From: a virus
Virus record (IMG/VR): IMGVR_UViG_3300036859_000430
Location: 1-48,291 of that record
DNA length: 48,291 nt
Strand: one strand, 5' to 3'
The notes beneath the pieces were generated by a model. It saw only the letters and a list, made by a program, of their open reading frames with translations, was not told the DNA's origin and ran no database searches. Positions 1-48,291 of this stretch are shown piece by piece (positions within the stretch are counted from its first letter, which is position 1; every line of letters starts with the position of its first letter). A program made the translations under genes and the position numbers.

Positions 1-256
1 GGACCAACGGTGTATCCAGCAAGTAATTGGCGTTCGGTTGAAGCTTTAGAACGTTATAGGGGGAGACGGTGGTCGAACCTGGACCGCATCCATCGGGAAC
101 GGATTGTATCCAAGCTGATAGTTGTGCTCCAGTAATTATTTCTATTGGAGCTGTTGCTATTTGAGCGGAGCAACTCTGAATAGCATTAACTCCAATAAGC
201 GCTCCGCCCAGAGTTAAGAGCCCAACAATCCAACTAACAGCGGCTTTCTTAGTCAT
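1..256 (-). CDS. exported beta-helix protein, N-terminal part (cut by window edge)
   Basis: This is the first 85 codons of the gene seen complete at 46865-48025, reading off the left edge. The start at 256 overlaps the stop of the holin-like gene by 8 bases. The hydrophobic N-terminus and the mature start match the right copy, but codon changes include Val to Ala in the QIVTAP segment (QIATAP here) caused by G156A. It is the same locus met a second time because the contig is circular, and not a truncated paralogue. Confidence 0.85.
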   Translation of the reverse strand, partial: MTKKAAVSWIVGLLTLGGALIGVNAIQSCSAQIATAPIEIITGAQLSAWIQSVPDGCGPGSTTVSPYNVLKLQPNANYLLDTPLV

Positions 257-522
257 TGGGCGTCTCTACGGTCCCATCAACCACATTAGCCGTCATCGGG
301 TCCGCAGGGTTACGCTGCTTTTTAGCCACAAAGAAAGTGACGACGGCCGCCCCCTTGGAGAACAACAGGAGCGCGGCACCCTGGACCTCTGGGTCGCTTA
401 GGCTGTTGAAGTCGAAGCCACCCTTGAGCAGCCCTGACAAAATCAGGACTGCGCCCACCACATCGCCCAGAGCTGATTGGAGTGTCTCAGCTGGGCGAGT
501 TCTAATCAATTCCAGTAGCTTT
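1..522. repeat. left copy of imperfect terminal direct repeat
   Basis: These 522 bases recur at the right end of the window with eight substitutions and no indels (left to right copy: T128C, G156A, A283G, G342A, T435C, T483C, A498G, A509G), all of them transitions. The repeat contains the start of the beta-helix gene and nearly all of the holin-like gene, so it is gene sequence seen twice and not a separate element. The simplest reading is that the contig runs once round a circular or circularly permuted genome and overlaps itself. The mismatches suggest that the two ends came from slightly different members of a phage population. Confidence 0.9.
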
Positions 523-530
523 TGAAGCAT
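249..530 (-). CDS. small membrane protein, probable holin
   Basis: A 93-residue protein with two hydrophobic stretches (about residues 20-37 and 50-68) separated by a short polar loop, and a charged C-terminal tail after AKKQRN. Size, topology and position just downstream of the endolysin gene fit a phage holin, which would make holes in the host membrane to release the amidase. The start has a good GAGGAG Shine-Dalgarno sequence about nine bases upstream. It overlaps the beta-helix gene by 8 bases, so the two are probably translationally coupled. No holin family is recognised by sequence, so the function rests on context. The right-hand copy differs by one residue (Val to Ala near the C-terminus). 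Confidence 0.65.
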   Translation of the reverse strand: MLQKLLELIRTRPAETLQSALGDVVGAVLILSGLLKGGFDFNSLSDPEVQGAALLLFSKGAAVVTFFVAKKQRNPADPMTANVVDGTVETPND

Positions 531-636
531 TTCTACTTCTCCTCTCTTTTAGTGCCAGTATCAAATCTTCGCGTTGAAACAACAAAGCTACCGCAGATTG
601 CGCCAAAGCGTCTATGACGACTGCAACAGTTTCCAT
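502..636 (-). CDS. possible small protein between coiled-coil and holin genes
   Basis: A 44-codon frame fills the 115-base gap between the coiled-coil membrane protein and the holin-like gene and runs 29 bases into the latter. It begins METVAVVIDALAQ and has one mildly hydrophobic helix followed by a basic segment (KERRSR). The purine-rich AGAGGAGGG lies directly against the ATG, which is too close for an ideal Shine-Dalgarno sequence and is the main reason for doubt. No family is recognised. Confidence 0.35.
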   Translation of the reverse strand: METVAVVIDALAQSAVALLFQREDLILALKERRSRNASKATGID

Positions 637-645
637 CCCTCCTCT

Positions 646-1230
646 CTATGGCGCATTCTGTGCGAAGTTCAGGAGCAGGTTGATAAGCACTCCCGCCCCC
701 AGGGTAGCAAGGAAATAGAGCAACGTCCGACGTTGACCCGCCTGACTCTCCTTGTACTCATCGAACGTCTTACGATCGATGGTCCTGCTGAGGTCGTTGT
801 TGACGGTGGTCCGCCACTCGCTCCACTCATCGAGTTTCTCTTGGAAAGAGTCTTGCGATAGGTACTTCCCGTCGGCTCGATTCTGGAAGGCCTCCAGATG
901 CGACACCCGATCCATGATTGCACCCGTGGCCGTGTCGAAGGTCTCCCTAGGAAGGTATCTGGCCCGGTCCTGGATCATTTCGCTCCGGTAGCCATTTATC
1001 ACGTCCAGTCGCTTCGATAATTCGTCCTTCGTAGCTTCCAACTGCCCGCTGAACCCTTCACGCGCCAATCGGAGAGCGTCCCGATCCTCCATCCGCTGTT
1101 GTTGAAGATTGTCACGCTGTTGCCGGATAGCCTCTTGGTCAGCCAAATGACGCTGATCATGAGCGACTTGATGGTCACGAACGATCCGCTCTATGTAATC
1201 ACGCATGGGAACAATCGGTTCGGAGTTCAC
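646..1230 (-). CDS. coiled-coil protein with C-terminal membrane anchor (lysis region)
   Basis: 194 residues. Residues about 20-160 are highly charged and heptad-like (RQQRDNLQQQRMEDRDALR), predicting a long coiled coil. Residues about 168-188 form one transmembrane helix (LLYFLATLGAGVLINLLLNF). It lies between the endolysin and the holin-like gene in the late operon. Phage lysis cassettes often hold a second membrane protein, so it may be a holin partner or a spanin-like tether, but a C-terminal anchor with a long internal coil is also compatible with other roles. No enzyme motif is visible. Confidence 0.7.
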   Translation of the reverse strand: MNSEPIVPMRDYIERIVRDHQVAHDQRHLADQEAIRQQRDNLQQQRMEDRDALRLAREGFSGQLEATKDELSKRLDVINGYRSEMIQDRARYLPRETFDTATGAIMDRVSHLEAFQNRADGKYLSQDSFQEKLDEWSEWRTTVNNDLSRTIDRKTFDEYKESQAGQRRTLLYFLATLGAGVLINLLLNFAQNAP

Positions 1231-1262
1231 TCCAAAGCCTCCTCGGGCATTTAACCTCCTCT

Positions 1263-2054
1263 CTATCCAGCTGCCGCAACCCAGGTGGCAGGATTGACCA
1301 CACCAGTGACCGGCAGATGCTTATCATATTGAAACTCCTTGGTAGCTTTCTGGATGCCTCCACCAAAATACGGCAACAGAACAACGAAGCCCTTGTAGCC
1401 GAGCTTCCGTAGTCGAGCTTTCCAATACAGCACATCCGTGCCTCGGACGCCCGCCACTACTGGACGGTACCAACGGGAATACCAGCGTACTAGAGCCATG
1501 AAGTAGTCCTGAGGGAAGCCTACCCCCGGATCGGTATGCTGACTCTGGCGGAAAGCCTTGCTGATATTATTATGTGTAGCGAACCCTGCTGGCTTCGTAG
1601 GATTGGAACCTAATCTAGTCAGGTCCGTGACTGAAAGCCATTTCATGGGTACTTTGAATTTCCGCACCTTCCGTGAGTACCACCAGGCCGCGCGTCGAAT
1701 GGTCCTCCGGTTCCTGGCGGTCAACCACCGATCACGCGGCCAGGAAGCTTTCCCGGCCAATTCCCCGTGGAGTCCACAGTCGTTGTAGGGCGGTGCTCCC
1801 CATGCTTCGGCATTCTTGCCGTCGTCAGTGAGGAACATTTGACTTGTGTCTGAGTCAAACCCTGCGTGAGCACTCCCTCGCGATCGTGCATCTTGAAACC
1901 ATCGTCCGATAGCCTCAGCTGAGGAGTCCAGTCCTTCGCCATCAAACGCTTCTGCATCGTGCACCACTAGGACGGTAACGCGCCCCTCTCGAGCCCCGCT
2001 ATGATGTAGAGCAGGAAAATATGTAGTGCGTAGTACGTCAATCAAATCCCCCAC
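1263..2054 (-). CDS. endolysin: N-acetylmuramoyl-L-alanine amidase with peptidoglycan-binding domain
   Basis: 263 residues. The N-terminal domain (about 25-190) is of the Amidase_2/PGRP type, a zinc amidase that cuts between muramic acid and L-alanine. Candidate zinc ligands and catalytic residues are His32 (LVVHDAEA), His161 (ATHNNIS) and His173/Asp175 in the family signature HTDPG followed by FPQDYF. Residues about 203-260 form a PG_binding_1 domain (VRGTDVLYWKARLRKLGY, then VTGVVNPATW). There is no signal peptide, consistent with release through the holin coded downstream. This is the main lysis enzyme. The exact bond cut is inferred from the family. Confidence 0.9.
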   Translation of the reverse strand: MGDLIDVLRTTYFPALHHSGAREGRVTVLVVHDAEAFDGEGLDSSAEAIGRWFQDARSRGSAHAGFDSDTSQMFLTDDGKNAEAWGAPPYNDCGLHGELAGKASWPRDRWLTARNRRTIRRAAWWYSRKVRKFKVPMKWLSVTDLTRLGSNPTKPAGFATHNNISKAFRQSQHTDPGVGFPQDYFMALVRWYSRWYRPVVAGVRGTDVLYWKARLRKLGYKGFVVLLPYFGGGIQKATKEFQYDKHLPVTGVVNPATWVAAAG

Positions 2055-2066
2055 AATCGTCTCCCT

Positions 2067-2753
2067 TCATTCCTCCGTTACTATCAAGCCCCAGCCATAG
2101 AGTTCTTCCTCTTCCTCTGTTGATCCAAATTTGAACTCTCTGCGTAGGTCCTGCAATTGCCCTATATTACCGAAAGTAGAGGACACAGACCCAGGGCCAA
2201 TCTTATAAGACATTGCTACCCAACTGTTATGGTGTCCAGGCGCGCAGGGCGGCAGACCATCAGCTACAAAGCAAGTGTTACCGATGAATCCTGTATTATA
2301 GTCGGCTCCGGTTACGACCCCCGTAGAGCCGTGAGGCGGGCGTCCCAGAGCGCCTCCTTCGAATCCTCTCCATATCTGGACTCTTAAATCGGTGGGACTT
2401 GCACTTGGATCGATGGAAGCTGTCAACTTGACTGTTCCCCAACAAGAGAGTACAGCATCGTCAGAATACGCGGCGGAAACGGTGCTGGGACCGGTAAAAT
2501 CCCCACGGAATGCTAGTGCCCAGCCAGCGCCTATGTTCGGAATAGGAATAGTAAGGCTAGATAGCGGATTTGTTAAAATACGGTAGGACCCAGCCACGTT
2601 AGATACCGATATTAACTCATCCGCCTTCTCGCTGCATACCACTAAGTCTCCAGCTTGAAGCGCGGGAAAATCGATGGTGTAATCATCGAACCCCCAGACG
2701 ATGGGACCGTCTTGGCATCCAGAGACGTTGGAATACGCGCCTATAAACTGCAT
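2067..2753 (-). CDS. late structural protein of unknown function (distal tail region)
   Basis: 228 residues, rich in Gly, Ser, Thr and aromatic residues with alternating polar and hydrophobic character, typical of beta-rich virion proteins. There is no transmembrane segment, although it has an acidic EEEEE stretch near the C-terminus. It lies between the tail-hub genes and the endolysin, where phages usually encode minor tail, fibre or receptor-binding proteins, so it may contact the host surface. No family is recognised. Confidence 0.6.
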   Translation of the reverse strand: MQFIGAYSNVSGCQDGPIVWGFDDYTIDFPALQAGDLVVCSEKADELISVSNVAGSYRILTNPLSSLTIPIPNIGAGWALAFRGDFTGPSTVSAAYSDDAVLSCWGTVKLTASIDPSASPTDLRVQIWRGFEGGALGRPPHGSTGVVTGADYNTGFIGNTCFVADGLPPCAPGHHNSWVAMSYKIGPGSVSSTFGNIGQLQDLRREFKFGSTEEEEELYGWGLIVTEE

Positions 2754-3236
2754 TTAATCAGATCGAAGCATTCTAACTTGCCAGGACCAATCCTCAGCAT
2801 CGCCAGCTGTCCCACTGGTAGCTTCCACCGTCAGGTAATCGCCCTGATTAAGAGCGGCGCTTTGACAGGTGAACGTATGGACGTCAGTCCCATCCTCTTG
2901 GCCTATTTCAATCTTCAACGTAGCTATCGTCTCCAGGTCTCCGCCGCCCGAGGGGTGTTTATATACTTTACCTGTGACCGCCGAAGAGGATGGGCCATCC
3001 CCCACCGACATTCGGCATTGACGAATATTGTACGAATGCTCCGCCACCCACTTAGTCTTAGGTTGGAAGGGGAAGGACGATATAGTCCCCGGCTTGGAGA
3101 AGGTGGCCACGGTGATACCGTGTTTAGCTTTTTCCAGGTCTCGCACCCGTCGTTCATGATCGTCCACTTGTGTGGACATGTCCCGGTAGGGACGATTCCA
3201 CATGGGCTGCACGGGAATTAGTTCGCGCCCCATCAA
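2754..3236 (-). CDS. probable minor tail protein
   Basis: 160 residues. The N-terminus has a short amphipathic coil (VDDHERRVRDLEKAKHG) of the kind that trimerises tail fibres, followed by a beta-rich domain. The start overlaps the end of the upstream Gp37-like tail gene by 4 bases and the stop is next to the following gene, so the three are translated together. A short trimeric fibre or fibre adaptor is a reasonable guess. No recognised domain. Confidence 0.6.
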   Translation of the reverse strand: MMGRELIPVQPMWNRPYRDMSTQVDDHERRVRDLEKAKHGITVATFSKPGTISSFPFQPKTKWVAEHSYNIRQCRMSVGDGPSSSAVTGKVYKHPSGGGDLETIATLKIEIGQEDGTDVHTFTCQSAALNQGDYLTVEATSGTAGDAEDWSWQVRMLRSD

Positions 3237-4690
3237 TGCACCTGATATTCTAGATTATTGTCCATAACCAAAGTCGCTTTCTCCTTGCCTGACTTATCCC
3301 AGTCGACTTGCCGCGCCAGCAGCCGGACGGTGGCGTCTATGTCGAGGTAACCATCCTGGAACAGTACCGGATATCGAAGTCCCAGAGGCAGATCGAATGT
3401 TACTTTATCCTGAGGGATATCTATCTCCATCGCCAGGGCGGGCCTCCGATGCCGCCTGACAAAGGCATCGGCGTATACATCCAGCCAATGCTGATTACAA
3501 GTGCCGGGACGGTGCCAGACTTGATGTATCTTCCCGTAGGTCTTGTAATCGGCGCTGCGATGAGCCTCTCCCCAGGAGGAATCTTCGCCCTCACCGAATC
3601 CCTGAACAAAAACTTGGGTGGCTACGTCCGATAATTGTTGTTGAACGCGAATGGACGCGATGTTAGACGAATTAAAGACGGGGGAACCTACTTCGACGCC
3701 TGGACGAGTCCTGGTTTGCACTGTTTTATCGGCATCCACCCAGAAGTCGAACCAAAACCCCGCCGCATTGGCTATATCTACTGCAATATCGGCCAACGTT
3801 TGCCATTCGTGCCAGGACCTATTAGTCTCGGTGCCTTTCTCCTCCCCCCATTGGCCGAATCCTCGAGAATATCCAATCATTCGTTGGCTGTTAGCGTAAT
3901 CGAATACGCCCCAGAATACATCAAAGAAGTCGGTGAGTGCGTCAAAGTGGAATTTGTATTCCGGAGCTATCATCCTCATCTTCATCAATTCGAACCAATC
4001 CTTGGCAATGAACTCTACAATTCCGGTACCTGAATTGGCCTGGTAGTCCCACAAACGGCCTCCCCATACCAGGATTCCCTCCCGGTAGACCAGGATATCA
4101 CGCCTGCCGATCACCAAGCACCCATTGTCCTGCGTTCCCGTGTCGGCATGGTGGAACGGAGTTTTGAACGAACACGTTCCAGAATCATCTAGCACAAAGG
4201 AATAGCTCAATTCCGACATAGGAATTTCGCATATGTCGGCTCCGTTAATGTCGGTAGAGATTAGGGTGTATTTGGGATCGGGTGGATATGGACCCGGAGG
4301 GATTGGCCCTATTTGTGCTAGAATCGTGGGCGAGGCAACAGCAACAAAAGCCTCAACCGTTCCAGGCGATACGATTACTCCAGCGGAGATTAAAGGGACT
4401 CCGATCGCGACTGTAGCGGGGACCCCACCTGCCAAAGCCACCGTAACCACTAGAATCGTCGGCGTTCCTATGGCAGCCACTCCCGCCACCACATTGGGAG
4501 TAGCGGAAACGTCTCCACCTGTGGACACGCTAGGCGTCCCAATAGATACTACGGCTGTTACGGAAGCGGGAGCCGGAGTTACATCGGTTTGTACGACCGG
4601 AATCCCGATAGACGCCACAGCGGCCACCGCTGCGGGAGTCGCTATAGTTTCAGCCTCAGGTGAAGACAGAAGGGCTTGCGTTAGCCACAA
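3233..4690 (-). CDS. minor tail protein (Gp37-like) with N-terminal 22-24-residue repeats
   Basis: 485 residues. Residues about 15-125 contain five degenerate copies of a 22-24-residue repeat of the form AxPxxVxAVAxIGxPxV. The remaining about 350 residues resemble the siphovirus ReqiPepy6 Gp37-like minor tail family, a hub-like protein beginning with a short beta domain that includes REGILVWGGRLWDY and continuing with several aromatic-rich segments. The repeats are of the same kind as those filling the 399-residue protein at 11632-12831. The gene follows the Dit-like protein and two virion proteins, as expected for the tail tip. The repeat block could be a flexible stalk or binding surface. 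Confidence 0.75.
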   Translation of the reverse strand: MWLTQALLSSPEAETIATPAAVAAVASIGIPVVQTDVTPAPASVTAVVSIGTPSVSTGGDVSATPNVVAGVAAIGTPTILVVTVALAGGVPATVAIGVPLISAGVIVSPGTVEAFVAVASPTILAQIGPIPPGPYPPDPKYTLISTDINGADICEIPMSELSYSFVLDDSGTCSFKTPFHHADTGTQDNGCLVIGRRDILVYREGILVWGGRLWDYQANSGTGIVEFIAKDWFELMKMRMIAPEYKFHFDALTDFFDVFWGVFDYANSQRMIGYSRGFGQWGEEKGTETNRSWHEWQTLADIAVDIANAAGFWFDFWVDADKTVQTRTRPGVEVGSPVFNSSNIASIRVQQQLSDVATQVFVQGFGEGEDSSWGEAHRSADYKTYGKIHQVWHRPGTCNQHWLDVYADAFVRRHRRPALAMEIDIPQDKVTFDLPLGLRYPVLFQDGYLDIDATVRLLARQVDWDKSGKEKATLVMDNNLEYQVH

Positions 4691-4692
4691 AG

Positions 4693-5028
4693 TTAGGACA
4701 CCTTACGAAGGGACCATGGCAATGAGGTAATTGAACCGGCGGTTCGCTTGGCGGTGACGTCCCATCCATGGAGCAAGATAAAAGACGGGGATACCCACCC
4801 ATCCTTACCTTGATCGTTAGCAATAACCCATTTCTCCACCAGACGTTGCGTACCGCCCGAGATAACTTTCTCTTTGAGTCTTATCTCCACTACATCATCT
4901 TTGGCCATGGCGGCGGCGTCAATCCATATTTGGATAACGCCATTAGAAGTCTCGGGGCTGGTGGTGTTAAGCGTTTGTTCGCTGCCATCCAGCGTCTTGG
5001 TGCCCGATTCGTGTTCATCAACTGCCAT
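4693..5028 (-). CDS. small virion-associated protein, unknown
   Basis: 111 residues, beta-rich, without membrane segment. It starts after a GGAGG-type ribosome site and ends 2 bases before the Gp37-like tail gene, so it belongs to the tail operon. Sequence such as QIWIDAAAMAKDDVVEIRLKE suggests a compact beta sandwich. It could be a tail-tip accessory or decoration protein, but no family is recognised. Confidence 0.6.
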   Translation of the reverse strand: MAVDEHESGTKTLDGSEQTLNTTSPETSNGVIQIWIDAAAMAKDDVVEIRLKEKVISGGTQRLVEKWVIANDQGKDGWVSPSFILLHGWDVTAKRTAGSITSLPWSLRKVS

Positions 5029-5037
5029 AGGATCCTC

Positions 5038-5871
5038 CTAGCTAACAGCGTAGATGGCACAATCGCAGGTGTCCGGAGAGCCGTTGCAATAGGCCCGCAT
5101 TGATAGTCTCTCTCCCACAGCGAAATCTCCCCAAATGCCCATTGCGGGGAGTGGTCCGTATTCATTCTCGGTAGCATCTGGAACCAAGAAGTGCCAATCC
5201 CAACTAATGCTTTTCTCGGTGGCCGCTCCTATGCCCATTTCTATTGCATAATCGTGAGTAACCATCGACGTATCACCTGCATGTTGGAATCCTGGGTAGA
5301 GATAGAAATGCTCCTCGTCGGTAGCAGCTTCTACCTGTGTCCAAGCTCCCTCAGCATTATTGCCCGGCGTAATAGCTACGCCGTTGTTGTTAATTCCTGC
5401 ATTAGGTCCGTATGCCGTTATTTTACTGCCAATAGGGAAGGGTGTCGGGCTGCTTGGCTCACCGTATAGAGCTACGTAAACTCGGAATGCAGTACTTAAT
5501 CTTTGACCTTGGGCTCGAGCCGACAATCGAGTCCCAGCTGGAATGTATAGCGGGAAAGAATAATGCTTTCCAAACCCAAATGCAGAGGCCTGACCGATCA
5601 TAAGATCGGGGATAAGTACTGATTCCGATCCAGCTGCTCCATGCATTATATCGCATAACCCTGCTGAGTCCGTACCGCTGGCTGCGTAGCTCTGACAGCA
5701 AACATGAATCCAATATGCATCCCCACCTGTGGAGGCGATTAACTGTGTAGGTGTCTCCGCGCTCTTGCCAGTGGAAGATGGAGCCGTAGTCACTGAGGTT
5801 CCCACGGGATTAGCGGCTATGGATTGATTTGATTCATAGTATTTCCACGAGAACGGAGGAGTATAGAGCAT
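5038..5871 (-). CDS. tail-region structural protein, unknown
   Basis: 277 residues, rich in Gly, Ser, Ala and aromatics, with several Cys residues including a C-terminal CDCAIY segment. It looks like a jelly-roll or other beta-rich virion protein. It lies directly after the Dit-like gene. Position fits a baseplate or receptor-contact protein, but sequence alone does not assign it. Confidence 0.6.
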   Translation of the reverse strand: MLYTPPFSWKYYESNQSIAANPVGTSVTTAPSSTGKSAETPTQLIASTGGDAYWIHVCCQSYAASGTDSAGLCDIMHGAAGSESVLIPDLMIGQASAFGFGKHYSFPLYIPAGTRLSARAQGQRLSTAFRVYVALYGEPSSPTPFPIGSKITAYGPNAGINNNGVAITPGNNAEGAWTQVEAATDEEHFYLYPGFQHAGDTSMVTHDYAIEMGIGAATEKSISWDWHFLVPDATENEYGPLPAMGIWGDFAVGERLSMRAYCNGSPDTCDCAIYAVS

Positions 5872-5879
5872 CTAGCCTC

Positions 5880-6326
5880 CTATGGGTCCGGCAGGATGGT
5901 TGGGTCCTCTGCTACGAATTCTACGGCCCAGTTGGTTTTACCTAAACTGAGAAGGCGATTCACGTCGAAATGGCGATTGAGGGGTTTACACATGACTTTC
6001 TTAGCCCCCCAACCGGGCCAGTTGAATTGCAGCGCCAGATCGGCAACTTGCGGAGCAAAAGCCGGAAGCCACGTCGTGTACATATCGGTAAACGCGTCGT
6101 CCACGTCACCAGCCACGTAGACGCCCGACAGGATAATGTGACTCTCTTCCAATACAGAGGTATATGTCCATGATCCATCTTCCCCAGCTTTAGGTACAAT
6201 CTCCGACCTAATATCGGGCATTCCCATGCCCTCTACTTCCATATTGTATCCGAACCGCGCACCCGTAGATGAGCCCTGGCCGAACGAGAATGAATTGTAA
6301 ATATACTCAAATTCCACGGCAGGCAC
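5880..6326 (-). CDS. distal tail protein (Dit-like)
   Basis: 148 residues coded immediately downstream of the tape-measure gene, the usual place of Dit, the ring that joins the tail tube to the tip. The sequence has the Dit-like pattern of a beta-rich N-terminus (FEYIYNSFSFGQG), a middle region with MSGVYVAGD-like strands, and a C-terminus describing a strand pair (TNWAVEFVAEDPTILPDP) that resembles the common WxVEFxxxDP ending of siphophage Dit proteins. It is a short Dit without a visible carbohydrate-binding extension. Confidence 0.7.
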   Translation of the reverse strand: MPAVEFEYIYNSFSFGQGSSTGARFGYNMEVEGMGMPDIRSEIVPKAGEDGSWTYTSVLEESHIILSGVYVAGDVDDAFTDMYTTWLPAFAPQVADLALQFNWPGWGAKKVMCKPLNRHFDVNRLLSLGKTNWAVEFVAEDPTILPDP

Positions 6327-8960
6327 CTAGATCGTCCCCCTCCGTCGCTCCCACCGCATCGCAGCAGATACACCGTGAGGGTCCTTAACTCCGTATATGT
6401 TGATATGAGTGTCGCCCCTTTTAGCCCCTACTTCCTCCAGCGCCAGCTTCATCTGTTCCCCCAGAATGGCTCGGCCGCGCTTGTCGAACGGAATAACCCC
6501 TTCATCGCTCTTGCCCTCGCCTCCCATAGCATATGGCGTGATCATAGTCGGACGCGTTAGGATGGCCCCAGCCTGGACTTTCCTAGGGGGAACGCTCCCG
6601 GGGGGTGGCGGAGGCGCGCCCTGTCGCTTTTCCCTTGCTCTGCGCTGCTTGGGGGTCTCATATTCAGGTGCTTTAATGCGCGGAGTGACGTAGAGGGTGG
6701 TATCGATCGTCGAAGGAAGAGAATAGAGAATGGCTCGATACCGTTCAATGTCGCGTTCGGCCTGAGTAGTTTGAGCGAGGATAGTTGTTCGGACCGACAA
6801 AGGAAGAGCACGCAGGCGAGCATCGTATTCCTCGGCCGCATCCCGCGCCGTCCTGATCTTTCCGCCTGTTTCTTTAGCTGCCTCCCCTTGCTCACGCAGC
6901 GCCTTCCTGGATTGCCTCAATTCGGCACGCAGCAACTTTAATGCCTTATTATATTGACCGGAGGCCAAGTACACAGCTAGCCATCGCTTCTGTGATTCGT
7001 TCACAAATCCATTAGCATTGGAAATCTGTTGAACCAATCGAGCGAGTGTCTCAGCCTGCTCAGCCGTCACGCCGACGTTTTCTCGACCAATCGCGCTGGC
7101 TACAATAGCCGCGCGGTTGTAGATTTCTCCCCACAGCTTAGCGGCAGCCGAGCTAGCGATGAAACTGTCGCCAATTGCCCTCAGACCGACATTATTAAGC
7201 TTGATCTTACCTTCGGCATCCAGCGCCGCTCCTGCCACTCTCCGCAGACCCGCCCGGAAATCTCGAAGCCCGTCGCCTGTTCCGTCCAAAAGCGGTATGG
7301 ATTCCCGGAGGGCAATATTGACTCGCTCTTGAGCCACCGCAGCAGGTACGCCCAGACGAACCAAGTCTCGGTATAGATCGCCAACGGCTTTAAATGCCGC
7401 TATAGTTGCTTTATCAAAACCACCAGTTAGACCAGTTTGTAGCGTATTGAGGAAGTTACTGAAACTCTTTCCCGGTCCGCCTTGCTGAATGTTCTTTTGA
7501 ATGGCTGCGATTTGGTCAGCTGTGAATCCGAGTTCCTTTCCGATCTTGTGAACGTCCGTATGCGCATCCGCAAGAGCAGACAATCCAGCTGCCAATGGAA
7601 CCAGCACTAGTGCCGCGACTCCCAGACCTCCCAGGACTCCGGTTAGACCAGTTCCGGCCCCCGCAACTGTACCCAGAGTCCTAATACCTACAATTAATGC
7701 ACCGACGTTCCTGGCCAGGCCTCCGATCACGCGTAAAACGGGGCCAGCGGCAATGGCGAGCAAGCCAAGTTGAACAACCATATCCTGAGTGTGAGGAGAT
7801 AGTCGTCCGAACGAATCCCCCAAGTTCGACACGCCTTCAGCCGCACGGCCCAGTGCGGGGAGGAACCGACTTCCAATATTAATGCCTGCCGTGGACAGCA
7901 CCGCCAGAGCACGACGCATCTTAAATCGGGTGGTATCAGCAGCTACATCAAATGCCGCATTCAGATCACCAGTTGAATTGGTGACTTCCCTGAATACTCT
8001 ACGCACTTTCGCGGCATTCTGACCAGTCAAGTCGAGTGCGAGAGTCAGCGCTCGGACTCCGCCTACAGCCGTCTTGAAGTCCTCAGCCGATAGTTCTTTC
8101 CGGAGGAAAGTTAGAGTATTAAGCAGTCCTCGGACGCGCAACATTCGATGGAGTTCTTCTAACGACAGGCCAAGACCAGCGAATACTTTCTTGGCCTTCT
8201 CGGTTGGACCAAGCAATGAAGATAGAAGGAATCGCAGGGCCTGCGCGGCTCTGTGAGTATTATACCCAGCCAAAGTAACGGCGGCCAGAGACCCCGCCAC
8301 TTCATCGAAGGTGACTCCCAGAGAGGCAGCGACTGGGATGGCATAACCAATAGAGGTCGCCAGTTCAGCCGGTTCAGCTTTACCTTCTCGGACGGCAGCA
8401 ATAAGGACGTCGGTAACATGAGCGGCCGTCAATCCGGTCTTGGCGTAGGCGTTCAGAGCGGAGGTCACGGCATCCGCGATCTGGGTGGTCTCGCCCAGCC
8501 CAGCAGCCGCAGCATGAGCACTAACCCGCAATAGGTCCATTGCCTTTGCAGCTGGGACACCCGAGGAGGTAATGAAATACAGAGCATCTGCCAACTTCCT
8601 AGGCATAATTCCGACTTCGCGCGACAATACCAGGATTTCATCGTGGAAGCGCCTGATCCAGCGGGCATCAATTCGGACCAGTCCTTGGATTCGCGCCAGG
8701 GACGTCTCGAAGTCTACCCCAAGTTTGCCCGCAGCAACGGCAGCAATTCCGAGAGGAACTGTTAGTCCTTGAGTGAGCTTGGCTCCGATGGACGAAATCG
8801 TCGCTCCGGATCGCTGTAGCGCCGCTCCGAATCCTTGATTGAAAGTACGAGCTATTTGGGGTAGCTGGGCTTTCATAGACTGGTTCAGAGAGAAGCCGAA
8901 CCGAGTCATGTTGGGCAGGATGGTTACGTACGCGCTTCCGGCATTAATCCCCAGCGGCAC
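6327..8960 (-). CDS. tail tape measure protein (TP901-like)
   Basis: 877 residues, the longest protein of the structural block. The N-terminal half has the TP901-type core (GVPAAKAMDLLRVSAHAAAA, then TSIGYAIPVAASLGVTFDEV), followed by a hydrophobic Gly/Ala/Leu-rich region (about 390-470) that probably forms transmembrane helices during DNA entry, and coiled-coil segments towards the C-terminus. Tape-measure length sets tail length; about 0.15 nm per residue gives a tail near 130 nm. No lysozyme or peptidase domain is seen. The start overlaps the frameshifted chaperone frame by 17 bases, a standard arrangement. Confidence 0.93.
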   Translation of the reverse strand: MPLGINAGSAYVTILPNMTRFGFSLNQSMKAQLPQIARTFNQGFGAALQRSGATISSIGAKLTQGLTVPLGIAAVAAGKLGVDFETSLARIQGLVRIDARWIRRFHDEILVLSREVGIMPRKLADALYFITSSGVPAAKAMDLLRVSAHAAAAGLGETTQIADAVTSALNAYAKTGLTAAHVTDVLIAAVREGKAEPAELATSIGYAIPVAASLGVTFDEVAGSLAAVTLAGYNTHRAAQALRFLLSSLLGPTEKAKKVFAGLGLSLEELHRMLRVRGLLNTLTFLRKELSAEDFKTAVGGVRALTLALDLTGQNAAKVRRVFREVTNSTGDLNAAFDVAADTTRFKMRRALAVLSTAGINIGSRFLPALGRAAEGVSNLGDSFGRLSPHTQDMVVQLGLLAIAAGPVLRVIGGLARNVGALIVGIRTLGTVAGAGTGLTGVLGGLGVAALVLVPLAAGLSALADAHTDVHKIGKELGFTADQIAAIQKNIQQGGPGKSFSNFLNTLQTGLTGGFDKATIAAFKAVGDLYRDLVRLGVPAAVAQERVNIALRESIPLLDGTGDGLRDFRAGLRRVAGAALDAEGKIKLNNVGLRAIGDSFIASSAAAKLWGEIYNRAAIVASAIGRENVGVTAEQAETLARLVQQISNANGFVNESQKRWLAVYLASGQYNKALKLLRAELRQSRKALREQGEAAKETGGKIRTARDAAEEYDARLRALPLSVRTTILAQTTQAERDIERYRAILYSLPSTIDTTLYVTPRIKAPEYETPKQRRAREKRQGAPPPPPGSVPPRKVQAGAILTRPTMITPYAMGGEGKSDEGVIPFDKRGRAILGEQMKLALEEVGAKRGDTHINIYGVKDPHGVSAAMRWERRRGTI

Positions 8961-9261
8961 GCTTAGCCCTCCTCTTCTGCCTGGCGGCTACAAATTCCTG
9001 CATTTCTTCCACAGTAGCTATCCGCCTCGGTCTTGCTTCTGGCGACTCAGGAATAATGTGGTCATCCGAAACTTGCCGCGCCTGGATATGCCTCACCGTG
9101 GCCGAGTCCTTCGGGAGGTTTAGAGAGAGCGCACGCAGACGACGCAGGCCCATGGCCTTCGGTCCCCACAGACATTCCCGCAGGTCTAGCCCGTAGAAGG
9201 ATTGGAAGTCGGCCTCGAGGGGCTCGAAATTGAGGGCAAAGAACCACCCGAGGCTTTTAAT
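8944..9261 (-). CDS. tail assembly chaperone, C-terminal extension made by -1 frameshift (gpT-like)
   Basis: This frame has no stop from the slip site at 9261-9267 to 8944. Continued from codon 97 of the upstream frame it adds 105 residues, giving a fusion of about 202 residues. The added part contains FYGLDLRECLWGP and LRRLRALSLNLPKDSA, strongly like the conserved segment of actinophage tail-chaperone extensions, which shows that the frame is coding upstream of its first ATG at 9153. The fusion acts with the unshifted protein to load the tape measure. The internal ATG at 9153 is probably not a real start. Confidence 0.85.
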   Translation of the reverse strand: MKSLGWFFALNFEPLEADFQSFYGLDLRECLWGPKAMGLRRLRALSLNLPKDSATVRHIQARQVSDDHIIPESPEARPRRIATVEEMQEFVAARQKRRAKRAAGD

Positions 9262-9551
9262 TCCCCCTGGCCGTCCGTCGGAACGTTATCCAGCGAGTAG
9301 GTCTGTTGAACATAGGCCGCCAGATGAACGAAATCTAGCTGACTGGGTTTCAGGCTCATGAATTTAATCAGCTGTTCCTCGCCCAGCAATTCGGTGTATG
9401 CCGCTCGTTCCTCCTGCTCCACCAGGAGCCAGGCATACTCATAGGGCATTTCATCTGGCAGGGTGAATATCTCACCCTTGAATTTGAACGTTTTGGGCTC
9501 TTTCTTCTGCTCTGCTCGCGCCGCCCGAAGCGCATCGAGGTCCAGTTCCAT
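9186..9551 (-). CDS. tail assembly chaperone (gpG-like)
   Basis: 121 residues, coded between the tail tube and tape-measure genes. The acidic, helical sequence (LDALRAARAEQKKEPK, then EQEERAAYTELLGEEQ) is typical of the first tail chaperone, which binds the tape measure during tail assembly. Most ribosomes would finish here; a minority slip back one base at GGGGGAA (codons 95-97, Gln-Gly-Glu) into the downstream frame. The last 24 codons after the slip site are low in complexity (SLPSISSPSRPTSNPSTG), as expected for a tail used only in the unshifted product. Confidence 0.88.
   Translation of the reverse strand: MELDLDALRAARAEQKKEPKTFKFKGEIFTLPDEMPYEYAWLLVEQEERAAYTELLGEEQLIKFMSLKPSQLDFVHLAAYVQQTYSLDNVPTDGQGELKASGGSLPSISSPSRPTSNPSTG
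9261..9267 (-). promoter_or_regulatory. programmed -1 frameshift slip site GGGGGAA
   Basis: On the minus strand the bases read CAG-GGG-GAA in the upstream frame. Slippage by -1 re-pairs the P-site glycine tRNA perfectly. The -1 frame is closed upstream by a TAA near 9286 and the 0 frame ends at 9186, so the shift must occur in this 100-base window. This heptamer is the best candidate; a second weaker one is the TTAAAAG just downstream. Confidence 0.7.
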
Positions 9552-9576
9552 CTCCCTATCCTCTCAGACGCTCGGC

Positions 9577-10134
9577 TTAGGTAGCCGAGAATTCGGCGTC
9601 GGCAACGAACAATGTGTAGGGGTCCCCCGATCCTGTCGGGTTTAGCGCCAATGTGATCGGCAGATCGGCAGGCGCGGTACGCCCAAAGGTCGTCTCCACG
9701 TCCTCGACCACGATGGCACGAGGCAGGTACCAGCGATATAGCCTGCCGCCGTCGTCCCCGTCGATGATTACGGCCCGGAAGTCCACGAAGGACGGGTCCG
9801 GAGGGACGTACTTATAGTTAGGCGAGGAGCCTGTCACGGTTCCGCCACCGAAAGCCAGCTTGACTGTTTCATAGTTCCACTGGCGCAGAACGAAGGAGCA
9901 GCGGAAGGTCCGACCGGTAATAAAAGTCCTTCCCGGATAGAAGCTCTTCCAGATGTCCACGTCTTCGGTGGTCTTGCCATCGGTGATGGTGGCACCATTG
10001 GCGTTGGTGGTACCTAGATGGACAAACGCCGCAGCAGGAGCTGCACTTGCATCGACAGGAGCCGTGGTACCTACAGGGGCGACGTAAACATCACCGTCGC
10101 CTGCGATTACAATTTCGTCGGTATCGAAAGCCAC
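9577..10134 (-). CDS. major tail (tube) protein
   Basis: 185 residues directly upstream of the tail chaperones, the conserved place of the tail-tube subunit. The sequence begins MAFDTDEIVIAGDGDVYVAP, a common opening of siphophage tube proteins, and is beta-rich throughout with an IVVEDVETTFGR strand pair typical of the tube fold. It should polymerise into hexameric rings around the tape measure. No extra Ig-like domain is attached. Confidence 0.85.
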   Translation of the reverse strand: MAFDTDEIVIAGDGDVYVAPVGTTAPVDASAAPAAAFVHLGTTNANGATITDGKTTEDVDIWKSFYPGRTFITGRTFRCSFVLRQWNYETVKLAFGGGTVTGSSPNYKYVPPDPSFVDFRAVIIDGDDGGRLYRWYLPRAIVVEDVETTFGRTAPADLPITLALNPTGSGDPYTLFVADAEFSAT

Positions 10135-10149
10135 TTCCTTACCTCCTCG

Positions 10150-10560
10150 CTAGGAAGGGATGCGGTGAATCCATACAGCATAGTCGAACGTAAAACGTGG
10201 CCTCCCCGTATCGGGATCGGGGAGATACTGCGGACCTCTCCGCTCAAGCGAACCAGTGACCACACCCAGAGTGTGAATCCCGACAATCTGTCTGTGCGCC
10301 ATCGCGGCCCGTATTTTCCCCATCAAATCCGACGCGGCCTCGCGTTCTCCCAGGACGCCTCTCACGTCGATTTGGAGTACGGCTCCGTCTAGATAATCAT
10401 CGTCGCTGGAACCACCCCCTATTCTTTGTACTGTAACCACCGGCCATATTGGATTCGGTGGAATATCGGTGGAAATCCAGGCACTATCGGGTACATCTGC
10501 ATGTGCGATTAAGTAATTTACCACCAGCTTTTCAACATCGGGCTGGACTTTGAGTACCAA
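10150..10560 (-). CDS. tail terminator protein
   Basis: 136 residues. The pattern (DVEKLVVNYLIAH, then PIWPVVTVQRIGGG, LQIDVRG and REAASDLMGKIRAAM) fits the small tail-terminator/completion family of siphophages, which caps the tail tube and binds the head-completion proteins. Gene order (HK97 gp10-like, terminator, tube) agrees. Function is inferred from pattern and order. Confidence 0.75.
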   Translation of the reverse strand: MVLKVQPDVEKLVVNYLIAHADVPDSAWISTDIPPNPIWPVVTVQRIGGGSSDDDYLDGAVLQIDVRGVLGEREAASDLMGKIRAAMAHRQIVGIHTLGVVTGSLERRGPQYLPDPDTGRPRFTFDYAVWIHRIPS

Positions 10561-10562
10561 TC

Positions 10563-10949
10563 CTATCCTTCCCGTTCCCTCTCGGAAATCCGTTCAGCTT
10601 CATAACCGCCCTCGAGCTTGGAAAAGGCGTCCTCTATCTGAGCGTCAGTAAATGATTCAGCCTCTAACGCCTTCCTGAGCGGCGCAAACGTAGGCGTATC
10701 CGACGTGCCTAATTCCAAATATGAAAAATAATCCACGTCTGGGTCGTCAGACCCAACATCGGAAGCCCACCCTTCGTGGCCCAGGTAGGTGTCGCGACGA
10801 ATGGAATTCCGAGCCCTGCCGGTGGCTACCGGAGTAAATCCGGCTGCCAATTCTTCTTTGCGCTTCCCCGTACGATCTATGGCTTGTCTAACTCCTACAG
10901 ACTGCGCGATAGCCCGATTAATTCCGGCCCTCATTATGAAATAGGACAC
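10563..10949 (-). CDS. HK97 gp10-like neck/tail completion protein
   Basis: 128 residues. It has the family features of an N-terminal helix, a VATGRARNSIR segment and a YFSYLELGTSDTPTFAPLR segment (the 'Y-x-x-x-x-E-x-G-T' motif with following Pro-x-x-Pro-like turn) seen in HK97 gp10-like proteins. Members join the head-closure ring to the tail. Its start overlaps the stop of the head-closure gene by 1 base. Confidence 0.82.
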   Translation of the reverse strand: MSYFIMRAGINRAIAQSVGVRQAIDRTGKRKEELAAGFTPVATGRARNSIRRDTYLGHEGWASDVGSDDPDVDYFSYLELGTSDTPTFAPLRKALEAESFTDAQIEDAFSKLEGGYEAERISEREREG

Positions 10950-11308
10950 TAGGCTCCCTCTACCTCCCGCAGGTTAGCTTCGATGTGATGGCGGCCTCCT
11001 GGAGTGTGAACCGGCCAAGGCTGCCCAACTACACCGAATGTTATGCCCAGTGCTGTAACTTCATCTAACGAACCTAGAATAGCATCTTTGGGTAGTATTA
11101 CTATCCAGTCCGAAGTCCGAATATCGAAGCCTCCGAGACGTTCCCTCGTGGCTCCGGCACGGCCGCGCGCATTAGCCTGCTCCACGTAACCTTTGTATGT
11201 GGTAATACTAACCACTTCCACCTTTGGATTGTTGTATCCATCCACATTGCCGGTCTGCTCTTTGTGAGCAACCGTAACATCCATGGAAAGCAAGTCATCA
11301 AAGGCCAT
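10949..11308 (-). CDS. head closure / head-tail adaptor protein
   Basis: 119 residues, beta-rich, with the pattern of SPP1 gp16-like head-closure proteins: an N-terminal MDVTVAHKEQTG strand, a central KGYVEQANARG segment, and a C-terminal HHIEANLREVEGA. It would form the ring below the connector that closes the filled head. It is coded next to the HK97 gp10-like gene as expected. Confidence 0.78.
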   Translation of the reverse strand: MAFDDLLSMDVTVAHKEQTGNVDGYNNPKVEVVSITTYKGYVEQANARGRAGATRERLGGFDIRTSDWIVILPKDAILGSLDEVTALGITFGVVGQPWPVHTPGGRHHIEANLREVEGA

Positions 11309-11635
11309 TTACGGAATTGCCTCCCCAAATACGATAAGCCGATCTACCGGGCGTACTGGGATTTCCGGTGAATCCTCCACCATCAGCCAGATAGCATATT
11401 CACCCTCGGTTAACGCTATTCCGTCTGGACCTACCAAGCATCTAGCAACATATGGAGAGGTACTTACATCTGGGTCCCACTCAGCGTTCTCCCAGTCCCC
11501 GACCTCAGGGATTACTTCAAATCCGCCTGGTAGGGGGAAGAAAGCCATAAACACGTTGTCGTTAGTTGGGTCTACATTTACTGAAACTTCAACCGGCACA
11601 TATTCTGAGGAAGCAACTGATTGGCGAATAGTCAC
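11309..11635 (-). CDS. small beta-rich virion protein, possibly Ig-like
   Basis: 108 residues with repeated beta strands (VPVEVSVNVDPTNDNVFMAFF, then GEYAIWLMVEDSPEIPVRP). The pattern resembles phage accessory domains that bind the head or tail surface. It overlaps the repeat protein gene upstream by 4 bases and stops 1 base before the head-closure gene, so it belongs to the same transcript. No firm family. Confidence 0.6.
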   Translation of the reverse strand: MTIRQSVASSEYVPVEVSVNVDPTNDNVFMAFFPLPGGFEVIPEVGDWENAEWDPDVSTSPYVARCLVGPDGIALTEGEYAIWLMVEDSPEIPVRPVDRLIVFGEAIP

Positions 11636-12831
11636 TCTGAATGTGCCTCCTCCCTAGCATCGAAATGCCACCGAGACTCTCCGCCATTAAACGATCGCCG
11701 TGCCCCCCCAGCGAAGCTCCACCGACTGGTACCGATCCTTGCATCTAGTACAATGTCGCGTCTGATAACTAACACCGTGGGCACTCCAATAGCCACAACT
11801 GCAGCTACCACCAACGGTACGACGAGGGCGTCTCCCTGGATGACGGGAACGCCCACAGCGGCGACGGCGACGACGACCCCCGGAGCCGGTGTCGCTGTCA
11901 CGGAGACCGACGGGACCCCGACGGACGCCAATCCCGCCACCACGCCAGGAGCCGCTAGTGCGTCGCCCACAACACTTGGGGATTCAAGCGATGCAATTGC
12001 TGCTACAGCAGTTACAACCGCTAAAGCATCCGCTATCACGCCTGGGAGGCCGATGGCGGCAATGGCTGCTACGACGGTGGGGGTAGCAATGACGCTGCCG
12101 CCTCCAATGTCAACAACCGGAGTTTCTATCGACGCAATAGCTGCCACTACGACAGGTGAAACGTCGACTCCAAGTGAAATCGTTGGAGCGTCAACTGCGA
12201 CAATAACCGTTACTGCCAAAGGTGCGGCTAGCGCATCGCCTTGTACTACTGGAATCCCTATAGCAGCGACGGCGATCACAGTCGCAGGCGTTACCGTCAC
12301 ATTGGATTCAGTTATAACTGTGGGAATATCGGTTGCTGCGATTGCAGTTACCGTACTAGGAGCTGGTTCGGTTCCGAGGCCGATAGTAGGAATCTCAATT
12401 GATGCAACAGCAGCGACTACATCAGGCGTGGCCGTAGCGCTCCGCCGGATGAAAGGTGTCCCAATTGAAGCTACCGCTGCTACTGCGTCAGGTGCTGGAT
12501 TAGCATCCCCCGTTATTGTTGGAATACCAATGGCGGCTACCGCAGCTACGGACGAGGGCGCGACAACGGCTTCACCCTGGACCGTTGGCGTGCCAATTGC
12601 AGCTATTGCCGCAACTACTGCTGGTGTGGCGTCAGCACCAAAAGGCAGTTCCTCAAAGAATATTAACCTGGTCTTCTGCGGCTTGAACGCGGGATTGAAG
12701 TCCTCCGCTTCCTGCATCCATCCGAATTTGGCTGAGGCGGTATTCGCCGCGCCCCCGGAATGCTTCGATAGTTTCCCTCTGGCTATGTTCCGAACCGCAT
12801 AGGTGCTTACACCGGTTCGGTAGATAGGCAT
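11632..12831 (-). CDS. virion protein built of thirteen 22-residue repeats
   Basis: 399 residues. After a unique N-terminus (about 65 residues) come 13 tandem repeats of 22-24 residues with consensus AxAxPxxVxAVAxIGxPxVxxD, then a unique C-terminus (about 40 residues, including SRWSFAGGARRSF and SRWHFDAREE). The same repeat type opens the tail protein at 3233-4690. The repeats predict one short beta strand pair or helix-strand unit each, so the protein may be an extended fibre or stalk on the head or neck. It lies in the head-tail joining block. A long open frame on the opposite strand is a by-product of repeated codon composition. Confidence 0.75.
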   Translation of the reverse strand: MPIYRTGVSTYAVRNIARGKLSKHSGGAANTASAKFGWMQEAEDFNPAFKPQKTRLIFFEELPFGADATPAVVAAIAAIGTPTVQGEAVVAPSSVAAVAAIGIPTITGDANPAPDAVAAVASIGTPFIRRSATATPDVVAAVASIEIPTIGLGTEPAPSTVTAIAATDIPTVITESNVTVTPATVIAVAAIGIPVVQGDALAAPLAVTVIVAVDAPTISLGVDVSPVVVAAIASIETPVVDIGGGSVIATPTVVAAIAAIGLPGVIADALAVVTAVAAIASLESPSVVGDALAAPGVVAGLASVGVPSVSVTATPAPGVVVAVAAVGVPVIQGDALVVPLVVAAVVAIGVPTVLVIRRDIVLDARIGTSRWSFAGGARRSFNGGESRWHFDAREEAHSE

Positions 12832-12832
12832 G

Positions 12833-13288
12833 TCATTCTCTCCACATGAAGGTCATATCGAGAGTTCCTGGCGTCCCTTCGTTATTTTCCATCAAGCATA
12901 GCCCAGTCCCAGCTGGGACCAATAAGGGACGGAGAGGGTCATAACTCTTCCAAATAGCAGAACCGAGCGGTGCACTGATTTCGAAGCGCTCTAGCGGTGG
13001 GGTCTCAATTGTCGGGTTCACTGTGTAATCGGCCAGATCGAGTAGAGCGCCGGAAGCTGGACTAGCTCTCCTGTCCAACGCATTGTCGGCATCGGGCGTT
13101 ACCGTCGAGCCCGGTGTCCCTCTAGTTGTGATGCGCGCTAAGAAGAATCTAGTTGCAGCAGCTATCGCCACATCAATGCTCCAGAACAAAACATGAAGAT
13201 CGATCGAAGCATGAGGATTCCAAAGCGCTCCTAGCGGCTCATTCTGTGTCCCAGCTGCAGTCCTGCCGCCTACTGCATACCTCGCCAC
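12833..13288 (-). CDS. virion protein, paralogue of the next gene
   Basis: 151 residues. Together with the next gene it shares MARY-x-x-GGR at the N-terminus, a LWNPHASI segment, a GSTVTPD-x-DN-x-x-x-RR segment, and VPAGTGLC near the C-terminus, so the two arose by tandem duplication. The sequence is beta-rich without membrane segments. The genes are 1 base apart. A decoration or head-fibre role is likely from position but is not proven. Confidence 0.68.
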   Translation of the reverse strand: MARYAVGGRTAAGTQNEPLGALWNPHASIDLHVLFWSIDVAIAAATRFFLARITTRGTPGSTVTPDADNALDRRASPASGALLDLADYTVNPTIETPPLERFEISAPLGSAIWKSYDPLRPLLVPAGTGLCLMENNEGTPGTLDMTFMWRE

Positions 13289-13289
13289 A

Positions 13290-13748
13290 TTACTCGTCCC
13301 ACACGAAGGTGAAATCGCTATCCTGCAGAATGACAGCTACGGGTGTGACGATACACAGCCCCGTCCCAGCTGGCACTTCGACGGGCTCATCATGGAAGGA
13401 CCACACAAAGCCAGAAGCCGCAGCAGCGGGCGTGTTGGCCCGAGCCATGTATGGCCCCTGCAACGTGGGCTGCGCCGAGAAGGCGGCCAATTCCAGAGTC
13501 GTAAGCGAAATTGGCGCATAACGCCGAGCGTAGTGATTGTCTATATCGGGGGTAACCGTAGACCCTGCTGTGCCCTTGGCGCTGGAACGGATTAAAGCAT
13601 GGTTACTAGCGGTAGCTGGAATCTGCACGACTTGGATTTCCACCACAAAGAGGGATATAGAAGCGTGGGGATTCCACAGTTCAGCCGCACAATGATCAAT
13701 GGTGGCCAACGTGTCGGCGGAACGACCTCCCGCGGAGTAGCGAGCCAT
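13290..13748 (-). CDS. virion protein, paralogue of the previous gene
   Basis: 152 residues, clearly related to the product of 12833-13288 through the shared MARY, LWNPHASI, GSTVTPD and VPAGTGLC blocks, while the stretches between are diverged. Such tandem pairs in phage head genes often give two decoration proteins occupying different sites or alternating positions. It starts just downstream of the small TTG-started gene. Confidence 0.68.
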   Translation of the reverse strand: MARYSAGGRSADTLATIDHCAAELWNPHASISLFVVEIQVVQIPATASNHALIRSSAKGTAGSTVTPDIDNHYARRYAPISLTTLELAAFSAQPTLQGPYMARANTPAAAASGFVWSFHDEPVEVPAGTGLCIVTPVAVILQDSDFTFVWDE

Positions 13749-13749
13749 C

Positions 13750-13929
13750 CTAGATCGCCGTCCAAATGTAGTCCACTACGGTTCCCATGTACTGCCCTCC
13801 CCACTGTGGGTCAGATGTAACAAAGTTAAAATCGCTTTGCGCATCGAATTGGAGTGTACTCTGCACAGTCGGCGTCACCAGCCATTGACTGCCATCATAC
13901 AGGAGTCGGATATCGCATGACCAAGGCAA
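13750..13929 (-). CDS. small virion-region protein, TTG start
   Basis: A 59-codon frame fills the space between the 148-residue gene and the duplicated pair. The product begins MPWSCDIRLLYDGSQWLVTP and ends in GTVVDYIWTAI, with balanced composition and no low-complexity sequence, so it looks coding. The proposed start is TTG at 13929, about ten bases after a GAGGGGG ribosome site. There is no in-frame ATG except at the Met of QYMGTVVDY. Its stop is 1 base before the paralogue gene. The family is unknown. Confidence 0.55.
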   Translation of the reverse strand: MPWSCDIRLLYDGSQWLVTPTVQSTLQFDAQSDFNFVTSDPQWGGQYMGTVVDYIWTAI

Positions 13930-13945
13930 ATCACGCCGCCCCCTC

Positions 13946-14392
13946 TTATGGAGTTAGATCGATGGTGAAAACTCCCGCCGCAGGCCACTGAATAGTAAAG
14001 GTACCGTTGGAGGAAGTGAAGTCGGCCCCAAAGGTAATGCCGACGATGAGATTGTCGCCCGCCAGAGCATCAGCGTAGAGGATCACGCCACGCGCGTTGG
14101 CGATAGAGGAGGAAGCCCAGGATTGATCGCCCATATCGTACTTGAGCGTACCTGTCGGGGATTCTGTAGTAGTCGGGCTCAGACCAGTTAGGTCTTTGCC
14201 GCCCGCCGTATAACCAGTTCCGGAAACTTCGTTGGTAGCAGAATAGCCAACATCCGTCGAGAAGTTCGGAGTTAGCGTGTTGGTGTACATTGCTGTCTTG
14301 TGCGTGGTGAGGCTAGTATCGATTGCCAGTTGAGTGGCATCGAGGATATCAATCCAATTGAGGAGGTAAAGGCCGCTCGATCCAAAAGCCAT
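13946..14392 (-). CDS. virion protein, probable head decoration or fibre subunit
   Basis: 148 residues. It begins MAFGSSGLYLLNWIDIL and continues with Thr/Ser/Gly-rich beta-type sequence, ending in IQWPAAGVFTIDLTP. I recall similar proteins in the head gene block of actinophages without a firm function. It follows the small capsid-associated genes and precedes the connector completion genes, so a head-surface role is plausible. Confidence 0.65.
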   Translation of the reverse strand: MAFGSSGLYLLNWIDILDATQLAIDTSLTTHKTAMYTNTLTPNFSTDVGYSATNEVSGTGYTAGGKDLTGLSPTTTESPTGTLKYDMGDQSWASSSIANARGVILYADALAGDNLIVGITFGADFTSSNGTFTIQWPAAGVFTIDLTP

Positions 14393-14683
14393 TTAGCCCT
14401 CGCCTCCCTCGCCGTTTGCCTCTGCCACCACACCCACTCCAGCCGACCTATTCCCAGCGGCAATTTGAGCGTGACGCTCGGCGGTGCGTGCCTCGGAAAT
14501 AGCTACCTGCATTTCGCGATAGTCGGCCTTTTCCTGATCAGAGGCGCTGCCGTCTCTTACCTTATCGGCCAGGGCCGACATTTCATTACTCAATTGCTGA
14601 ACGGCCTTCTGCGCCTCAGATTGCGCATCAGCCGCCTTTTGGCTAGCTTCTCTAACCTTAGCCAGAGCGTCTTCTGCTGGCAC
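14393..14683 (-). CDS. small helical coiled-coil protein in head module
   Basis: 96 residues, mainly Ala, Glu, Gln and Lys in heptad-like order (KVREASQKAADAQSEAQKAV), predicting a helical coiled coil, with a Gly-rich C-terminal tail. The stop touches the next gene's start. It may be an assembly factor or minor virion component. No family is recognised. Confidence 0.6.
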   Translation of the reverse strand: MPAEDALAKVREASQKAADAQSEAQKAVQQLSNEMSALADKVRDGSASDQEKADYREMQVAISEARTAERHAQIAAGNRSAGVGVVAEANGEGGEG

Positions 14684-14875
14684 TTAACCCCCCTTCTTGG
14701 TCAGCCCCATGGCGACCGGCTCGGGTGCCGCGAATGCATCCCGGGAATCGTCCCAGTGCTCCCGTTCATAACCTGCCACGCGGCCGGTATCCTCGTTGAC
14801 CTTGACCTCAGCTTTGGAGCGCCCCCTGTGCCTCAAGACACCCAGAGTCCGAGCTTTCTCTGCGAACTCGCTCAT
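14684..14875 (-). CDS. small conserved-looking head-module protein
   Basis: 63 residues containing GRVAGYEREHWDDSRDAFAA, a motif of the type 'VAGY-x-x-EHWDxxxDA' that I associate with small proteins coded near the connector genes of actinophages. Its start overlaps the stop of the connector gene by 1 base. The function is unknown. Confidence 0.62.
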   Translation of the reverse strand: MSEFAEKARTLGVLRHRGRSKAEVKVNEDTGRVAGYEREHWDDSRDAFAAPEPVAMGLTKKGG

Positions 14876-15501
14876 TACCCTCCCTTCATGGCGTACATTC
14901 GTGGTCGATAGCGATTCAGAAGTCGTACGTCGCTTTCTACCAAGTCCACTACGCGCCCGTCAGCAACGTTCACTCTATAGGAATAGGTGCCAATGGCTTC
15001 TCCGGCTAGTTGCCCCGACTGCGTAGGGTGCTCATAAATCCTAGCCGCGATCCGCTTGCACGCAAGTTTTATATCGTCTGGAAGAACTTCGTAACCATGC
15101 GTATACTTTACGGTAATTTCCACATGAGGACCGCCCCAGAATCCTCCAGGACCGTATGGCCCCCAGGGAGCCTCTGCCTGATCCGAGATTAATAGATTCC
15201 CGCCCCAAAGCAGCCTACCCCTACGTGTAAATGAATAAGCAGCCGTAGCGATTACGGCACCGCCTTGCTTAACTTCGCTAACAGCTGTTACCGGCCGCTC
15301 GGGGAGCCATAATTCCTCACCCCATGTTCCCTCCAGAGCAATCACATCATCGATGACCTCTATAAGAGTTTGCCGAGTATAGCTCTGGATGGCAGCTGAG
15401 GCATCTAGGATAGCTCCATGAGGTCTCTGCTGACCAACATCTAGGTCTTTCCCCATGAAATCGCCTAGCTCGGGAACCGTGATGAATTCAGCCACCGCCA
15501 T
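14875..15501 (-). CDS. head-tail connector (adaptor) protein
   Basis: 208 residues. The arrangement of an N-terminal helical part with ILDASAAIQSYTRQTLIE, a middle beta hairpin with WLPERPVTAVSEVKQGG, and a C-terminal helix with DIKLACKRIAARIYEHP is that of HK97 gp6-like/Phi29-type head completion adaptors, which bind below the portal. The start overlaps the glycosyltransferase gene by 14 bases. Confidence 0.8.
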   Translation of the reverse strand: MAVAEFITVPELGDFMGKDLDVGQQRPHGAILDASAAIQSYTRQTLIEVIDDVIALEGTWGEELWLPERPVTAVSEVKQGGAVIATAAYSFTRRGRLLWGGNLLISDQAEAPWGPYGPGGFWGGPHVEITVKYTHGYEVLPDDIKLACKRIAARIYEHPTQSGQLAGEAIGTYSYRVNVADGRVVDLVESDVRLLNRYRPRMYAMKGG

Positions 15502-16606
15502 CCTTCCCTATTGCGTCTAGTGGCGCCAGCCAACGATCGGCATTCCGTTCGAGAGTAATCCCCCGACCCAGTTCTATCGCCGCCTGAGTCATGCGTTCTC
15601 GAAGCGCCACATCGTGCACAAGCGTCTGCACCGCGTCCGCAAACTCGCGCGGTCCTTTAACCAGAATGCCCGCTCCCGTACCCTCGAGCAATTCTCGCTG
15701 GTCGGGCAAGTCCGTAACTACTACTGGCTTCCCTAGTGCCAGAAATTCTCTCACCTTAAGGTTGGACTTAGCCTCATTGAACAAGATGGGTTTCAGAGGA
15801 ACAATCCCTATATCGCATTGTCCCATAAGCTTGTAAAAGCTCAGTTCGTCCTGTACCCACGGCGCTACTTTATACTCCCCGGGATTCAGACCGAGCACCC
15901 CAGGAACACGCTTGTCGCCCACCGACACGAATATCGCGTCCTGCATGGCCTGCCTAACGACAGGAGCGAACCATTGCAAGTCGTGTAAATGTGTATCTAC
16001 AACACCTGCCCAGCCCACTCTTACTTGGGATGGTGGCGGGTTCCCATTTAGGATCGAGGGGGCAATCCTTGCCGGAAGGAAGTTGGGAACCCGCCACACC
16101 CGGCTTGCGAGCGGCCCATAAACCTCTTCGAGCCGCTGAGTCGTCACAATCAAGCCATCAGCTTCCCCGATAGCCCAATCGTGAAATTTTATCTGTTGCC
16201 TGGATGCTCGCCAAGTATTAGTAGAGGGAATCCTGCCAATATCGTCATCTTCATCTACTAGGACTGGAATTCCCCATTTCCTGTATCTTTTGATCCAGTC
16301 TAGCACATCCTCTGGCGCGTAATCGGGCGCAATCGGCCGGTGGATTACCGCCACCCCCCTAGTAGAGAAGCCGGGCCAGCCGATGGTGGATTGAGAATTA
16401 TAGCCCAGGCGCATTAACGCCTCAGCGGGCCATCTACTCCTGATCCGTCCTCCGCCTTTTAGGTCGCTCGCCAGGAATCTAATGGATGGCTCAGGGCGAA
16501 TTACCTCTACTAACTTGAACCCTCTGGAGCGGTAGACCGACTCCCATACCTTGCGGGAAGCAGAGACTACCGCTCCATCAGGCCGCTCTACTAGGACTTG
16601 CTCCAT
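15488..16606 (-). CDS. GT-B glycosyltransferase (group 1) within the head operon
   Basis: 372 residues from the ATG at 16606; the open frame runs 40 codons further up into the capsid gene, but the capsid stop lies 2 bases before this ATG. The C-terminal half has the GT4-type nucleotide-sugar site (GIVPLKPILFNEAKSNLKV, then REFLALGKPVVVTDLP), with the usual acidic pair around FNEAKSNLKVRE. Residues such as VDEDDDIG and GWAGVVDTHLHDL mark the linker and Rossmann strands. Placed between capsid and connector genes, it may glycosylate the capsid or another virion protein, using a sugar nucleotide from the RmlB/RmlC-like enzymes. A moron gene with an unrelated role is possible. Confidence 0.85.
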   Translation of the reverse strand: MEQVLVERPDGAVVSASRKVWESVYRSRGFKLVEVIRPEPSIRFLASDLKGGGRIRSRWPAEALMRLGYNSQSTIGWPGFSTRGVAVIHRPIAPDYAPEDVLDWIKRYRKWGIPVLVDEDDDIGRIPSTNTWRASRQQIKFHDWAIGEADGLIVTTQRLEEVYGPLASRVWRVPNFLPARIAPSILNGNPPPSQVRVGWAGVVDTHLHDLQWFAPVVRQAMQDAIFVSVGDKRVPGVLGLNPGEYKVAPWVQDELSFYKLMGQCDIGIVPLKPILFNEAKSNLKVREFLALGKPVVVTDLPDQRELLEGTGAGILVKGPREFADAVQTLVHDVALRERMTQAAIELGRGITLERNADRWLAPLDAIGKDGGG

Positions 16607-16608
16607 CC

Positions 16609-17694
16609 CTACGGCTGGAGTACGCCGAATGGATAGGTGGTGCTGGAACCGGTGGGGCTCCATCCAGTTGCCGCCGCAGCACGAGTCAGCGGATTGGCCA
16701 CCTGGAATGCGAGACGAACTACGCATCGCAGAGCAACCATGTCCTGCTGCGCCAAGTTATACACGATGAGTCCAGCGTCGTCCTGGAGGACGGCCTGGTC
16801 CAACATCTTGTATGTGATATCTTGACGAACTGCGATCACACCCTGATCGAAGTCTCCTGCGATCAGTTCGGCCTTAGTGTCGTCCCATCCGCCTAGCCCA
16901 GCAAAGTACACACGCTCGCCGTACAGCGTGGCTGGATTAGTTCCGGCAATCGGGACGTACATGGGCTCCCCGGTGCTCATCCGCAAGTTACGGAACCTGC
17001 CCTTCATGCCCCGGCGAGCCGCAAAGCCGTTTACGTCGAAACCGTCGTTCTCTACCGTTGTCATGACGTCCGAAACATCAATAGCGAGGTCGGCACCAGC
17101 TGGGAAGTTCACGGTGTTCCCAGCAGCAACGGCTCCCGCCACGATATCCAGAGGCCACGACGCGGGCTTGTCCGTACCGAAGAATACCGCCGCATCGATG
17201 GCGATCCCGATGGCCTCCTCGATACGGGGCCTTACTTCGCCCCAGATACCGAAGTCCTCATCGTCCAGGACGGCCTCGGGAATCGGCACGATTACCGCGA
17301 GTTCCTCAGCAGTCAGCCACTTGTTCTTCCATTGCATCTTGGAGAACTGCTTGAGTCCGGTGTCGCCGTCCACCCAGTATGCAGACGGGAATGACGCCAG
17401 GACCGGCATTCGTCTCAACTTCCGACTCATCCGCGTCTTGCGGAATAGAGCCATGGCAGCTGAGGTTTGTGGAAGGTTCTGAATGATCTCACTTGCCACA
17501 TCCTCAGGCAGGACCCCCAGATCGGTACGTTCGATCTGTGAGCCATAGTCCTGCCCCCCAGCAACCGGAAAGACCGGCCTACCACGTCGGGTGAATCCGA
17601 CGATAGGACGGCCCCCGGCCTCATAGATGGCCGCTGCTCCTCGGACAAGCTTCTCCGAAAGAGCGCGGAGCTTCCTAAACCACTTCTCCTTCAA
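16609..17694 (-). CDS. major capsid protein (HK97 fold)
   Basis: 361 residues. The sequence has the layout of HK97-fold capsid proteins of the phage_capsid type: an N-terminal helical arm, a P-domain with EELAVIVPIPEAVLDDEDF (the spine helix and E-loop region), and a C-terminal domain with IAVRQDITYKMLDQAVLQDD and MVALRCVVRLAFQVANP. It lies immediately downstream of the scaffold gene, the expected order. No separate protease gene is recognised nearby, so maturation may not need cleavage or may rely on an unrecognised enzyme. Confidence 0.92.
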   Translation of the reverse strand: MKEKWFRKLRALSEKLVRGAAAIYEAGGRPIVGFTRRGRPVFPVAGGQDYGSQIERTDLGVLPEDVASEIIQNLPQTSAAMALFRKTRMSRKLRRMPVLASFPSAYWVDGDTGLKQFSKMQWKNKWLTAEELAVIVPIPEAVLDDEDFGIWGEVRPRIEEAIGIAIDAAVFFGTDKPASWPLDIVAGAVAAGNTVNFPAGADLAIDVSDVMTTVENDGFDVNGFAARRGMKGRFRNLRMSTGEPMYVPIAGTNPATLYGERVYFAGLGGWDDTKAELIAGDFDQGVIAVRQDITYKMLDQAVLQDDAGLIVYNLAQQDMVALRCVVRLAFQVANPLTRAAAATGWSPTGSSTTYPFGVLQP

Positions 17695-17696
17695 GG

Positions 17697-18320
17697 CTAC
17701 CCGCCTCCCTTCCCCGCCGCTCGGCGGAGGGCTTGGTCCATGGTCATTGCGCCGGGAGCGCCACCCTGACGCACTCCGCCGTCGAAACTGGTGGCGCGCT
17801 TGCCCACCAGGTGAGGCTTGCGCTTCGCAAGGTCCTCTAGCGCATCGGCTACCGATTTGTCCTTGGGCGTGCCATCATCGTTGAAGGCCAGCTTGCTACG
17901 ATCAATCAATCGAACTGCGTCCTCCGGGTCCAGGAAATTCATCCTCGCGGCATTCCGCTCAATGGATGTGTTTACCCGCGACTCCTGTAGCAATGTTTCC
18001 GCCTCAGTAGCCTTCCGCTCCGCCTCCGAGGCCCGCTGCTCCAGCCTTTGCTGGTCGGAAAGCTGAGAATCCTTAAACTTCTTGTTCTCAGCTTCTAGTT
18101 CAGCAATACGGGCGGCCTTCTGCCTCTCGCTCTCGCGCTGGGTTTCAATGGTGCGCATGGCTCGATCGGGATCAAACGGCTTCCCATCCAGCATCAGCGT
18201 CCCACTCTGCCCACCCTGACCGCCTTGCTGCCCACCCTGCTGACCTTGCCCTTGCCCTGAACCCTGTTCGGACCCTTGGCCCTGGCCGGAGCCTTGCCCC
18301 TGGCCGCCTTCGCCATCCAT
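17697..18320 (-). CDS. scaffolding protein
   Basis: 207 residues. The first about 40 are a low-complexity Gly/Gln/Ser tract, followed by a long charged helix (RESERQKAARIAELEAENK, then LEQRASEAERKATEAETLLQ) and a C-terminal basic segment that often binds the capsid subunit. This is the usual design of siphophage scaffolds, and the gene sits between portal-proximal genes and the capsid gene, 2 bases from the latter. The N-terminal repeats are unusually pure Gly/Gln. Confidence 0.82.
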   Translation of the reverse strand: MDGEGGQGQGSGQGQGSEQGSGQGQGQQGGQQGGQGGQSGTLMLDGKPFDPDRAMRTIETQRESERQKAARIAELEAENKKFKDSQLSDQQRLEQRASEAERKATEAETLLQESRVNTSIERNAARMNFLDPEDAVRLIDRSKLAFNDDGTPKDKSVADALEDLAKRKPHLVGKRATSFDGGVRQGGAPGAMTMDQALRRAAGKGGG

Positions 18321-18337
18321 GTAAACCTCCTTGGGTT

Positions 18338-18661
18338 CTAGCTCGCCAAGTCGCGAAGCGACTGAGGCGGTTCTTTCTTCATCTGTCCGTATAGACGTAT
18401 CAATGCCCGCGCAGCCTTTTTCTTTTGCTCAGGGCTGGCATTCACCCCCCCTCGCGCGCCTGCCAGCACACCAGCTGCGGCGATGATCCCATTTTGATTA
18501 TAAGCCCCTCCAGGTTCCTTCACGGGGAGTTTACACTTATCCTTAGTTTTCTTGGCCCCAGCTGGATTCATATCGATTAGGGAAGCCGCGCAAAAAGCCT
18601 CTGGAGTATCGTAATCGGACTCGCTAATCGATCCCCAGGGTTTAGTGCTAAAACTAGCCAC
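18338..18661 (-). CDS. small head-module protein, GTG start
   Basis: 107 residues from a GTG at 18661, which has GGAGG and AAGG five to nine bases upstream; an ATG 57 bases further up, inside the portal gene, is the alternative. The product has a compact motif with PEAFCAASLIDMNP, KCKLPVKEPGG and ALIRLYGQMKKEPPQSL. I recognise this as a small domain that also occurs appended to phage portal and protease-region proteins (Cys...K-C-K-L-P), but its function is not known. It lies between portal and scaffold genes. Confidence 0.68.
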   Translation of the reverse strand: MASFSTKPWGSISESDYDTPEAFCAASLIDMNPAGAKKTKDKCKLPVKEPGGAYNQNGIIAAAGVLAGARGGVNASPEQKKKAARALIRLYGQMKKEPPQSLRDLAS

Positions 18662-18662
18662 C

Positions 18663-20090
18663 CTAGCCTTCCTCCGCGACTGATCCAACCGGGACTTGGC
18701 CGTTCCCTTCTCCGCCACCCGCCCCAGAAGGAGGGGGCGGGTTTTCCTTAATCATCTTCTTAAATTGCTTAATTTCCGTCTGGGAGAATCCAGCCTGCTC
18801 CCACAGAGCTTCCTGCGGCACCCCAATGGATTGCATTTTAACAACAGCATCCATGTGTTGAGCCTCGGATCGGCTTTCGGCATCCGCCCAGATTGTCTCG
18901 GCCACGATAGCTCTCTTTGCCTTATCCTCCTGTCCTTGCGCGATGAAAGCTAACCGTAATATCTCCTCCCACGCCTCTCCGAAATGCCGCATCCGTCGTG
19001 CAGCTTTCTTGACTAATCCTGCTTCCGCCGCCACGATCGACTCACCCGAAGGGAATTCTCCTCTGAGGAAAAAGTAATGTGGCGGAGTCCTGGTTTGCGA
19101 GGCGATATGCTGAATGAGCATCTGGATGGCTTCCACAAAACGCCTCAAGTCCACCGTATCGAAATTGCCGAACTTGGCGTCCGGATTCTCGGTTGTCCAG
19201 ATGCGATCGATGGCTTTCTTCCAAGTTTCGACCGGCTGATTGGTATCGGGGTCTACCGGAACTTCGATACCGGTAGCCCATCTTTGGAGGAAAGATTGAT
19301 ATTCCGAAGCGACCATCATATCGGCAACCAACTTATTTACTGCGTTTTGAATCGGCATTACCTGGCGGATTTCGGAATCGAATCTAGTGACCAAGCGCGG
19401 CTTATTGTACAGAGGGACCACTGGGACCATCCCGAGTGGATTTTGGTCGCCCCCCTCGCTCTCCCCCTCTCTCCAAACCCATCTAGGCTTGGACAATGCG
19501 GATACGTCATCCATATTTCTGTAAGCGGTAAGCGATTGGAACTTGTAAATTTGGTCCGGGAGGTACAGAGTGGCCATCAATAAACCCGTCCAATCGTCCA
19601 GCCACTCTTTTAGGGCTGCCGCGCGCCCCCTAAACCCTGGAGCGTCCTCTGTAATGACTTGGAAAGGATGCTCAACCGTCAAGATGGCACTATCTGTATG
19701 GTTCGGAGGAGCCACCATCACGTAAGAACATCCATTCACGAAGCTCTCGATGTGGCCAATCTGGCTCTCGGCGTCCATCTGATTTTCCTGCCATATCCGC
19801 CAAGCTTCGTCGTCACTCTTGGTGCTCTCAGGGTCCAGTCGGAACCCTTGAATATCCAGCCGTTCCTCCACGGCATCTACAACCAGACCACACCAGTTAT
19901 CTGATAGTGTTTCGAACAGCCCCTTGAATGCCTCACGGAACTTCTCGGTGGCGAAAGCTAGCCTATGATGGCCTTCGTAATATGCATCGAATTGCTCAAG
20001 ACGCAATCGACGCTTACAAAGAGCATCGTGGAGTCTCTTAAGCCACCAACCGGGGCTCTGGACTTCAATTGTGTCGATATATTCAACCAT
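18663..20090 (-). CDS. portal protein (SPP1 Gp6-like)
   Basis: 475 residues. It has the features of SPP1_Gp6-type portals: an N-terminal helical crown region with LRLEQFDAYYEGHHRLAFA, a WCGLVVDAVEERLDIQGFRL motif, and a central helix-rich part with PHYFFLRGEFPSGESI and AARRMRHFGEAWEEILRLAF (the wing and stem region). It forms the 12-subunit ring through which DNA enters the head and leaves. The C-terminus is rich in Pro, Gly and Glu. It is coded downstream of the large terminase gene. Confidence 0.92.
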   Translation of the reverse strand: MVEYIDTIEVQSPGWWLKRLHDALCKRRLRLEQFDAYYEGHHRLAFATEKFREAFKGLFETLSDNWCGLVVDAVEERLDIQGFRLDPESTKSDDEAWRIWQENQMDAESQIGHIESFVNGCSYVMVAPPNHTDSAILTVEHPFQVITEDAPGFRGRAAALKEWLDDWTGLLMATLYLPDQIYKFQSLTAYRNMDDVSALSKPRWVWREGESEGGDQNPLGMVPVVPLYNKPRLVTRFDSEIRQVMPIQNAVNKLVADMMVASEYQSFLQRWATGIEVPVDPDTNQPVETWKKAIDRIWTTENPDAKFGNFDTVDLRRFVEAIQMLIQHIASQTRTPPHYFFLRGEFPSGESIVAAEAGLVKKAARRMRHFGEAWEEILRLAFIAQGQEDKAKRAIVAETIWADAESRSEAQHMDAVVKMQSIGVPQEALWEQAGFSQTEIKQFKKMIKENPPPPSGAGGGEGNGQVPVGSVAEEG

Positions 20091-20101
20091 TTAAAGTCTC
20101 T

Positions 20102-20314
20102 CTAGGCTCCTACGGCCTCAGGGGATGGCTGGAATTGTTCCGGCTGAACCATTCCCTTGTACTGGAAAGTCCCGGAGAAAGTTGCGGGTTGTCCTGTCAA
20201 ATCTGCAATGGCCTGTCCCAATTCTCGCGCGGCGTCCATGACTTTCTGTTCGCCTCGAGCAGCCTCATCCTGTGTACCTTGGATATGTCCAGAAATAGAA
20301 ACTTGGAACGACAT
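20102..20314 (-). CDS. small protein between portal and terminase genes
   Basis: 70 residues, acidic, with a helical middle (DEAARGEQKVMDAARELGQAI) and a C-terminus ending in PEAVGA. It might be a small DNA-packaging or head accessory protein. No family is recognised. It sits 17 bases before the terminase stop and 11 bases from the portal gene. Confidence 0.55.
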   Translation of the reverse strand: MSFQVSISGHIQGTQDEAARGEQKVMDAARELGQAIADLTGQPATFSGTFQYKGMVQPEQFQPSPEAVGA

Positions 20315-20331
20315 ATTCCCTCCCTTCCCTC

Positions 20332-21591
20332 CTAGAAACTAACTAATTTGCTACCGGGCCTTGCAATCTCCAAGCAGGCATACGAAACGTTGTCCACGAA
20401 GTCGTCGTGAGCCCCATTGGGGAATACTAGAAGTTCCGTTTCCAGTTCATCGACCCAATCGTTGCGGCTCTTCATAGGGAACCATACTAGTCCGCGCTCC
20501 ATTCGGGCCGTTGCGAGCATCGCTCGCATTTCCTTCTTCTTCTCGGCGCGGATTTCCTTAACCGGAAGGCCCTCTCGAACCGCTTCTTGGAGGATTGAAG
20601 TAGTCTTGGTGGCCTTCTCTACCGCAATGTAACCTGGCTCGTAGGTCCCAAAAACCGCTTTTAGATGTGGAATGATATCTGGACCCTCCAGCTTAGCCCG
20701 AATAGCGTCGATAAGAATCAGTTCCTTGTTCGGCGTAACCGCCCAAGTGCATATCACGGTGTAGTCGGCACGCTCTCCGACTGTCCAGGCGAGGTCCACA
20801 GTAGTAAAGCGCTTACAGTCGCCTACGGCGACGGCCCGGTCGCCCAGAACGTAGGCTTCGTGATTATCATCAGAGGGCCAGTGCCAATATCGGAACCACG
20901 CCTGTTTGAACATTCCAGCGCCTGCCGATATGAATTCAGCTTCATACTCCTGACTGAACATAATCGACGACATTTCCTCGCGGGCCTGTTCAATATCATC
21001 GGGGTCCAGCCACGGATTCGTGATACTAGGAAAATTCCAGCGTGCCCACCCTCGGCGTTTCCCTGCAGCTTCGTACAGATCATAGAACCAATTAGTACCC
21101 TTCGGAGTACTGATGAAAAATGCCCAACCCCGCCTAGCTGAAAGTGTAGGACGCAGGACGGGCCAAGCTTCCTGCTTAGCCGTGGCCGCCTCGTCCAGCA
21201 CTACCCCATCGAGAGAGGCTCCTCGGAGACTATCGGGATTATCAGCCGACCTCAACTGGATAGTCCCACCCGTCGGAAGGGTTATTCGATAAATCGGACG
21301 ATCATGGAACTTGGTTCCAGGTATCTGACGACATAAAGTCGTTAATACCTGCCACCCCAATTCGCCCACCGGAAAGCTCGGTGCTACCCACCAGACATTC
21401 CCACCACGCCCTGCTTCGGTAACGCACATGCAAGCCCCAAGGACGGTCTTACCCCACTGGCGACCGCAGGAACATACCTTAAATCTCGCGGATGAACTGA
21501 TTACCTCAGCCTGACCCTCATGTAGCGGAGGGAGAGTGATCCGATATTTAGCCTGCCTAAGCGGTATCGGCTGGGCTATCGCCCTCGGCAT
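20332..21591 (-). CDS. terL: terminase large subunit
   Basis: 419 residues. Walker A is CGRQWGKT near residue 42 and Walker B with the catalytic Glu is GVVLDEAA. The C-terminal RNase-H-type nuclease domain shows its acidic residues in TVDLAWT, IAVEKA and HDDFVDNVSYA. The protein packages DNA into the prohead and cuts it. The start overlaps the small-subunit gene by 35 bases and has GGAGG six bases upstream, which supports it. The type (headful or cos) is not clear from sequence; the circular overlap of the contig fits a permuted headful genome. Confidence 0.95.
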   Translation of the reverse strand: MPRAIAQPIPLRQAKYRITLPPLHEGQAEVISSSARFKVCSCGRQWGKTVLGACMCVTEAGRGGNVWWVAPSFPVGELGWQVLTTLCRQIPGTKFHDRPIYRITLPTGGTIQLRSADNPDSLRGASLDGVVLDEAATAKQEAWPVLRPTLSARRGWAFFISTPKGTNWFYDLYEAAGKRRGWARWNFPSITNPWLDPDDIEQAREEMSSIMFSQEYEAEFISAGAGMFKQAWFRYWHWPSDDNHEAYVLGDRAVAVGDCKRFTTVDLAWTVGERADYTVICTWAVTPNKELILIDAIRAKLEGPDIIPHLKAVFGTYEPGYIAVEKATKTTSILQEAVREGLPVKEIRAEKKKEMRAMLATARMERGLVWFPMKSRNDWVDELETELLVFPNGAHDDFVDNVSYACLEIARPGSKLVSF

Positions 21592-22018
21592 CTACAACCT
21601 CCACAGTCGAGGACGGTAGCGCCGGGCGACCGTCGGTAAGGACTAGCTCAATACTGATCTGCTGCTCCCCGGGCAGAGCCACTCTAGAGGAGCCCCACTC
21701 GTTCGGGAACCTGTGCTCCTGGAGCCACGCCGCCGCCCGCCACTCATCCGATCGAGCCTGCCGGATGAACTCTAAATTGCTATCGCTGAACGCCGCGATG
21801 GCCGCTTCACAGTTCAGATAGAACTCGCGATAGGCGGAGCCCTCCGGCGCGCTCTCCCCACGTTTGTGCCATCGCCAGTAGGTGGCGTTGTCGATGCCAG
21901 CAGCCGCTGAGGAAGCGCGCACGTCCAAACCAGCGGCTAGGGCAATATAAATCTTATCCTTGCGGTCTTTAGTAAATTTAGACTTGCCGATTTTGCCTTT
22001 AAGCGCGCCACCGGCCAA
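21557..22018 (-). CDS. terS: terminase small subunit
   Basis: 153 residues from a TTG at 22018 with GGAGGT four bases upstream; the open frame extends to an ATG at 22093, which lacks a ribosome site. The N-terminal part has a helix-turn-helix of the small-terminase type (DKIYIALAAGLDVRASSAAA, then IDNATYWRWHKRGE), which recognises pac or cos DNA, followed by helices with AAIAAFSDSNLEFIRQA that oligomerise. The C-terminus is acidic and likely contacts TerL. It is the first gene of the late operon. The ATG start would add 25 residues. Confidence 0.82.
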   Translation of the reverse strand: MAGGALKGKIGKSKFTKDRKDKIYIALAAGLDVRASSAAAGIDNATYWRWHKRGESAPEGSAYREFYLNCEAAIAAFSDSNLEFIRQARSDEWRAAAWLQEHRFPNEWGSSRVALPGEQQISIELVLTDGRPALPSSTVEVVDAEGDSPADTA

Positions 22019-22111
22019 AGGGACCTCCGAGGAAGGAAAGGAATTCGGGGCGATACGCCCCCACGATAGACGGATGGAAACATGGGACTGCATTAGCGGT
22101 CAAGTTAATAT

Positions 22112-22125
22112 TTGCGAAATAGCAA
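22112..22125. promoter_or_regulatory. 14-base dyad TTGCGAAATAGCAA
   Basis: A near-perfect inverted repeat with TTGC and GCAA arms, about 90 bases upstream of the small-terminase start. Such a dyad could bind a repressor or activator of the late operon. No protein is assigned. Confidence 0.35.
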
Positions 22126-22250
22126 GTATCCAGATTCCCCCTCCCCACCTCGAGGAACTGCATTTTCACGGCAAACTGTGCGTGTGTGCGCCGCTTGCCG
22201 CAGCCCGCGACGGTTTGCGCCGATATCCCCCCGGGGGCGACGCCATCATA

Positions 22251-22266
22251 CAAACACGCGTTCGAT
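22251..22266 (-). promoter_or_regulatory. LexA-like box 1
   Basis: Read on the minus strand the site is ATCGAAC-GCGT-GTTTG with a trailing TA. The first half-site is identical to the actinobacterial LexA/SOS half-site TCGAAC, the second (GTTTG) differs by the Y at its fourth base. It is one of three sites with the same two half-sites and variable four-base spacer. Confidence 0.6.
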
Positions 22267-22279
22267 TGACGCCGTCATA

Positions 22280-22295
22280 CAAACACACGTTCGAT
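22280..22295 (-). promoter_or_regulatory. LexA-like box 2
   Basis: Minus-strand reading ATCGAAC-GTGT-GTTTG, with the same flanking TAT as box 1. It begins 29 bases after box 1 and shares its orientation. Together with box 3 it forms a long inverted repeat centred near 22297. Confidence 0.6.
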
Positions 22296-22298
22296 TCG

Positions 22299-22314
22299 AT
22301 CGAACACGCGTTTG
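22299..22314 (+). promoter_or_regulatory. LexA-like box 3
   Basis: Plus-strand reading ATCGAAC-ACGC-GTTTG, inverted relative to boxes 1 and 2. It is separated from box 2 by only 3 bases, so a dimeric regulator on both sites could pair. It is about 150 bases upstream of the first early gene. Confidence 0.6.
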
Positions 22315-22334
22315 TACTGCACGGACCGTACGCC

Positions 22335-22414
22335 GCATACGGCGCGCGTATGTGACGAACGACACACCCGCCCGGTGACGGACAACACAGCGCGCGGCCC
22401 CCCCGGCGTGGTTT
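22335..22414 (+). repeat. duplicated early-operon leader, copy A
   Basis: 80 bases that begin GCATACGG and end GTGGTTT, sharing long identical blocks with 24275-24353 (ATGTGAC, ACACACCCG, GTGAC, GTGGTTT). Copy A lies upstream of the first early gene, copy B upstream of a second gene block. The shared TGTGAC-x-AAC-x-ACACACCCG core may be a promoter or a binding site for a phage or host regulator. Confidence 0.6.
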
Positions 22415-22466
22415 GATTCGGGGGTCGGGCGCGCGGCGGGCGCGCCCCGGGCGAAAGGCGGGCGGG

Positions 22467-22682
22467 ATGGCGGCGGAATCGGCGGGGCGGGCGGCGCGGC
22501 GCGCGGCCCGGGACGGCGCGCGGCGGGCGGCCTCTCGGCGGCGCGGCGCGGACGGCCGGGCGGCCGTGGCGGCGCTCCGGCGCGGCGCGGCGGCGGGTTG
22601 GATCGTGGCGGCCGTGGCGGCGGGCGTGGAGCCCGGGCGGGCCTGGGCGGCGGGGCGGGCGGCGGCCCGGGCCGGACGATGA
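22467..22682 (+). CDS. small early protein in extreme GC region
   Basis: 71 residues, very rich in Ala, Arg and Gly because the DNA is over 80% G+C. The start at 22467 has GGCGGGCGGG just before ATG; a TTG 54 bases upstream is an alternative. The last part (RRGAAAGWIVAAVAAGVEPGRAWAAGR) could form a helix-turn-helix, so a DNA-binding role is possible, but composition bias makes this weak. Its stop overlaps the start of the next gene (ATGA). Confidence 0.5.
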   Translation: MAAESAGRAARRAARDGARRAASRRRGADGRAAVAALRRGAAAGWIVAAVAAGVEPGRAWAAGRAAARAGR

Positions 22683-22966
22683 GGGCGGGGCGCGCGGGCG
22701 GCGGGATCGGCTTCCCGGTGGAGCGGCGGCCGAACGGCGGCGGCGGGCTTCTGGCCCGGCGTGACGCAGCCAACGACAACGGCGCGGGCGGGCGGCTCGG
22801 GGGCTTCGGCCTCGCGGGCTCTCGGCTCGTGGCGGCCTGGGCTCCCGATGAGGAGCCCGGCCCCCGGGCCTGGGTGGCTGTGGACGCGGTGACGGGTTGG
22901 CCGTTGGCCTTCGGGCGGAACCCGGCCGAGGCCATCGGGCGGGCGGCCATGGAGGCGGCGGAATGA
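22679..22966 (+). CDS. small early protein, coupled to previous gene
   Basis: 95 residues. The start ATG overlaps the previous stop (ATGA). The C-terminal half has a sensible fold-like sequence (LVAAWAPDEEPGPRAWVAVD, then GWPLAFGRNPAEAIGRAAM). No family is recognised. The coding sense is supported by the strict GC bias in third positions and the operon arrangement. Confidence 0.58.
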   Translation: MRAGRAGGGIGFPVERRPNGGGGLLARRDAANDNGAGGRLGGFGLAGSRLVAAWAPDEEPGPRAWVAVDAVTGWPLAFGRNPAEAIGRAAMEAAE

Positions 22967-23127
22967 CGGCGGGCGCGGCGCGGCCGGGCGGCGCGCGCCC
23001 GGGCGGCTCTCCGAACGGACGGACGCGGACACAGAGCGCCCGGACCACACGGGAGGAGAGCCGCCCGGGGGCGAGCAAGCCCAAGCGCGGCGGGGCGGCG
23101 CACCACAGCCCCGGACGGGAGGCCAAC

Positions 23128-23484
23128 ATGACCAGCAAGACCAGCAGCAAGACGGGCCGCGCGCGCAAGCCGCGCCAGCCCAAGACGGAGGCCAGCGCCC
23201 CGGCGCTGGTGATCGAGACGGGCGCGGGGCTCTGCGGCTGCGGCTGCAAGGAAGCGCCGCGCCGAAGCAAGAGCACGTTCGTCCAGGGTCACGACGCCCG
23301 GCTCCGAGGCATTCTCGGGCGCAACGCGGCCGTGGAAGTCGGGATCGTCTCGGATGGCGTCATGGTCACCGCGACGGGCGCGGCTCACCTGGACAACCGG
23401 GGATGGCCACAGCCGCCCGCCAAGAAGAGCAAGACGAGCAAGCCCAAGGCGCAGCCCGAGCCCAAGGAGGCAGTCGCGGCCTGA
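23128..23484 (+). CDS. early protein with C-x-C-x-C / GHDA zinc-like motif (copy 1)
   Basis: 118 residues from the ATG at 23128, which follows GGGAGG. An in-frame ATG at 22963 would add 55 residues of low complexity and overlaps the previous stop. Residues 36-40 are C-G-C-G-C, followed by FVQGHDARLR at 51-60. The same C-x-C-G-C...F-x-x-GHDA-[KR]-L arrangement appears at 27630-27938 and in a related form at 25717-26301, so these are paralogues. The function is unknown; the Cys/His pattern suggests a small metal-binding or nucleic-acid-binding module. The C-terminus is Lys-rich (KKSKTSKPK). Confidence 0.7.
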   Translation: MTSKTSSKTGRARKPRQPKTEASAPALVIETGAGLCGCGCKEAPRRSKSTFVQGHDARLRGILGRNAAVEVGIVSDGVMVTATGAAHLDNRGWPQPPAKKSKTSKPKAQPEPKEAVAA

Positions 23485-23560
23485 GGCCCGACGGCTGCGG
23501 GCGCGGCTCCACAGAGCCGGGCCTGGAACCGGACGGACCGGAACCAGGAAGGAGGCGAAG

Positions 23561-23857
23561 ATGCCGGAGCTTTACGACGTCGGATTCCGAGACGGCCTAA
23601 AGGCCGCCTTTGAGGGAGACGTGGAGCCGCCGATCAAGGATGGAGCGACGGCCGCTGTTGCGGCTTGGATCGAGCGGAACCACGAGCGAGTCACACACGA
23701 AGCCCAGCGCCGAGGATCGACCTTGGCCGAGTTCGTCGTCTGGATGCTGGACGACGTGATCGAGATATACCGAGACGAGAGCGACGACGACATCGCGGAG
23801 ACAGCGGCGCTCGAAGCCGCCATTACACGAAGACGGCACGAAGACGGCACCCAATGA
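23561..23857 (+). CDS. small acidic helical early protein
   Basis: 98 residues with a strong GGAAGGAGG ribosome site eight bases before the ATG. It is helical and acidic, with AAWIERNHERVTHEAQRRG, a hydrophobic LAEFVVWMLDDVIEIY stretch, and a DESDDDIAE segment. It does not match a family. Its stop overlaps the next start (ATGA). Confidence 0.62.
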   Translation: MPELYDVGFRDGLKAAFEGDVEPPIKDGATAAVAAWIERNHERVTHEAQRRGSTLAEFVVWMLDDVIEIYRDESDDDIAETAALEAAITRRRHEDGTQ

Positions 23858-24249
23858 GCGCCCAGCGAGAGCGATTCGAGACGCCCCACCACCAGCCGAC
23901 CTGGCCGATCTGGTGCCCGTTGGACGGACCGGCCGAGGCCGTTCTGGTCAACGAGCCTTGGGTGCTTTGCACCCGCTGCGGCCTGACGCTGGACGGCGGG
24001 ACCGAACCTTGGCTTTCCAGAGCACGTCCGAGCAGAGGAGCGCCAGCCGTGATTCGTTATTTCGCTCTGGAATCCAACGGCGGCGGATGGTTCAAGCAGC
24101 TTTACTCTGGACGCAACATCAGCCAAGCTCAGCGAATCGTCCGCTCTATGCGTCAAAACGGCTGGAACGCCCGCTGGCCCGAGCCTGGCTCCGTTGGCGT
24201 AGTTCGAGCCTCATCGCTCCAGGAAGCCGTCGATCGGACGAAGCCGTGA
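23854..24249 (+). CDS. early protein with zinc-ribbon-like N-terminus
   Basis: 131 residues, starting at the ATGA overlap. Residues about 22-48 carry C-P-L-D...C-T-R-C-G, a likely zinc site. The second half, starting VIRYFALESNGGGWFKQ, looks like a separate small domain and has its own possible GTG start at 24049 with AGAGGAG upstream, so the frame may yield two products. Function unknown. Confidence 0.6.
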   Translation: MSAQRERFETPHHQPTWPIWCPLDGPAEAVLVNEPWVLCTRCGLTLDGGTEPWLSRARPSRGAPAVIRYFALESNGGGWFKQLYSGRNISQAQRIVRSMRQNGWNARWPEPGSVGVVRASSLQEAVDRTKP

Positions 24250-24500
24250 GCACATACTGCAGCTGCCGTAGAGTGCATACGGTCCCTGCATGTGACAAAC
24301 AACACACCCGGGTTGTGACACGGATCACAAACAGCCCGGCCCGGGTGTGGTTTACTGGTGGTATGGCTGCGCGCGGGGTTCTTGGGGCTTCCGTCTCCCG
24401 TTCGGGTGCGTCCCGATCAAGGCGAACGGACCGGCTCCCCGCGCGCGGCTTTCCCCTTGGCCGGGCGGGGTCTGGCCCCGGCAGATTCGGAGGGATTGGC
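24250..24500 (+). other. non-coding leader before second early gene block
   Basis: 251 bases without a convincing gene. It contains copy B of the duplicated leader (24275-24353) and a downstream pair of GC-rich arms (GCGCGCGGGG near 24368 and CCCCGCGCGCGG near 24437) that could form a hairpin in the leader RNA. It probably holds an internal early promoter. Confidence 0.5.
24275..24353 (+). repeat. duplicated early-operon leader, copy B
   Basis: 79 bases related to 22335-22414, beginning GCATACGG and ending GTGGTTT. The common blocks suggest a duplicated promoter-operator that drives a second early block starting at 24501. The copies differ mostly in the CG-rich spacers. Confidence 0.6.
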
Positions 24501-24683
24501 ATGGCAGAGCAGCAACGGCCCGAATACGACTTTCCGGAAGGATTCGCTCGCTGCCTGACCTGTGGGCGCACCGACTTCCTGCACCTTCCGGAGTGCCCGG
24601 TAGTCAGCCACGTGTGCGAGTCTGGCCTTGGCCCGGATTACCCCTGCGGAATCTGCGGTCTCAGCGCGTGGGTGCACCCATGA
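24501..24683 (+). CDS. small zinc-ribbon early protein
   Basis: 60 residues with three cysteine groups: CLTCGRTDF, ECPVVSHVC and CGICGLSAW, spaced as in small treble-clef or zinc-ribbon proteins. The ATG follows GGAGGG six bases upstream. Small zinc ribbons in early phage operons often bind host RNA polymerase or nucleic acids; nothing here fixes the role. Confidence 0.68.
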   Translation: MAEQQRPEYDFPEGFARCLTCGRTDFLHLPECPVVSHVCESGLGPDYPCGICGLSAWVHP

Positions 24684-24931
24684 GCACAGACGATCCACGC
24701 GACCCAGACAACCAGGAGCCGCAAACTGTGAGTGAGTTCGCGGACCGCCTGGCCGACTGGCTCCGGGAGCAGGGGTGGTTGTGGGCAGACGATGCCGCCA
24801 TCCACGAGCAGACGAAAGACTCGCCTCTGTACGCGGACGCGGAGCCAGGCTGGGACCTGGGGCAAGCCTCCCTCGGCGTGATTCTGCCCAACGGAACCGA
24901 AATCAGCATCGCGCTGGGGGTGACGGAATGA
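24680..24931 (+). CDS. small acidic early protein
   Basis: 83 residues, starting at an ATGA overlap. It is acidic, with a helix (SEFADRLADWLREQGWLWAD) and a C-terminal beta pair (GVILPNGTEISIALGVTE). No family is recognised. It stays in the coupled series and ends in another ATGA overlap. Confidence 0.6.
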   Translation: MSTDDPRDPDNQEPQTVSEFADRLADWLREQGWLWADDAAIHEQTKDSPLYADAEPGWDLGQASLGVILPNGTEISIALGVTE

Positions 24932-25149
24932 GCGCCCCGGTCTGCCGCTGCGGTCGTCCCGCCTCCGTTCTGCTGGATTGGTGGGGCCGAGGCGATAAGC
25001 GAGGCCAGGTGCGTCGGACCGAGCGCGTGGCCTGCGCCCGCTGCGCCGATTCGCAAGCTTTCCGCCTCATGGCGGAGGGAGACCCAATCGTCGGTTTCCC
25101 AGTGGCTGACCCCGATGGGGTCCTAATCACAGGAAGGAGGATCGCATGA
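24928..25149 (+). CDS. small Cys-rich early protein
   Basis: 73 residues with VCRCGRPASVLLDWW and VACARCADSQAF, i.e. C-x-C...C-x-x-C, a likely zinc site. It starts and ends with ATGA overlaps. Function unknown. Confidence 0.6.
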   Translation: MSAPVCRCGRPASVLLDWWGRGDKRGQVRRTERVACARCADSQAFRLMAEGDPIVGFPVADPDGVLITGRRIA

Positions 25150-25529
25150 CGTACGGGACCGCAGATCAGCGCTCAGCAAAGGCTTGCAGAGAGCGAAGCA
25201 TCAACCTGGATGCCGAAATAGCAGCCGAGAACGCCGAGACGGGAATCGAAATCAGCATCCTGGTCGGAGGAACGCTGGACGAGAGCTTCATCATCAAGGA
25301 CTCTGCGCCTTATGCGCAGATTGTGGACGCGATCTACGAGGATGGCCTGTTTGACGTCCTAATAGGCGAAGACGACGGCGATTGGAACGTAAACGAGCAC
25401 TTCCAAGTGGACGCTCACCGCGTTTACATCGGCGACGACTACATCGAGGGCGATGGGCAGGGCACGCTCTACAGCCGGTCGGCAGAGGCGGGAGAGACGG
25501 TCCCAGCGACCTTCCCGAACCAGCCATGA
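25146..25529 (+). CDS. small acidic early protein
   Basis: 127 residues, strongly acidic (net negative), with the segments EIAAENAETGIEISILVGG and DVLIGEDDGDWNVNEHF. No membrane segment or enzyme motif. The acidity resembles DNA-mimic or host-takeover proteins, but this is only a composition remark. It starts at an ATGA overlap. Confidence 0.6.
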   Translation: MTYGTADQRSAKACRERSINLDAEIAAENAETGIEISILVGGTLDESFIIKDSAPYAQIVDAIYEDGLFDVLIGEDDGDWNVNEHFQVDAHRVYIGDDYIEGDGQGTLYSRSAEAGETVPATFPNQP

Positions 25530-25720
25530 GGCGCTTCGAGTTGAAGGACTCCCGAGAAGGCGGAATCTACATCCGCGTCCACGAGCGCTGCCTGAGCTAC
25601 GTCCCGACTGAGGCCATCCGCCCCGGACTGCGCGGAGGCCCCGGACTCTGTGCCGTCTGTGGAGCGGAAATCTCGCGGACCAACGGCCGGGTAGCTGGAC
25701 CTGTAGGGGAGGAGCGATGA
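25526..25720 (+). CDS. small early protein with C-x-x-C
   Basis: 64 residues with LCAVCGAEISRTNGR near the middle, a single Cys pair that could be half of a zinc site, the other ligands perhaps from H/C at ERCLSY. It starts and ends with ATGA overlaps. Confidence 0.58.
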   Translation: MRRFELKDSREGGIYIRVHERCLSYVPTEAIRPGLRGGPGLCAVCGAEISRTNGRVAGPVGEER

Positions 25721-26301
25721 GCCGGGTCAAAGAGCGCCCCGCCAAAGAAGCCGCCGCCCGCAAGCGCAAGGCACAGTTGGACGAGATTCTAGACGGACGA
25801 ACCGATCCAAAGCTAATCGAGCCGGACCACGTGCTGCGAATGCTCGATCACGATGGAGAGGAAATCTACATCAAGGTGGAGGACAAGTTCGAGAGCAAAG
25901 TAGGACCGAGTGTCCGAGGTTTCCAGTACACCAGTCCGACTTGTGAGCCAAAAACCTACGTCATGATGCGAGCGCTGCCCCTGTCCATGCTGGCCCCGCC
26001 ACCATCCCAGAGGGCTCCTAGGACGAGGATCGCCCGAGCGACGGGGCCGGGCCGGTGCGAGCACTGCGGTGGGGAAACGAAAGGCGGGCGATTCATTCCA
26101 GGACACGACGCCAAACTGAAAGGAGACTTGGTGCGCGAGGCAACCGAGGAGGCCACCGCGGAACGAATCGCCCGAGGCTGGACAATCGCAGCTAAGGCGA
26201 TGCAGGATTTCTCGCGCCCGGCGCAATTGCGAATCGGGAAACTAGTGGAGGAGGGCGATGCATTCATCACCCGCCGCATAGCGGAAAGGATCGGAGAATG
26301 A
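25717..26301 (+). CDS. early protein with GHDA zinc-like motif (copy 2)
   Basis: 194 residues. The N-terminal about 90 residues are helical and charged (EEIYIKVEDKFESK). Residues 114-131 carry C-E-H-C...FIPGHDAKLK, the short form of the motif found at 23128-23484 and 27630-27938. The C-terminal helix reads RIGKLVEEGDAFITRRIAERI. The motif could bind a metal. It starts and ends with ATGA overlaps. Confidence 0.65.
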   Translation: MSRVKERPAKEAAARKRKAQLDEILDGRTDPKLIEPDHVLRMLDHDGEEIYIKVEDKFESKVGPSVRGFQYTSPTCEPKTYVMMRALPLSMLAPPPSQRAPRTRIARATGPGRCEHCGGETKGGRFIPGHDAKLKGDLVREATEEATAERIARGWTIAAKAMQDFSRPAQLRIGKLVEEGDAFITRRIAERIGE

Positions 26302-27125
26302 GGGATGAGGACCAGCGTCTCGAAATCATCAGAGCGCTCCTGGCCAAGGCCGAGCGGACTAACCACCCGGAGGAGGCCAAAACGTTCACAGCCAAGGCCG
26401 AAGAACTCATGGTCAAGTGGGCCATCGACGACGCTCTGCTCCATGGAGCCACGCAGGAAGTAGGGACTATTGACCTGAGCGAAATCTGGCTCCCGGCCAA
26501 CGAGTACCGAGCGCCAAAGGTGGACCTGTTGAATGTCGTGGCCATCAACCACGATTGCAAATTGATCCTATACAACCAGCGCTATGTCTGCCCCGAGTGC
26601 AAGCGAGTCCTCTATCGAGGTGGCCTCTGCCCGATGCACAACGGCACCGCAAAACGCATGTTCAAGGTCGGAGTGATCGGGTTCCTGCAGGATAGGGGAT
26701 TCACCGAGCTACTGTTCACGTCGCTGTTGATCCAGGCCGAGCGTGAGTTCGAGTCGAGCCTGATCCAATCCGCTATGGCTCGAGAGACTCCGCAGGACAA
26801 CCGAGCCGGAGGCCATCGTATCGCTTGGCGCAACACGTTCATCCAGGGCTATGCAGCGCGGATAGGAGAGCGCTTGCGCGCTGCCCGTCGTCGTGCCACG
26901 GACGAGGCCACGGAGACACACGGCGCGGGCGTGGCCATCGTCCTAGCGGACCGATCGGCCATGGTCCAGCGGCGATACAACGAAATGTTTCCCAAAACGA
27001 CCACCAAGAGGTCGAGCGCAGGTAGGTCTTGGGGCTCAGGTTGGGGACTTGGTAGCGAAGCTGCCAACAAAGCCGACCTTGGCAAGCCCCGCGTGGGCGG
27101 ATCACGAAAGGAGCTTGGAGCATGA
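26298..27125 (+). CDS. DUF2786-domain early protein
   Basis: 275 residues. The N-terminus has the DUF2786 signature: RLEIIRALLAKAERTNHPEE, then AKTFTAKAEELMVKWAID. Residues about 95-110 form a zinc ribbon (CPECKRVLYRGGLCPMH). The remainder contains a helical AERTNHP-like core and a basic C-terminus (TTKRSSAGR). DUF2786 proteins are common in actinobacteria and their phages and plasmids, but have no proven function. The start overlaps the previous stop. Confidence 0.75.
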   Translation: MRDEDQRLEIIRALLAKAERTNHPEEAKTFTAKAEELMVKWAIDDALLHGATQEVGTIDLSEIWLPANEYRAPKVDLLNVVAINHDCKLILYNQRYVCPECKRVLYRGGLCPMHNGTAKRMFKVGVIGFLQDRGFTELLFTSLLIQAEREFESSLIQSAMARETPQDNRAGGHRIAWRNTFIQGYAARIGERLRAARRRATDEATETHGAGVAIVLADRSAMVQRRYNEMFPKTTTKRSSAGRSWGSGWGLGSEAANKADLGKPRVGGSRKELGA

Positions 27126-27358
27126 TCTGTTACATTGCGCCGTTCTGGCTGCTCAGGCAGCATTACAAGGAACTAGCGGCGGCTCGCACTCCCAGCGATC
27201 ACAGTAAGTTCAACGCGGTACCGGGTGGTCGGGCTCGCAAAGCAGCAATAAAGATGGAGCGCCGCTGCACCGGTCTAGATTCCGTGACCAAGAGACCCAC
27301 TGCCTGGGACGCTCGTCAAGGCTGGACTCGCCCCGGTTCATTAAGCGGGAGGAAATAG
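27122..27358 (+). CDS. small basic early protein
   Basis: 78 residues from an ATGA overlap. It is basic, with a possible short hydrophobic N-terminus (MICYIAPFWLL) and RARKAAIKMERRCTG. The coding sense is weaker than for its neighbours. Its TAG overlaps the next GTG (TAGTG). Confidence 0.45.
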   Translation: MICYIAPFWLLRQHYKELAAARTPSDHSKFNAVPGGRARKAAIKMERRCTGLDSVTKRPTAWDARQGWTRPGSLSGRK

Positions 27359-27567
27359 TGACGCCCCAGGAGGCATTCGAGGCCGAGCTACGCGAGGCCA
27401 AGAAACACGGCAAGGTCACCAAGCCGGTCCGCGACAAACTCAAGGCTCGACGCCGAAGCCGCAAAAATCGTGGCGAGGGAATGGTCGCCCCGTTGAATAT
27501 GCCCAAGATCATTGAACTAGAGCAGGCCGTCATTTCGGCCCGCCAGGCACCCAAGTCGGGGGATTGA
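27358..27567 (+). CDS. small basic early protein, GTG start
   Basis: 69 residues, basic in the middle (KLKARRRSRKNRG) and helical at both ends (TPQEAFEAELREAKKHG). A GGGAGG ribosome site precedes the GTG. The basic patch suggests nucleic-acid binding. The stop codon lies inside the TTGACA of the promoter at 27564-27592. Confidence 0.6.
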   Translation: MTPQEAFEAELREAKKHGKVTKPVRDKLKARRRSRKNRGEGMVAPLNMPKIIELEQAVISARQAPKSGD

Positions 27568-27592
27568 CAGGGAGCAACCAGTGTGTTCTACT
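27564..27592 (+). promoter_or_regulatory. promoter with TTGACARRGRGCAA motif
   Basis: TTGACA (27564-27569), 17 bases, then TCTACT (27587-27592) preceded by TG one base before, i.e. a weaker extended -10. The -35 is followed by GGGAGCAA, shared with the sites at 28124, 29835 and 45881. It probably starts a transcript for the 27630 gene. Confidence 0.55.
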
Positions 27593-27629
27593 GTACATAG
27601 ACGACAATACAGCCGGAAGGAGGTGAAAC

Positions 27630-27938
27630 ATGGCAAAGCAGGAGACGGCACAGGCACCGCGCGCCAAGTGCGCATGCGGCTGTGGGGAGACGCCTCGAGG
27701 CAAGAAGTCCAAGTTCGCTCAGGGGCACGACGCGAAGCTTCGGCACGACCTGATCGAGAAGTATCGCGCAGCTACGACCGACAGCGCCAAGGATGCCATC
27801 GCGAAGCAGCTTTTCGAGCACAATTGGGAAGCTCCGAGCGAACGGAAACCCAGGGCCAAGTCGGCCAAGAAGTCCACGGCCAAGAAGTCTACGGCCAAGA
27901 AATCCTCCAAGCGCAATACCAAGCGCAAGGCGGCCTAG
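27630..27938 (+). CDS. basic early protein with C-x-C-x-C / GHDA motif (copy 3)
   Basis: 102 residues, with a near-ideal GGAAGGAGGTGAAAC ribosome site. Residues 14-18 are C-A-C-G-C and 32-36 G-H-D-A-K, the same arrangement as the 23128-23484 protein. The C-terminus is a Lys/Ala/Ser tail of histone H1 type (KKSTAKKSTAKKSSKR), encoded by a 15-base tandem repeat around 27869-27905. The product is very basic and probably binds DNA; a small metal-binding head on a DNA-binding tail fits. It may be strongly expressed given its promoter and ribosome site. Confidence 0.72.
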   Translation: MAKQETAQAPRAKCACGCGETPRGKKSKFAQGHDAKLRHDLIEKYRAATTDSAKDAIAKQLFEHNWEAPSERKPRAKSAKKSTAKKSTAKKSSKRNTKRKAA

Positions 27939-28123
27939 GGATCAAACTGGCCTGCGGATACGTAGCAGAGGTTGAGGGTACCGAAACCGCAGGAGGCCAC
28001 CCGAGCAATTCCGGATTCGAGGACGACCCTCGACAGGAAGGGCGAGGCAGAGACAGAGACAGAACCCCTCCCCGGACTGGCCGCCCGGGCAAAACAAAGC
28101 GGCCATTACAACCGAATAGAGAC

Positions 28124-28137
28124 TTGACAGAGAGCAA
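28124..28137 (+). promoter_or_regulatory. TTGACARRGRGCAA motif without a clear -10
   Basis: TTGACAGAGAGCAA, sixteen bases before the ATG at 28153. No TATAAT-like box is seen 17 bases downstream (AGAACG), so if this is a promoter it is weak; it may rather be a binding site of the same regulator as at 27564, 29835 and 45881. The 214 bases between 27939 and 28152 otherwise hold nothing I recognise. Confidence 0.4.
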
Positions 28138-28152
28138 GGATCGGAGAGAACG

Positions 28153-28356
28153 ATGCCGAAGTGGGAAGAGGATGAGGACTCTCCTCAATACGTACTCCAA
28201 TGGGAACGCGGAGGTGAACCCGGAGAGCAGGCATATCTGTCGATAGGCGAACTAACGGACGCTATCGAAGGATGCCTAGCCTATGGAGCCATCGTAGAGT
28301 CGGTACGAATGATTAAAACCTACCGACTGACTTCACCCATCGGGATTAGACTGTGA
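28153..28356 (+). CDS. small acidic early protein
   Basis: 67 residues, starting at an ATG after GGAGAG. It is acidic (EEDEDSPQYV) with a helix ELTDAIEGCLAYGAIVESVRM. It overlaps the next GTG start (GTGA). Confidence 0.6.
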   Translation: MPKWEEDEDSPQYVLQWERGGEPGEQAYLSIGELTDAIEGCLAYGAIVESVRMIKTYRLTSPIGIRL

Positions 28357-28652
28357 ACCAGGCCGATATCATCATCTGGTTCGAGTCGCCTGCATCCATC
28401 GTCGAACGCCACTCAATACCGCCCGGCCTCAAGGTTCAACTGGTCTGGGCATTCGACTACGACGAATCCGAATACATCCTACCGGTACCCTGCCGATCAT
28501 GCGGAGACCCCGCCACCCTCATAACGGTTAATGAGGTCTGGACTAGCGAGGGTCTACTGGAAAGCGAGGCGCAACACGAGTGCGACTGTGGAACCATCAC
28601 TATCACTAAGCAACACGAGCCCAAGACGGAGGCACGGGCAATATGGGCATGA
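28353..28652 (+). CDS. small zinc-ribbon-like early protein, GTG start
   Basis: 99 residues. It contains PVPCRSCGDPATL and HECDCGTITI, i.e. C-x-x-C...C-x-C, a likely zinc site in the second half. The first half is aromatic and acidic (LVWAFDYDESEYILP). The start is GTG at an overlap with the previous stop. Confidence 0.58.
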   Translation: MNQADIIIWFESPASIVERHSIPPGLKVQLVWAFDYDESEYILPVPCRSCGDPATLITVNEVWTSEGLLESEAQHECDCGTITITKQHEPKTEARAIWA

Positions 28653-28942
28653 CCAGTTGGGAATGCCCTAAATGTAAATCGGCGGCTCTCATCAAAGGGC
28701 CGTACGGACACGGCCGTTGTCTAAGCTGCGGCCACGAATGGGAGGAGAAATGGAGTGGGTCTAAGGGAGATACTAAACCCAATCCTCGACGAGTCGCTGG
28801 GAAACGGCTTCGAGTGGAGCGAGCCAGAGAGGACTCTCGATCGAATACAGAGAGCAGTAGCCCAATGGCCCCCGGAGGACTCTCCCTTGCCGAGCGAATC
28901 CGACGAGCCAAAGCCGAACGGATTGCTCATCGGACCGCGTAG
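28649..28942 (+). CDS. small zinc-ribbon early protein, overlapping next frame
   Basis: 97 residues from the ATG at 28649 (ATGA overlap; an ATG 6 bases upstream has GGAGG at 10 bases and is equally possible). Residues about 5-35 form a clear zinc ribbon: WECPKCKSAALIKGP and GRCLSCGHEWEE. The last 60 residues are basic (RRVAGKRLRVERARED) and lie in a second open frame used by the next gene, so this tail may not be under strong selection. Confidence 0.6.
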   Translation: MTSWECPKCKSAALIKGPYGHGRCLSCGHEWEEKWSGSKGDTKPNPRRVAGKRLRVERAREDSRSNTESSSPMAPGGLSLAERIRRAKAERIAHRTA

Positions 28943-29090
28943 GGCGGCCATGCTAATCCCAGAGTTGGATGCCATGACCGCACACAATCGAGGGCATAGT
29001 TCCGCGCAACTAGCGACAGAGCATCTGCTCCAAGATTTGTTGAACCTCATAGGAGCCTCCGGTGGATACGATCAAGCGCCAAGTAGCTGA
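28755..29090 (+). CDS. small early protein overlapping the zinc-ribbon gene
   Basis: 111 residues from GTG at 28755, with GGAGGAG seven bases upstream. It is helical (LREILNPILDESLGNGFEW, LATEHLLQDLLNLIGASGG). It overlaps the previous gene by 188 bases in another frame, unusual for this operon where overlaps are 1-4 bases. The ribosome site and the sensible composition favour a real gene; the overlap could be a true dual-frame region or the upstream gene could be shorter than drawn. Confidence 0.55.
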   Translation: MGLREILNPILDESLGNGFEWSEPERTLDRIQRAVAQWPPEDSPLPSESDEPKPNGLLIGPRRAAMLIPELDAMTAHNRGHSSAQLATEHLLQDLLNLIGASGGYDQAPSS

Positions 29091-29265
29091 GGCCGTCCGG
29101 GAGGCCCTACAGACCAAAGTCGCAGCATCGCTGAGCCGATTCTGGGGTCTAGGATCAGTGCGAGTCAGTGAGTTCTCAGATGGGTCTATTCTACGCACCG
29201 AAGTCCGCGTACAAGCCAACGGAGGAGCCCGGTATTTCATGGTTCAAGTAAGGGAGATAACATGA
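29062..29265 (+). CDS. small early protein
   Basis: 67 residues from GTG at 29062 with AGGAG six bases upstream. It has helix TIKRQVAEAVREALQTKVAA then beta strands (RTEVRVQANGGARYFMVQV). No family is recognised. The stop overlaps the next ATG (ATGA). Confidence 0.58.
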   Translation: MDTIKRQVAEAVREALQTKVAASLSRFWGLGSVRVSEFSDGSILRTEVRVQANGGARYFMVQVREIT

Positions 29266-29828
29266 AAAGGAAACTGGCTGTAATCGCGCTTATCCTAACC
29301 TTCCTCGGTCTAGGCTGGAAGGCTGGGGAGACGCAAACCGTACGACCGCTGAACCGCCTTTACGAAGGACCTTCTACGCCCGTTCGCGTGGTCGAGCTTT
29401 CGGAGGGACAGCAAAAAATCGTATCCGGTGCGAATCCCCTCCCCGGACAGCCACTACACATCGAGGTTCCCGCAGGGAAAGCCTGGGCAATCCAAGAGCT
29501 ATTCGTCACCCTGACAACCTCCTCGGTCCTGCAGACTAGAATCCCCATCGTCGGATATGACGACGCTTCCACATTGTGGACGGAGACTCCTCTATCCCTG
29601 AGCGCCAACGGAGCCAACGAAACAATCAAGATAGTACTCCGACCCGCCGCCCCCCTAACCTATCGAGTGGGATCTGCTCCGAATTGGAGAATTCTGGGTC
29701 CCTTCACCGACGACCTCCTGTTCGATGGCTACAAAATCAGGCTGTCGGTGGTGGGAGGTCAGTCGGGAGACGACTGGGGCGCGGCCGTTCTGAATGTAGT
29801 CGAATACGTTTCGACTCCGTTGCCCTAG
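29262..29828 (+). CDS. exported or membrane-anchored early protein
   Basis: 188 residues with a classical N-terminal signal (MKRKLAVIALILTFLGLGWK) and no other membrane segment, followed by beta-rich sequence (LHIEVPAGKAWAIQELFVTL). It may be a secreted or surface-anchored protein expressed early, for instance for superinfection exclusion, but this is a guess. The GETQ after the hydrophobic run could be the cleavage site. Confidence 0.62.
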   Translation: MKRKLAVIALILTFLGLGWKAGETQTVRPLNRLYEGPSTPVRVVELSEGQQKIVSGANPLPGQPLHIEVPAGKAWAIQELFVTLTTSSVLQTRIPIVGYDDASTLWTETPLSLSANGANETIKIVLRPAAPLTYRVGSAPNWRILGPFTDDLLFDGYKIRLSVVGGQSGDDWGAAVLNVVEYVSTPLP

Positions 29829-29834
29829 CGGGCA

Positions 29835-29863
29835 TTGACAAGGAGCAAGCCAGGATGTATACT
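29835..29863 (+). promoter_or_regulatory. strong sigma70-type promoter with TTGACARRGRGCAA motif
   Basis: TTGACA (29835-29840), exactly 17 bases, then TATACT (29858-29863). Transcription would start near 29869-29871. The first bases after the -35 are AGGAGCAA, shared with other copies of the motif. It lies just after the stop of the exported protein gene and drives the HTH gene. Confidence 0.78.
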
Positions 29864-30091
29864 CGCCGCGTGAAGAATACCGAGTTCGCAAAGCGCGTGG
29901 GATGCCACTTCACTAGCGCCAGCCGGTACCGCAACGGCAATCGTCTGCCGGGCGTGCCTATCCTAGGTCGGATCATGCTAGCATTCGGACTCCCACTCCA
30001 GTCTACCTTGGATGCCTACGACAAGGGAGCAGAGGAGTTCAGCCGGTACCTCCGAGAACACGTCTTTGACCCACAGGAAGAAGCAGCCTGA
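29855..30091 (+). CDS. small HTH transcriptional regulator (XRE-like)
   Basis: 78 residues from the ATG at 29855. The helix-turn-helix is TEFAKRVGCHFTSASRYRNG followed by PILGRIMLAFGLP, of the Cro/C1 type. Because the promoter's -10 overlaps this ATG, the transcript from 29870 would instead begin at the GTG at 29870 (73 residues), which would be leaderless; read-through transcripts from upstream can use the ATG, which has AAGGAG about ten bases before it. The protein is probably a phage regulator. It ends in TGATG, coupled with the next gene. Confidence 0.72.
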   Translation: MYTRRVKNTEFAKRVGCHFTSASRYRNGNRLPGVPILGRIMLAFGLPLQSTLDAYDKGAEEFSRYLREHVFDPQEEAA

Positions 30092-30231
30092 TGCCATATA
30101 GACTAAGGGGTAAATGCGTCCAGGTTAAACGGGATTCCGGGTGGGAGCAGTTGAAGTGCCATCCCACTCGAGCTAAAGCGCTCAAGCACCTGGTGGCGCT
30201 CAAGATCAACGTCGAAGCCAAACACAAATAA
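30091..30231 (+). CDS. small basic protein coupled to the HTH gene
   Basis: 46 residues, starting at the TGATG overlap. It reads KCVQVKRDSGWEQLKCHPTR then AKALKHLVALKINV, a small domain I have seen in actinophages, with Cys and His in a K-C-H-x-T-x-A-x-A-x-x-H-L-x-A-L pattern. Function unknown. It is too short for most gene finders but fills the frame exactly. Confidence 0.6.
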   Translation: MPYRLRGKCVQVKRDSGWEQLKCHPTRAKALKHLVALKINVEAKHK

Positions 30232-30239
30232 AACAGCGT

Positions 30240-30334
30240 GGAGACGGTGCCGGGACTAGCGTGGCCGGTTAAATGCGATGGACGCGGGCGCAGCCGTCTC
30301 CCGCTTAACTCGACGACAACCGAAAGGAGACGGC
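30240..30334 (+). promoter_or_regulatory. leader with alternative hairpins covering the RmlC ribosome site
   Basis: GGAGACGG occurs twice: at 30240-30247 and again at 30326-30333 as the ribosome-binding site of the next gene. Between them, CCGTCTCC (30294-30301) can pair with either copy. Pairing with the second copy gives a nine-base stem (30293-30301 with 30326-30334) that hides the ribosome site; pairing with the first would release it. This is a possible translational switch; no ligand is known. Confidence 0.5.
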
Positions 30335-30335
30335 C

Positions 30336-30935
30336 ATGGATTCGTACCGATTGTTTAATTTGACCGCGCATACCGACGAGCGGGGATCATTCACCGAGGT
30401 ATTTCGCCAGACATGGACATATCCTCCATCGGGGCTGGAAGTACCCCCAGAGAACGACGAATGGCCTCAGGCCAACATCAGCCGCAGTCGCGCCGGAGTC
30501 CTTCGAGGTATGCATTTCCACAAGCAGCAATCGGATTGGTGGTACGTCGTAGACGGCAAGATGGAGATTGCCCTGTACGACCTCCGGATTGCCCAAGCCA
30601 AGCCTGAAATGGTTAGTCTGGGACAGCAGACAGCGCTACTTATTCCACCGCTGGTGGCGCATGGCTTCCTGGCCCTAACTGACGTAACTCTACTCTATCT
30701 TGTCTCCGATTATCACACCGGCAAGGACGAATTCGGCATTGCCTGGGACGACCCTGACATGGCAATCCCTTGGAGGGGAATCACCGACGAGCCACAATTC
30801 CATGGAGGCCCCGTCCTGTCCGAGCGTGACCGCACCAACCCGCCCCTGCGCGAAGTTCTCGAGATGGGCCTGGAACCAAGATGGGACTGGCACAATCTTG
30901 GGCCGGACGAAGATTCGCCAGCTACCCATTCGTAG
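30336..30935 (+). CDS. RmlC-like dTDP-4-keto sugar 3,5-epimerase
   Basis: 199 residues of the RmlC cupin family. The family signature is SRAGVLRGMHFHKQQSDWW with the catalytic base region His60 and His62, a second His in VAHGF (109), and the SDYHT...FGIAWDDP block around residues 124-139, where Tyr126 corresponds to the catalytic acid. These enzymes epimerise C3 and C5 of dTDP-4-keto-6-deoxyglucose on the way to dTDP-rhamnose or related sugars. The gene is the last of the early operon; it overlaps the opposite-strand gene by 14 bases at its end. Confidence 0.85.
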   Translation: MDSYRLFNLTAHTDERGSFTEVFRQTWTYPPSGLEVPPENDEWPQANISRSRAGVLRGMHFHKQQSDWWYVVDGKMEIALYDLRIAQAKPEMVSLGQQTALLIPPLVAHGFLALTDVTLLYLVSDYHTGKDEFGIAWDDPDMAIPWRGITDEPQFHGGPVLSERDRTNPPLREVLEMGLEPRWDWHNLGPDEDSPATHS

Positions 30936-31134
30936 AAGCCGCCTTCTGCGACAAAAGCAGCCTCCGCGCCTCCTCCACTCGCTGCTTCACCATCCACGGC
31001 CAGCGCGTGTAATCATCGTCGAGGAGGTCGAGAAGCCTCAACGCCTCGTCGATTGGTTCTCCCTCTTGGGGATAGGCGCGAAGCACCTGAATAACGGCCT
31101 CCACGTCCTGTTCGGTCCAGTCTTTAGCCTTCAC
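30922..31134 (-). CDS. small acidic protein at the convergence point
   Basis: 70 residues, starting at GTG after GGGGG, with a helical body (DVEAVIQVLRAYPQEGEPID, then VKQRVEEARRLLLSQ). It is the last gene of the minus-strand replication operon and its end overlaps the end of the RmlC-like gene. No terminator hairpin is seen between them. Unknown function. Confidence 0.58.
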   Translation of the reverse strand: MKAKDWTEQDVEAVIQVLRAYPQEGEPIDEALRLLDLLDDDYTRWPWMVKQRVEEARRLLLSQKAASTNG

Positions 31135-31212
31135 GATTCCCCCTTCGTGGAATCAGCGTTGGACGCAACGTACAAACGCACCCACTTTTCACTACGTCCG
31201 AGACGCTGGGCA

Positions 31213-32175
31213 CTAGAGCCAATCCTGGTTATCCAGGTACCACTGAACAGTCTGCTTGAGCCCCTGCTCAAAGGTTAGGGGAGCCCGCCACCCCCGCTGG
31301 CGAATATCGGTTCCGTCGATTCCGTAACGTTGATCATGGCCGGGTCGATCAGGGGCAACTAGCTCCACATGGAGTTCCCGACCCATACATTCTGCTATCC
31401 CAGTGGCTAGCTCCAGAGCACTGACTTCTCGTTCGCCTACAACGTGGAAATGGCTAGGATCGTTGGGCTTGTCGATCAGCCAGAGCAGAGCGTCGGCGAT
31501 GCATGCGGCATGAATATAGTACCGACTAACCGGACCGCCGGGACCAGTGTGTATTTGGACCGTCTCCCCATCACGGATTTTCCGAATCACCGTTGGCACG
31601 AACTTTTCCCTGTCCTGCATTTCTCCAATGATGTTCATAGTGCCTACCAAAGTTATCGACAATCCGTAGGTTTCACGGTACGCGATGGCGATATCCTCTT
31701 GCGCCGCCTTGGAGGCTGCATACGGATTGGTTGGATAATGACGATCGCCGGGCTGGAAATCGTACGTCCCTGGAGTGGGACCATAAACCTCAGAGGTAGA
31801 GACGTGTAGGATTTTGACAGGCTTCATAGCTCGAGCATGCTCCAAGATGGATAGCATGAGCGCCACATTGTTTTCGATGAACGGCCTGGGATCGGCGATG
31901 GATCGAGGGATGTGACTGCCGGAAGCCACGTTAATAATGCAATCATATGAGACCGGCCGGTAGAGCGGCTTAGTTAAATTCCAAGTCATAACATCCCATC
32001 GGCCGTTCAGTTTAGGAATCCCTCTACCATCGACCGGCAGCCGTCGCCTGTCCCCTTTTGTGGCGGGATTGAAACTATCCACCACATCTACGTGCCAATC
32101 GGTTTGTTCTAAAATGCATCTGAGCACATGTGATCCCAGGAACCCTCCCCCGCCCGTAAGCAAAACTCTCTTCAT
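31213..32175 (-). CDS. NAD-dependent sugar-nucleotide dehydratase/epimerase (RmlB-like)
   Basis: 320 residues of the extended SDR family. The Rossmann motif is GGGGFLGSH at 8-16; catalytic residues are in STSEVYG and the YAASK motif (Tyr-x-x-x-Lys), with the VASGSHIPRSI segment of RmlB-type enzymes. The usual product would be dTDP-4-keto-6-deoxyglucose; close relatives act as GDP- or UDP-sugar epimerases, so the exact substrate is not certain. With RmlC-like and the glycosyltransferase it makes a small sugar pathway. Normal length for the family. Confidence 0.85.
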   Translation of the reverse strand: MKRVLLTGGGGFLGSHVLRCILEQTDWHVDVVDSFNPATKGDRRRLPVDGRGIPKLNGRWDVMTWNLTKPLYRPVSYDCIINVASGSHIPRSIADPRPFIENNVALMLSILEHARAMKPVKILHVSTSEVYGPTPGTYDFQPGDRHYPTNPYAASKAAQEDIAIAYRETYGLSITLVGTMNIIGEMQDREKFVPTVIRKIRDGETVQIHTGPGGPVSRYYIHAACIADALLWLIDKPNDPSHFHVVGEREVSALELATGIAECMGRELHVELVAPDRPGHDQRYGIDGTDIRQRGWRAPLTFEQGLKQTVQWYLDNQDWL

Positions 32176-32370
32176 TTATATCTCCCCCTCTTTAATAATT
32201 CTCCTATTAAGCAAGTCCTGAACCACCGCAATCATTAGCTCTCGGTTACGACTAGGAACCATATCCCACGGAACTGCCGATTCCGTCCGCGTATCGTAGC
32301 CAAACTGAGGAGCCAGCCGTTCGTAGGATTCGTGGAACATGGCCGCAATCGTTTCAGCGCTCACGTGCAC
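32176..32370 (-). CDS. small phage protein of unknown function
   Basis: 64 residues, GTG start at 32370. The sequence (IAAMFHESYERLAPQFGYDT, then PWDMVPSRNRELMIAVVQDL) resembles a small conserved phage protein that I recall from many genomes without function. The start overlaps the previous stop. Confidence 0.65.
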   Translation of the reverse strand: MHVSAETIAAMFHESYERLAPQFGYDTRTESAVPWDMVPSRNRELMIAVVQDLLNRRIIKEGEI

Positions 32371-32600
32371 ACTTCACAATAAGGCATGGGCTTAATCGCC
32401 CCGGGGAGTAGGACCGGCCGCATGGGAGTGCCACACCGGCCGCACCGGAGCGGCTGCGGTGACGTCCGCGCCGGTCCTGGGGGCTCCTGCCCTCGTCTGT
32501 GCCATACGCACTCGCTGTGACGCTCCGCCGCGACAATGACGGTGCATCCGGAGCGAACACACTTATGGAAAGGCGAATTAGCCACGTGGTCGTTCCCCAT
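32361..32600 (-). CDS. small zinc-ribbon protein
   Basis: 79 residues from the ATG at 32600; a GTG at 32585 is an alternative with GGGGA upstream. It has two Cys groups, KCVRSGCTVIVAAERHSEC and RCGRCGTPM...YCEVC, that can bind one or two zinc ions. The open frame upstream into the next gene is probably not translated. Unknown function. Confidence 0.62.
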   Translation of the reverse strand: MGNDHVANSPFHKCVRSGCTVIVAAERHSECVWHRRGQEPPGPARTSPQPLRCGRCGTPMRPVLLPGAIKPMPYCEVCT

Positions 32601-32895
32601 CTGGTCGGAAACCTGGAGGAAGCTCAATCCGAGGGATAGTGAGTTTGGTTGACCGGGGCGTGGGATTAACCGCTTCGCGTTCGGCTCGATCAGCTTCACT
32701 GGTCAATTGACCCGATAAAACCCTAGCAGCTTCGGGCTGCAAGAACATGAAAAACTGTCCCCATTCGTGTTTTACTACTAGAATCACGTAGGTCTGCGGT
32801 TCTCCTCCCTCTGGATGCCCAATAGCTATCCCTAGGTTAAATGTGTATGGCCGAGGCGCAGGCTGTGTACCCCCCGGCGGAACTTTATCTCCCAT
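32578..32895 (-). CDS. small protein of the replication operon, unknown
   Basis: 105 residues with beta-rich GEPQTYVILVVKHEWGQFFM followed by an Arg/Glu helix (RVLSGQLTSEADRAERE). The stop overlaps the zinc-ribbon gene start. No family is recognised. Confidence 0.58.
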   Translation of the reverse strand: MGDKVPPGGTQPAPRPYTFNLGIAIGHPEGGEPQTYVILVVKHEWGQFFMFLQPEAARVLSGQLTSEADRAEREAVNPTPRSTKLTIPRIELPPGFRPDGERPRG

Positions 32896-32904
32896 TTCCC
32901 TCTC

Positions 32905-33423
32905 CTAATCGTGCGGTTTCCATCCCCGAACTGCATATTGATCCTTGGAGCCCCGATCGAACACCGGGAATGCTGGAGAAGTGTTGGCTATGTCTATTTC
33001 GGCTATGCCGATGAACCCTACCTGCCACACCATGAGCGCAATAAGTTGGGCGCTAGTATTCCATTGATGTAGACAGGGATTGCCTTCCCCCCCTTCCGTG
33101 ACTAGATTGGATTGGTGGCGCTCGGGCGACACGTGCCCTGTCGCTAGAAGCCGAGCGGATCGCTCTGCGTCCGGGCCGACTGCCAGGAAAGCCCCACCCG
33201 GCACCAAGACGCGCATTATTTCAATAAGAACGTATGCGACTTCCTCCTGTGGTACATGCTCAAGAAGATGACCCGCATAGACTCGCTCTGCGCTGTCCGA
33301 ACGGAAGGGCAAATGACGAACATCTGCTACCACATCAGGCAAAACGTCAGGTCTAATGTCAATATCGATCCAGGGAGTAGGAGCGTGACTCCATGGTTCC
33401 CCCGCGCCTAAGTTCAACATCAT
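32905..33423 (-). CDS. class I SAM-dependent methyltransferase
   Basis: 172 residues. Motif I is LNLGAGEPWSH at the N-terminus, motif II-like acidic end is DIDIRPDV, and the DVRHLPF plus HLLEHVPQEEV segments follow the Methyltransf_11 pattern (DLPF...EVLEH). It may act on a sugar, small molecule or protein; nothing points to DNA methylation. Given the sugar enzymes, methylation of a sugar is possible. Start overlaps the WhiB gene end by 4 bases. Confidence 0.75.
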   Translation of the reverse strand: MMLNLGAGEPWSHAPTPWIDIDIRPDVLPDVVADVRHLPFRSDSAERVYAGHLLEHVPQEEVAYVLIEIMRVLVPGGAFLAVGPDAERSARLLATGHVSPERHQSNLVTEGGEGNPCLHQWNTSAQLIALMVWQVGFIGIAEIDIANTSPAFPVFDRGSKDQYAVRGWKPHD

Positions 33424-33728
33424 CGATCAAGCAACTTCCGTAGGTCGTCAACTGAGGAGGATCGTCCCTTTCCCCACACCCGGATAGTAGTCTTTCGCTG
33501 GCTCTCGTCCATGCCTCCCCAGATGCCATCGACTGGATGATTTTCCAGCGCAAACTTCCCACATGGTCCCAATTCGGGGCAATTGATGCAGATACGTTTA
33601 GCCAACTTCACGGCTCGGATATCTCCCGGCTCCGGCACCATGTCCACGTCGGTGGATTTACAATTGGCTCGGGGCAGAACCGGCAGATTCGTCTTAGGGT
33701 ACCTAGTAAAATGTGGACTACCCTTCAT
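33420..33728 (-). CDS. whiB: WhiB-family iron-sulfur transcription factor
   Basis: 102 residues from the ATG at 33728 with GGAGG six bases upstream (the open frame continues upstream without a ribosome site). Cys23, Cys47, Cys50 and Cys56 (C-x23-C-x2-C-x5-C) are the cluster ligands, and GIWGG at 68-72 is the family turn. WhiB proteins are found only in Actinobacteria and their phages and bind the primary sigma factor. In mycobacteriophage TM4 such a protein blocks host division and superinfection; a comparable host-takeover role is likely here. It is the best single pointer to the host phylum. Confidence 0.93.
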   Translation of the reverse strand: MKGSPHFTRYPKTNLPVLPRANCKSTDVDMVPEPGDIRAVKLAKRICINCPELGPCGKFALENHPVDGIWGGMDESQRKTTIRVWGKGRSSSVDDLRKLLDR

Positions 33729-33730
33729 AT

Positions 33731-34132
33731 TTAACCTCCGTCTGTCCAATGCGCCGGGCGCACACAGGTTATTACTCCACACAGATTCCGGAGCCGCCCC
33801 GGTATACGCTCATGGGCTATGGCCCAAGCTACACGCTGAGCTAAAACGCGCTTCCCTCTCTGCACGGCGAATAGTCCGTACCCATCCTTACTTCGACCTC
33901 CCGTCCACAACCAATGTTGCTTAGTGGAGGGTTTGGTATCTTCCAACTGAACATGGATCATGAATCTTCGAGTCATGGCCTCGAGCGTCTTGTCCTCGTT
34001 GCGAATCAATTGATCTACAAGCAATCCTCCCGGACGGAGATTCCCCTCGTGCGCCTTGGCGTAATTGTAGTCAGCTGCGCACAGACCATTAGCTACAGCC
34101 GGAGCCATGCCACAATGAGAGCAATCAGCCAT
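33731..34132 (-). CDS. HNH-like protein with degenerate nuclease motif
   Basis: 133 residues from the ATG at 34132 (GGAGGG upstream). The N-terminus has a zinc pair (CSHCGMAPAVANGLC). The C-terminus follows the HNH endonuclease layout (HWLWTGGRSKDGYG, then RVAWAIAHERIPGRL, CVRPAHWTDGG), but the catalytic His of the usual 'HRVAW' is Gln (AQRVAW) and the 'LDHLC' is LRNLC, so the key histidines are lost. It may be an inactive homing-endonuclease relative kept as a DNA-binding protein. Confidence 0.65.
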   Translation of the reverse strand: MADCSHCGMAPAVANGLCAADYNYAKAHEGNLRPGGLLVDQLIRNEDKTLEAMTRRFMIHVQLEDTKPSTKQHWLWTGGRSKDGYGLFAVQRGKRVLAQRVAWAIAHERIPGRLRNLCGVITCVRPAHWTDGG

Positions 34133-34562
34133 CCCCCCAACCCTCCCCTCTGTTCTCCCTGCGCTGCTTCGCACGCTCCGCTCTGCGCCGCTCAGCCTTA
34201 CTCGCCGTTTCTGGCATATCAATGAGGCCAGTAGCGTCCCCCGATGTATATGAAATACGCAGATTTTTAAGAACCTGCGTCAACTGAGAAACAATGTTGA
34301 TCACTCGATCGGAAGCCTGGCGGCATTTATCCGCCGAAGTGGCACGTTGCCCCTCCTCCGCGAGAACGGATATAGCTGTCGTCTCGGTGGGCTTGGACGT
34401 GCCCGGCCGACCGCCACCCCCATCGGAGCGGCCCCCCAGACCATAGGCGGCTGAATGGACCCATCCATATTCCTCGCGGATGAGGTCCAATTCCCTCTGA
34501 GCAACAGCTATATAAGCCAACAGCTGCCCCGGTGTTAGAACAGTGGTTTCACCATTTGCCAT
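34125..34562 (-). CDS. helical protein of the replication operon
   Basis: 145 residues from the ATG at 34562 with GGGGA upstream; the frame is open further up but overlaps the small membrane protein and the fusion enzyme. It has helix LTPGQLLAYIAVAQRELDLI, a middle Gly-rich linker (LGGRSDGGGGRPG) and a basic C-terminal helix (SKAERRRAERAKQRR). It may bind nucleic acid. No family is recognised. Confidence 0.6.
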   Translation of the reverse strand: MANGETTVLTPGQLLAYIAVAQRELDLIREEYGWVHSAAYGLGGRSDGGGGRPGTSKPTETTAISVLAEEGQRATSADKCRQASDRVINIVSQLTQVLKNLRISYTSGDATGLIDMPETASKAERRRAERAKQRRENRGEGWGDG

Positions 34563-34642
34563 AGTCCCCATCCAATGCCGATGAGTACCGCCCACAGAAT
34601 CAACGAAACAAGCAACAATAAAAGCCAGCGAAGCCCCGTCAC
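34535..34642 (-). CDS. 35-residue single-span membrane protein
   Basis: GTG start overlapping the stop of the fusion enzyme (GTGA). The product is almost entirely one membrane span, LRWLLLLLVSLILWAVLIGI followed by GWGLWQMV and a basic end. The 28-base overlap with the next gene is in another frame. Membrane microproteins of this size are often missed; role unknown. Confidence 0.55.
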   Translation of the reverse strand: MTGLRWLLLLLVSLILWAVLIGIGWGLWQMVKPLF

Positions 34643-35472
34643 AGCAGCTTCCCCCCGTGTCTATGCTCCCGCGTGTCGTTGTATGCAAGCTTCGCTTGCA
34701 GAGCTGATTCAAGATCGATGCTCCATTCGTTGCAAGCTCCGACCAGACGAATGAGCAGGTCAGCGAATTCGGACGGGATGCCTCCTGGCTTGGGAGGATC
34801 AGGGTGCTTCTGATAGTCGTCGCCGTAATACTGAGCCTCAAAATAACTGTGGTTGGGCGCGTTCCCCGCTCGGAGTTCCTCCAGTGCCTCAGACAACTCC
34901 GAGTGCATTAGAGCAATGTCGTCCCCGAAGGTGCGTCCGTCGTGCAGCCAGCCCTTGGCCTCCTGGAACTCGCGGACGCGGACTTGGAGCCCGGCAATGG
35001 TCATGGAGCCGACACGCTCTTCCACAGTTCCATCGAACTCAGGAAGAGGATCAGAATAAACCGTGGGGAAAGCTACTTGCTCCTCAAGCCATTCCGCCGC
35101 ACTGACCTCCCATCCCGGCTCGAACACCCGCACTCCTGGCCGCTCTGCTATGAATGGAGACTTGATCGGCCCTACCACAGCGACAGGCTTGCCAAAGATA
35201 ACAGCGCGCTCGATTTCCATGGGCACACCAGTGGATTGTCCTCCATCGCGCCAGTTGACAAACACGCAGTCGGCTTTATCCAGCGCCGCATGGTCAATTT
35301 CGCGGACGGTTTGGGGAGCCTGGACTCCGTTGTACCAACCCCAGTTGGGATCAAACACAGAGAATCCTCGCGACTTTAGAATCATCCGGATGCGGAAGTG
35401 CTCATTCCAGCTACCCCGCACCGGCTGTGCCTTGTCGATGGGCGACGCCAGATAGCAGACCTTACCGCTCAT
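34639..35472 (-). CDS. fusion of nucleoside 2-deoxyribosyltransferase-like and MazG-like domains (MazZ candidate)
   Basis: 277 residues from the ATG at 35472 (GGAGGAGAA upstream). Residues 1-105 follow the 2-deoxyribosyltransferase pattern: CYLASPID, then LDKADCVFVNW and GVPMEIERAVIFGKP, in which Glu86 fits the nucleophile. Residues about 157-275 form an all-alpha MazG-type NTP pyrophosphatase: HSELSEALEEL gives E192xxE195 and SEFADLLIR gives E235xxD238, the metal-binding pairs. In Z-genome phages MazZ makes dGMP for PurZ from dGTP; a tethered deoxyribosyltransferase could salvage or swap bases. It lies 735 bases downstream of PurZ in the same operon. Confidence 0.8.
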   Translation of the reverse strand: MSGKVCYLASPIDKAQPVRGSWNEHFRIRMILKSRGFSVFDPNWGWYNGVQAPQTVREIDHAALDKADCVFVNWRDGGQSTGVPMEIERAVIFGKPVAVVGPIKSPFIAERPGVRVFEPGWEVSAAEWLEEQVAFPTVYSDPLPEFDGTVEERVGSMTIAGLQVRVREFQEAKGWLHDGRTFGDDIALMHSELSEALEELRAGNAPNHSYFEAQYYGDDYQKHPDPPKPGGIPSEFADLLIRLVGACNEWSIDLESALQAKLAYNDTREHRHGGKLL

Positions 35473-35621
35473 TTCTCCTCCTTGATAAATACCCGGCTGC
35501 CGTCGATATACCATCGTTGCCCACCATCGAACTGCAGAAAGGTCATTTTCCCCTGGCGCACAACCTTGGCTTCCAATATTACCGTCTTACCGGTGGATAC
35601 TTGGCTTAGCTTCTTCTTCAC
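35469..35621 (-). CDS. 50-residue protein between MazG fusion and helical gene
   Basis: GTG start overlapping the previous stop (GTGA), and its TGA overlaps the next ATG (ATGA). The sequence KKLSQVSTGKTVILEAKVVR then FLQFDGGQRWYIDGSRVF is a compact beta-type fold with good composition. No family is recognised. Its exact fit between two genes supports it. Confidence 0.6.
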   Translation of the reverse strand: MKKKLSQVSTGKTVILEAKVVRQGKMTFLQFDGGQRWYIDGSRVFIKEEK

Positions 35622-36211
35622 GGCCACCGCCCCGTTTCCCTGATCCGCCGCGTCATGAGACTATAAACAGTCTCGTCCATGAGAGTGTCCTCGGAGGGCA
35701 AACGCCCTTCTCGATAGGCGGCCACTGCTCGCGCTACTTTCCCCAGGAGATAGAACTGACATGCAGCTTCCGCGCCCGACCCTTCCGGTAGCCCCAACCA
35801 GTGCTCCATGAACTGACCCATGAGGATTAGGTCGGAGGCGGTATATTCCCCGATTTTGTCCTCGATGGCATCGAAATCCTCAGCCGTGCGCTGTCTCCAC
35901 CAATCCTCAACCTTGAGGATATCCACCAGACGCTCGGATGCCTCGTCGGTAAACTCCTCGTCGCGATCCTGTGGTCCCAGTGATAGAGCAAGAGCGGCGG
36001 CAGCCTGCAGCATCGTCTTACCCTCAGCTGCCTGAATATAGAAATATTCAGCCATCTTCCCGCTGTCCCATCCGGCCGCTTCCGCTGCTTCCTGTATCTC
36101 GCGCACCGAGGCTCGACGCGACTCGGCGGGGAGGACCGCGTTGATTTTATTGACCCAATCCTCCATAATAGCCTGATGCGCAACGAACGCCTGCGCGACA
36201 CGCTGGCTCAT
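35618..36211 (-). CDS. all-helical protein next to purZ, possibly MazG/DUF1599-like
   Basis: 197 residues. The C-terminal half has GEYTASDLILMGQFMEHWLG, EAACQFYLLGKVARAVAAYR and PSEDTLMDETVYSLM, resembling the 'K-x-x-x-Y...Dtl-x-D-x-x-Y' pattern of all-alpha NTP pyrophosphatases or DUF1599-type nucleotide proteins. Catalytic acidic pairs are less clear than in the fusion enzyme. The N-terminus is helical (FVAHQAIMEDWVNKINAVL). Its start overlaps the purZ stop by 4 bases, so it may serve the same pathway, but the role is uncertain. Confidence 0.58.
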   Translation of the reverse strand: MSQRVAQAFVAHQAIMEDWVNKINAVLPAESRRASVREIQEAAEAAGWDSGKMAEYFYIQAAEGKTMLQAAAALALSLGPQDRDEEFTDEASERLVDILKVEDWWRQRTAEDFDAIEDKIGEYTASDLILMGQFMEHWLGLPEGSGAEAACQFYLLGKVARAVAAYREGRLPSEDTLMDETVYSLMTRRIRETGRWP

Positions 36212-37320
36212 GTTCGTCTCCTGTCGATGAGAGTGTACGGACTGGTACCGATCAGCGGAATGCTGCAGTCCCCCAGTCCCAATTCCACCATCCGCGATCC
36301 ATATGCCACGTGGGCCAGATCGGAAGAGTGCTCACGACCCACCAATTCCGGAAACCAGTGATCGAACATGGTCAGCACTACAAGTATCGGTCCTCTCGGT
36401 CCGCCGTTGGCTTGGATCGCCCTCTTTGCTAACACAGGGTCCCACATACCTACTCGTCGCAGCTTTTTTGTGACCGTGGTGTACTCCTCCGGTAGACCTA
36501 ATGCCTCCCAAGTCGTCTCCCCCAGTAATGGACCTGAATCCCCCGCCACCCGTATTGGGTAGGCGCGGAAGACAACCCAAATCTCGAGGTTGTAGCCCCA
36601 GGGATTCACTCCTGCCATAGCCAGGAAATCGATAGCGCGGCAGTCGATGGATGTGCAATAGGGGTAGTAACCCGCGTGCAGTCCGAGCCCGTAACCCTGG
36701 ACTCCCTCGATGATAACTGTACCGCCCCTCCGCAAATGCCCCTCGGCTATATCTGCTACATTACAGGTGAAACCCTCTACTAGCTTGGCTCGGCGCATGA
36801 TGCGTTCGGCTCTAGCTGCCCCTACGCCCTTCTGCGTCGAGCCTAGACGCTCCTGCATACCGCTCTCCTGATCTTTATGACGATTCTCCAGCATAGTGAC
36901 CTGGGAGTCCATAAAGAATCGACCGTTCAAGTTGCTCGGACCGACCTCTATAATCTCCTGCTCGAGGACGATTGGATCTACTTCTGATCCCGCCGCAATG
37001 TAACAGTCGGCCCCTGGATTGGTCACGGCTGCGACCGGCAACTGCCGAAAGGCGTACTTCCGATCCAATCGGCCCTTTCCCGTACAAAACGAACACGGGA
37101 ATGGACTAGAATCATAATCCTCTGTAGTGCGTTCATCCACCCAGCCTCTACCTTTACATTCAGGACAGTCTTCCTCAACGTACACCGTGTGCCCCGCATT
37201 AGGTCCGCCCACACGGACGGCCATCAGCTTGTCTCCCTCCTGAGCGGAGAGGTAGCCCGCAATGGCTCCCTTTCCCTCGGAGCCGAATTGGCCTCCCACG
37301 ACTACGATCACCTTACCCAT
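36208..37320 (-). CDS. purZ: PurZ: 2-aminoadenylosuccinate synthetase (Z-genome enzyme) with zinc-finger insertion
   Basis: 370 residues of the PurA family. The N-terminal P-loop-like motif is GGQFGSEGKG; Ser14 stands where E. coli PurA has its catalytic Asp (GTQWGDEGKG), the exchange that defines PurZ. PurZ joins Asp to dGMP on the route to dZTP (2,6-diaminopurine). Further family blocks are GGPNAGHTV (38-46), GSTQKGVGAARAERI, IIEGVQGYGLGLH, TVTKKLRRVGMWD and LTMFDH. Residues about 48-87 are an insertion carrying CPECKGRG and CSFCTGKG, two DnaJ-type CxxCxGxG zinc motifs not part of the PurA core. The stop overlaps the 197-residue gene. Confidence 0.88.
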   Translation of the reverse strand: MGKVIVVVGGQFGSEGKGAIAGYLSAQEGDKLMAVRVGGPNAGHTVYVEEDCPECKGRGWVDERTTEDYDSSPFPCSFCTGKGRLDRKYAFRQLPVAAVTNPGADCYIAAGSEVDPIVLEQEIIEVGPSNLNGRFFMDSQVTMLENRHKDQESGMQERLGSTQKGVGAARAERIMRRAKLVEGFTCNVADIAEGHLRRGGTVIIEGVQGYGLGLHAGYYPYCTSIDCRAIDFLAMAGVNPWGYNLEIWVVFRAYPIRVAGDSGPLLGETTWEALGLPEEYTTVTKKLRRVGMWDPVLAKRAIQANGGPRGPILVVLTMFDHWFPELVGREHSSDLAHVAYGSRMVELGLGDCSIPLIGTSPYTLIDRRRT

Positions 37321-37808
37321 GCTATCTCCCTATCTCCCTGTGCCCAGGTCTTAGGCACCATGCCGTGCTGGAACAGATACCACAGCAAATGCATTTCCGC
37401 CGCCGACATATCCTTGTATTTGGTGCGCCGCTGGAATGCGTCGCCAAAAATAGGTTCTAAGCCTTTGGCGCGGCACTTGGCGAACGCTGCTTTCATGACG
37501 GATGCATTTTGCACCTCCAGTGCTTTTATTCGCGGATCAGTGGTATGCAAATATTTCAACACTCCAATAACTTGCGGAGCCGGTAGCTCATCAAAGCCCT
37601 TTTTGACCGCCCAAGGATATAACCAGTACCGTTCGTAGATGAGTGCCGTGATGGACAGGTCGCGAGCCCACCGCTTAATTATCGCGTAGGCCGGATCGGG
37701 CTCCACCTGAGCGAATTCCAGCGAACCCTTACTAATATGCTCCGGGCCTCCCACCAGGCGAGCCAGACCGCACATACCACCTGGGTCCACAGCTACTAGA
37801 TGCAGCAT
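37308..37808 (-). CDS. RuvC-like Holliday junction resolvase
   Basis: 166 residues of RNase-H fold. The first acidic residue is in LVAVDPGGMCGLA, the second in TALIYERYW, and a later one in the MSAAEMHLLWYL helix. Phage RuvC-like enzymes cut branched replication intermediates before packaging. It overlaps purZ by 13 bases. The substrate is inferred from the family. Confidence 0.72.
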   Translation of the reverse strand: MLHLVAVDPGGMCGLARLVGGPEHISKGSLEFAQVEPDPAYAIIKRWARDLSITALIYERYWLYPWAVKKGFDELPAPQVIGVLKYLHTTDPRIKALEVQNASVMKAAFAKCRAKGLEPIFGDAFQRRTKYKDMSAAEMHLLWYLFQHGMVPKTWAQGDREIAWVR

Positions 37809-38054
37809 TTATACCTTGTCCCCTTTGCTCAGTATCTCCTTACGAGCGACCTGTCGTAAATGATGGATTACTCCCCGCTTAGTCCAACCAAACCATCGTA
37901 TGGTCTCCTCGCCTATACTATATCCAGTGCGCGTGTTGAACGCAGTCAAGGTGACTATTCCAACCCAGCGAATGGGCACTCGTATTCCCCAGAGACGACC
38001 CTTTCCTCTGACTCTCCAAACGGATGAATAGGTTAGCCGCCATTCTATTGCCAT
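37809..38054 (-). CDS. small protein between polymerase and resolvase
   Basis: 81 residues, basic and aromatic (RVRGKGRLWGIRVPIRWVGI, then GEETIRWFGWTKRGVIHHLR). The last part could form a helix-turn-helix-like segment. It overlaps the polymerase gene end by 10 bases. Unknown function, perhaps a polymerase accessory factor or DNA-binding protein. Confidence 0.58.
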   Translation of the reverse strand: MAIEWRLTYSSVWRVRGKGRLWGIRVPIRWVGIVTLTAFNTRTGYSIGEETIRWFGWTKRGVIHHLRQVARKEILSKGDKV

Positions 38055-39892
38055 GGCTTAACCTCCACCTGCATAGGTACCCCGAGCATACGGGTTCCAA
38101 TCGATTCCCCGAGTCGAGCAGCCAACTTAACCGCGCCAAAATGGCGGGTTTCCATCACCAGCGAGTCGTGGATAGTGAGAACGAGTGTACCGGGCCACCG
38201 ATCTTCCACTTGGATCATCCAATCCTTCATTAATTCCGCCAGCGAACCCTGGACCCGCTGGTTGAACGCCTTGTGGAAGTCCTCCCACGCCGCGAACCAC
38301 CGTATACGCCCGTTGGCCAGCCTCAACCAACCCTTCTTTTCCGCAAGCTTGTGGTCCCGATAGACCGCCCGCTTATACTCCGGATATAGCGCCCGCCAGT
38401 CGTTTACAATAGTCTGACATTCAGGGAGTTCCAAGTAGATATCGGCGAGTTTGGCCAGCGTGGCCTGGAAGGTCTCTGCTCCCACATCAAAGATGAATGC
38501 GAAGTCGCCGCGCTTGCCAATCTGTCGATGCTCGAACCAGCAGGGCTGACTAGAATCGCAGCCAAACAATTGATGGGCAACCTCACCATGGATATCCGCG
38601 CCCTTTGCCACCATGTCGAGCATGGTCTGACAGCCAGCCATCCGAGCAGCACAACGTAGCTCCGCTTGCTCCAGGTCAAGTTCCCAAAGGCGCGTTGATA
38701 CACGACGACGAATCGGTAAACCGCTTCCGCCGCCCGATTGAAAGAGACTCCTGACGCTCGGAACGCGCTCGACCAGCCTACCAAGTTGATAGTTGTGCGG
38801 GATGGCCTGGAGGTTAACTCTCTCCGCCGAAAGTCTGCCACTGACAACCCGAGCCTGTTTATACCGAGTTCTAAGCCTTCCGTCTCCATTGCACGCCTCC
38901 GCGTAGGGCTTATACCACTTGGTCTTGGCAGTACGTATCTTGCGAATTAGCTGGAATTCCGCTGCGAGTGGAACCTTCGCGCTCACTAGTCGCGACACCT
39001 GCTGTGCGTCCAACTTCGGCTTCCCGGTGTCGGTCAATGTGGACATAACTTCGGGAGCCTTTTGATAGAACCACCGCCGCGCTGACTCTATAGACGGATT
39101 GAAGGGTAATTCTCTAACGATTTCCCGCTCCCACTGATCCAGAGCGCTGTAAGCAGCCCAAGAGCGCTCTGCGTTGTACCCAATCCCTCGAGTTTCGAGT
39201 TCCAAAAGTGTAAGCATGAGTCGGAATTCGCGACGGAGGAGAGAGTACGATGCCTCTCCCTGCTCGAATCGGTCCATCTGCTGATAACAATTCCTAATAG
39301 TAAGGTCGGCGTCTCCAGCCGCATAAGGATGAATAATCTCCCAGGGCAGTAGATCGTACCGCCCCTGCGGAATGCGCGCCTCCCCGATGGCTGCGCGTAC
39401 CGCATCCTCAAATTCGCGCTCTCCGCCACCCCACACAGAGAGTCGCTGAGAAGTTTCTTTCAGTCCGGACGACTCGGTAGGATCAAGGTCCCGGGCTCCG
39501 AGCATGCCGTCCCAGAGGAACGTGGATCGGAGGTCATATCCAGGGAAATGTCGAGTACCCGCCCGCAGAAGGAGCAGATCAAAATAAGCGTTCCACCAGG
39601 CAGTCCTACGTCGAAGGAGCCAATCCATGAGTGTATGCCATTCTTCCTCCGGCAGATTGGGGTCATCCTCGAACATTTCGATCTGAGGGAATTTGTCGCG
39701 CCGACCTTGATCGAAGGGGAATGCATGGGATATGACCTCCTCTCCTTCAAACCAGGCGACCGATACTACGGCCACGCGGGCTCCGTCGTCGGGGAACAGT
39801 CCCGACGTCTCCGTGTCTACCGCGACGGGGACCTCAATTTCGGGCAGATTGCTGGGCAGCAAAATAGGGGCTGCAGTAGCGGTTTTAGCCAT
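38045..39892 (-). CDS. polA: family A DNA polymerase, Klenow type (DpoZ candidate)
   Basis: 615 residues. The 3'-5' exonuclease is intact: Asp26 and Glu28 (AVDTETSG), Asn101/Asp105 (NAYFDLLLL), and Tyr190/Asp194 (YAAGDADL). Polymerase motif A is ELDLEQAELR with Asp406, motif B has Arg456, Lys460 and Phe464 in RQIGKRGDFAF, and motif C is TIHDSLVME with Asp576. The usual Glu after the catalytic Asp (HDE) is Ser577. There is no 5'-3' exonuclease domain. In Z-genome phages a PolA relative of this kind (DpoZ) prefers dZTP over dATP; that preference here is an inference from purZ in the same operon. Confidence 0.88.
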   Translation of the reverse strand: MAKTATAAPILLPSNLPEIEVPVAVDTETSGLFPDDGARVAVVSVAWFEGEEVISHAFPFDQGRRDKFPQIEMFEDDPNLPEEEWHTLMDWLLRRRTAWWNAYFDLLLLRAGTRHFPGYDLRSTFLWDGMLGARDLDPTESSGLKETSQRLSVWGGGEREFEDAVRAAIGEARIPQGRYDLLPWEIIHPYAAGDADLTIRNCYQQMDRFEQGEASYSLLRREFRLMLTLLELETRGIGYNAERSWAAYSALDQWEREIVRELPFNPSIESARRWFYQKAPEVMSTLTDTGKPKLDAQQVSRLVSAKVPLAAEFQLIRKIRTAKTKWYKPYAEACNGDGRLRTRYKQARVVSGRLSAERVNLQAIPHNYQLGRLVERVPSVRSLFQSGGGSGLPIRRRVSTRLWELDLEQAELRCAARMAGCQTMLDMVAKGADIHGEVAHQLFGCDSSQPCWFEHRQIGKRGDFAFIFDVGAETFQATLAKLADIYLELPECQTIVNDWRALYPEYKRAVYRDHKLAEKKGWLRLANGRIRWFAAWEDFHKAFNQRVQGSLAELMKDWMIQVEDRWPGTLVLTIHDSLVMETRHFGAVKLAARLGESIGTRMLGVPMQVEVKPWQ

Positions 39893-39937
39893 ATGTGTCA
39901 GCCCTCCCGCGAGAGACGCCCCCTAGTCGGCGCTGCC

Positions 39938-39950
39938 GCCCCGCTGGGGC
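39938..39950. other. short GC-rich hairpin between primase and polymerase genes
   Basis: GCCCC-GCT-GGGGC is a perfect five-base stem with a three-base loop in the 126-base gap (39893-40018). There is no T-run on either side, so it is a weak terminator at best. It may be part of an origin or mRNA-processing structure. Confidence 0.4.
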
Positions 39951-39979
39951 TCCCCTAGACATGCGTGCGGTACCTATAT

Positions 39980-40110
39980 TGACACAGTTGACACATTGAC
40001 ACAGGGCCTCCGACCGGCTCATCTTTGTGTCAGCCTTGTGTCAGTGTGTCTGCCCTTGCTCATCGGCAAGTGCTCTGTGTCAGCCCCGTTGTCAGCCCCC
40101 TCTGACACCC
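39980..40110. repeat. cluster of TGACACA / TGTGTCA repeats (candidate origin iterons)
   Basis: Three copies of TGACACA at 39980, 39989 and 39997 face three TGTGTCA copies at 40026, 40037 and 40076, plus near copies at 40045 (TGTGTCT), 40089 and 40102. They straddle the gap between PrimPol and polymerase genes and the end of the PrimPol coding region. Short direct and inverted repeats beside replication genes are typical of phage origins, but binding-site clusters for a regulator would look the same. Confidence 0.55.
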
Positions 40111-42514
40111 CGGTTGACCGCTCCAACACCCTCGCGGCTACCTCTCCTGAAATTCCCCAATACCGCGCGTAGAGCTTGCTGGCTGACAATCTGAACATCT
40201 TCCCATCCCGAAGCCCCTGAATGTCTAAGGCGTGAGCCTGCTGTCGGATGGCCTCCTCCGAGTCCACTCGGGGATCGAGCCGATAGCCCTCTCTCCGCTT
40301 GATCCACTCCGCCAAATACCCCGGATGGAACCAGATGATGCCCTCTTGGACGAAAGCTGGGGTGGGTGGGTCGCGGTCCACGGCGGCTCGAGGACTATTG
40401 ATTAGTCCGGTGTACATGAGCGCCCGAGGAAGGTGCTCTAGGGTGAGCTTGTTCTCGTTCCCCATCGGGGCGTTCCTCTTAGCCTCTACAATCCAGGATT
40501 CTAGCGTATCAGACACATCCAATCCAGACAACTTCTCCAAGACCGACGCACCAGTTCGGAGGATCGCCCATTTATCCTCCTCTCGGCCGCTTCCCTCTCG
40601 GCGGCTAGGCAAGTCGAGAACATCCCGCCGACAGGTGAGCGCCCTGGACAATAGCCACCCGGAATAGTTAGCCAATCGCGGGTGCTGTAGCCGGAACTCT
40701 ACAATCCGATCCCACTGGTAGCGGCCGTCGGACATTTTCCGTTCCTTGGGTGAGGGAACATCTAGCAGGATCATGCGGTCTATTAGCGCTTTCTCTCCAG
40801 ACAATCCCGTCGTTTCACCGGATACCACCATCGGCCCAACCAGCCGAATGGAATCTTGAGTAAAGTCGGTAGATTTCTTGTGCATCGTTCCTTCGACTGT
40901 AACCTGCCGGATCAGCGCATGCAGATTCTCTGGCCGGTTGGTGTCATCCACCCACACTATGCCGATGCGGTTGCTGGCAAGAGCGTCTCTAAGGGCAGCA
41001 GATGTAAAGTCCCCGGGGTCCATCCGCCCATTTAGCTCCATCATGGCTCGGAAGAAGCCGGTGGTTTTGCCCGATTCCGAAGACGCCTGGATGCCCATGA
41101 CAGGGAACTGGGAGGTTATAGGCGCGATCCAGAACTTTACTAGACAAGCCGCCCACCAGGACCCAAACACCGCTACGACCGTATCGTCGTGCCAGGTCAG
41201 GACCTCCCGTAGTACCGCCGTCGCGTCCTCCGGCCCCCCCTCGAACGCGTACGACCATCCTGGGTCCCGGGGCCGTACGATCACCGGCTGTGTCTCCGCA
41301 GCGCCTCCGTTGGGACGAACTAGCCCGTCGGCGGTCACGTACCCGCCCAGCGCCTCAGACCAATCCAGCCAGTGATAGGGCTCGAGCAGCGGCGGATGCT
41401 GAGATTCTAGATAACGTACTAATCGGTCGGTCGCGCGTCCTTGAGCCGTCTTGACAGCGGCGGGTCCCAGACTATAGCCGCCCGCGACATACAATGCGGC
41501 GTTCAATTTGTTCAGATTAGCCAAGGTGTTACCGTCGAGCAGCCTGGAAACGCGGTGTCCGTTCCCGTCGTCTAGATTTACTTGGTATCCAACGTCGGCG
41601 GCGAATCCTACCGCCTCCACGTCGAAGTAGGCGAAAATTTCTCGACCCCCGCCCTTTACTATGGAATACAGACGCTTCCCATCGCCAATAAGTCCTCCAG
41701 CATCAGCAGGAGGATGGGTAGAATGCTCCGACTGCCACACCGACTTGAGCATCTTTGAGACTTCGCTCTCCGGCAAAGACTCGGACAGCAACCCAGCGGC
41801 CAGGCGTACGTGAACTACGTACGCGTCCTCTTTGTCGCGGAACAACTTGGCATAGTGACCGGCCACTCGAGTCAGCCAATCGTTGCGTCCGCCTTTCTCC
41901 GCCGGTGCTTGAATCAGCGCCGAGAGTTGGGACCTCCGCGCGCCCTCCCCTGAGGAGCCGCTTGAGATTCCACTATCGGATATGCCCTCGGCGCTGATTA
42001 AAACATCGGGCAGTGGCTGAATATGGTCCAGATCGCGAACCCACCGATAGCGCCTACCTGTCTCGTGAACCGAGGGAGGAACGATTACGCCGGTACCTTC
42101 CGCCCTCAGGTCGAAGTGTATAGGGTCCTCGTGGTTCCCCCACGAACGCACTTCTTGTCCAGTTGCGATCGTAAACCAGAAATGCTTGCCCTTTCCGGTG
42201 GTAGACGAAGTAGTACCGTCCAGGTCCACACCCTGACCGATCCAATATTCCTCAGCCTCCTTCGAATCTACATCAAGGACCGCCACCCCACTGACGGAGC
42301 CGGTGACGACGAAAAGATTCTTGTCCCCTCCCTTGAACCACCTGTGTATCTCCACTTCGGTAGACATGCGCCGAATATACGGCTTCCATGTTTTAAGTTG
42401 TGGCGTCTTGTCTTTGTACCTAGCAGGGAGTACGCAGAGCCCTGCTGCGTGTAGTCGCAGCGCTTCGTCAAGCAGCGAGGGGGCGCGTGTAGCACCCCCC
42501 CGCTTCTCGGGCAT
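40019..42514 (-). CDS. PrimPol-helicase (bifunctional primase/polymerase with SF3-like ATPase)
   Basis: 831 residues. Residues about 14-190 form a Prim-Pol (AEP) domain: LPARYKDKTPQLKTWKPY, the VAVLDVDS motif with Asp81 and Asp83, GKGKHFWF with His111, and the FDLRAEGTGVIVPPSV block with Asp135. After a linker, residues about 430-700 hold a P-loop ATPase: Walker A ASSESGKTT (477-485) and Walker B IGIVWVDDTNR (517-527). The C-terminal part (about 720-800) is a winged-helix-like region. The protein probably primes and unwinds DNA. PrimPols also occur in the Z-DNA cyanophage S-2L. The last codons lie in the repeat cluster. Confidence 0.85.
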   Translation of the reverse strand: MPEKRGGATRAPSLLDEALRLHAAGLCVLPARYKDKTPQLKTWKPYIRRMSTEVEIHRWFKGGDKNLFVVTGSVSGVAVLDVDSKEAEEYWIGQGVDLDGTTSSTTGKGKHFWFTIATGQEVRSWGNHEDPIHFDLRAEGTGVIVPPSVHETGRRYRWVRDLDHIQPLPDVLISAEGISDSGISSGSSGEGARRSQLSALIQAPAEKGGRNDWLTRVAGHYAKLFRDKEDAYVVHVRLAAGLLSESLPESEVSKMLKSVWQSEHSTHPPADAGGLIGDGKRLYSIVKGGGREIFAYFDVEAVGFAADVGYQVNLDDGNGHRVSRLLDGNTLANLNKLNAALYVAGGYSLGPAAVKTAQGRATDRLVRYLESQHPPLLEPYHWLDWSEALGGYVTADGLVRPNGGAAETQPVIVRPRDPGWSYAFEGGPEDATAVLREVLTWHDDTVVAVFGSWWAACLVKFWIAPITSQFPVMGIQASSESGKTTGFFRAMMELNGRMDPGDFTSAALRDALASNRIGIVWVDDTNRPENLHALIRQVTVEGTMHKKSTDFTQDSIRLVGPMVVSGETTGLSGEKALIDRMILLDVPSPKERKMSDGRYQWDRIVEFRLQHPRLANYSGWLLSRALTCRRDVLDLPSRREGSGREEDKWAILRTGASVLEKLSGLDVSDTLESWIVEAKRNAPMGNENKLTLEHLPRALMYTGLINSPRAAVDRDPPTPAFVQEGIIWFHPGYLAEWIKRREGYRLDPRVDSEEAIRQQAHALDIQGLRDGKMFRLSASKLYARYWGISGEVAARVLERSTGVSEGADNGADTEHLPMSKGRHTDTRLTQR

Positions 42515-42532
42515 GGCGAGCCTTCCTTCTCC

Positions 42533-43039
42533 CTAGGCCCGCGCTGCCGCTCTCTGCTTGCCTCGAACCGGCTTTGTGGGCTCCGGTTCCGGCTCGGGCG
42601 TAGAGCCCCCACTCTCGTCCATCAGTGGGAACAGGTTAGCCACGTTATTGCCGATCTGGCCCGCTCGGGGACCTTTCTCGATCACCCGCTGCTCCATGTA
42701 GAGCCTAATCTTCTCCCCGATGAGGTCATCCGTGTCGGTGTCGGCCGGGACTCCGAATGCCTGGAACGTCTCAGCCATCTTGAACTCGGACTTAGGCGAC
42801 AAGGATGTAACGTGGAATGCGCTCCCCGGGACGGTGGAGGTTGGGTTATCCCAATCCTCGTCGTCCGCCGCGAAAAGCTCCGAGAAAATCCAGGTCCAGA
42901 ATGGATAACCCGAGTCTCCCGGCTGGTCAGAAACTCGGACCTCCATAAGAGTCCCGACGTACATCCCCTCTTCCAAGGGAGGGAAACTACCGTCGTTATC
43001 CTCGACTCGCTTGGCTTGCTCCTTATCCAACTTAGGCAT
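42533..43039 (-). CDS. putative single-strand DNA-binding protein (DUF669-like)
   Basis: 168 residues with an OB-like beta-rich body: PPLEEGMYVGTLMEVRV, FWTWIFSELF, LIGEKIRLYMEQRVIEKGP and a basic Pro-rich tail (PEPEPEPTKPVRGKQRAAA). Arrangement and position between a Sak4-like ATPase and the PrimPol fit a DUF669-type phage SSB-like protein. The acidic tail typical of SSB is replaced by a basic one. Its start overlaps the ATPase gene by 8 bases. Confidence 0.65.
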   Translation of the reverse strand: MPKLDKEQAKRVEDNDGSFPPLEEGMYVGTLMEVRVSDQPGDSGYPFWTWIFSELFAADDEDWDNPTSTVPGSAFHVTSLSPKSEFKMAETFQAFGVPADTDTDDLIGEKIRLYMEQRVIEKGPRAGQIGNNVANLFPLMDESGGSTPEPEPEPTKPVRGKQRAAARA

Positions 43040-43934
43040 TGCTTAGTTCCCCTTTCTGCGCTTTGGCTTGCTGCTTGGCGGCTAGACGCTGCCTACGCGC
43101 CTGAATGGTTTCTACTTTAGGCGTCTCCTCCTCCTCAGCTATTAGGTCCCCCTTTACAAATCCCAGGATTCGTTCGAATGTAGGCTCCTCGATGGCGACT
43201 GGCAATGACGCCAATCGGTCCTTTCCTCGGTACTTGCCCTCGGCGCGGAAATGACCCACGAAGATATCCTTACCGTCGATCACATCGGCCGTTGTCCTGC
43301 ATACGATCTTCATCCAGCCCAGCATGTCGGCCTGGACCGCTGGATTAACTGCTGGGCCGTAGTGGACTTTGCCATCTTCCTGATCCACGTCCCGGCGCAT
43401 CAGGGTGGTAATGCCGAAGTGACAGGGTAGATCACGGAATCGCCGAAGAAGCCACCGGATTTGCCCGCTGACTTCTCCATATTCATCCCGATCGGTGAAA
43501 AATCGATTGGTGAGTAGCTCCGACACCGACTTACCCTTAGCCTTTTCGGCCTCTTTCTTCTCTACCCGGTCCTCCACCACGTCCTCTAGGAGCAATTTGA
43601 CTATCTCCGTACCGGAATCCCAGACCGTTCCGAACCAGGAATCGGGGTCGTCCTCCAGGTCGGCCTTCATCTGCCAGTAGAGTTCCTCTATCGCAGCGAA
43701 GCTGACCTCCTCATTCGGATCATCCGGATCAGGAAATACCTCGATGTTCTCTACCTTTATCCCCCTCTTTCGTAGGGCGATTTCCTCGAGCCCCGCCTCG
43801 GCGTTAATAAACAGTGTTCTACCGAGATTGGCCATAGTAGCTAAATTAGTAGTTTTGGCCGTCCCTTCATTTCCATACATGAGAATGTTCAGGAACGTGG
43901 AGGTACCCGATAGCGGCACCGTCTTCCGGACCAT
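43032..43934 (-). CDS. Sak4-like RecA-fold ATPase (AAA_24)
   Basis: 300 residues from the ATG at 43934, which has GGAGG seven bases upstream and overlaps the previous stop (TGATG). Walker A is GNEGTAKTT (21-29) and a Walker-B-like segment is SWFGTVWDSGTEI. The helical arginine-rich region (LLRRFRDLPCHFGITTLMRRD) completes the RecA-like core. Phage Sak4 proteins anneal and recombine single strands together with an SSB; the partner is probably the next gene. The C-terminal helix is Lys/Gln-rich. Confidence 0.8.
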   Translation of the reverse strand: MVRKTVPLSGTSTFLNILMYGNEGTAKTTNLATMANLGRTLFINAEAGLEEIALRKRGIKVENIEVFPDPDDPNEEVSFAAIEELYWQMKADLEDDPDSWFGTVWDSGTEIVKLLLEDVVEDRVEKKEAEKAKGKSVSELLTNRFFTDRDEYGEVSGQIRWLLRRFRDLPCHFGITTLMRRDVDQEDGKVHYGPAVNPAVQADMLGWMKIVCRTTADVIDGKDIFVGHFRAEGKYRGKDRLASLPVAIEEPTFERILGFVKGDLIAEEEETPKVETIQARRQRLAAKQQAKAQKGELSNA

Positions 43935-44167
43935 CAGATGGCCTCCGCCAGATCGGTGTCTTGTGTGGCCACTTGAAATCCACATTGAGCGCAACGAACC
44001 GTAGCGGCATAGGTCCGCTCTTCTACCCGAGTGGTACTGAAATTGACCCACATCCAGATGCTGTCCACCAGGACGTACTGACCGTGGTCCCGCTCTACTG
44101 TGCGCGTCTCCCGCCTACGATGGAACTGACCGTGCCCACACTTAGGACACTTCCGATCCACTTGCAA
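43934..44167 (-). CDS. small zinc-ribbon protein of the recombination cluster
   Basis: 77 residues with CPKCGHGQFHRRRE near the start and RCAQCGFQVA near the end, a clean C-x2-C...C-x2-C ribbon. It sits between the Cas4-like nuclease and the Sak4-like ATPase and is coupled to both. It may load or recruit one of them. Role unknown. Confidence 0.65.
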   Translation of the reverse strand: MQVDRKCPKCGHGQFHRRRETRTVERDHGQYVLVDSIWMWVNFSTTRVEERTYAATVRCAQCGFQVATQDTDLAEAI

Positions 44168-45068
44168 CCTCCTCTCTCCCCGGCTCGGTCAAGTATCCCC
44201 GAGTCCGCCAGTGCTCGGCCTCGCTTAGTTGTGCGAAGCCCTTTGCCCGAAGGAACGTAACCTCATCGACCCCCTTCCTCCCCGCTAAGCAGGGCTCAGT
44301 AAAAGGACACCGCCACCGACACCGCTCGGAATCGGGAGCCCGGGGCGCGTCGTCGGCGCTGATCGAGTATGCCGTCTTGAATGTACGATACGCTTCGACA
44401 GCGATGGTCTTTAGTTCCTTGTCGGTGCGATACAAGCGGGTTCGAGAGAACCGCTCCTCCAGCGGCTGAGGGACGACTTTATTACGCTGGGTGCGAGCGG
44501 CGGAATAGATAATCCCGAACACCGGCACGCCCTGCCGCTTCAATCCCCCATTGTACAGGCCCATTTGATCATCGAGGTCGAGTTCCCTATCACTAGGAAG
44601 GTTCTGCCCACTCTTGTGATCCACGACAAAGATTTTTGGCTTAATAAATGATCGATCGCGAACTACCAAGTCTATCCGGCGTCTAAGCACGAACCGGGAG
44701 GGGAATCCTCGAGGAGTCAATAATCGCTGCCGACCCTGCTCTTCGATCGCCATAATTTCCCATTGATCGTCGTTCCCCCAACGCTCCACGTGTCCATCGT
44801 ACATCCAGCCTAGAAGTTGGGTCGTCTCCTCATCCGTATCCGATTCCATCAGATACTCGGCTACCGATTGCATACGAGCCATTTCCGTAGAGCCGTCCTT
44901 GATGTGCCCGTAGTGGATTTCCATCACCTTGTGCCATCGGAGTCCTATCCCCAAGGCCCGACCGACGGAAGGACTCGCCCAGAGGAATCGATAGGCCAGG
45001 GCGTGCTTGTGGGGACACTGACGATAGGCGTCGAGTTCGGAGTAAGAAACTTCTATTGTTCTAGCCAT
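44142..45068 (-). CDS. Cas4/RecB-like PD-(D/E)XK exonuclease with Fe-S cluster
   Basis: 308 residues. Nuclease motifs: Glu/His region with WHKVME (His46), Asp133 (RRIDLVVRD), the D-H-K triad Asp150-His151-Lys152 (VVDHKSGQN) and Gln168. Cys18 (YRQCPHKHALAY) together with Cys250, Cys254 and Cys260 (ERCRWRCPFTEPC) are the four ligands of the iron-sulfur cluster of Cas4/AddB-type enzymes. It probably resects DNA ends for recombination with the Sak4-like ATPase. There is no CRISPR array. Confidence 0.85.
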   Translation of the reverse strand: MARTIEVSYSELDAYRQCPHKHALAYRFLWASPSVGRALGIGLRWHKVMEIHYGHIKDGSTEMARMQSVAEYLMESDTDEETTQLLGWMYDGHVERWGNDDQWEIMAIEEQGRQRLLTPRGFPSRFVLRRRIDLVVRDRSFIKPKIFVVDHKSGQNLPSDRELDLDDQMGLYNGGLKRQGVPVFGIIYSAARTQRNKVVPQPLEERFSRTRLYRTDKELKTIAVEAYRTFKTAYSISADDAPRAPDSERCRWRCPFTEPCLAGRKGVDEVTFLRAKGFAQLSEAEHWRTRGYLTEPGREEVASGSEVS

Positions 45069-45159
45069 CGAGTGCCTTCATGACAATCACTATGATCAAG
45101 GCAGTCCCCACTACGACAAGCCCGATGATATCCAAGAAGTCGAGTCCGTAGGCTATCAT
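45061..45159 (-). CDS. 32-residue single-span membrane protein
   Basis: A short frame, MIAYGLDFLDIIGLVVVGTA followed by LIIVIVMKALDG, almost entirely one transmembrane helix. Its stop overlaps the nuclease start by 8 bases and its start follows the previous stop (TGAATG). The ribosome site is weak (GGGAAC). Role unknown. Confidence 0.5.
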   Translation of the reverse strand: MIAYGLDFLDIIGLVVVGTALIIVIVMKALDG

Positions 45160-45321
45160 TCAGGTTCCCGCATCCGGCCAGCGAGAGCCTTTATAGCGCG
45201 AGTAGTCTTCCTCGTGTTTCTCCCAGCTCCTATTCCAGGAATCAATACGAAGATAAAGACGCCGCAGCCAGCGGAATCGGTGCCAGCCAAACCAACGAGG
45301 ACCAATGTAATCGTTATCCAT
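45160..45321 (-). CDS. 53-residue aromatic and basic protein
   Basis: Coupled to the previous gene by TAATG and to the next by its stop. The sequence is rich in Trp, Arg and Tyr (IGPRWFGWHRFRWLRRLYLR). It has no membrane span and no known family. Its close packing between genes argues that it is real. Confidence 0.52.
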   Translation of the reverse strand: MDNDYIGPRWFGWHRFRWLRRLYLRIDSWNRSWEKHEEDYSRYKGSRWPDAGT

Positions 45322-45785
45322 TACCAGGCCCGGAAGCTAAGACCACACGACCAGCAATGGTCCTGGTCTTGACGATTGACCGCGTAACACCTACCACAAT
45401 TGAACGGTCCGGGGGAGAGCCGTCCCTCGGCGCTTGACTCGATTCGGCCCTCCCCCTTCCCGTTGGGTGGTGGCGGGATCGGAGACGCCACCAGGGCCGG
45501 GGGTGAGGCGACGGGGTTCTCAACTCGGTCCACGATCCCTGAGTCGGTCGCCTCCCCACTCCCCCCGACGTCGTACAGAACGATTACCTCTGGCTGCGCT
45601 TCGTGGCAAGGGTGCTGGCACAGAGGCGCGATCGGCGGGTCTTGATGCGGTCGATGCTTGTACCATGATCCCCTCATGCATATGCCACACTTACCCTCAA
45701 GGCAGTCGAGAGAGACAAATGAAAGGGTCCCGATCCGGCGCGTCAATTGGCCTCCGATCAATGGGTGCGCGGGGCAGGCCAGCAC
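45321..45785 (-). CDS. Cys-rich first gene of the replication operon
   Basis: 154 residues from GTG at 45785, which has GGGGTAG close upstream. Residues about 28-60 carry a Cys/His-rich motif (CLEGKCGICMRG, then LCQHPCHE), and a C-terminal ribbon reads CGRCYAVNRQ...CWSCGLSF. The middle is Pro/Gly-rich and acidic. The N-terminal motif resembles small Cys-rich proteins of actinophages. It is the first gene after the minus-strand promoter. Confidence 0.62.
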   Translation of the reverse strand: MLACPAHPLIGGQLTRRIGTLSFVSLDCLEGKCGICMRGSWYKHRPHQDPPIAPLCQHPCHEAQPEVIVLYDVGGSGEATDSGIVDRVENPVASPPALVASPIPPPPNGKGEGRIESSAEGRLSPGPFNCGRCYAVNRQDQDHCWSCGLSFRAW

Positions 45786-45818
45786 CTACCCCGCGCAACA
45801 TGGCCCAGCAGCCCGCCC

Positions 45819-45847
45819 ATCGTACCAGCCCCCATGCGCCCCGTCAA
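45819..45847 (-). promoter_or_regulatory. promoter of the minus-strand replication operon
   Basis: On the minus strand TTGACG (45847-45842), exactly 17 bases, then TACGAT (45824-45819), a near-consensus sigma70 pair. Transcription would start near 45812 and reach the GTG at 45785. The -35 is followed by GGGCGCA, similar to the TTGACARRGRGCAA motif. The opposite promoter lies only 33 bases away. Confidence 0.72.
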
Positions 45848-45880
45848 GCACGTGCTGCTTTACGCGCTTTGATCCGGTAC

Positions 45881-45910
45881 TTGACAGGGGGCAAGTCTGT
45901 GTGCTAGGAT
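45881..45910 (+). promoter_or_regulatory. divergent plus-strand promoter with TTGACARRGRGCAA motif
   Basis: TTGACA (45881-45886), 18 bases, then TAGGAT (45905-45910). The -35 is followed by GGGGGCAAG. It leads to the short unit starting at GTG 45953. Together with the minus-strand promoter it forms a tight divergent pair. Confidence 0.7.
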
Positions 45911-45952
45911 GAGATTGCACTGGACCACTGGATCGGAGGGGGTGAATTAGAA

Positions 45953-46135
45953 GTGGCAGCCAAGCAAATCAAGCTGTACGGCGGTGAAGTTCTGTCGTTC
46001 GATCGGGAAACGAAGGGCACGCTGGTGTTCTCGGCTGAGGTTAACGGCCGGAAGCAGTCTCAGTATGCGCCCAAGATCGACCTGAACGGAGAGACTCCCA
46101 CAAAGGTGCGAGTCATCCTGGAAGTCGTAGAATAG
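45953..46135 (+). CDS. 60-residue protein after divergent promoter
   Basis: 60 residues from GTG at 45953 with GGAGGGGGTG upstream. The sequence (QIKLYGGEVLSFDRETKGTL, then VNGRKQSQYAPKIDLNGETP) looks like a compact beta sheet. It is the first gene of the short plus-strand unit. No family is recognised; it could be a small regulator or host inhibitor. Confidence 0.65.
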   Translation: MAAKQIKLYGGEVLSFDRETKGTLVFSAEVNGRKQSQYAPKIDLNGETPTKVRVILEVVE

Positions 46136-46263
46136 CTCGACCTGCGCGTACGAGGGTCGAGTAGCGCCGATGAATCTCCGACGGGAGCGGCGCGCGGAAT
46201 GGGTGGGCCGGGGGGAGTCGAAGGTCCCCTCGGCCGCCTCCGTCAGAAGGGAGGTTCTACGAA
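46136..46263 (+). other. structured leader with two hairpins
   Basis: Between two tiny genes lie a 7-base stem (CTCGACC 46136-46142 with GGTCGAG 46155-46161) and an 11-base stem (46206-46216 with 46225-46235, GGCCGGGGGGA and TCCCCTCGGCC, one G-T pair). The first follows the stop codon directly. There is no T-run, so they may be an mRNA-stability or translational element rather than terminators. Confidence 0.45.
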
Positions 46264-46497
46264 GTGACGGACCTATTGGACGCGGAAGAGGTCCGCTTGG
46301 CCATGCGGGCACTTAACGATAGCGCTAGTTTGACGAGGGTGGAGGTTGCAGAGTTGCGGACTGAGAACGCCCGCCTGCGGGAGGCGCTCAGAGCGTTGCT
46401 GAACACGGCCTACATTGAAGCTTACGATCATGCGACCACGCAATTGATCGTGCTGGACGAGGTGCTGCAACAGGCCCGCGATGCGCTCAATGACTAG
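46264..46497 (+). CDS. small coiled-coil protein
   Basis: 77 residues from GTG at 46264 with GGGAGG nine bases upstream. It is a heptad-rich helix (TRVEVAELRTENARLREAL, then TQLIVLDEVLQQARDALND), predicting a coiled-coil dimer. It is the second gene of the short plus-strand unit. Small coiled coils can act as anti-sigma-like or anti-repressor proteins, but there is no direct evidence. Confidence 0.62.
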   Translation: MTDLLDAEEVRLAMRALNDSASLTRVEVAELRTENARLREALRALLNTAYIEAYDHATTQLIVLDEVLQQARDALND

Positions 46498-46864
46498 CCG
46501 CGCGGGTTGTTCCTTCCCTGGGACACTCGACGGAACGCCTGGGGGACGATGGTTCCCCGGGCATCCGCGTTGAGGGGAGGCGGTTCCAACGTCCGAGTCG
46601 AGAACCTCATCTTCATGCCCTAACTGCCATCACCCATGGGAAGATCACGTATCCGTTGGCGCATGGTCTCCGGATAATCCAGTAGGCATTTGTTATTATG
46701 ATCGGGCAGTCGGCGAGCATTGTCGATGCAGTAGGGGACCAATTCCTAATATATTCCCGAGACGCGGTATGTCGAAAGAGGGGAATTCGACGCATGAATG
46801 ATGCGCCCGCCGGGAGCCCGCGCCTCGCGGGAGATTGACGAGGGCGGGCTCCACCGGCGCGCTT
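46498..46864. other. non-coding region between convergent units
   Basis: 367 bases without a convincing gene. It contains GC-rich inverted-repeat segments (for example GGGG at 46547 with CCCC near 46557), an AT-rich stretch with TATTATGATC and TAATATATTCCCG, and a strong stem near 46813-46852. A 60-codon minus-strand frame at 46613-46795 lacks a ribosome site and is not called. It may hold a terminator and perhaps a small RNA. Confidence 0.5.
46813..46852. terminator. hairpin at the end of the late operon
   Basis: GGAGCCCGC (46813-46821) pairs with GCGGGCTCC (46844-46852), with extra pairing outside. It lies 12 bases after the stop of the beta-helix gene (46865), in the path of late transcription, and in the path of the short plus-strand unit. 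There is no long T-run, so it is a candidate only, perhaps acting both ways. Confidence 0.45.
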
Positions 46865-48025
46865 CTAAATGAACTTGTTACCCGACTCCACGTAATCTGA
46901 ACTAATGGGTAGCACAACTTGGTGCGCTCGCACGAAGCGATTATTCAGTATCTGTACTCCGATGGAATTCTCGAGTCGGACTCCGTACACAATTGGGAAC
47001 TGGATTTTCGCCCAGGATACGACGTTACCCTCGATCGTTACGTCCTGTGCTCCTCGGAATCGGAGTCCGAATTGTCCATAAAGGTCGATCAGAGTGTTGC
47101 GAACGATAGTAAATGGGCCTCGCCGAGCGCACCCGAACGGCGTCTTAACCTCAATTCTGGAAAGATTGGTAGCTCGGCCCGAGATTTCCATCACATTGTC
47201 GGCCACGACGATATTCTTCATTCCTCGGTTACATAGGCCACCCATCGGCAGCCAAACTAGCCAGACGTTCCGAGTTCGATTACGCAGAATCTTAATGTCG
47301 TTAGTGGTAAGGGACGCATATTCGGGCTCAATGTCAAAGATAGAATATCCAGTAGGCCCAAGTACGTTGTCCTGGAATGTAATCCTATCTCCGGTAACGA
47401 TTGCCAACGACATGCGACCATTCCCCGCGAAGGTGGAGTTCTGCACCGTTATGTCGCTGGGTTGAAGGTCCGTAGGATTGCAGCCATCGTGTGGACCACA
47501 AGCTTGCACAATTAGTCCATCACCGTAAGCATTCAATCCCGTGATGCCGTCTACGAGAACGAACGTGGAACCCTCGATGTGGATGTTATGGCCCCACTGG
47601 TAAGCGGATACGAAGGTCCCTGGAATAGGATGATTACCGACGATCTTCAGGTTTTTAAAAACCAGATGATCGCCCCGCTTTAGAAGCAATTGTCGTTTGC
47701 CAGGAGCTTGGCGGGTCCCATCGAGCGTGGCTCCGTTCCCTTCGAATCTTAGCCAATGACGCAGACTTAGGACCAACGGTGTATCCAGCAAGTAATTGGC
47801 GTTCGGTTGAAGCTTTAGAACGTTATAGGGGGAGACGGTGGTCGAACCTGGACCGCATCCATCGGGAACGGATTGTATCCAAGCTGATAGTTGTGCCCCA
47901 GTAATTATTTCTATTGGAGCTGTTACTATTTGAGCGGAGCAACTCTGAATAGCATTAACTCCAATAAGCGCTCCGCCCAGAGTTAAGAGCCCAACAATCC
48001 AACTAACAGCGGCTTTCTTAGTCAT
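46865..48025 (-). CDS. exported right-handed beta-helix protein (last late gene)
   Basis: 386 residues. The N-terminus (AAVSWIVGLLTLGGALIGVN, then AIQSCSAQ) is a signal peptide or anchor. The rest is a right-handed parallel beta-helix of pectate-lyase type with many coils that end in N-x-x-x-x-G or I-x-x-N (HIEGSTFVLVDGI, FQDNVLGPTGYS, VADNVMEISG, IEGNVVSWAKI). The lack of the usual depolymerase active-site pattern leaves its chemistry open. Located directly after the holin-like gene, it may digest or bind a host surface polymer from the outside, or act in lysis. Its start overlaps the holin-like stop by 8 bases. Confidence 0.75.
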   Translation of the reverse strand: MTKKAAVSWIVGLLTLGGALIGVNAIQSCSAQIVTAPIEIITGAQLSAWIQSVPDGCGPGSTTVSPYNVLKLQPNANYLLDTPLVLSLRHWLRFEGNGATLDGTRQAPGKRQLLLKRGDHLVFKNLKIVGNHPIPGTFVSAYQWGHNIHIEGSTFVLVDGITGLNAYGDGLIVQACGPHDGCNPTDLQPSDITVQNSTFAGNGRMSLAIVTGDRITFQDNVLGPTGYSIFDIEPEYASLTTNDIKILRNRTRNVWLVWLPMGGLCNRGMKNIVVADNVMEISGRATNLSRIEVKTPFGCARRGPFTIVRNTLIDLYGQFGLRFRGAQDVTIEGNVVSWAKIQFPIVYGVRLENSIGVQILNNRFVRAHQVVLPISSDYVESGNKFI

Positions 48026-48291
48026 TGGGCGTCTCTACGGTCCCATCAACCGCATTAGCCGTCATCGGGTCCGCAGGGTTACGCTGCTTTTTAGCCACAA
48101 AGAAAGTGACAACGGCCGCCCCCTTGGAGAACAACAGGAGCGCGGCACCCTGGACCTCTGGGTCGCTTAGGCTGTTGAAGTCGAAGCCACCCTTGAGCAG
48201 CCCCGACAAAATCAGGACTGCGCCCACCACATCGCCCAGAGCTGATTGGAGCGTCTCAGCTGGGCGGGTTCTAATCAGTTCCAGTAGCTTT
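47770..48291. repeat. right copy of imperfect terminal direct repeat
   Basis: This is the right-hand copy of bases 1-522, 98.5% identical (514 of 522). The differences are spread evenly, with no cluster of indels. It shows that the genome closes on itself. Confidence 0.9.
48018..48291 (-). CDS. holin-like gene, right copy (cut by window edge)
   Basis: The same gene as 249-530, missing its first three codons at the window end. It has Ala where the left copy has Val in the TANVVDG segment. Across the circle junction the upstream lysis genes of 646-2054 follow. Confidence 0.8.
   Translation of the reverse strand, partial: KLLELIRTRPAETLQSALGDVVGAVLILSGLLKGGFDFNSLSDPEVQGAALLLFSKGAAVVTFFVAKKQRNPADPMTANAVDGTVETPND

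What the first reader, a model, noticed from the sequence alone, without database searches (positions are those of the whole stretch)
36208..37320. A PurZ-type enzyme predicts a 2-aminoadenine (Z) genome in an actinophage
The PurA homologue has GGQFGSEGKG, with Ser14 at the position of E. coli PurA's catalytic Asp. This exchange is the published signature of PurZ (phages PhiVC8, SH-Ab 15497, S-2L), which starts dZTP synthesis from dGMP. The same operon also holds a MazG-family enzyme and a Klenow-type polymerase, as in known Z phages. Z DNA pairs with T by three hydrogen bonds and evades many restriction enzymes.
Basis: partly seen in the sequence, partly recalled or inferred. Interest (0 to 1): 0.92.

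Follow-up and report, generated by a model that had tools for sequence, protein, structure and literature searches.

The report
PurZ phage with DmtZ–MazG fusion
This actinobacterial virus carries the known gene set for building its DNA with 2-aminoadenine (Z) instead of adenine, but one standard helper enzyme (DutZ) is missing and a different enzyme domain (MazG) sits in its place, a combination not described in the papers held here.

Summary
ORF 36208-37320(-) is an intact 370-aa PurA homologue with Ser14 at the catalytic Asp. It falls in the phage PurZ0 clade (34 rows, support 100/100), far from PurA, and scores 296 bits on NCBI's PurZ model (cut-off 300; 201 on the closest PurA model). Gene order matches the Z-phage Wayne, and the neighbouring polymerase carries the Tyr-to-Phe change shared by Z-polymerases. 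A Z genome is very likely; the chemistry was not measured.

Ser14 alone does not prove it: 67 of 80 chromosomal PurA-like loci recovered also carry Ser there.

What is new lies beside purZ. (1) The "MazG" gene is a DmtZ-like deoxyribosyltransferase fused to a MazG domain. All 98 published PurZ0 genomes keep DutZ. Here DutZ, DatZ and DUF5664 are absent from an apparently complete genome (522-bp terminal repeat). Two other records also lack DutZ; their NDT domain is fused to another helical domain. (2) The gene directly after purZ belongs to an unnamed family found next to purZ in nearly all non-Arthrobacter PurZ0 loci examined. Its closest structural analogues outside the family are, weakly, nucleotide-modification domains (DUF6378/Nmad1).

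Verdict: known kind, new variant.

The parts
36208..37320 (-). purZ (PurZ0 type): dGMP + Asp + nucleoside triphosphate -> N6-succino-2-amino-dAMP (inferred)
   Evidence: PHROG 1211, NF038379, 7vf6; PurZ0 clade 100/100
37279..37281 (-). codon of Ser14, the position of the PurA catalytic Asp
   Evidence: alignments A1, A3 and E. coli PurA column
37060..37173 (-). 38-aa insertion in PurZ with CPEC...CSFC (possible zinc knuckle); the site is variable in other PurZ0, often with CPxxC
   Evidence: zinc binding is inference
35618..36211 (-). 197-aa gene overlapping the end of purZ; unnamed family conserved next to purZ in non-Arthrobacter PurZ0 phages; C-terminal ~95 aa conserved
   Evidence: no Pfam/PHROG family (51, 52); weak structural similarity to DUF6378/Nmad1 (118)
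35469..35627 (-). small ORF (about 52 aa, GTG start) overlapping the start of the fusion gene; function unknown
34639..35472 (-). DmtZ-like/MazG fusion gene, 277 aa; likely start ATG 35472 with AAGGAGG just upstream (the ORF can extend to 35514)
35065..35472 (-). DmtZ-like (NDT/DNPH1 fold) domain, about aa 1-136
   Evidence: 27% identity to Wayne DmtZ-DutZ N-terminus; DNPH1/MilB fold (90); Y/P/D/P/E residues kept, N77 equivalent is Asp (115)
34639..35025 (-). MazG-type pyrophosphohydrolase domain with ELSE...EFAD metal motif, about aa 150-277
   Evidence: PHROG 3301 E 1e-33; hhalign to SH-Ab 15497 DUF550/MazZ segment 89.5%, E 2e-6 (88); motif (115)
37308..37808 (-). 166-aa gene of unknown function between polymerase region and purZ
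   Evidence: homologue in L002; no phage-record match (30)
38045..39892 (-). dpoZ-like family-A DNA polymerase with 3'-5' exonuclease domain
   Evidence: NF038381 DpoZ_2 346 bits, cut-off 350; motif B FIF, exo DEDYD, HDS
40019..42514 (-). primase-polymerase, syntenic with Wayne gp45
   Evidence: Prim-Pol, PriCT_1, phrog_5177
42533..43039 (-). conserved 168-aa gene, syntenic in Wayne, Galactica, L002, L003
43032..44051 (-). Sak4-like AAA annealing protein
   Evidence: PF13479, phrog_124
44142..45068 (-). PD-(D/E)XK exonuclease
   Evidence: PF12705, phrog_1218
1..522 (.). terminal repeat, copy 1 (98.5% identical to copy 2): the contig probably spans the whole genome
47770..48291 (.). terminal repeat, copy 2

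Best explanation
This is the genome of an actinobacteriophage whose virion DNA probably contains 2-aminoadenine (Z) in place of adenine. Inferred steps: PurZ condenses dGMP with aspartate to dSMP; host PurB and host kinases (no phage PurB found) carry it to dZTP; the DpoZ-type polymerase prefers dZTP over dATP. The nucleotide pool is handled by one bifunctional protein. Its MazG domain hydrolyses dATP (and probably dGTP) to dAMP and dGMP, giving PurZ its substrate. Its DmtZ-like domain destroys dAMP to adenine, or transfers its sugar phosphate to free Z base to make dZMP. The MazG domain thus takes the place of the DutZ enzyme that all previously described PurZ0 phages encode. Shown by sequence: family membership of purZ, polymerase signature, the fusion, the absence of DutZ, DatZ and DUF5664. 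Inferred: all enzyme activities and the Z content. Likelihood: PurZ activity and Z genome about 0.92; MazG domain doing DutZ's job about 0.65.
For: PurZ tree: window inside 34 phage PurZ0 rows, 100/100, apart from E. coli PurA and from cellular Ser-type proteins. NCBIfam: window PurZ 296 vs closest PurA model 201 bits; reference PurZ0 proteins 346-367 (Wayne, Galactica, Ghobes), IMG/VR relatives L016 325 and L097 300; two cellular Ser-type proteins score 233 and 237 on PurZ and higher (259, 264) on PurA. Synteny with Wayne: exonuclease, Sak4, 168-aa gene, PrimPol, Pol, PurZ, then NDT fusion. DpoZ_2 346 bits; Tyr766-to-Phe as in Wayne, Ghobes, Goodman; this change is reported as the only mutation common to both DpoZ clades (PMC8599892). 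DmtZ residues Tyr6, Asp12, Pro57, Glu103 kept in 80/80 NDT domains including the window; roles measured or modelled in PMC12884076. MazG motif and similarity to the SH-Ab MazZ-type segment. dUTPase absent in window, G001 (L016) and G002 (L097), present in the 19 other records tested. WhiB gene points to an actinobacterial host.
Against: No chemistry of the virion DNA. PurZ and DpoZ scores lie just under the curated cut-offs (296/300, 346/350). The catalytic Asn77 of DmtZ is Asp here, a change that cut dAMP hydrolysis about 100-fold in the Ghobes enzyme, though Asp is usual in NDT hydrolases. The MazG domain was modelled poorly (pLDDT about 40-70), so its substrate cannot be read from structure and is inferred only.
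Confidence: 0.85

Rival explanations
1. The PurZ/Z-genome reading holds, but the MazG domain is a general house-cleaning or dUTP-removing enzyme, and dATP exclusion rests on DpoZ alone.
For: All-alpha NTP pyrophosphatases include dUTPases (own knowledge); MazG genes closest to this one occur in phages not known for Z-DNA, such as Microbacterium phage Nike. DutZ itself still hydrolyses dUTP (PMC12884076), so a simple dUTPase replacement would also fill the gap.
Against: It is fused to the DmtZ-like domain at the same place and order as DutZ in Wayne, which suggests a channelled dATP to dAMP step; it resembles the MazZ-type segment of SH-Ab 15497.
Confidence: 0.3
2. The gene is a canonical PurA kept by the phage to raise adenine nucleotide supply.
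For: Same fold and most catalytic residues.
Against: Catalytic Asp replaced by Ser; PurA signature around Arg303 (GRR) replaced by KK as in PurZ; phylogeny; PurA models far below cut-off.
Confidence: 0.02
3. The gene is one of the chromosomal Ser-type PurA-like proteins picked up by a phage, with a function other than Z-DNA.
For: Those proteins share the motif GGQFGSEGKG exactly.
Against: They form groups outside the phage PurZ0 clade, and two tested score higher on PurA than on PurZ models; the window has the DpoZ-type polymerase and the Wayne gene order.
Confidence: 0.04

Closest known systems
Arthrobacter phage Wayne (Korravirus, PurZ0/DpoZ; enzymes studied in PMC12884076)
   Same: Gene order of the replication module; PurZ0; DpoZ; N-terminal DmtZ domain in a fusion protein
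   Different: Wayne has DmtZ-DutZ and a DUF5664 dATP/dGTP hydrolase after purZ; the window has DmtZ-like/MazG and the unnamed 197-aa gene
Gordonia phages Ghobes and Archimedes (PurZ0; 7vf6 is the Archimedes enzyme according to PMC12884076)
   Same: PurZ0; unnamed gene directly after purZ; DmtZ
   Different: Separate dmtZ and dutZ genes; Ghobes has a purB-like gene; the window has neither dutZ nor purB
Streptomyces phages Galactica, Hiyaa, Keanu
   Same: Closest named PurZ by identity (46-49%); unnamed gene after purZ; fused DmtZ
   Different: DmtZ fused to DutZ; phage purB-like gene; polymerase motif B keeps Tyr in Galactica
Acinetobacter phage SH-Ab 15497 and PhiVC8-like phages (PurZ/DatZ/MazZ)
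   Same: Ser-type PurZ; a MazG-superfamily enzyme
   Different: Other PurZ lineage (28% identity); DatZ present; DUF5664-DUF550 in SH-Ab rather than DmtZ-like/MazG

Membership tests
PurZ/PurZ0 (2-amino-dAMP succinate synthase) | Ser in place of the PurA catalytic Asp | tested here: met
   necessary, not sufficient
PurZ/PurZ0 (2-amino-dAMP succinate synthase) | phylogenetic place in the phage PurZ0 clade | tested here: met
   34 rows, 100/100
PurZ/PurZ0 (2-amino-dAMP succinate synthase) | score on NCBIfam NF038379 at or above 300 | tested here: inconclusive
   296.2; relatives 300-367; two cellular Ser-type 233-237; the window carries a 38-aa insertion
PurZ/PurZ0 (2-amino-dAMP succinate synthase) | uses dGMP and Asp to make dSMP | not testable with these tools
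   needs a purified enzyme
DpoZ polymerase (Wayne-like) | Tyr to Phe in motif B with intact exonuclease and polymerase residues | tested here: met
DpoZ polymerase (Wayne-like) | score on NF038381 at or above 350 | tested here: inconclusive
   346; Galactica, L016 and L097 score 202-296
DpoZ polymerase (Wayne-like) | prefers dZTP over dATP | not testable with these tools
   needs a purified enzyme
DmtZ (NDT family) | Tyr6, Asp12, Pro57, Glu103 (Ghobes numbering) | tested here: met
   80/80 including window
DmtZ (NDT family) | Asn77 | tested here: not met
   Asp in the window, His in L097; Asn in 77/80. I therefore call the domain DmtZ-like
DmtZ (NDT family) | DNPH1/NDT fold | tested here: met
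   pLDDT about 80-96 in most of this domain; best PDB hits MilB and DNPH1, TM about 0.66-0.72 by target
DutZ | dUTPase-family trimer domain | tested here: not met
   PF00692 absent from the record; tblastn with two DutZ proteins negative
MazG/MazZ pyrophosphohydrolase | ExxE...ExxD metal motif and family profile | tested here: met
   no Pfam MazG hit
DUF5664 | 197-aa gene after purZ belongs to DUF5664 as in Wayne | tested here: not met
   hhalign no similarity; Wayne DUF5664 tblastn negative

The most novel reading that the evidence does not exclude
In this lineage DutZ has been displaced by a MazG domain fused to a DmtZ-like domain (and by another helical domain in two relatives), and the unnamed gene after purZ is a further, general component of PurZ0-type Z synthesis: a small nucleotide-modification-associated (DUF6378/Nmad1-like) protein acting on the Z nucleotide pool.
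Probability: 0.45. Interest if true: 0.65.

Novelty: new variant of a known kind. Interest (0 to 1): 0.5.

Why it matters
Z phages are one of the few natural cases of a base fully replaced in a genome. The dNTP-pool enzymes that make this possible appear to be swapped freely between lineages. A DutZ-less PurZ0 phage shows which function is needed rather than which protein, and it supplies a single bifunctional enzyme to test. The gene next to purZ is present in nearly all non-Arthrobacter PurZ0 loci examined yet has no name or assigned function, so it is a direct target for anyone rebuilding Z-DNA synthesis. The chromosomal Ser-type proteins warn against calling Z genomes from the Ser signature alone.

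Tried and rejected
Megablast of the region against phage records: no match. Single-sequence searches for the fusion and for its MazG domain in IMG/VR: none. I first suspected that the 197-aa gene is a distant DUF5664 or MazG protein; profile comparison gave no support, and its model had no significant PDB match; only weak structural similarity to DUF6378/Nmad1 proteins remained. I first read the C-terminal domains of L016 and L097 as MazG; hhalign does not support that, and both match a family of unknown function (PHROG 2831), so I do not call them MazG. DatZ, PurB, DutZ and DUF5664 were sought in the window and not found. No tRNA or Rfam family. No promoter or terminator excess. PADLOC: no defence-family match for PurZ, the 197-aa gene or the fusion.

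Full report
OBSERVATION. The ORF at 36208-37320, minus strand, is intact, 370 aa, and sits in an operon-like run of overlapping genes. It carries GGQFGSEGKG at residues 9-18. In alignments with known PurZ proteins and with E. coli PurA, Ser14 falls in the column of the catalytic Asp; Lys16, His41, Gln224 and the other checked residues are kept, and the PurA GRR signature near Arg303 is KK, as in PurZ. Family scores: PHROG 1211 (PurZ) E 9.6e-74; NF038379 PurZ 296.2 bits (cut-off 300); best PurA model 201 bits (cut-off 368); closest solved structure 7vf6, E 3.7e-71.

IS IT PURZ? A tree of 65 PurZ/PurA proteins puts the window among 34 phage PurZ0 proteins with 100/100 support. Calibration of the NCBI model: Wayne, Galactica and Ghobes 346-367 bits, the nearest IMG/VR relatives L016 and L097 325 and 300, the window 296, two chromosomal Ser-type proteins 233 and 237, the latter scoring higher on a PurA model. 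The window's slight shortfall may reflect a 38-residue insertion with CPEC and CSFC (possible zinc knuckle; inference); the same site is variable in other PurZ0 proteins and often holds CPxxC.

SER14 ALONE IS NOT PROOF. A scan of one genome for each of 84,980 prokaryote species with a PurZ alignment returned 80 best loci, in bacterial and archaeal records; 67 have Ser at this position, mostly in the motif GGQFGSEGKG. The scan patterns favour Ser, so this is not a frequency estimate. These proteins lie outside the phage PurZ0 clade. The case for Z-DNA therefore rests on the clade, the polymerase and the gene order, not on Ser14.

POLYMERASE AND SYNTENY. Gene order exonuclease, Sak4, 168-aa gene, PrimPol, polymerase, PurZ matches phage Wayne. 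The polymerase scores 346 bits on DpoZ_2 (cut-off 350). Its motif B reads FIF where E. coli Pol I has LIY; [quoted passage not shown] Galactica, a phage with PurZ0, keeps Tyr, so the mark is not universal. Exonuclease (DEDYD) and polymerase residues are intact.

THE FUSION. The gene 34639-35514 very probably starts at 35472 (AAGGAGG just upstream). Residues 1-136 match the DmtZ half of Wayne's DmtZ-DutZ (27%, E 2.6e-9 against that locus) and model as a DNPH1/MilB fold. DmtZ residues Tyr6, Asp12, Pro57 and Glu103 are kept in all 80 NDT domains aligned, the window included; Asn77 is Asp in the window and His in L097. In Ghobes DmtZ, N77D lowers dAMP hydrolysis about 100-fold (PMC12884076). Residues 150-277 are a MazG domain: PHROG 3301 E 1e-33, motif ELSE...EFAD, profile match to the DUF550/MazZ segment of SH-Ab 15497 (89.5%, E 2e-6).

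DUTZ IS MISSING. PMC12884076 reports dutZ in all 98 PurZ0 genomes and dmtZ in 85 of them. Of 22 records tested here, 19 have a dUTPase; the window, L016's record and L097's record do not, and in these three the NDT domain has another C-terminal partner. In L016 and L097 that partner matches PHROG 2831 (unknown function) and was not shown to be MazG. L016's record is only 20 kb. The window has near-identical 522-bp ends (98.5%), so it probably spans the whole genome, although IMG/VR does not class it as closed. DatZ, PurB and DUF5664 were also not found.

THE GENE AFTER PURZ. The 197-aa gene has a conserved C-terminal ~95 aa. tblastn finds it in 31 of 50,697 phage records, in the same genera and numbers as the non-Arthrobacter PurZ0 phages (Microbacterium 18, Gordonia 6, Streptomyces 5). 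A profile search found it in the window and in all nine other non-Arthrobacter PurZ0 phages tested and in none of 13 others (Wayne, SH-Ab, VP2, five phages without known Z genes, five bacterial genomes). It is close to purZ in 78 of the 80 IMG/VR loci recovered by PurZ, L088 and L093 being the exceptions. It has no Pfam or PHROG family, and no profile similarity to DUF5664 or MazG. Beyond its own members, the structural matches that carry names are repeatedly DUF6378 and nucleotide modification associated domain proteins, some at high probability but all with poor E-values (0.4 to 3). This is suggestive only.

MODEL. Shown: family membership, domain layout, absences. Inferred: PurZ makes dSMP from dGMP; host PurB and kinases make dZTP; DpoZ uses it; MazG converts dATP and dGTP to monophosphates; the DmtZ-like domain removes dAMP or recycles Z base. 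Host: a WhiB gene and the named relatives point to Actinomycetota.

NOVELTY. Z phages, PurZ0, DpoZ and DmtZ are known. A PurZ0 phage without DutZ, with a DmtZ-like/MazG fusion, was not found in the papers held; subscription papers, including the original PurZ0 paper, could not be read, so this is limited. I rate it a new variant of a known kind.

Noticed in passing
L148-L227, e.g. L173 5995-8152, L158 2471-4503: Chromosomal PurA-like proteins (about 345 aa, Ser for the catalytic Asp) in diverse bacteria and archaea are usually accompanied by a dCTP-deaminase/dUTPase-like gene: 58 of 67 Ser-type loci, 56 on the same strand with a median overlap of 3 bases, against 0 of 10 Asp-type loci. A type I restriction-type gene lies nearby in some (L173, L219). 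It echoes phage PurZ0 plus DutZ; possibly an uncharacterised cellular two-gene system. One three-term paper search gave nothing relevant.
   Followed up: partly
L016 10442-11095; L097 9524-10177: The two closest relatives also lack dUTPase and have an NDT domain fused to a C-terminal domain of PHROG 2831, unknown function.
   Followed up: partly
22200-24000: A stretch of about 72% G+C with GC-rich tandem repeats (22480-22672) beside the terminase genes, in a genome of about 55% G+C; possible regulatory region or assembly artefact.
   Followed up: no
30336-30935 (+), 31213-32175 (-), 32905-33423 (-): dTDP-4-dehydrorhamnose 3,5-epimerase, NAD-dependent sugar epimerase/dehydratase and a methyltransferase: possible sugar modification of host surface or virion.
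   Followed up: no
33420-33782 (-): WhiB-like transcription factor, indicating an actinobacterial host.
   Followed up: partly
1-522 and 47770-48291: Near-identical terminal repeats (98.5%), although IMG/VR classes the record as not closed.
   Followed up: partly
46865-48025 (-): Beta-helix protein resembling tail spike proteins.
   Followed up: no
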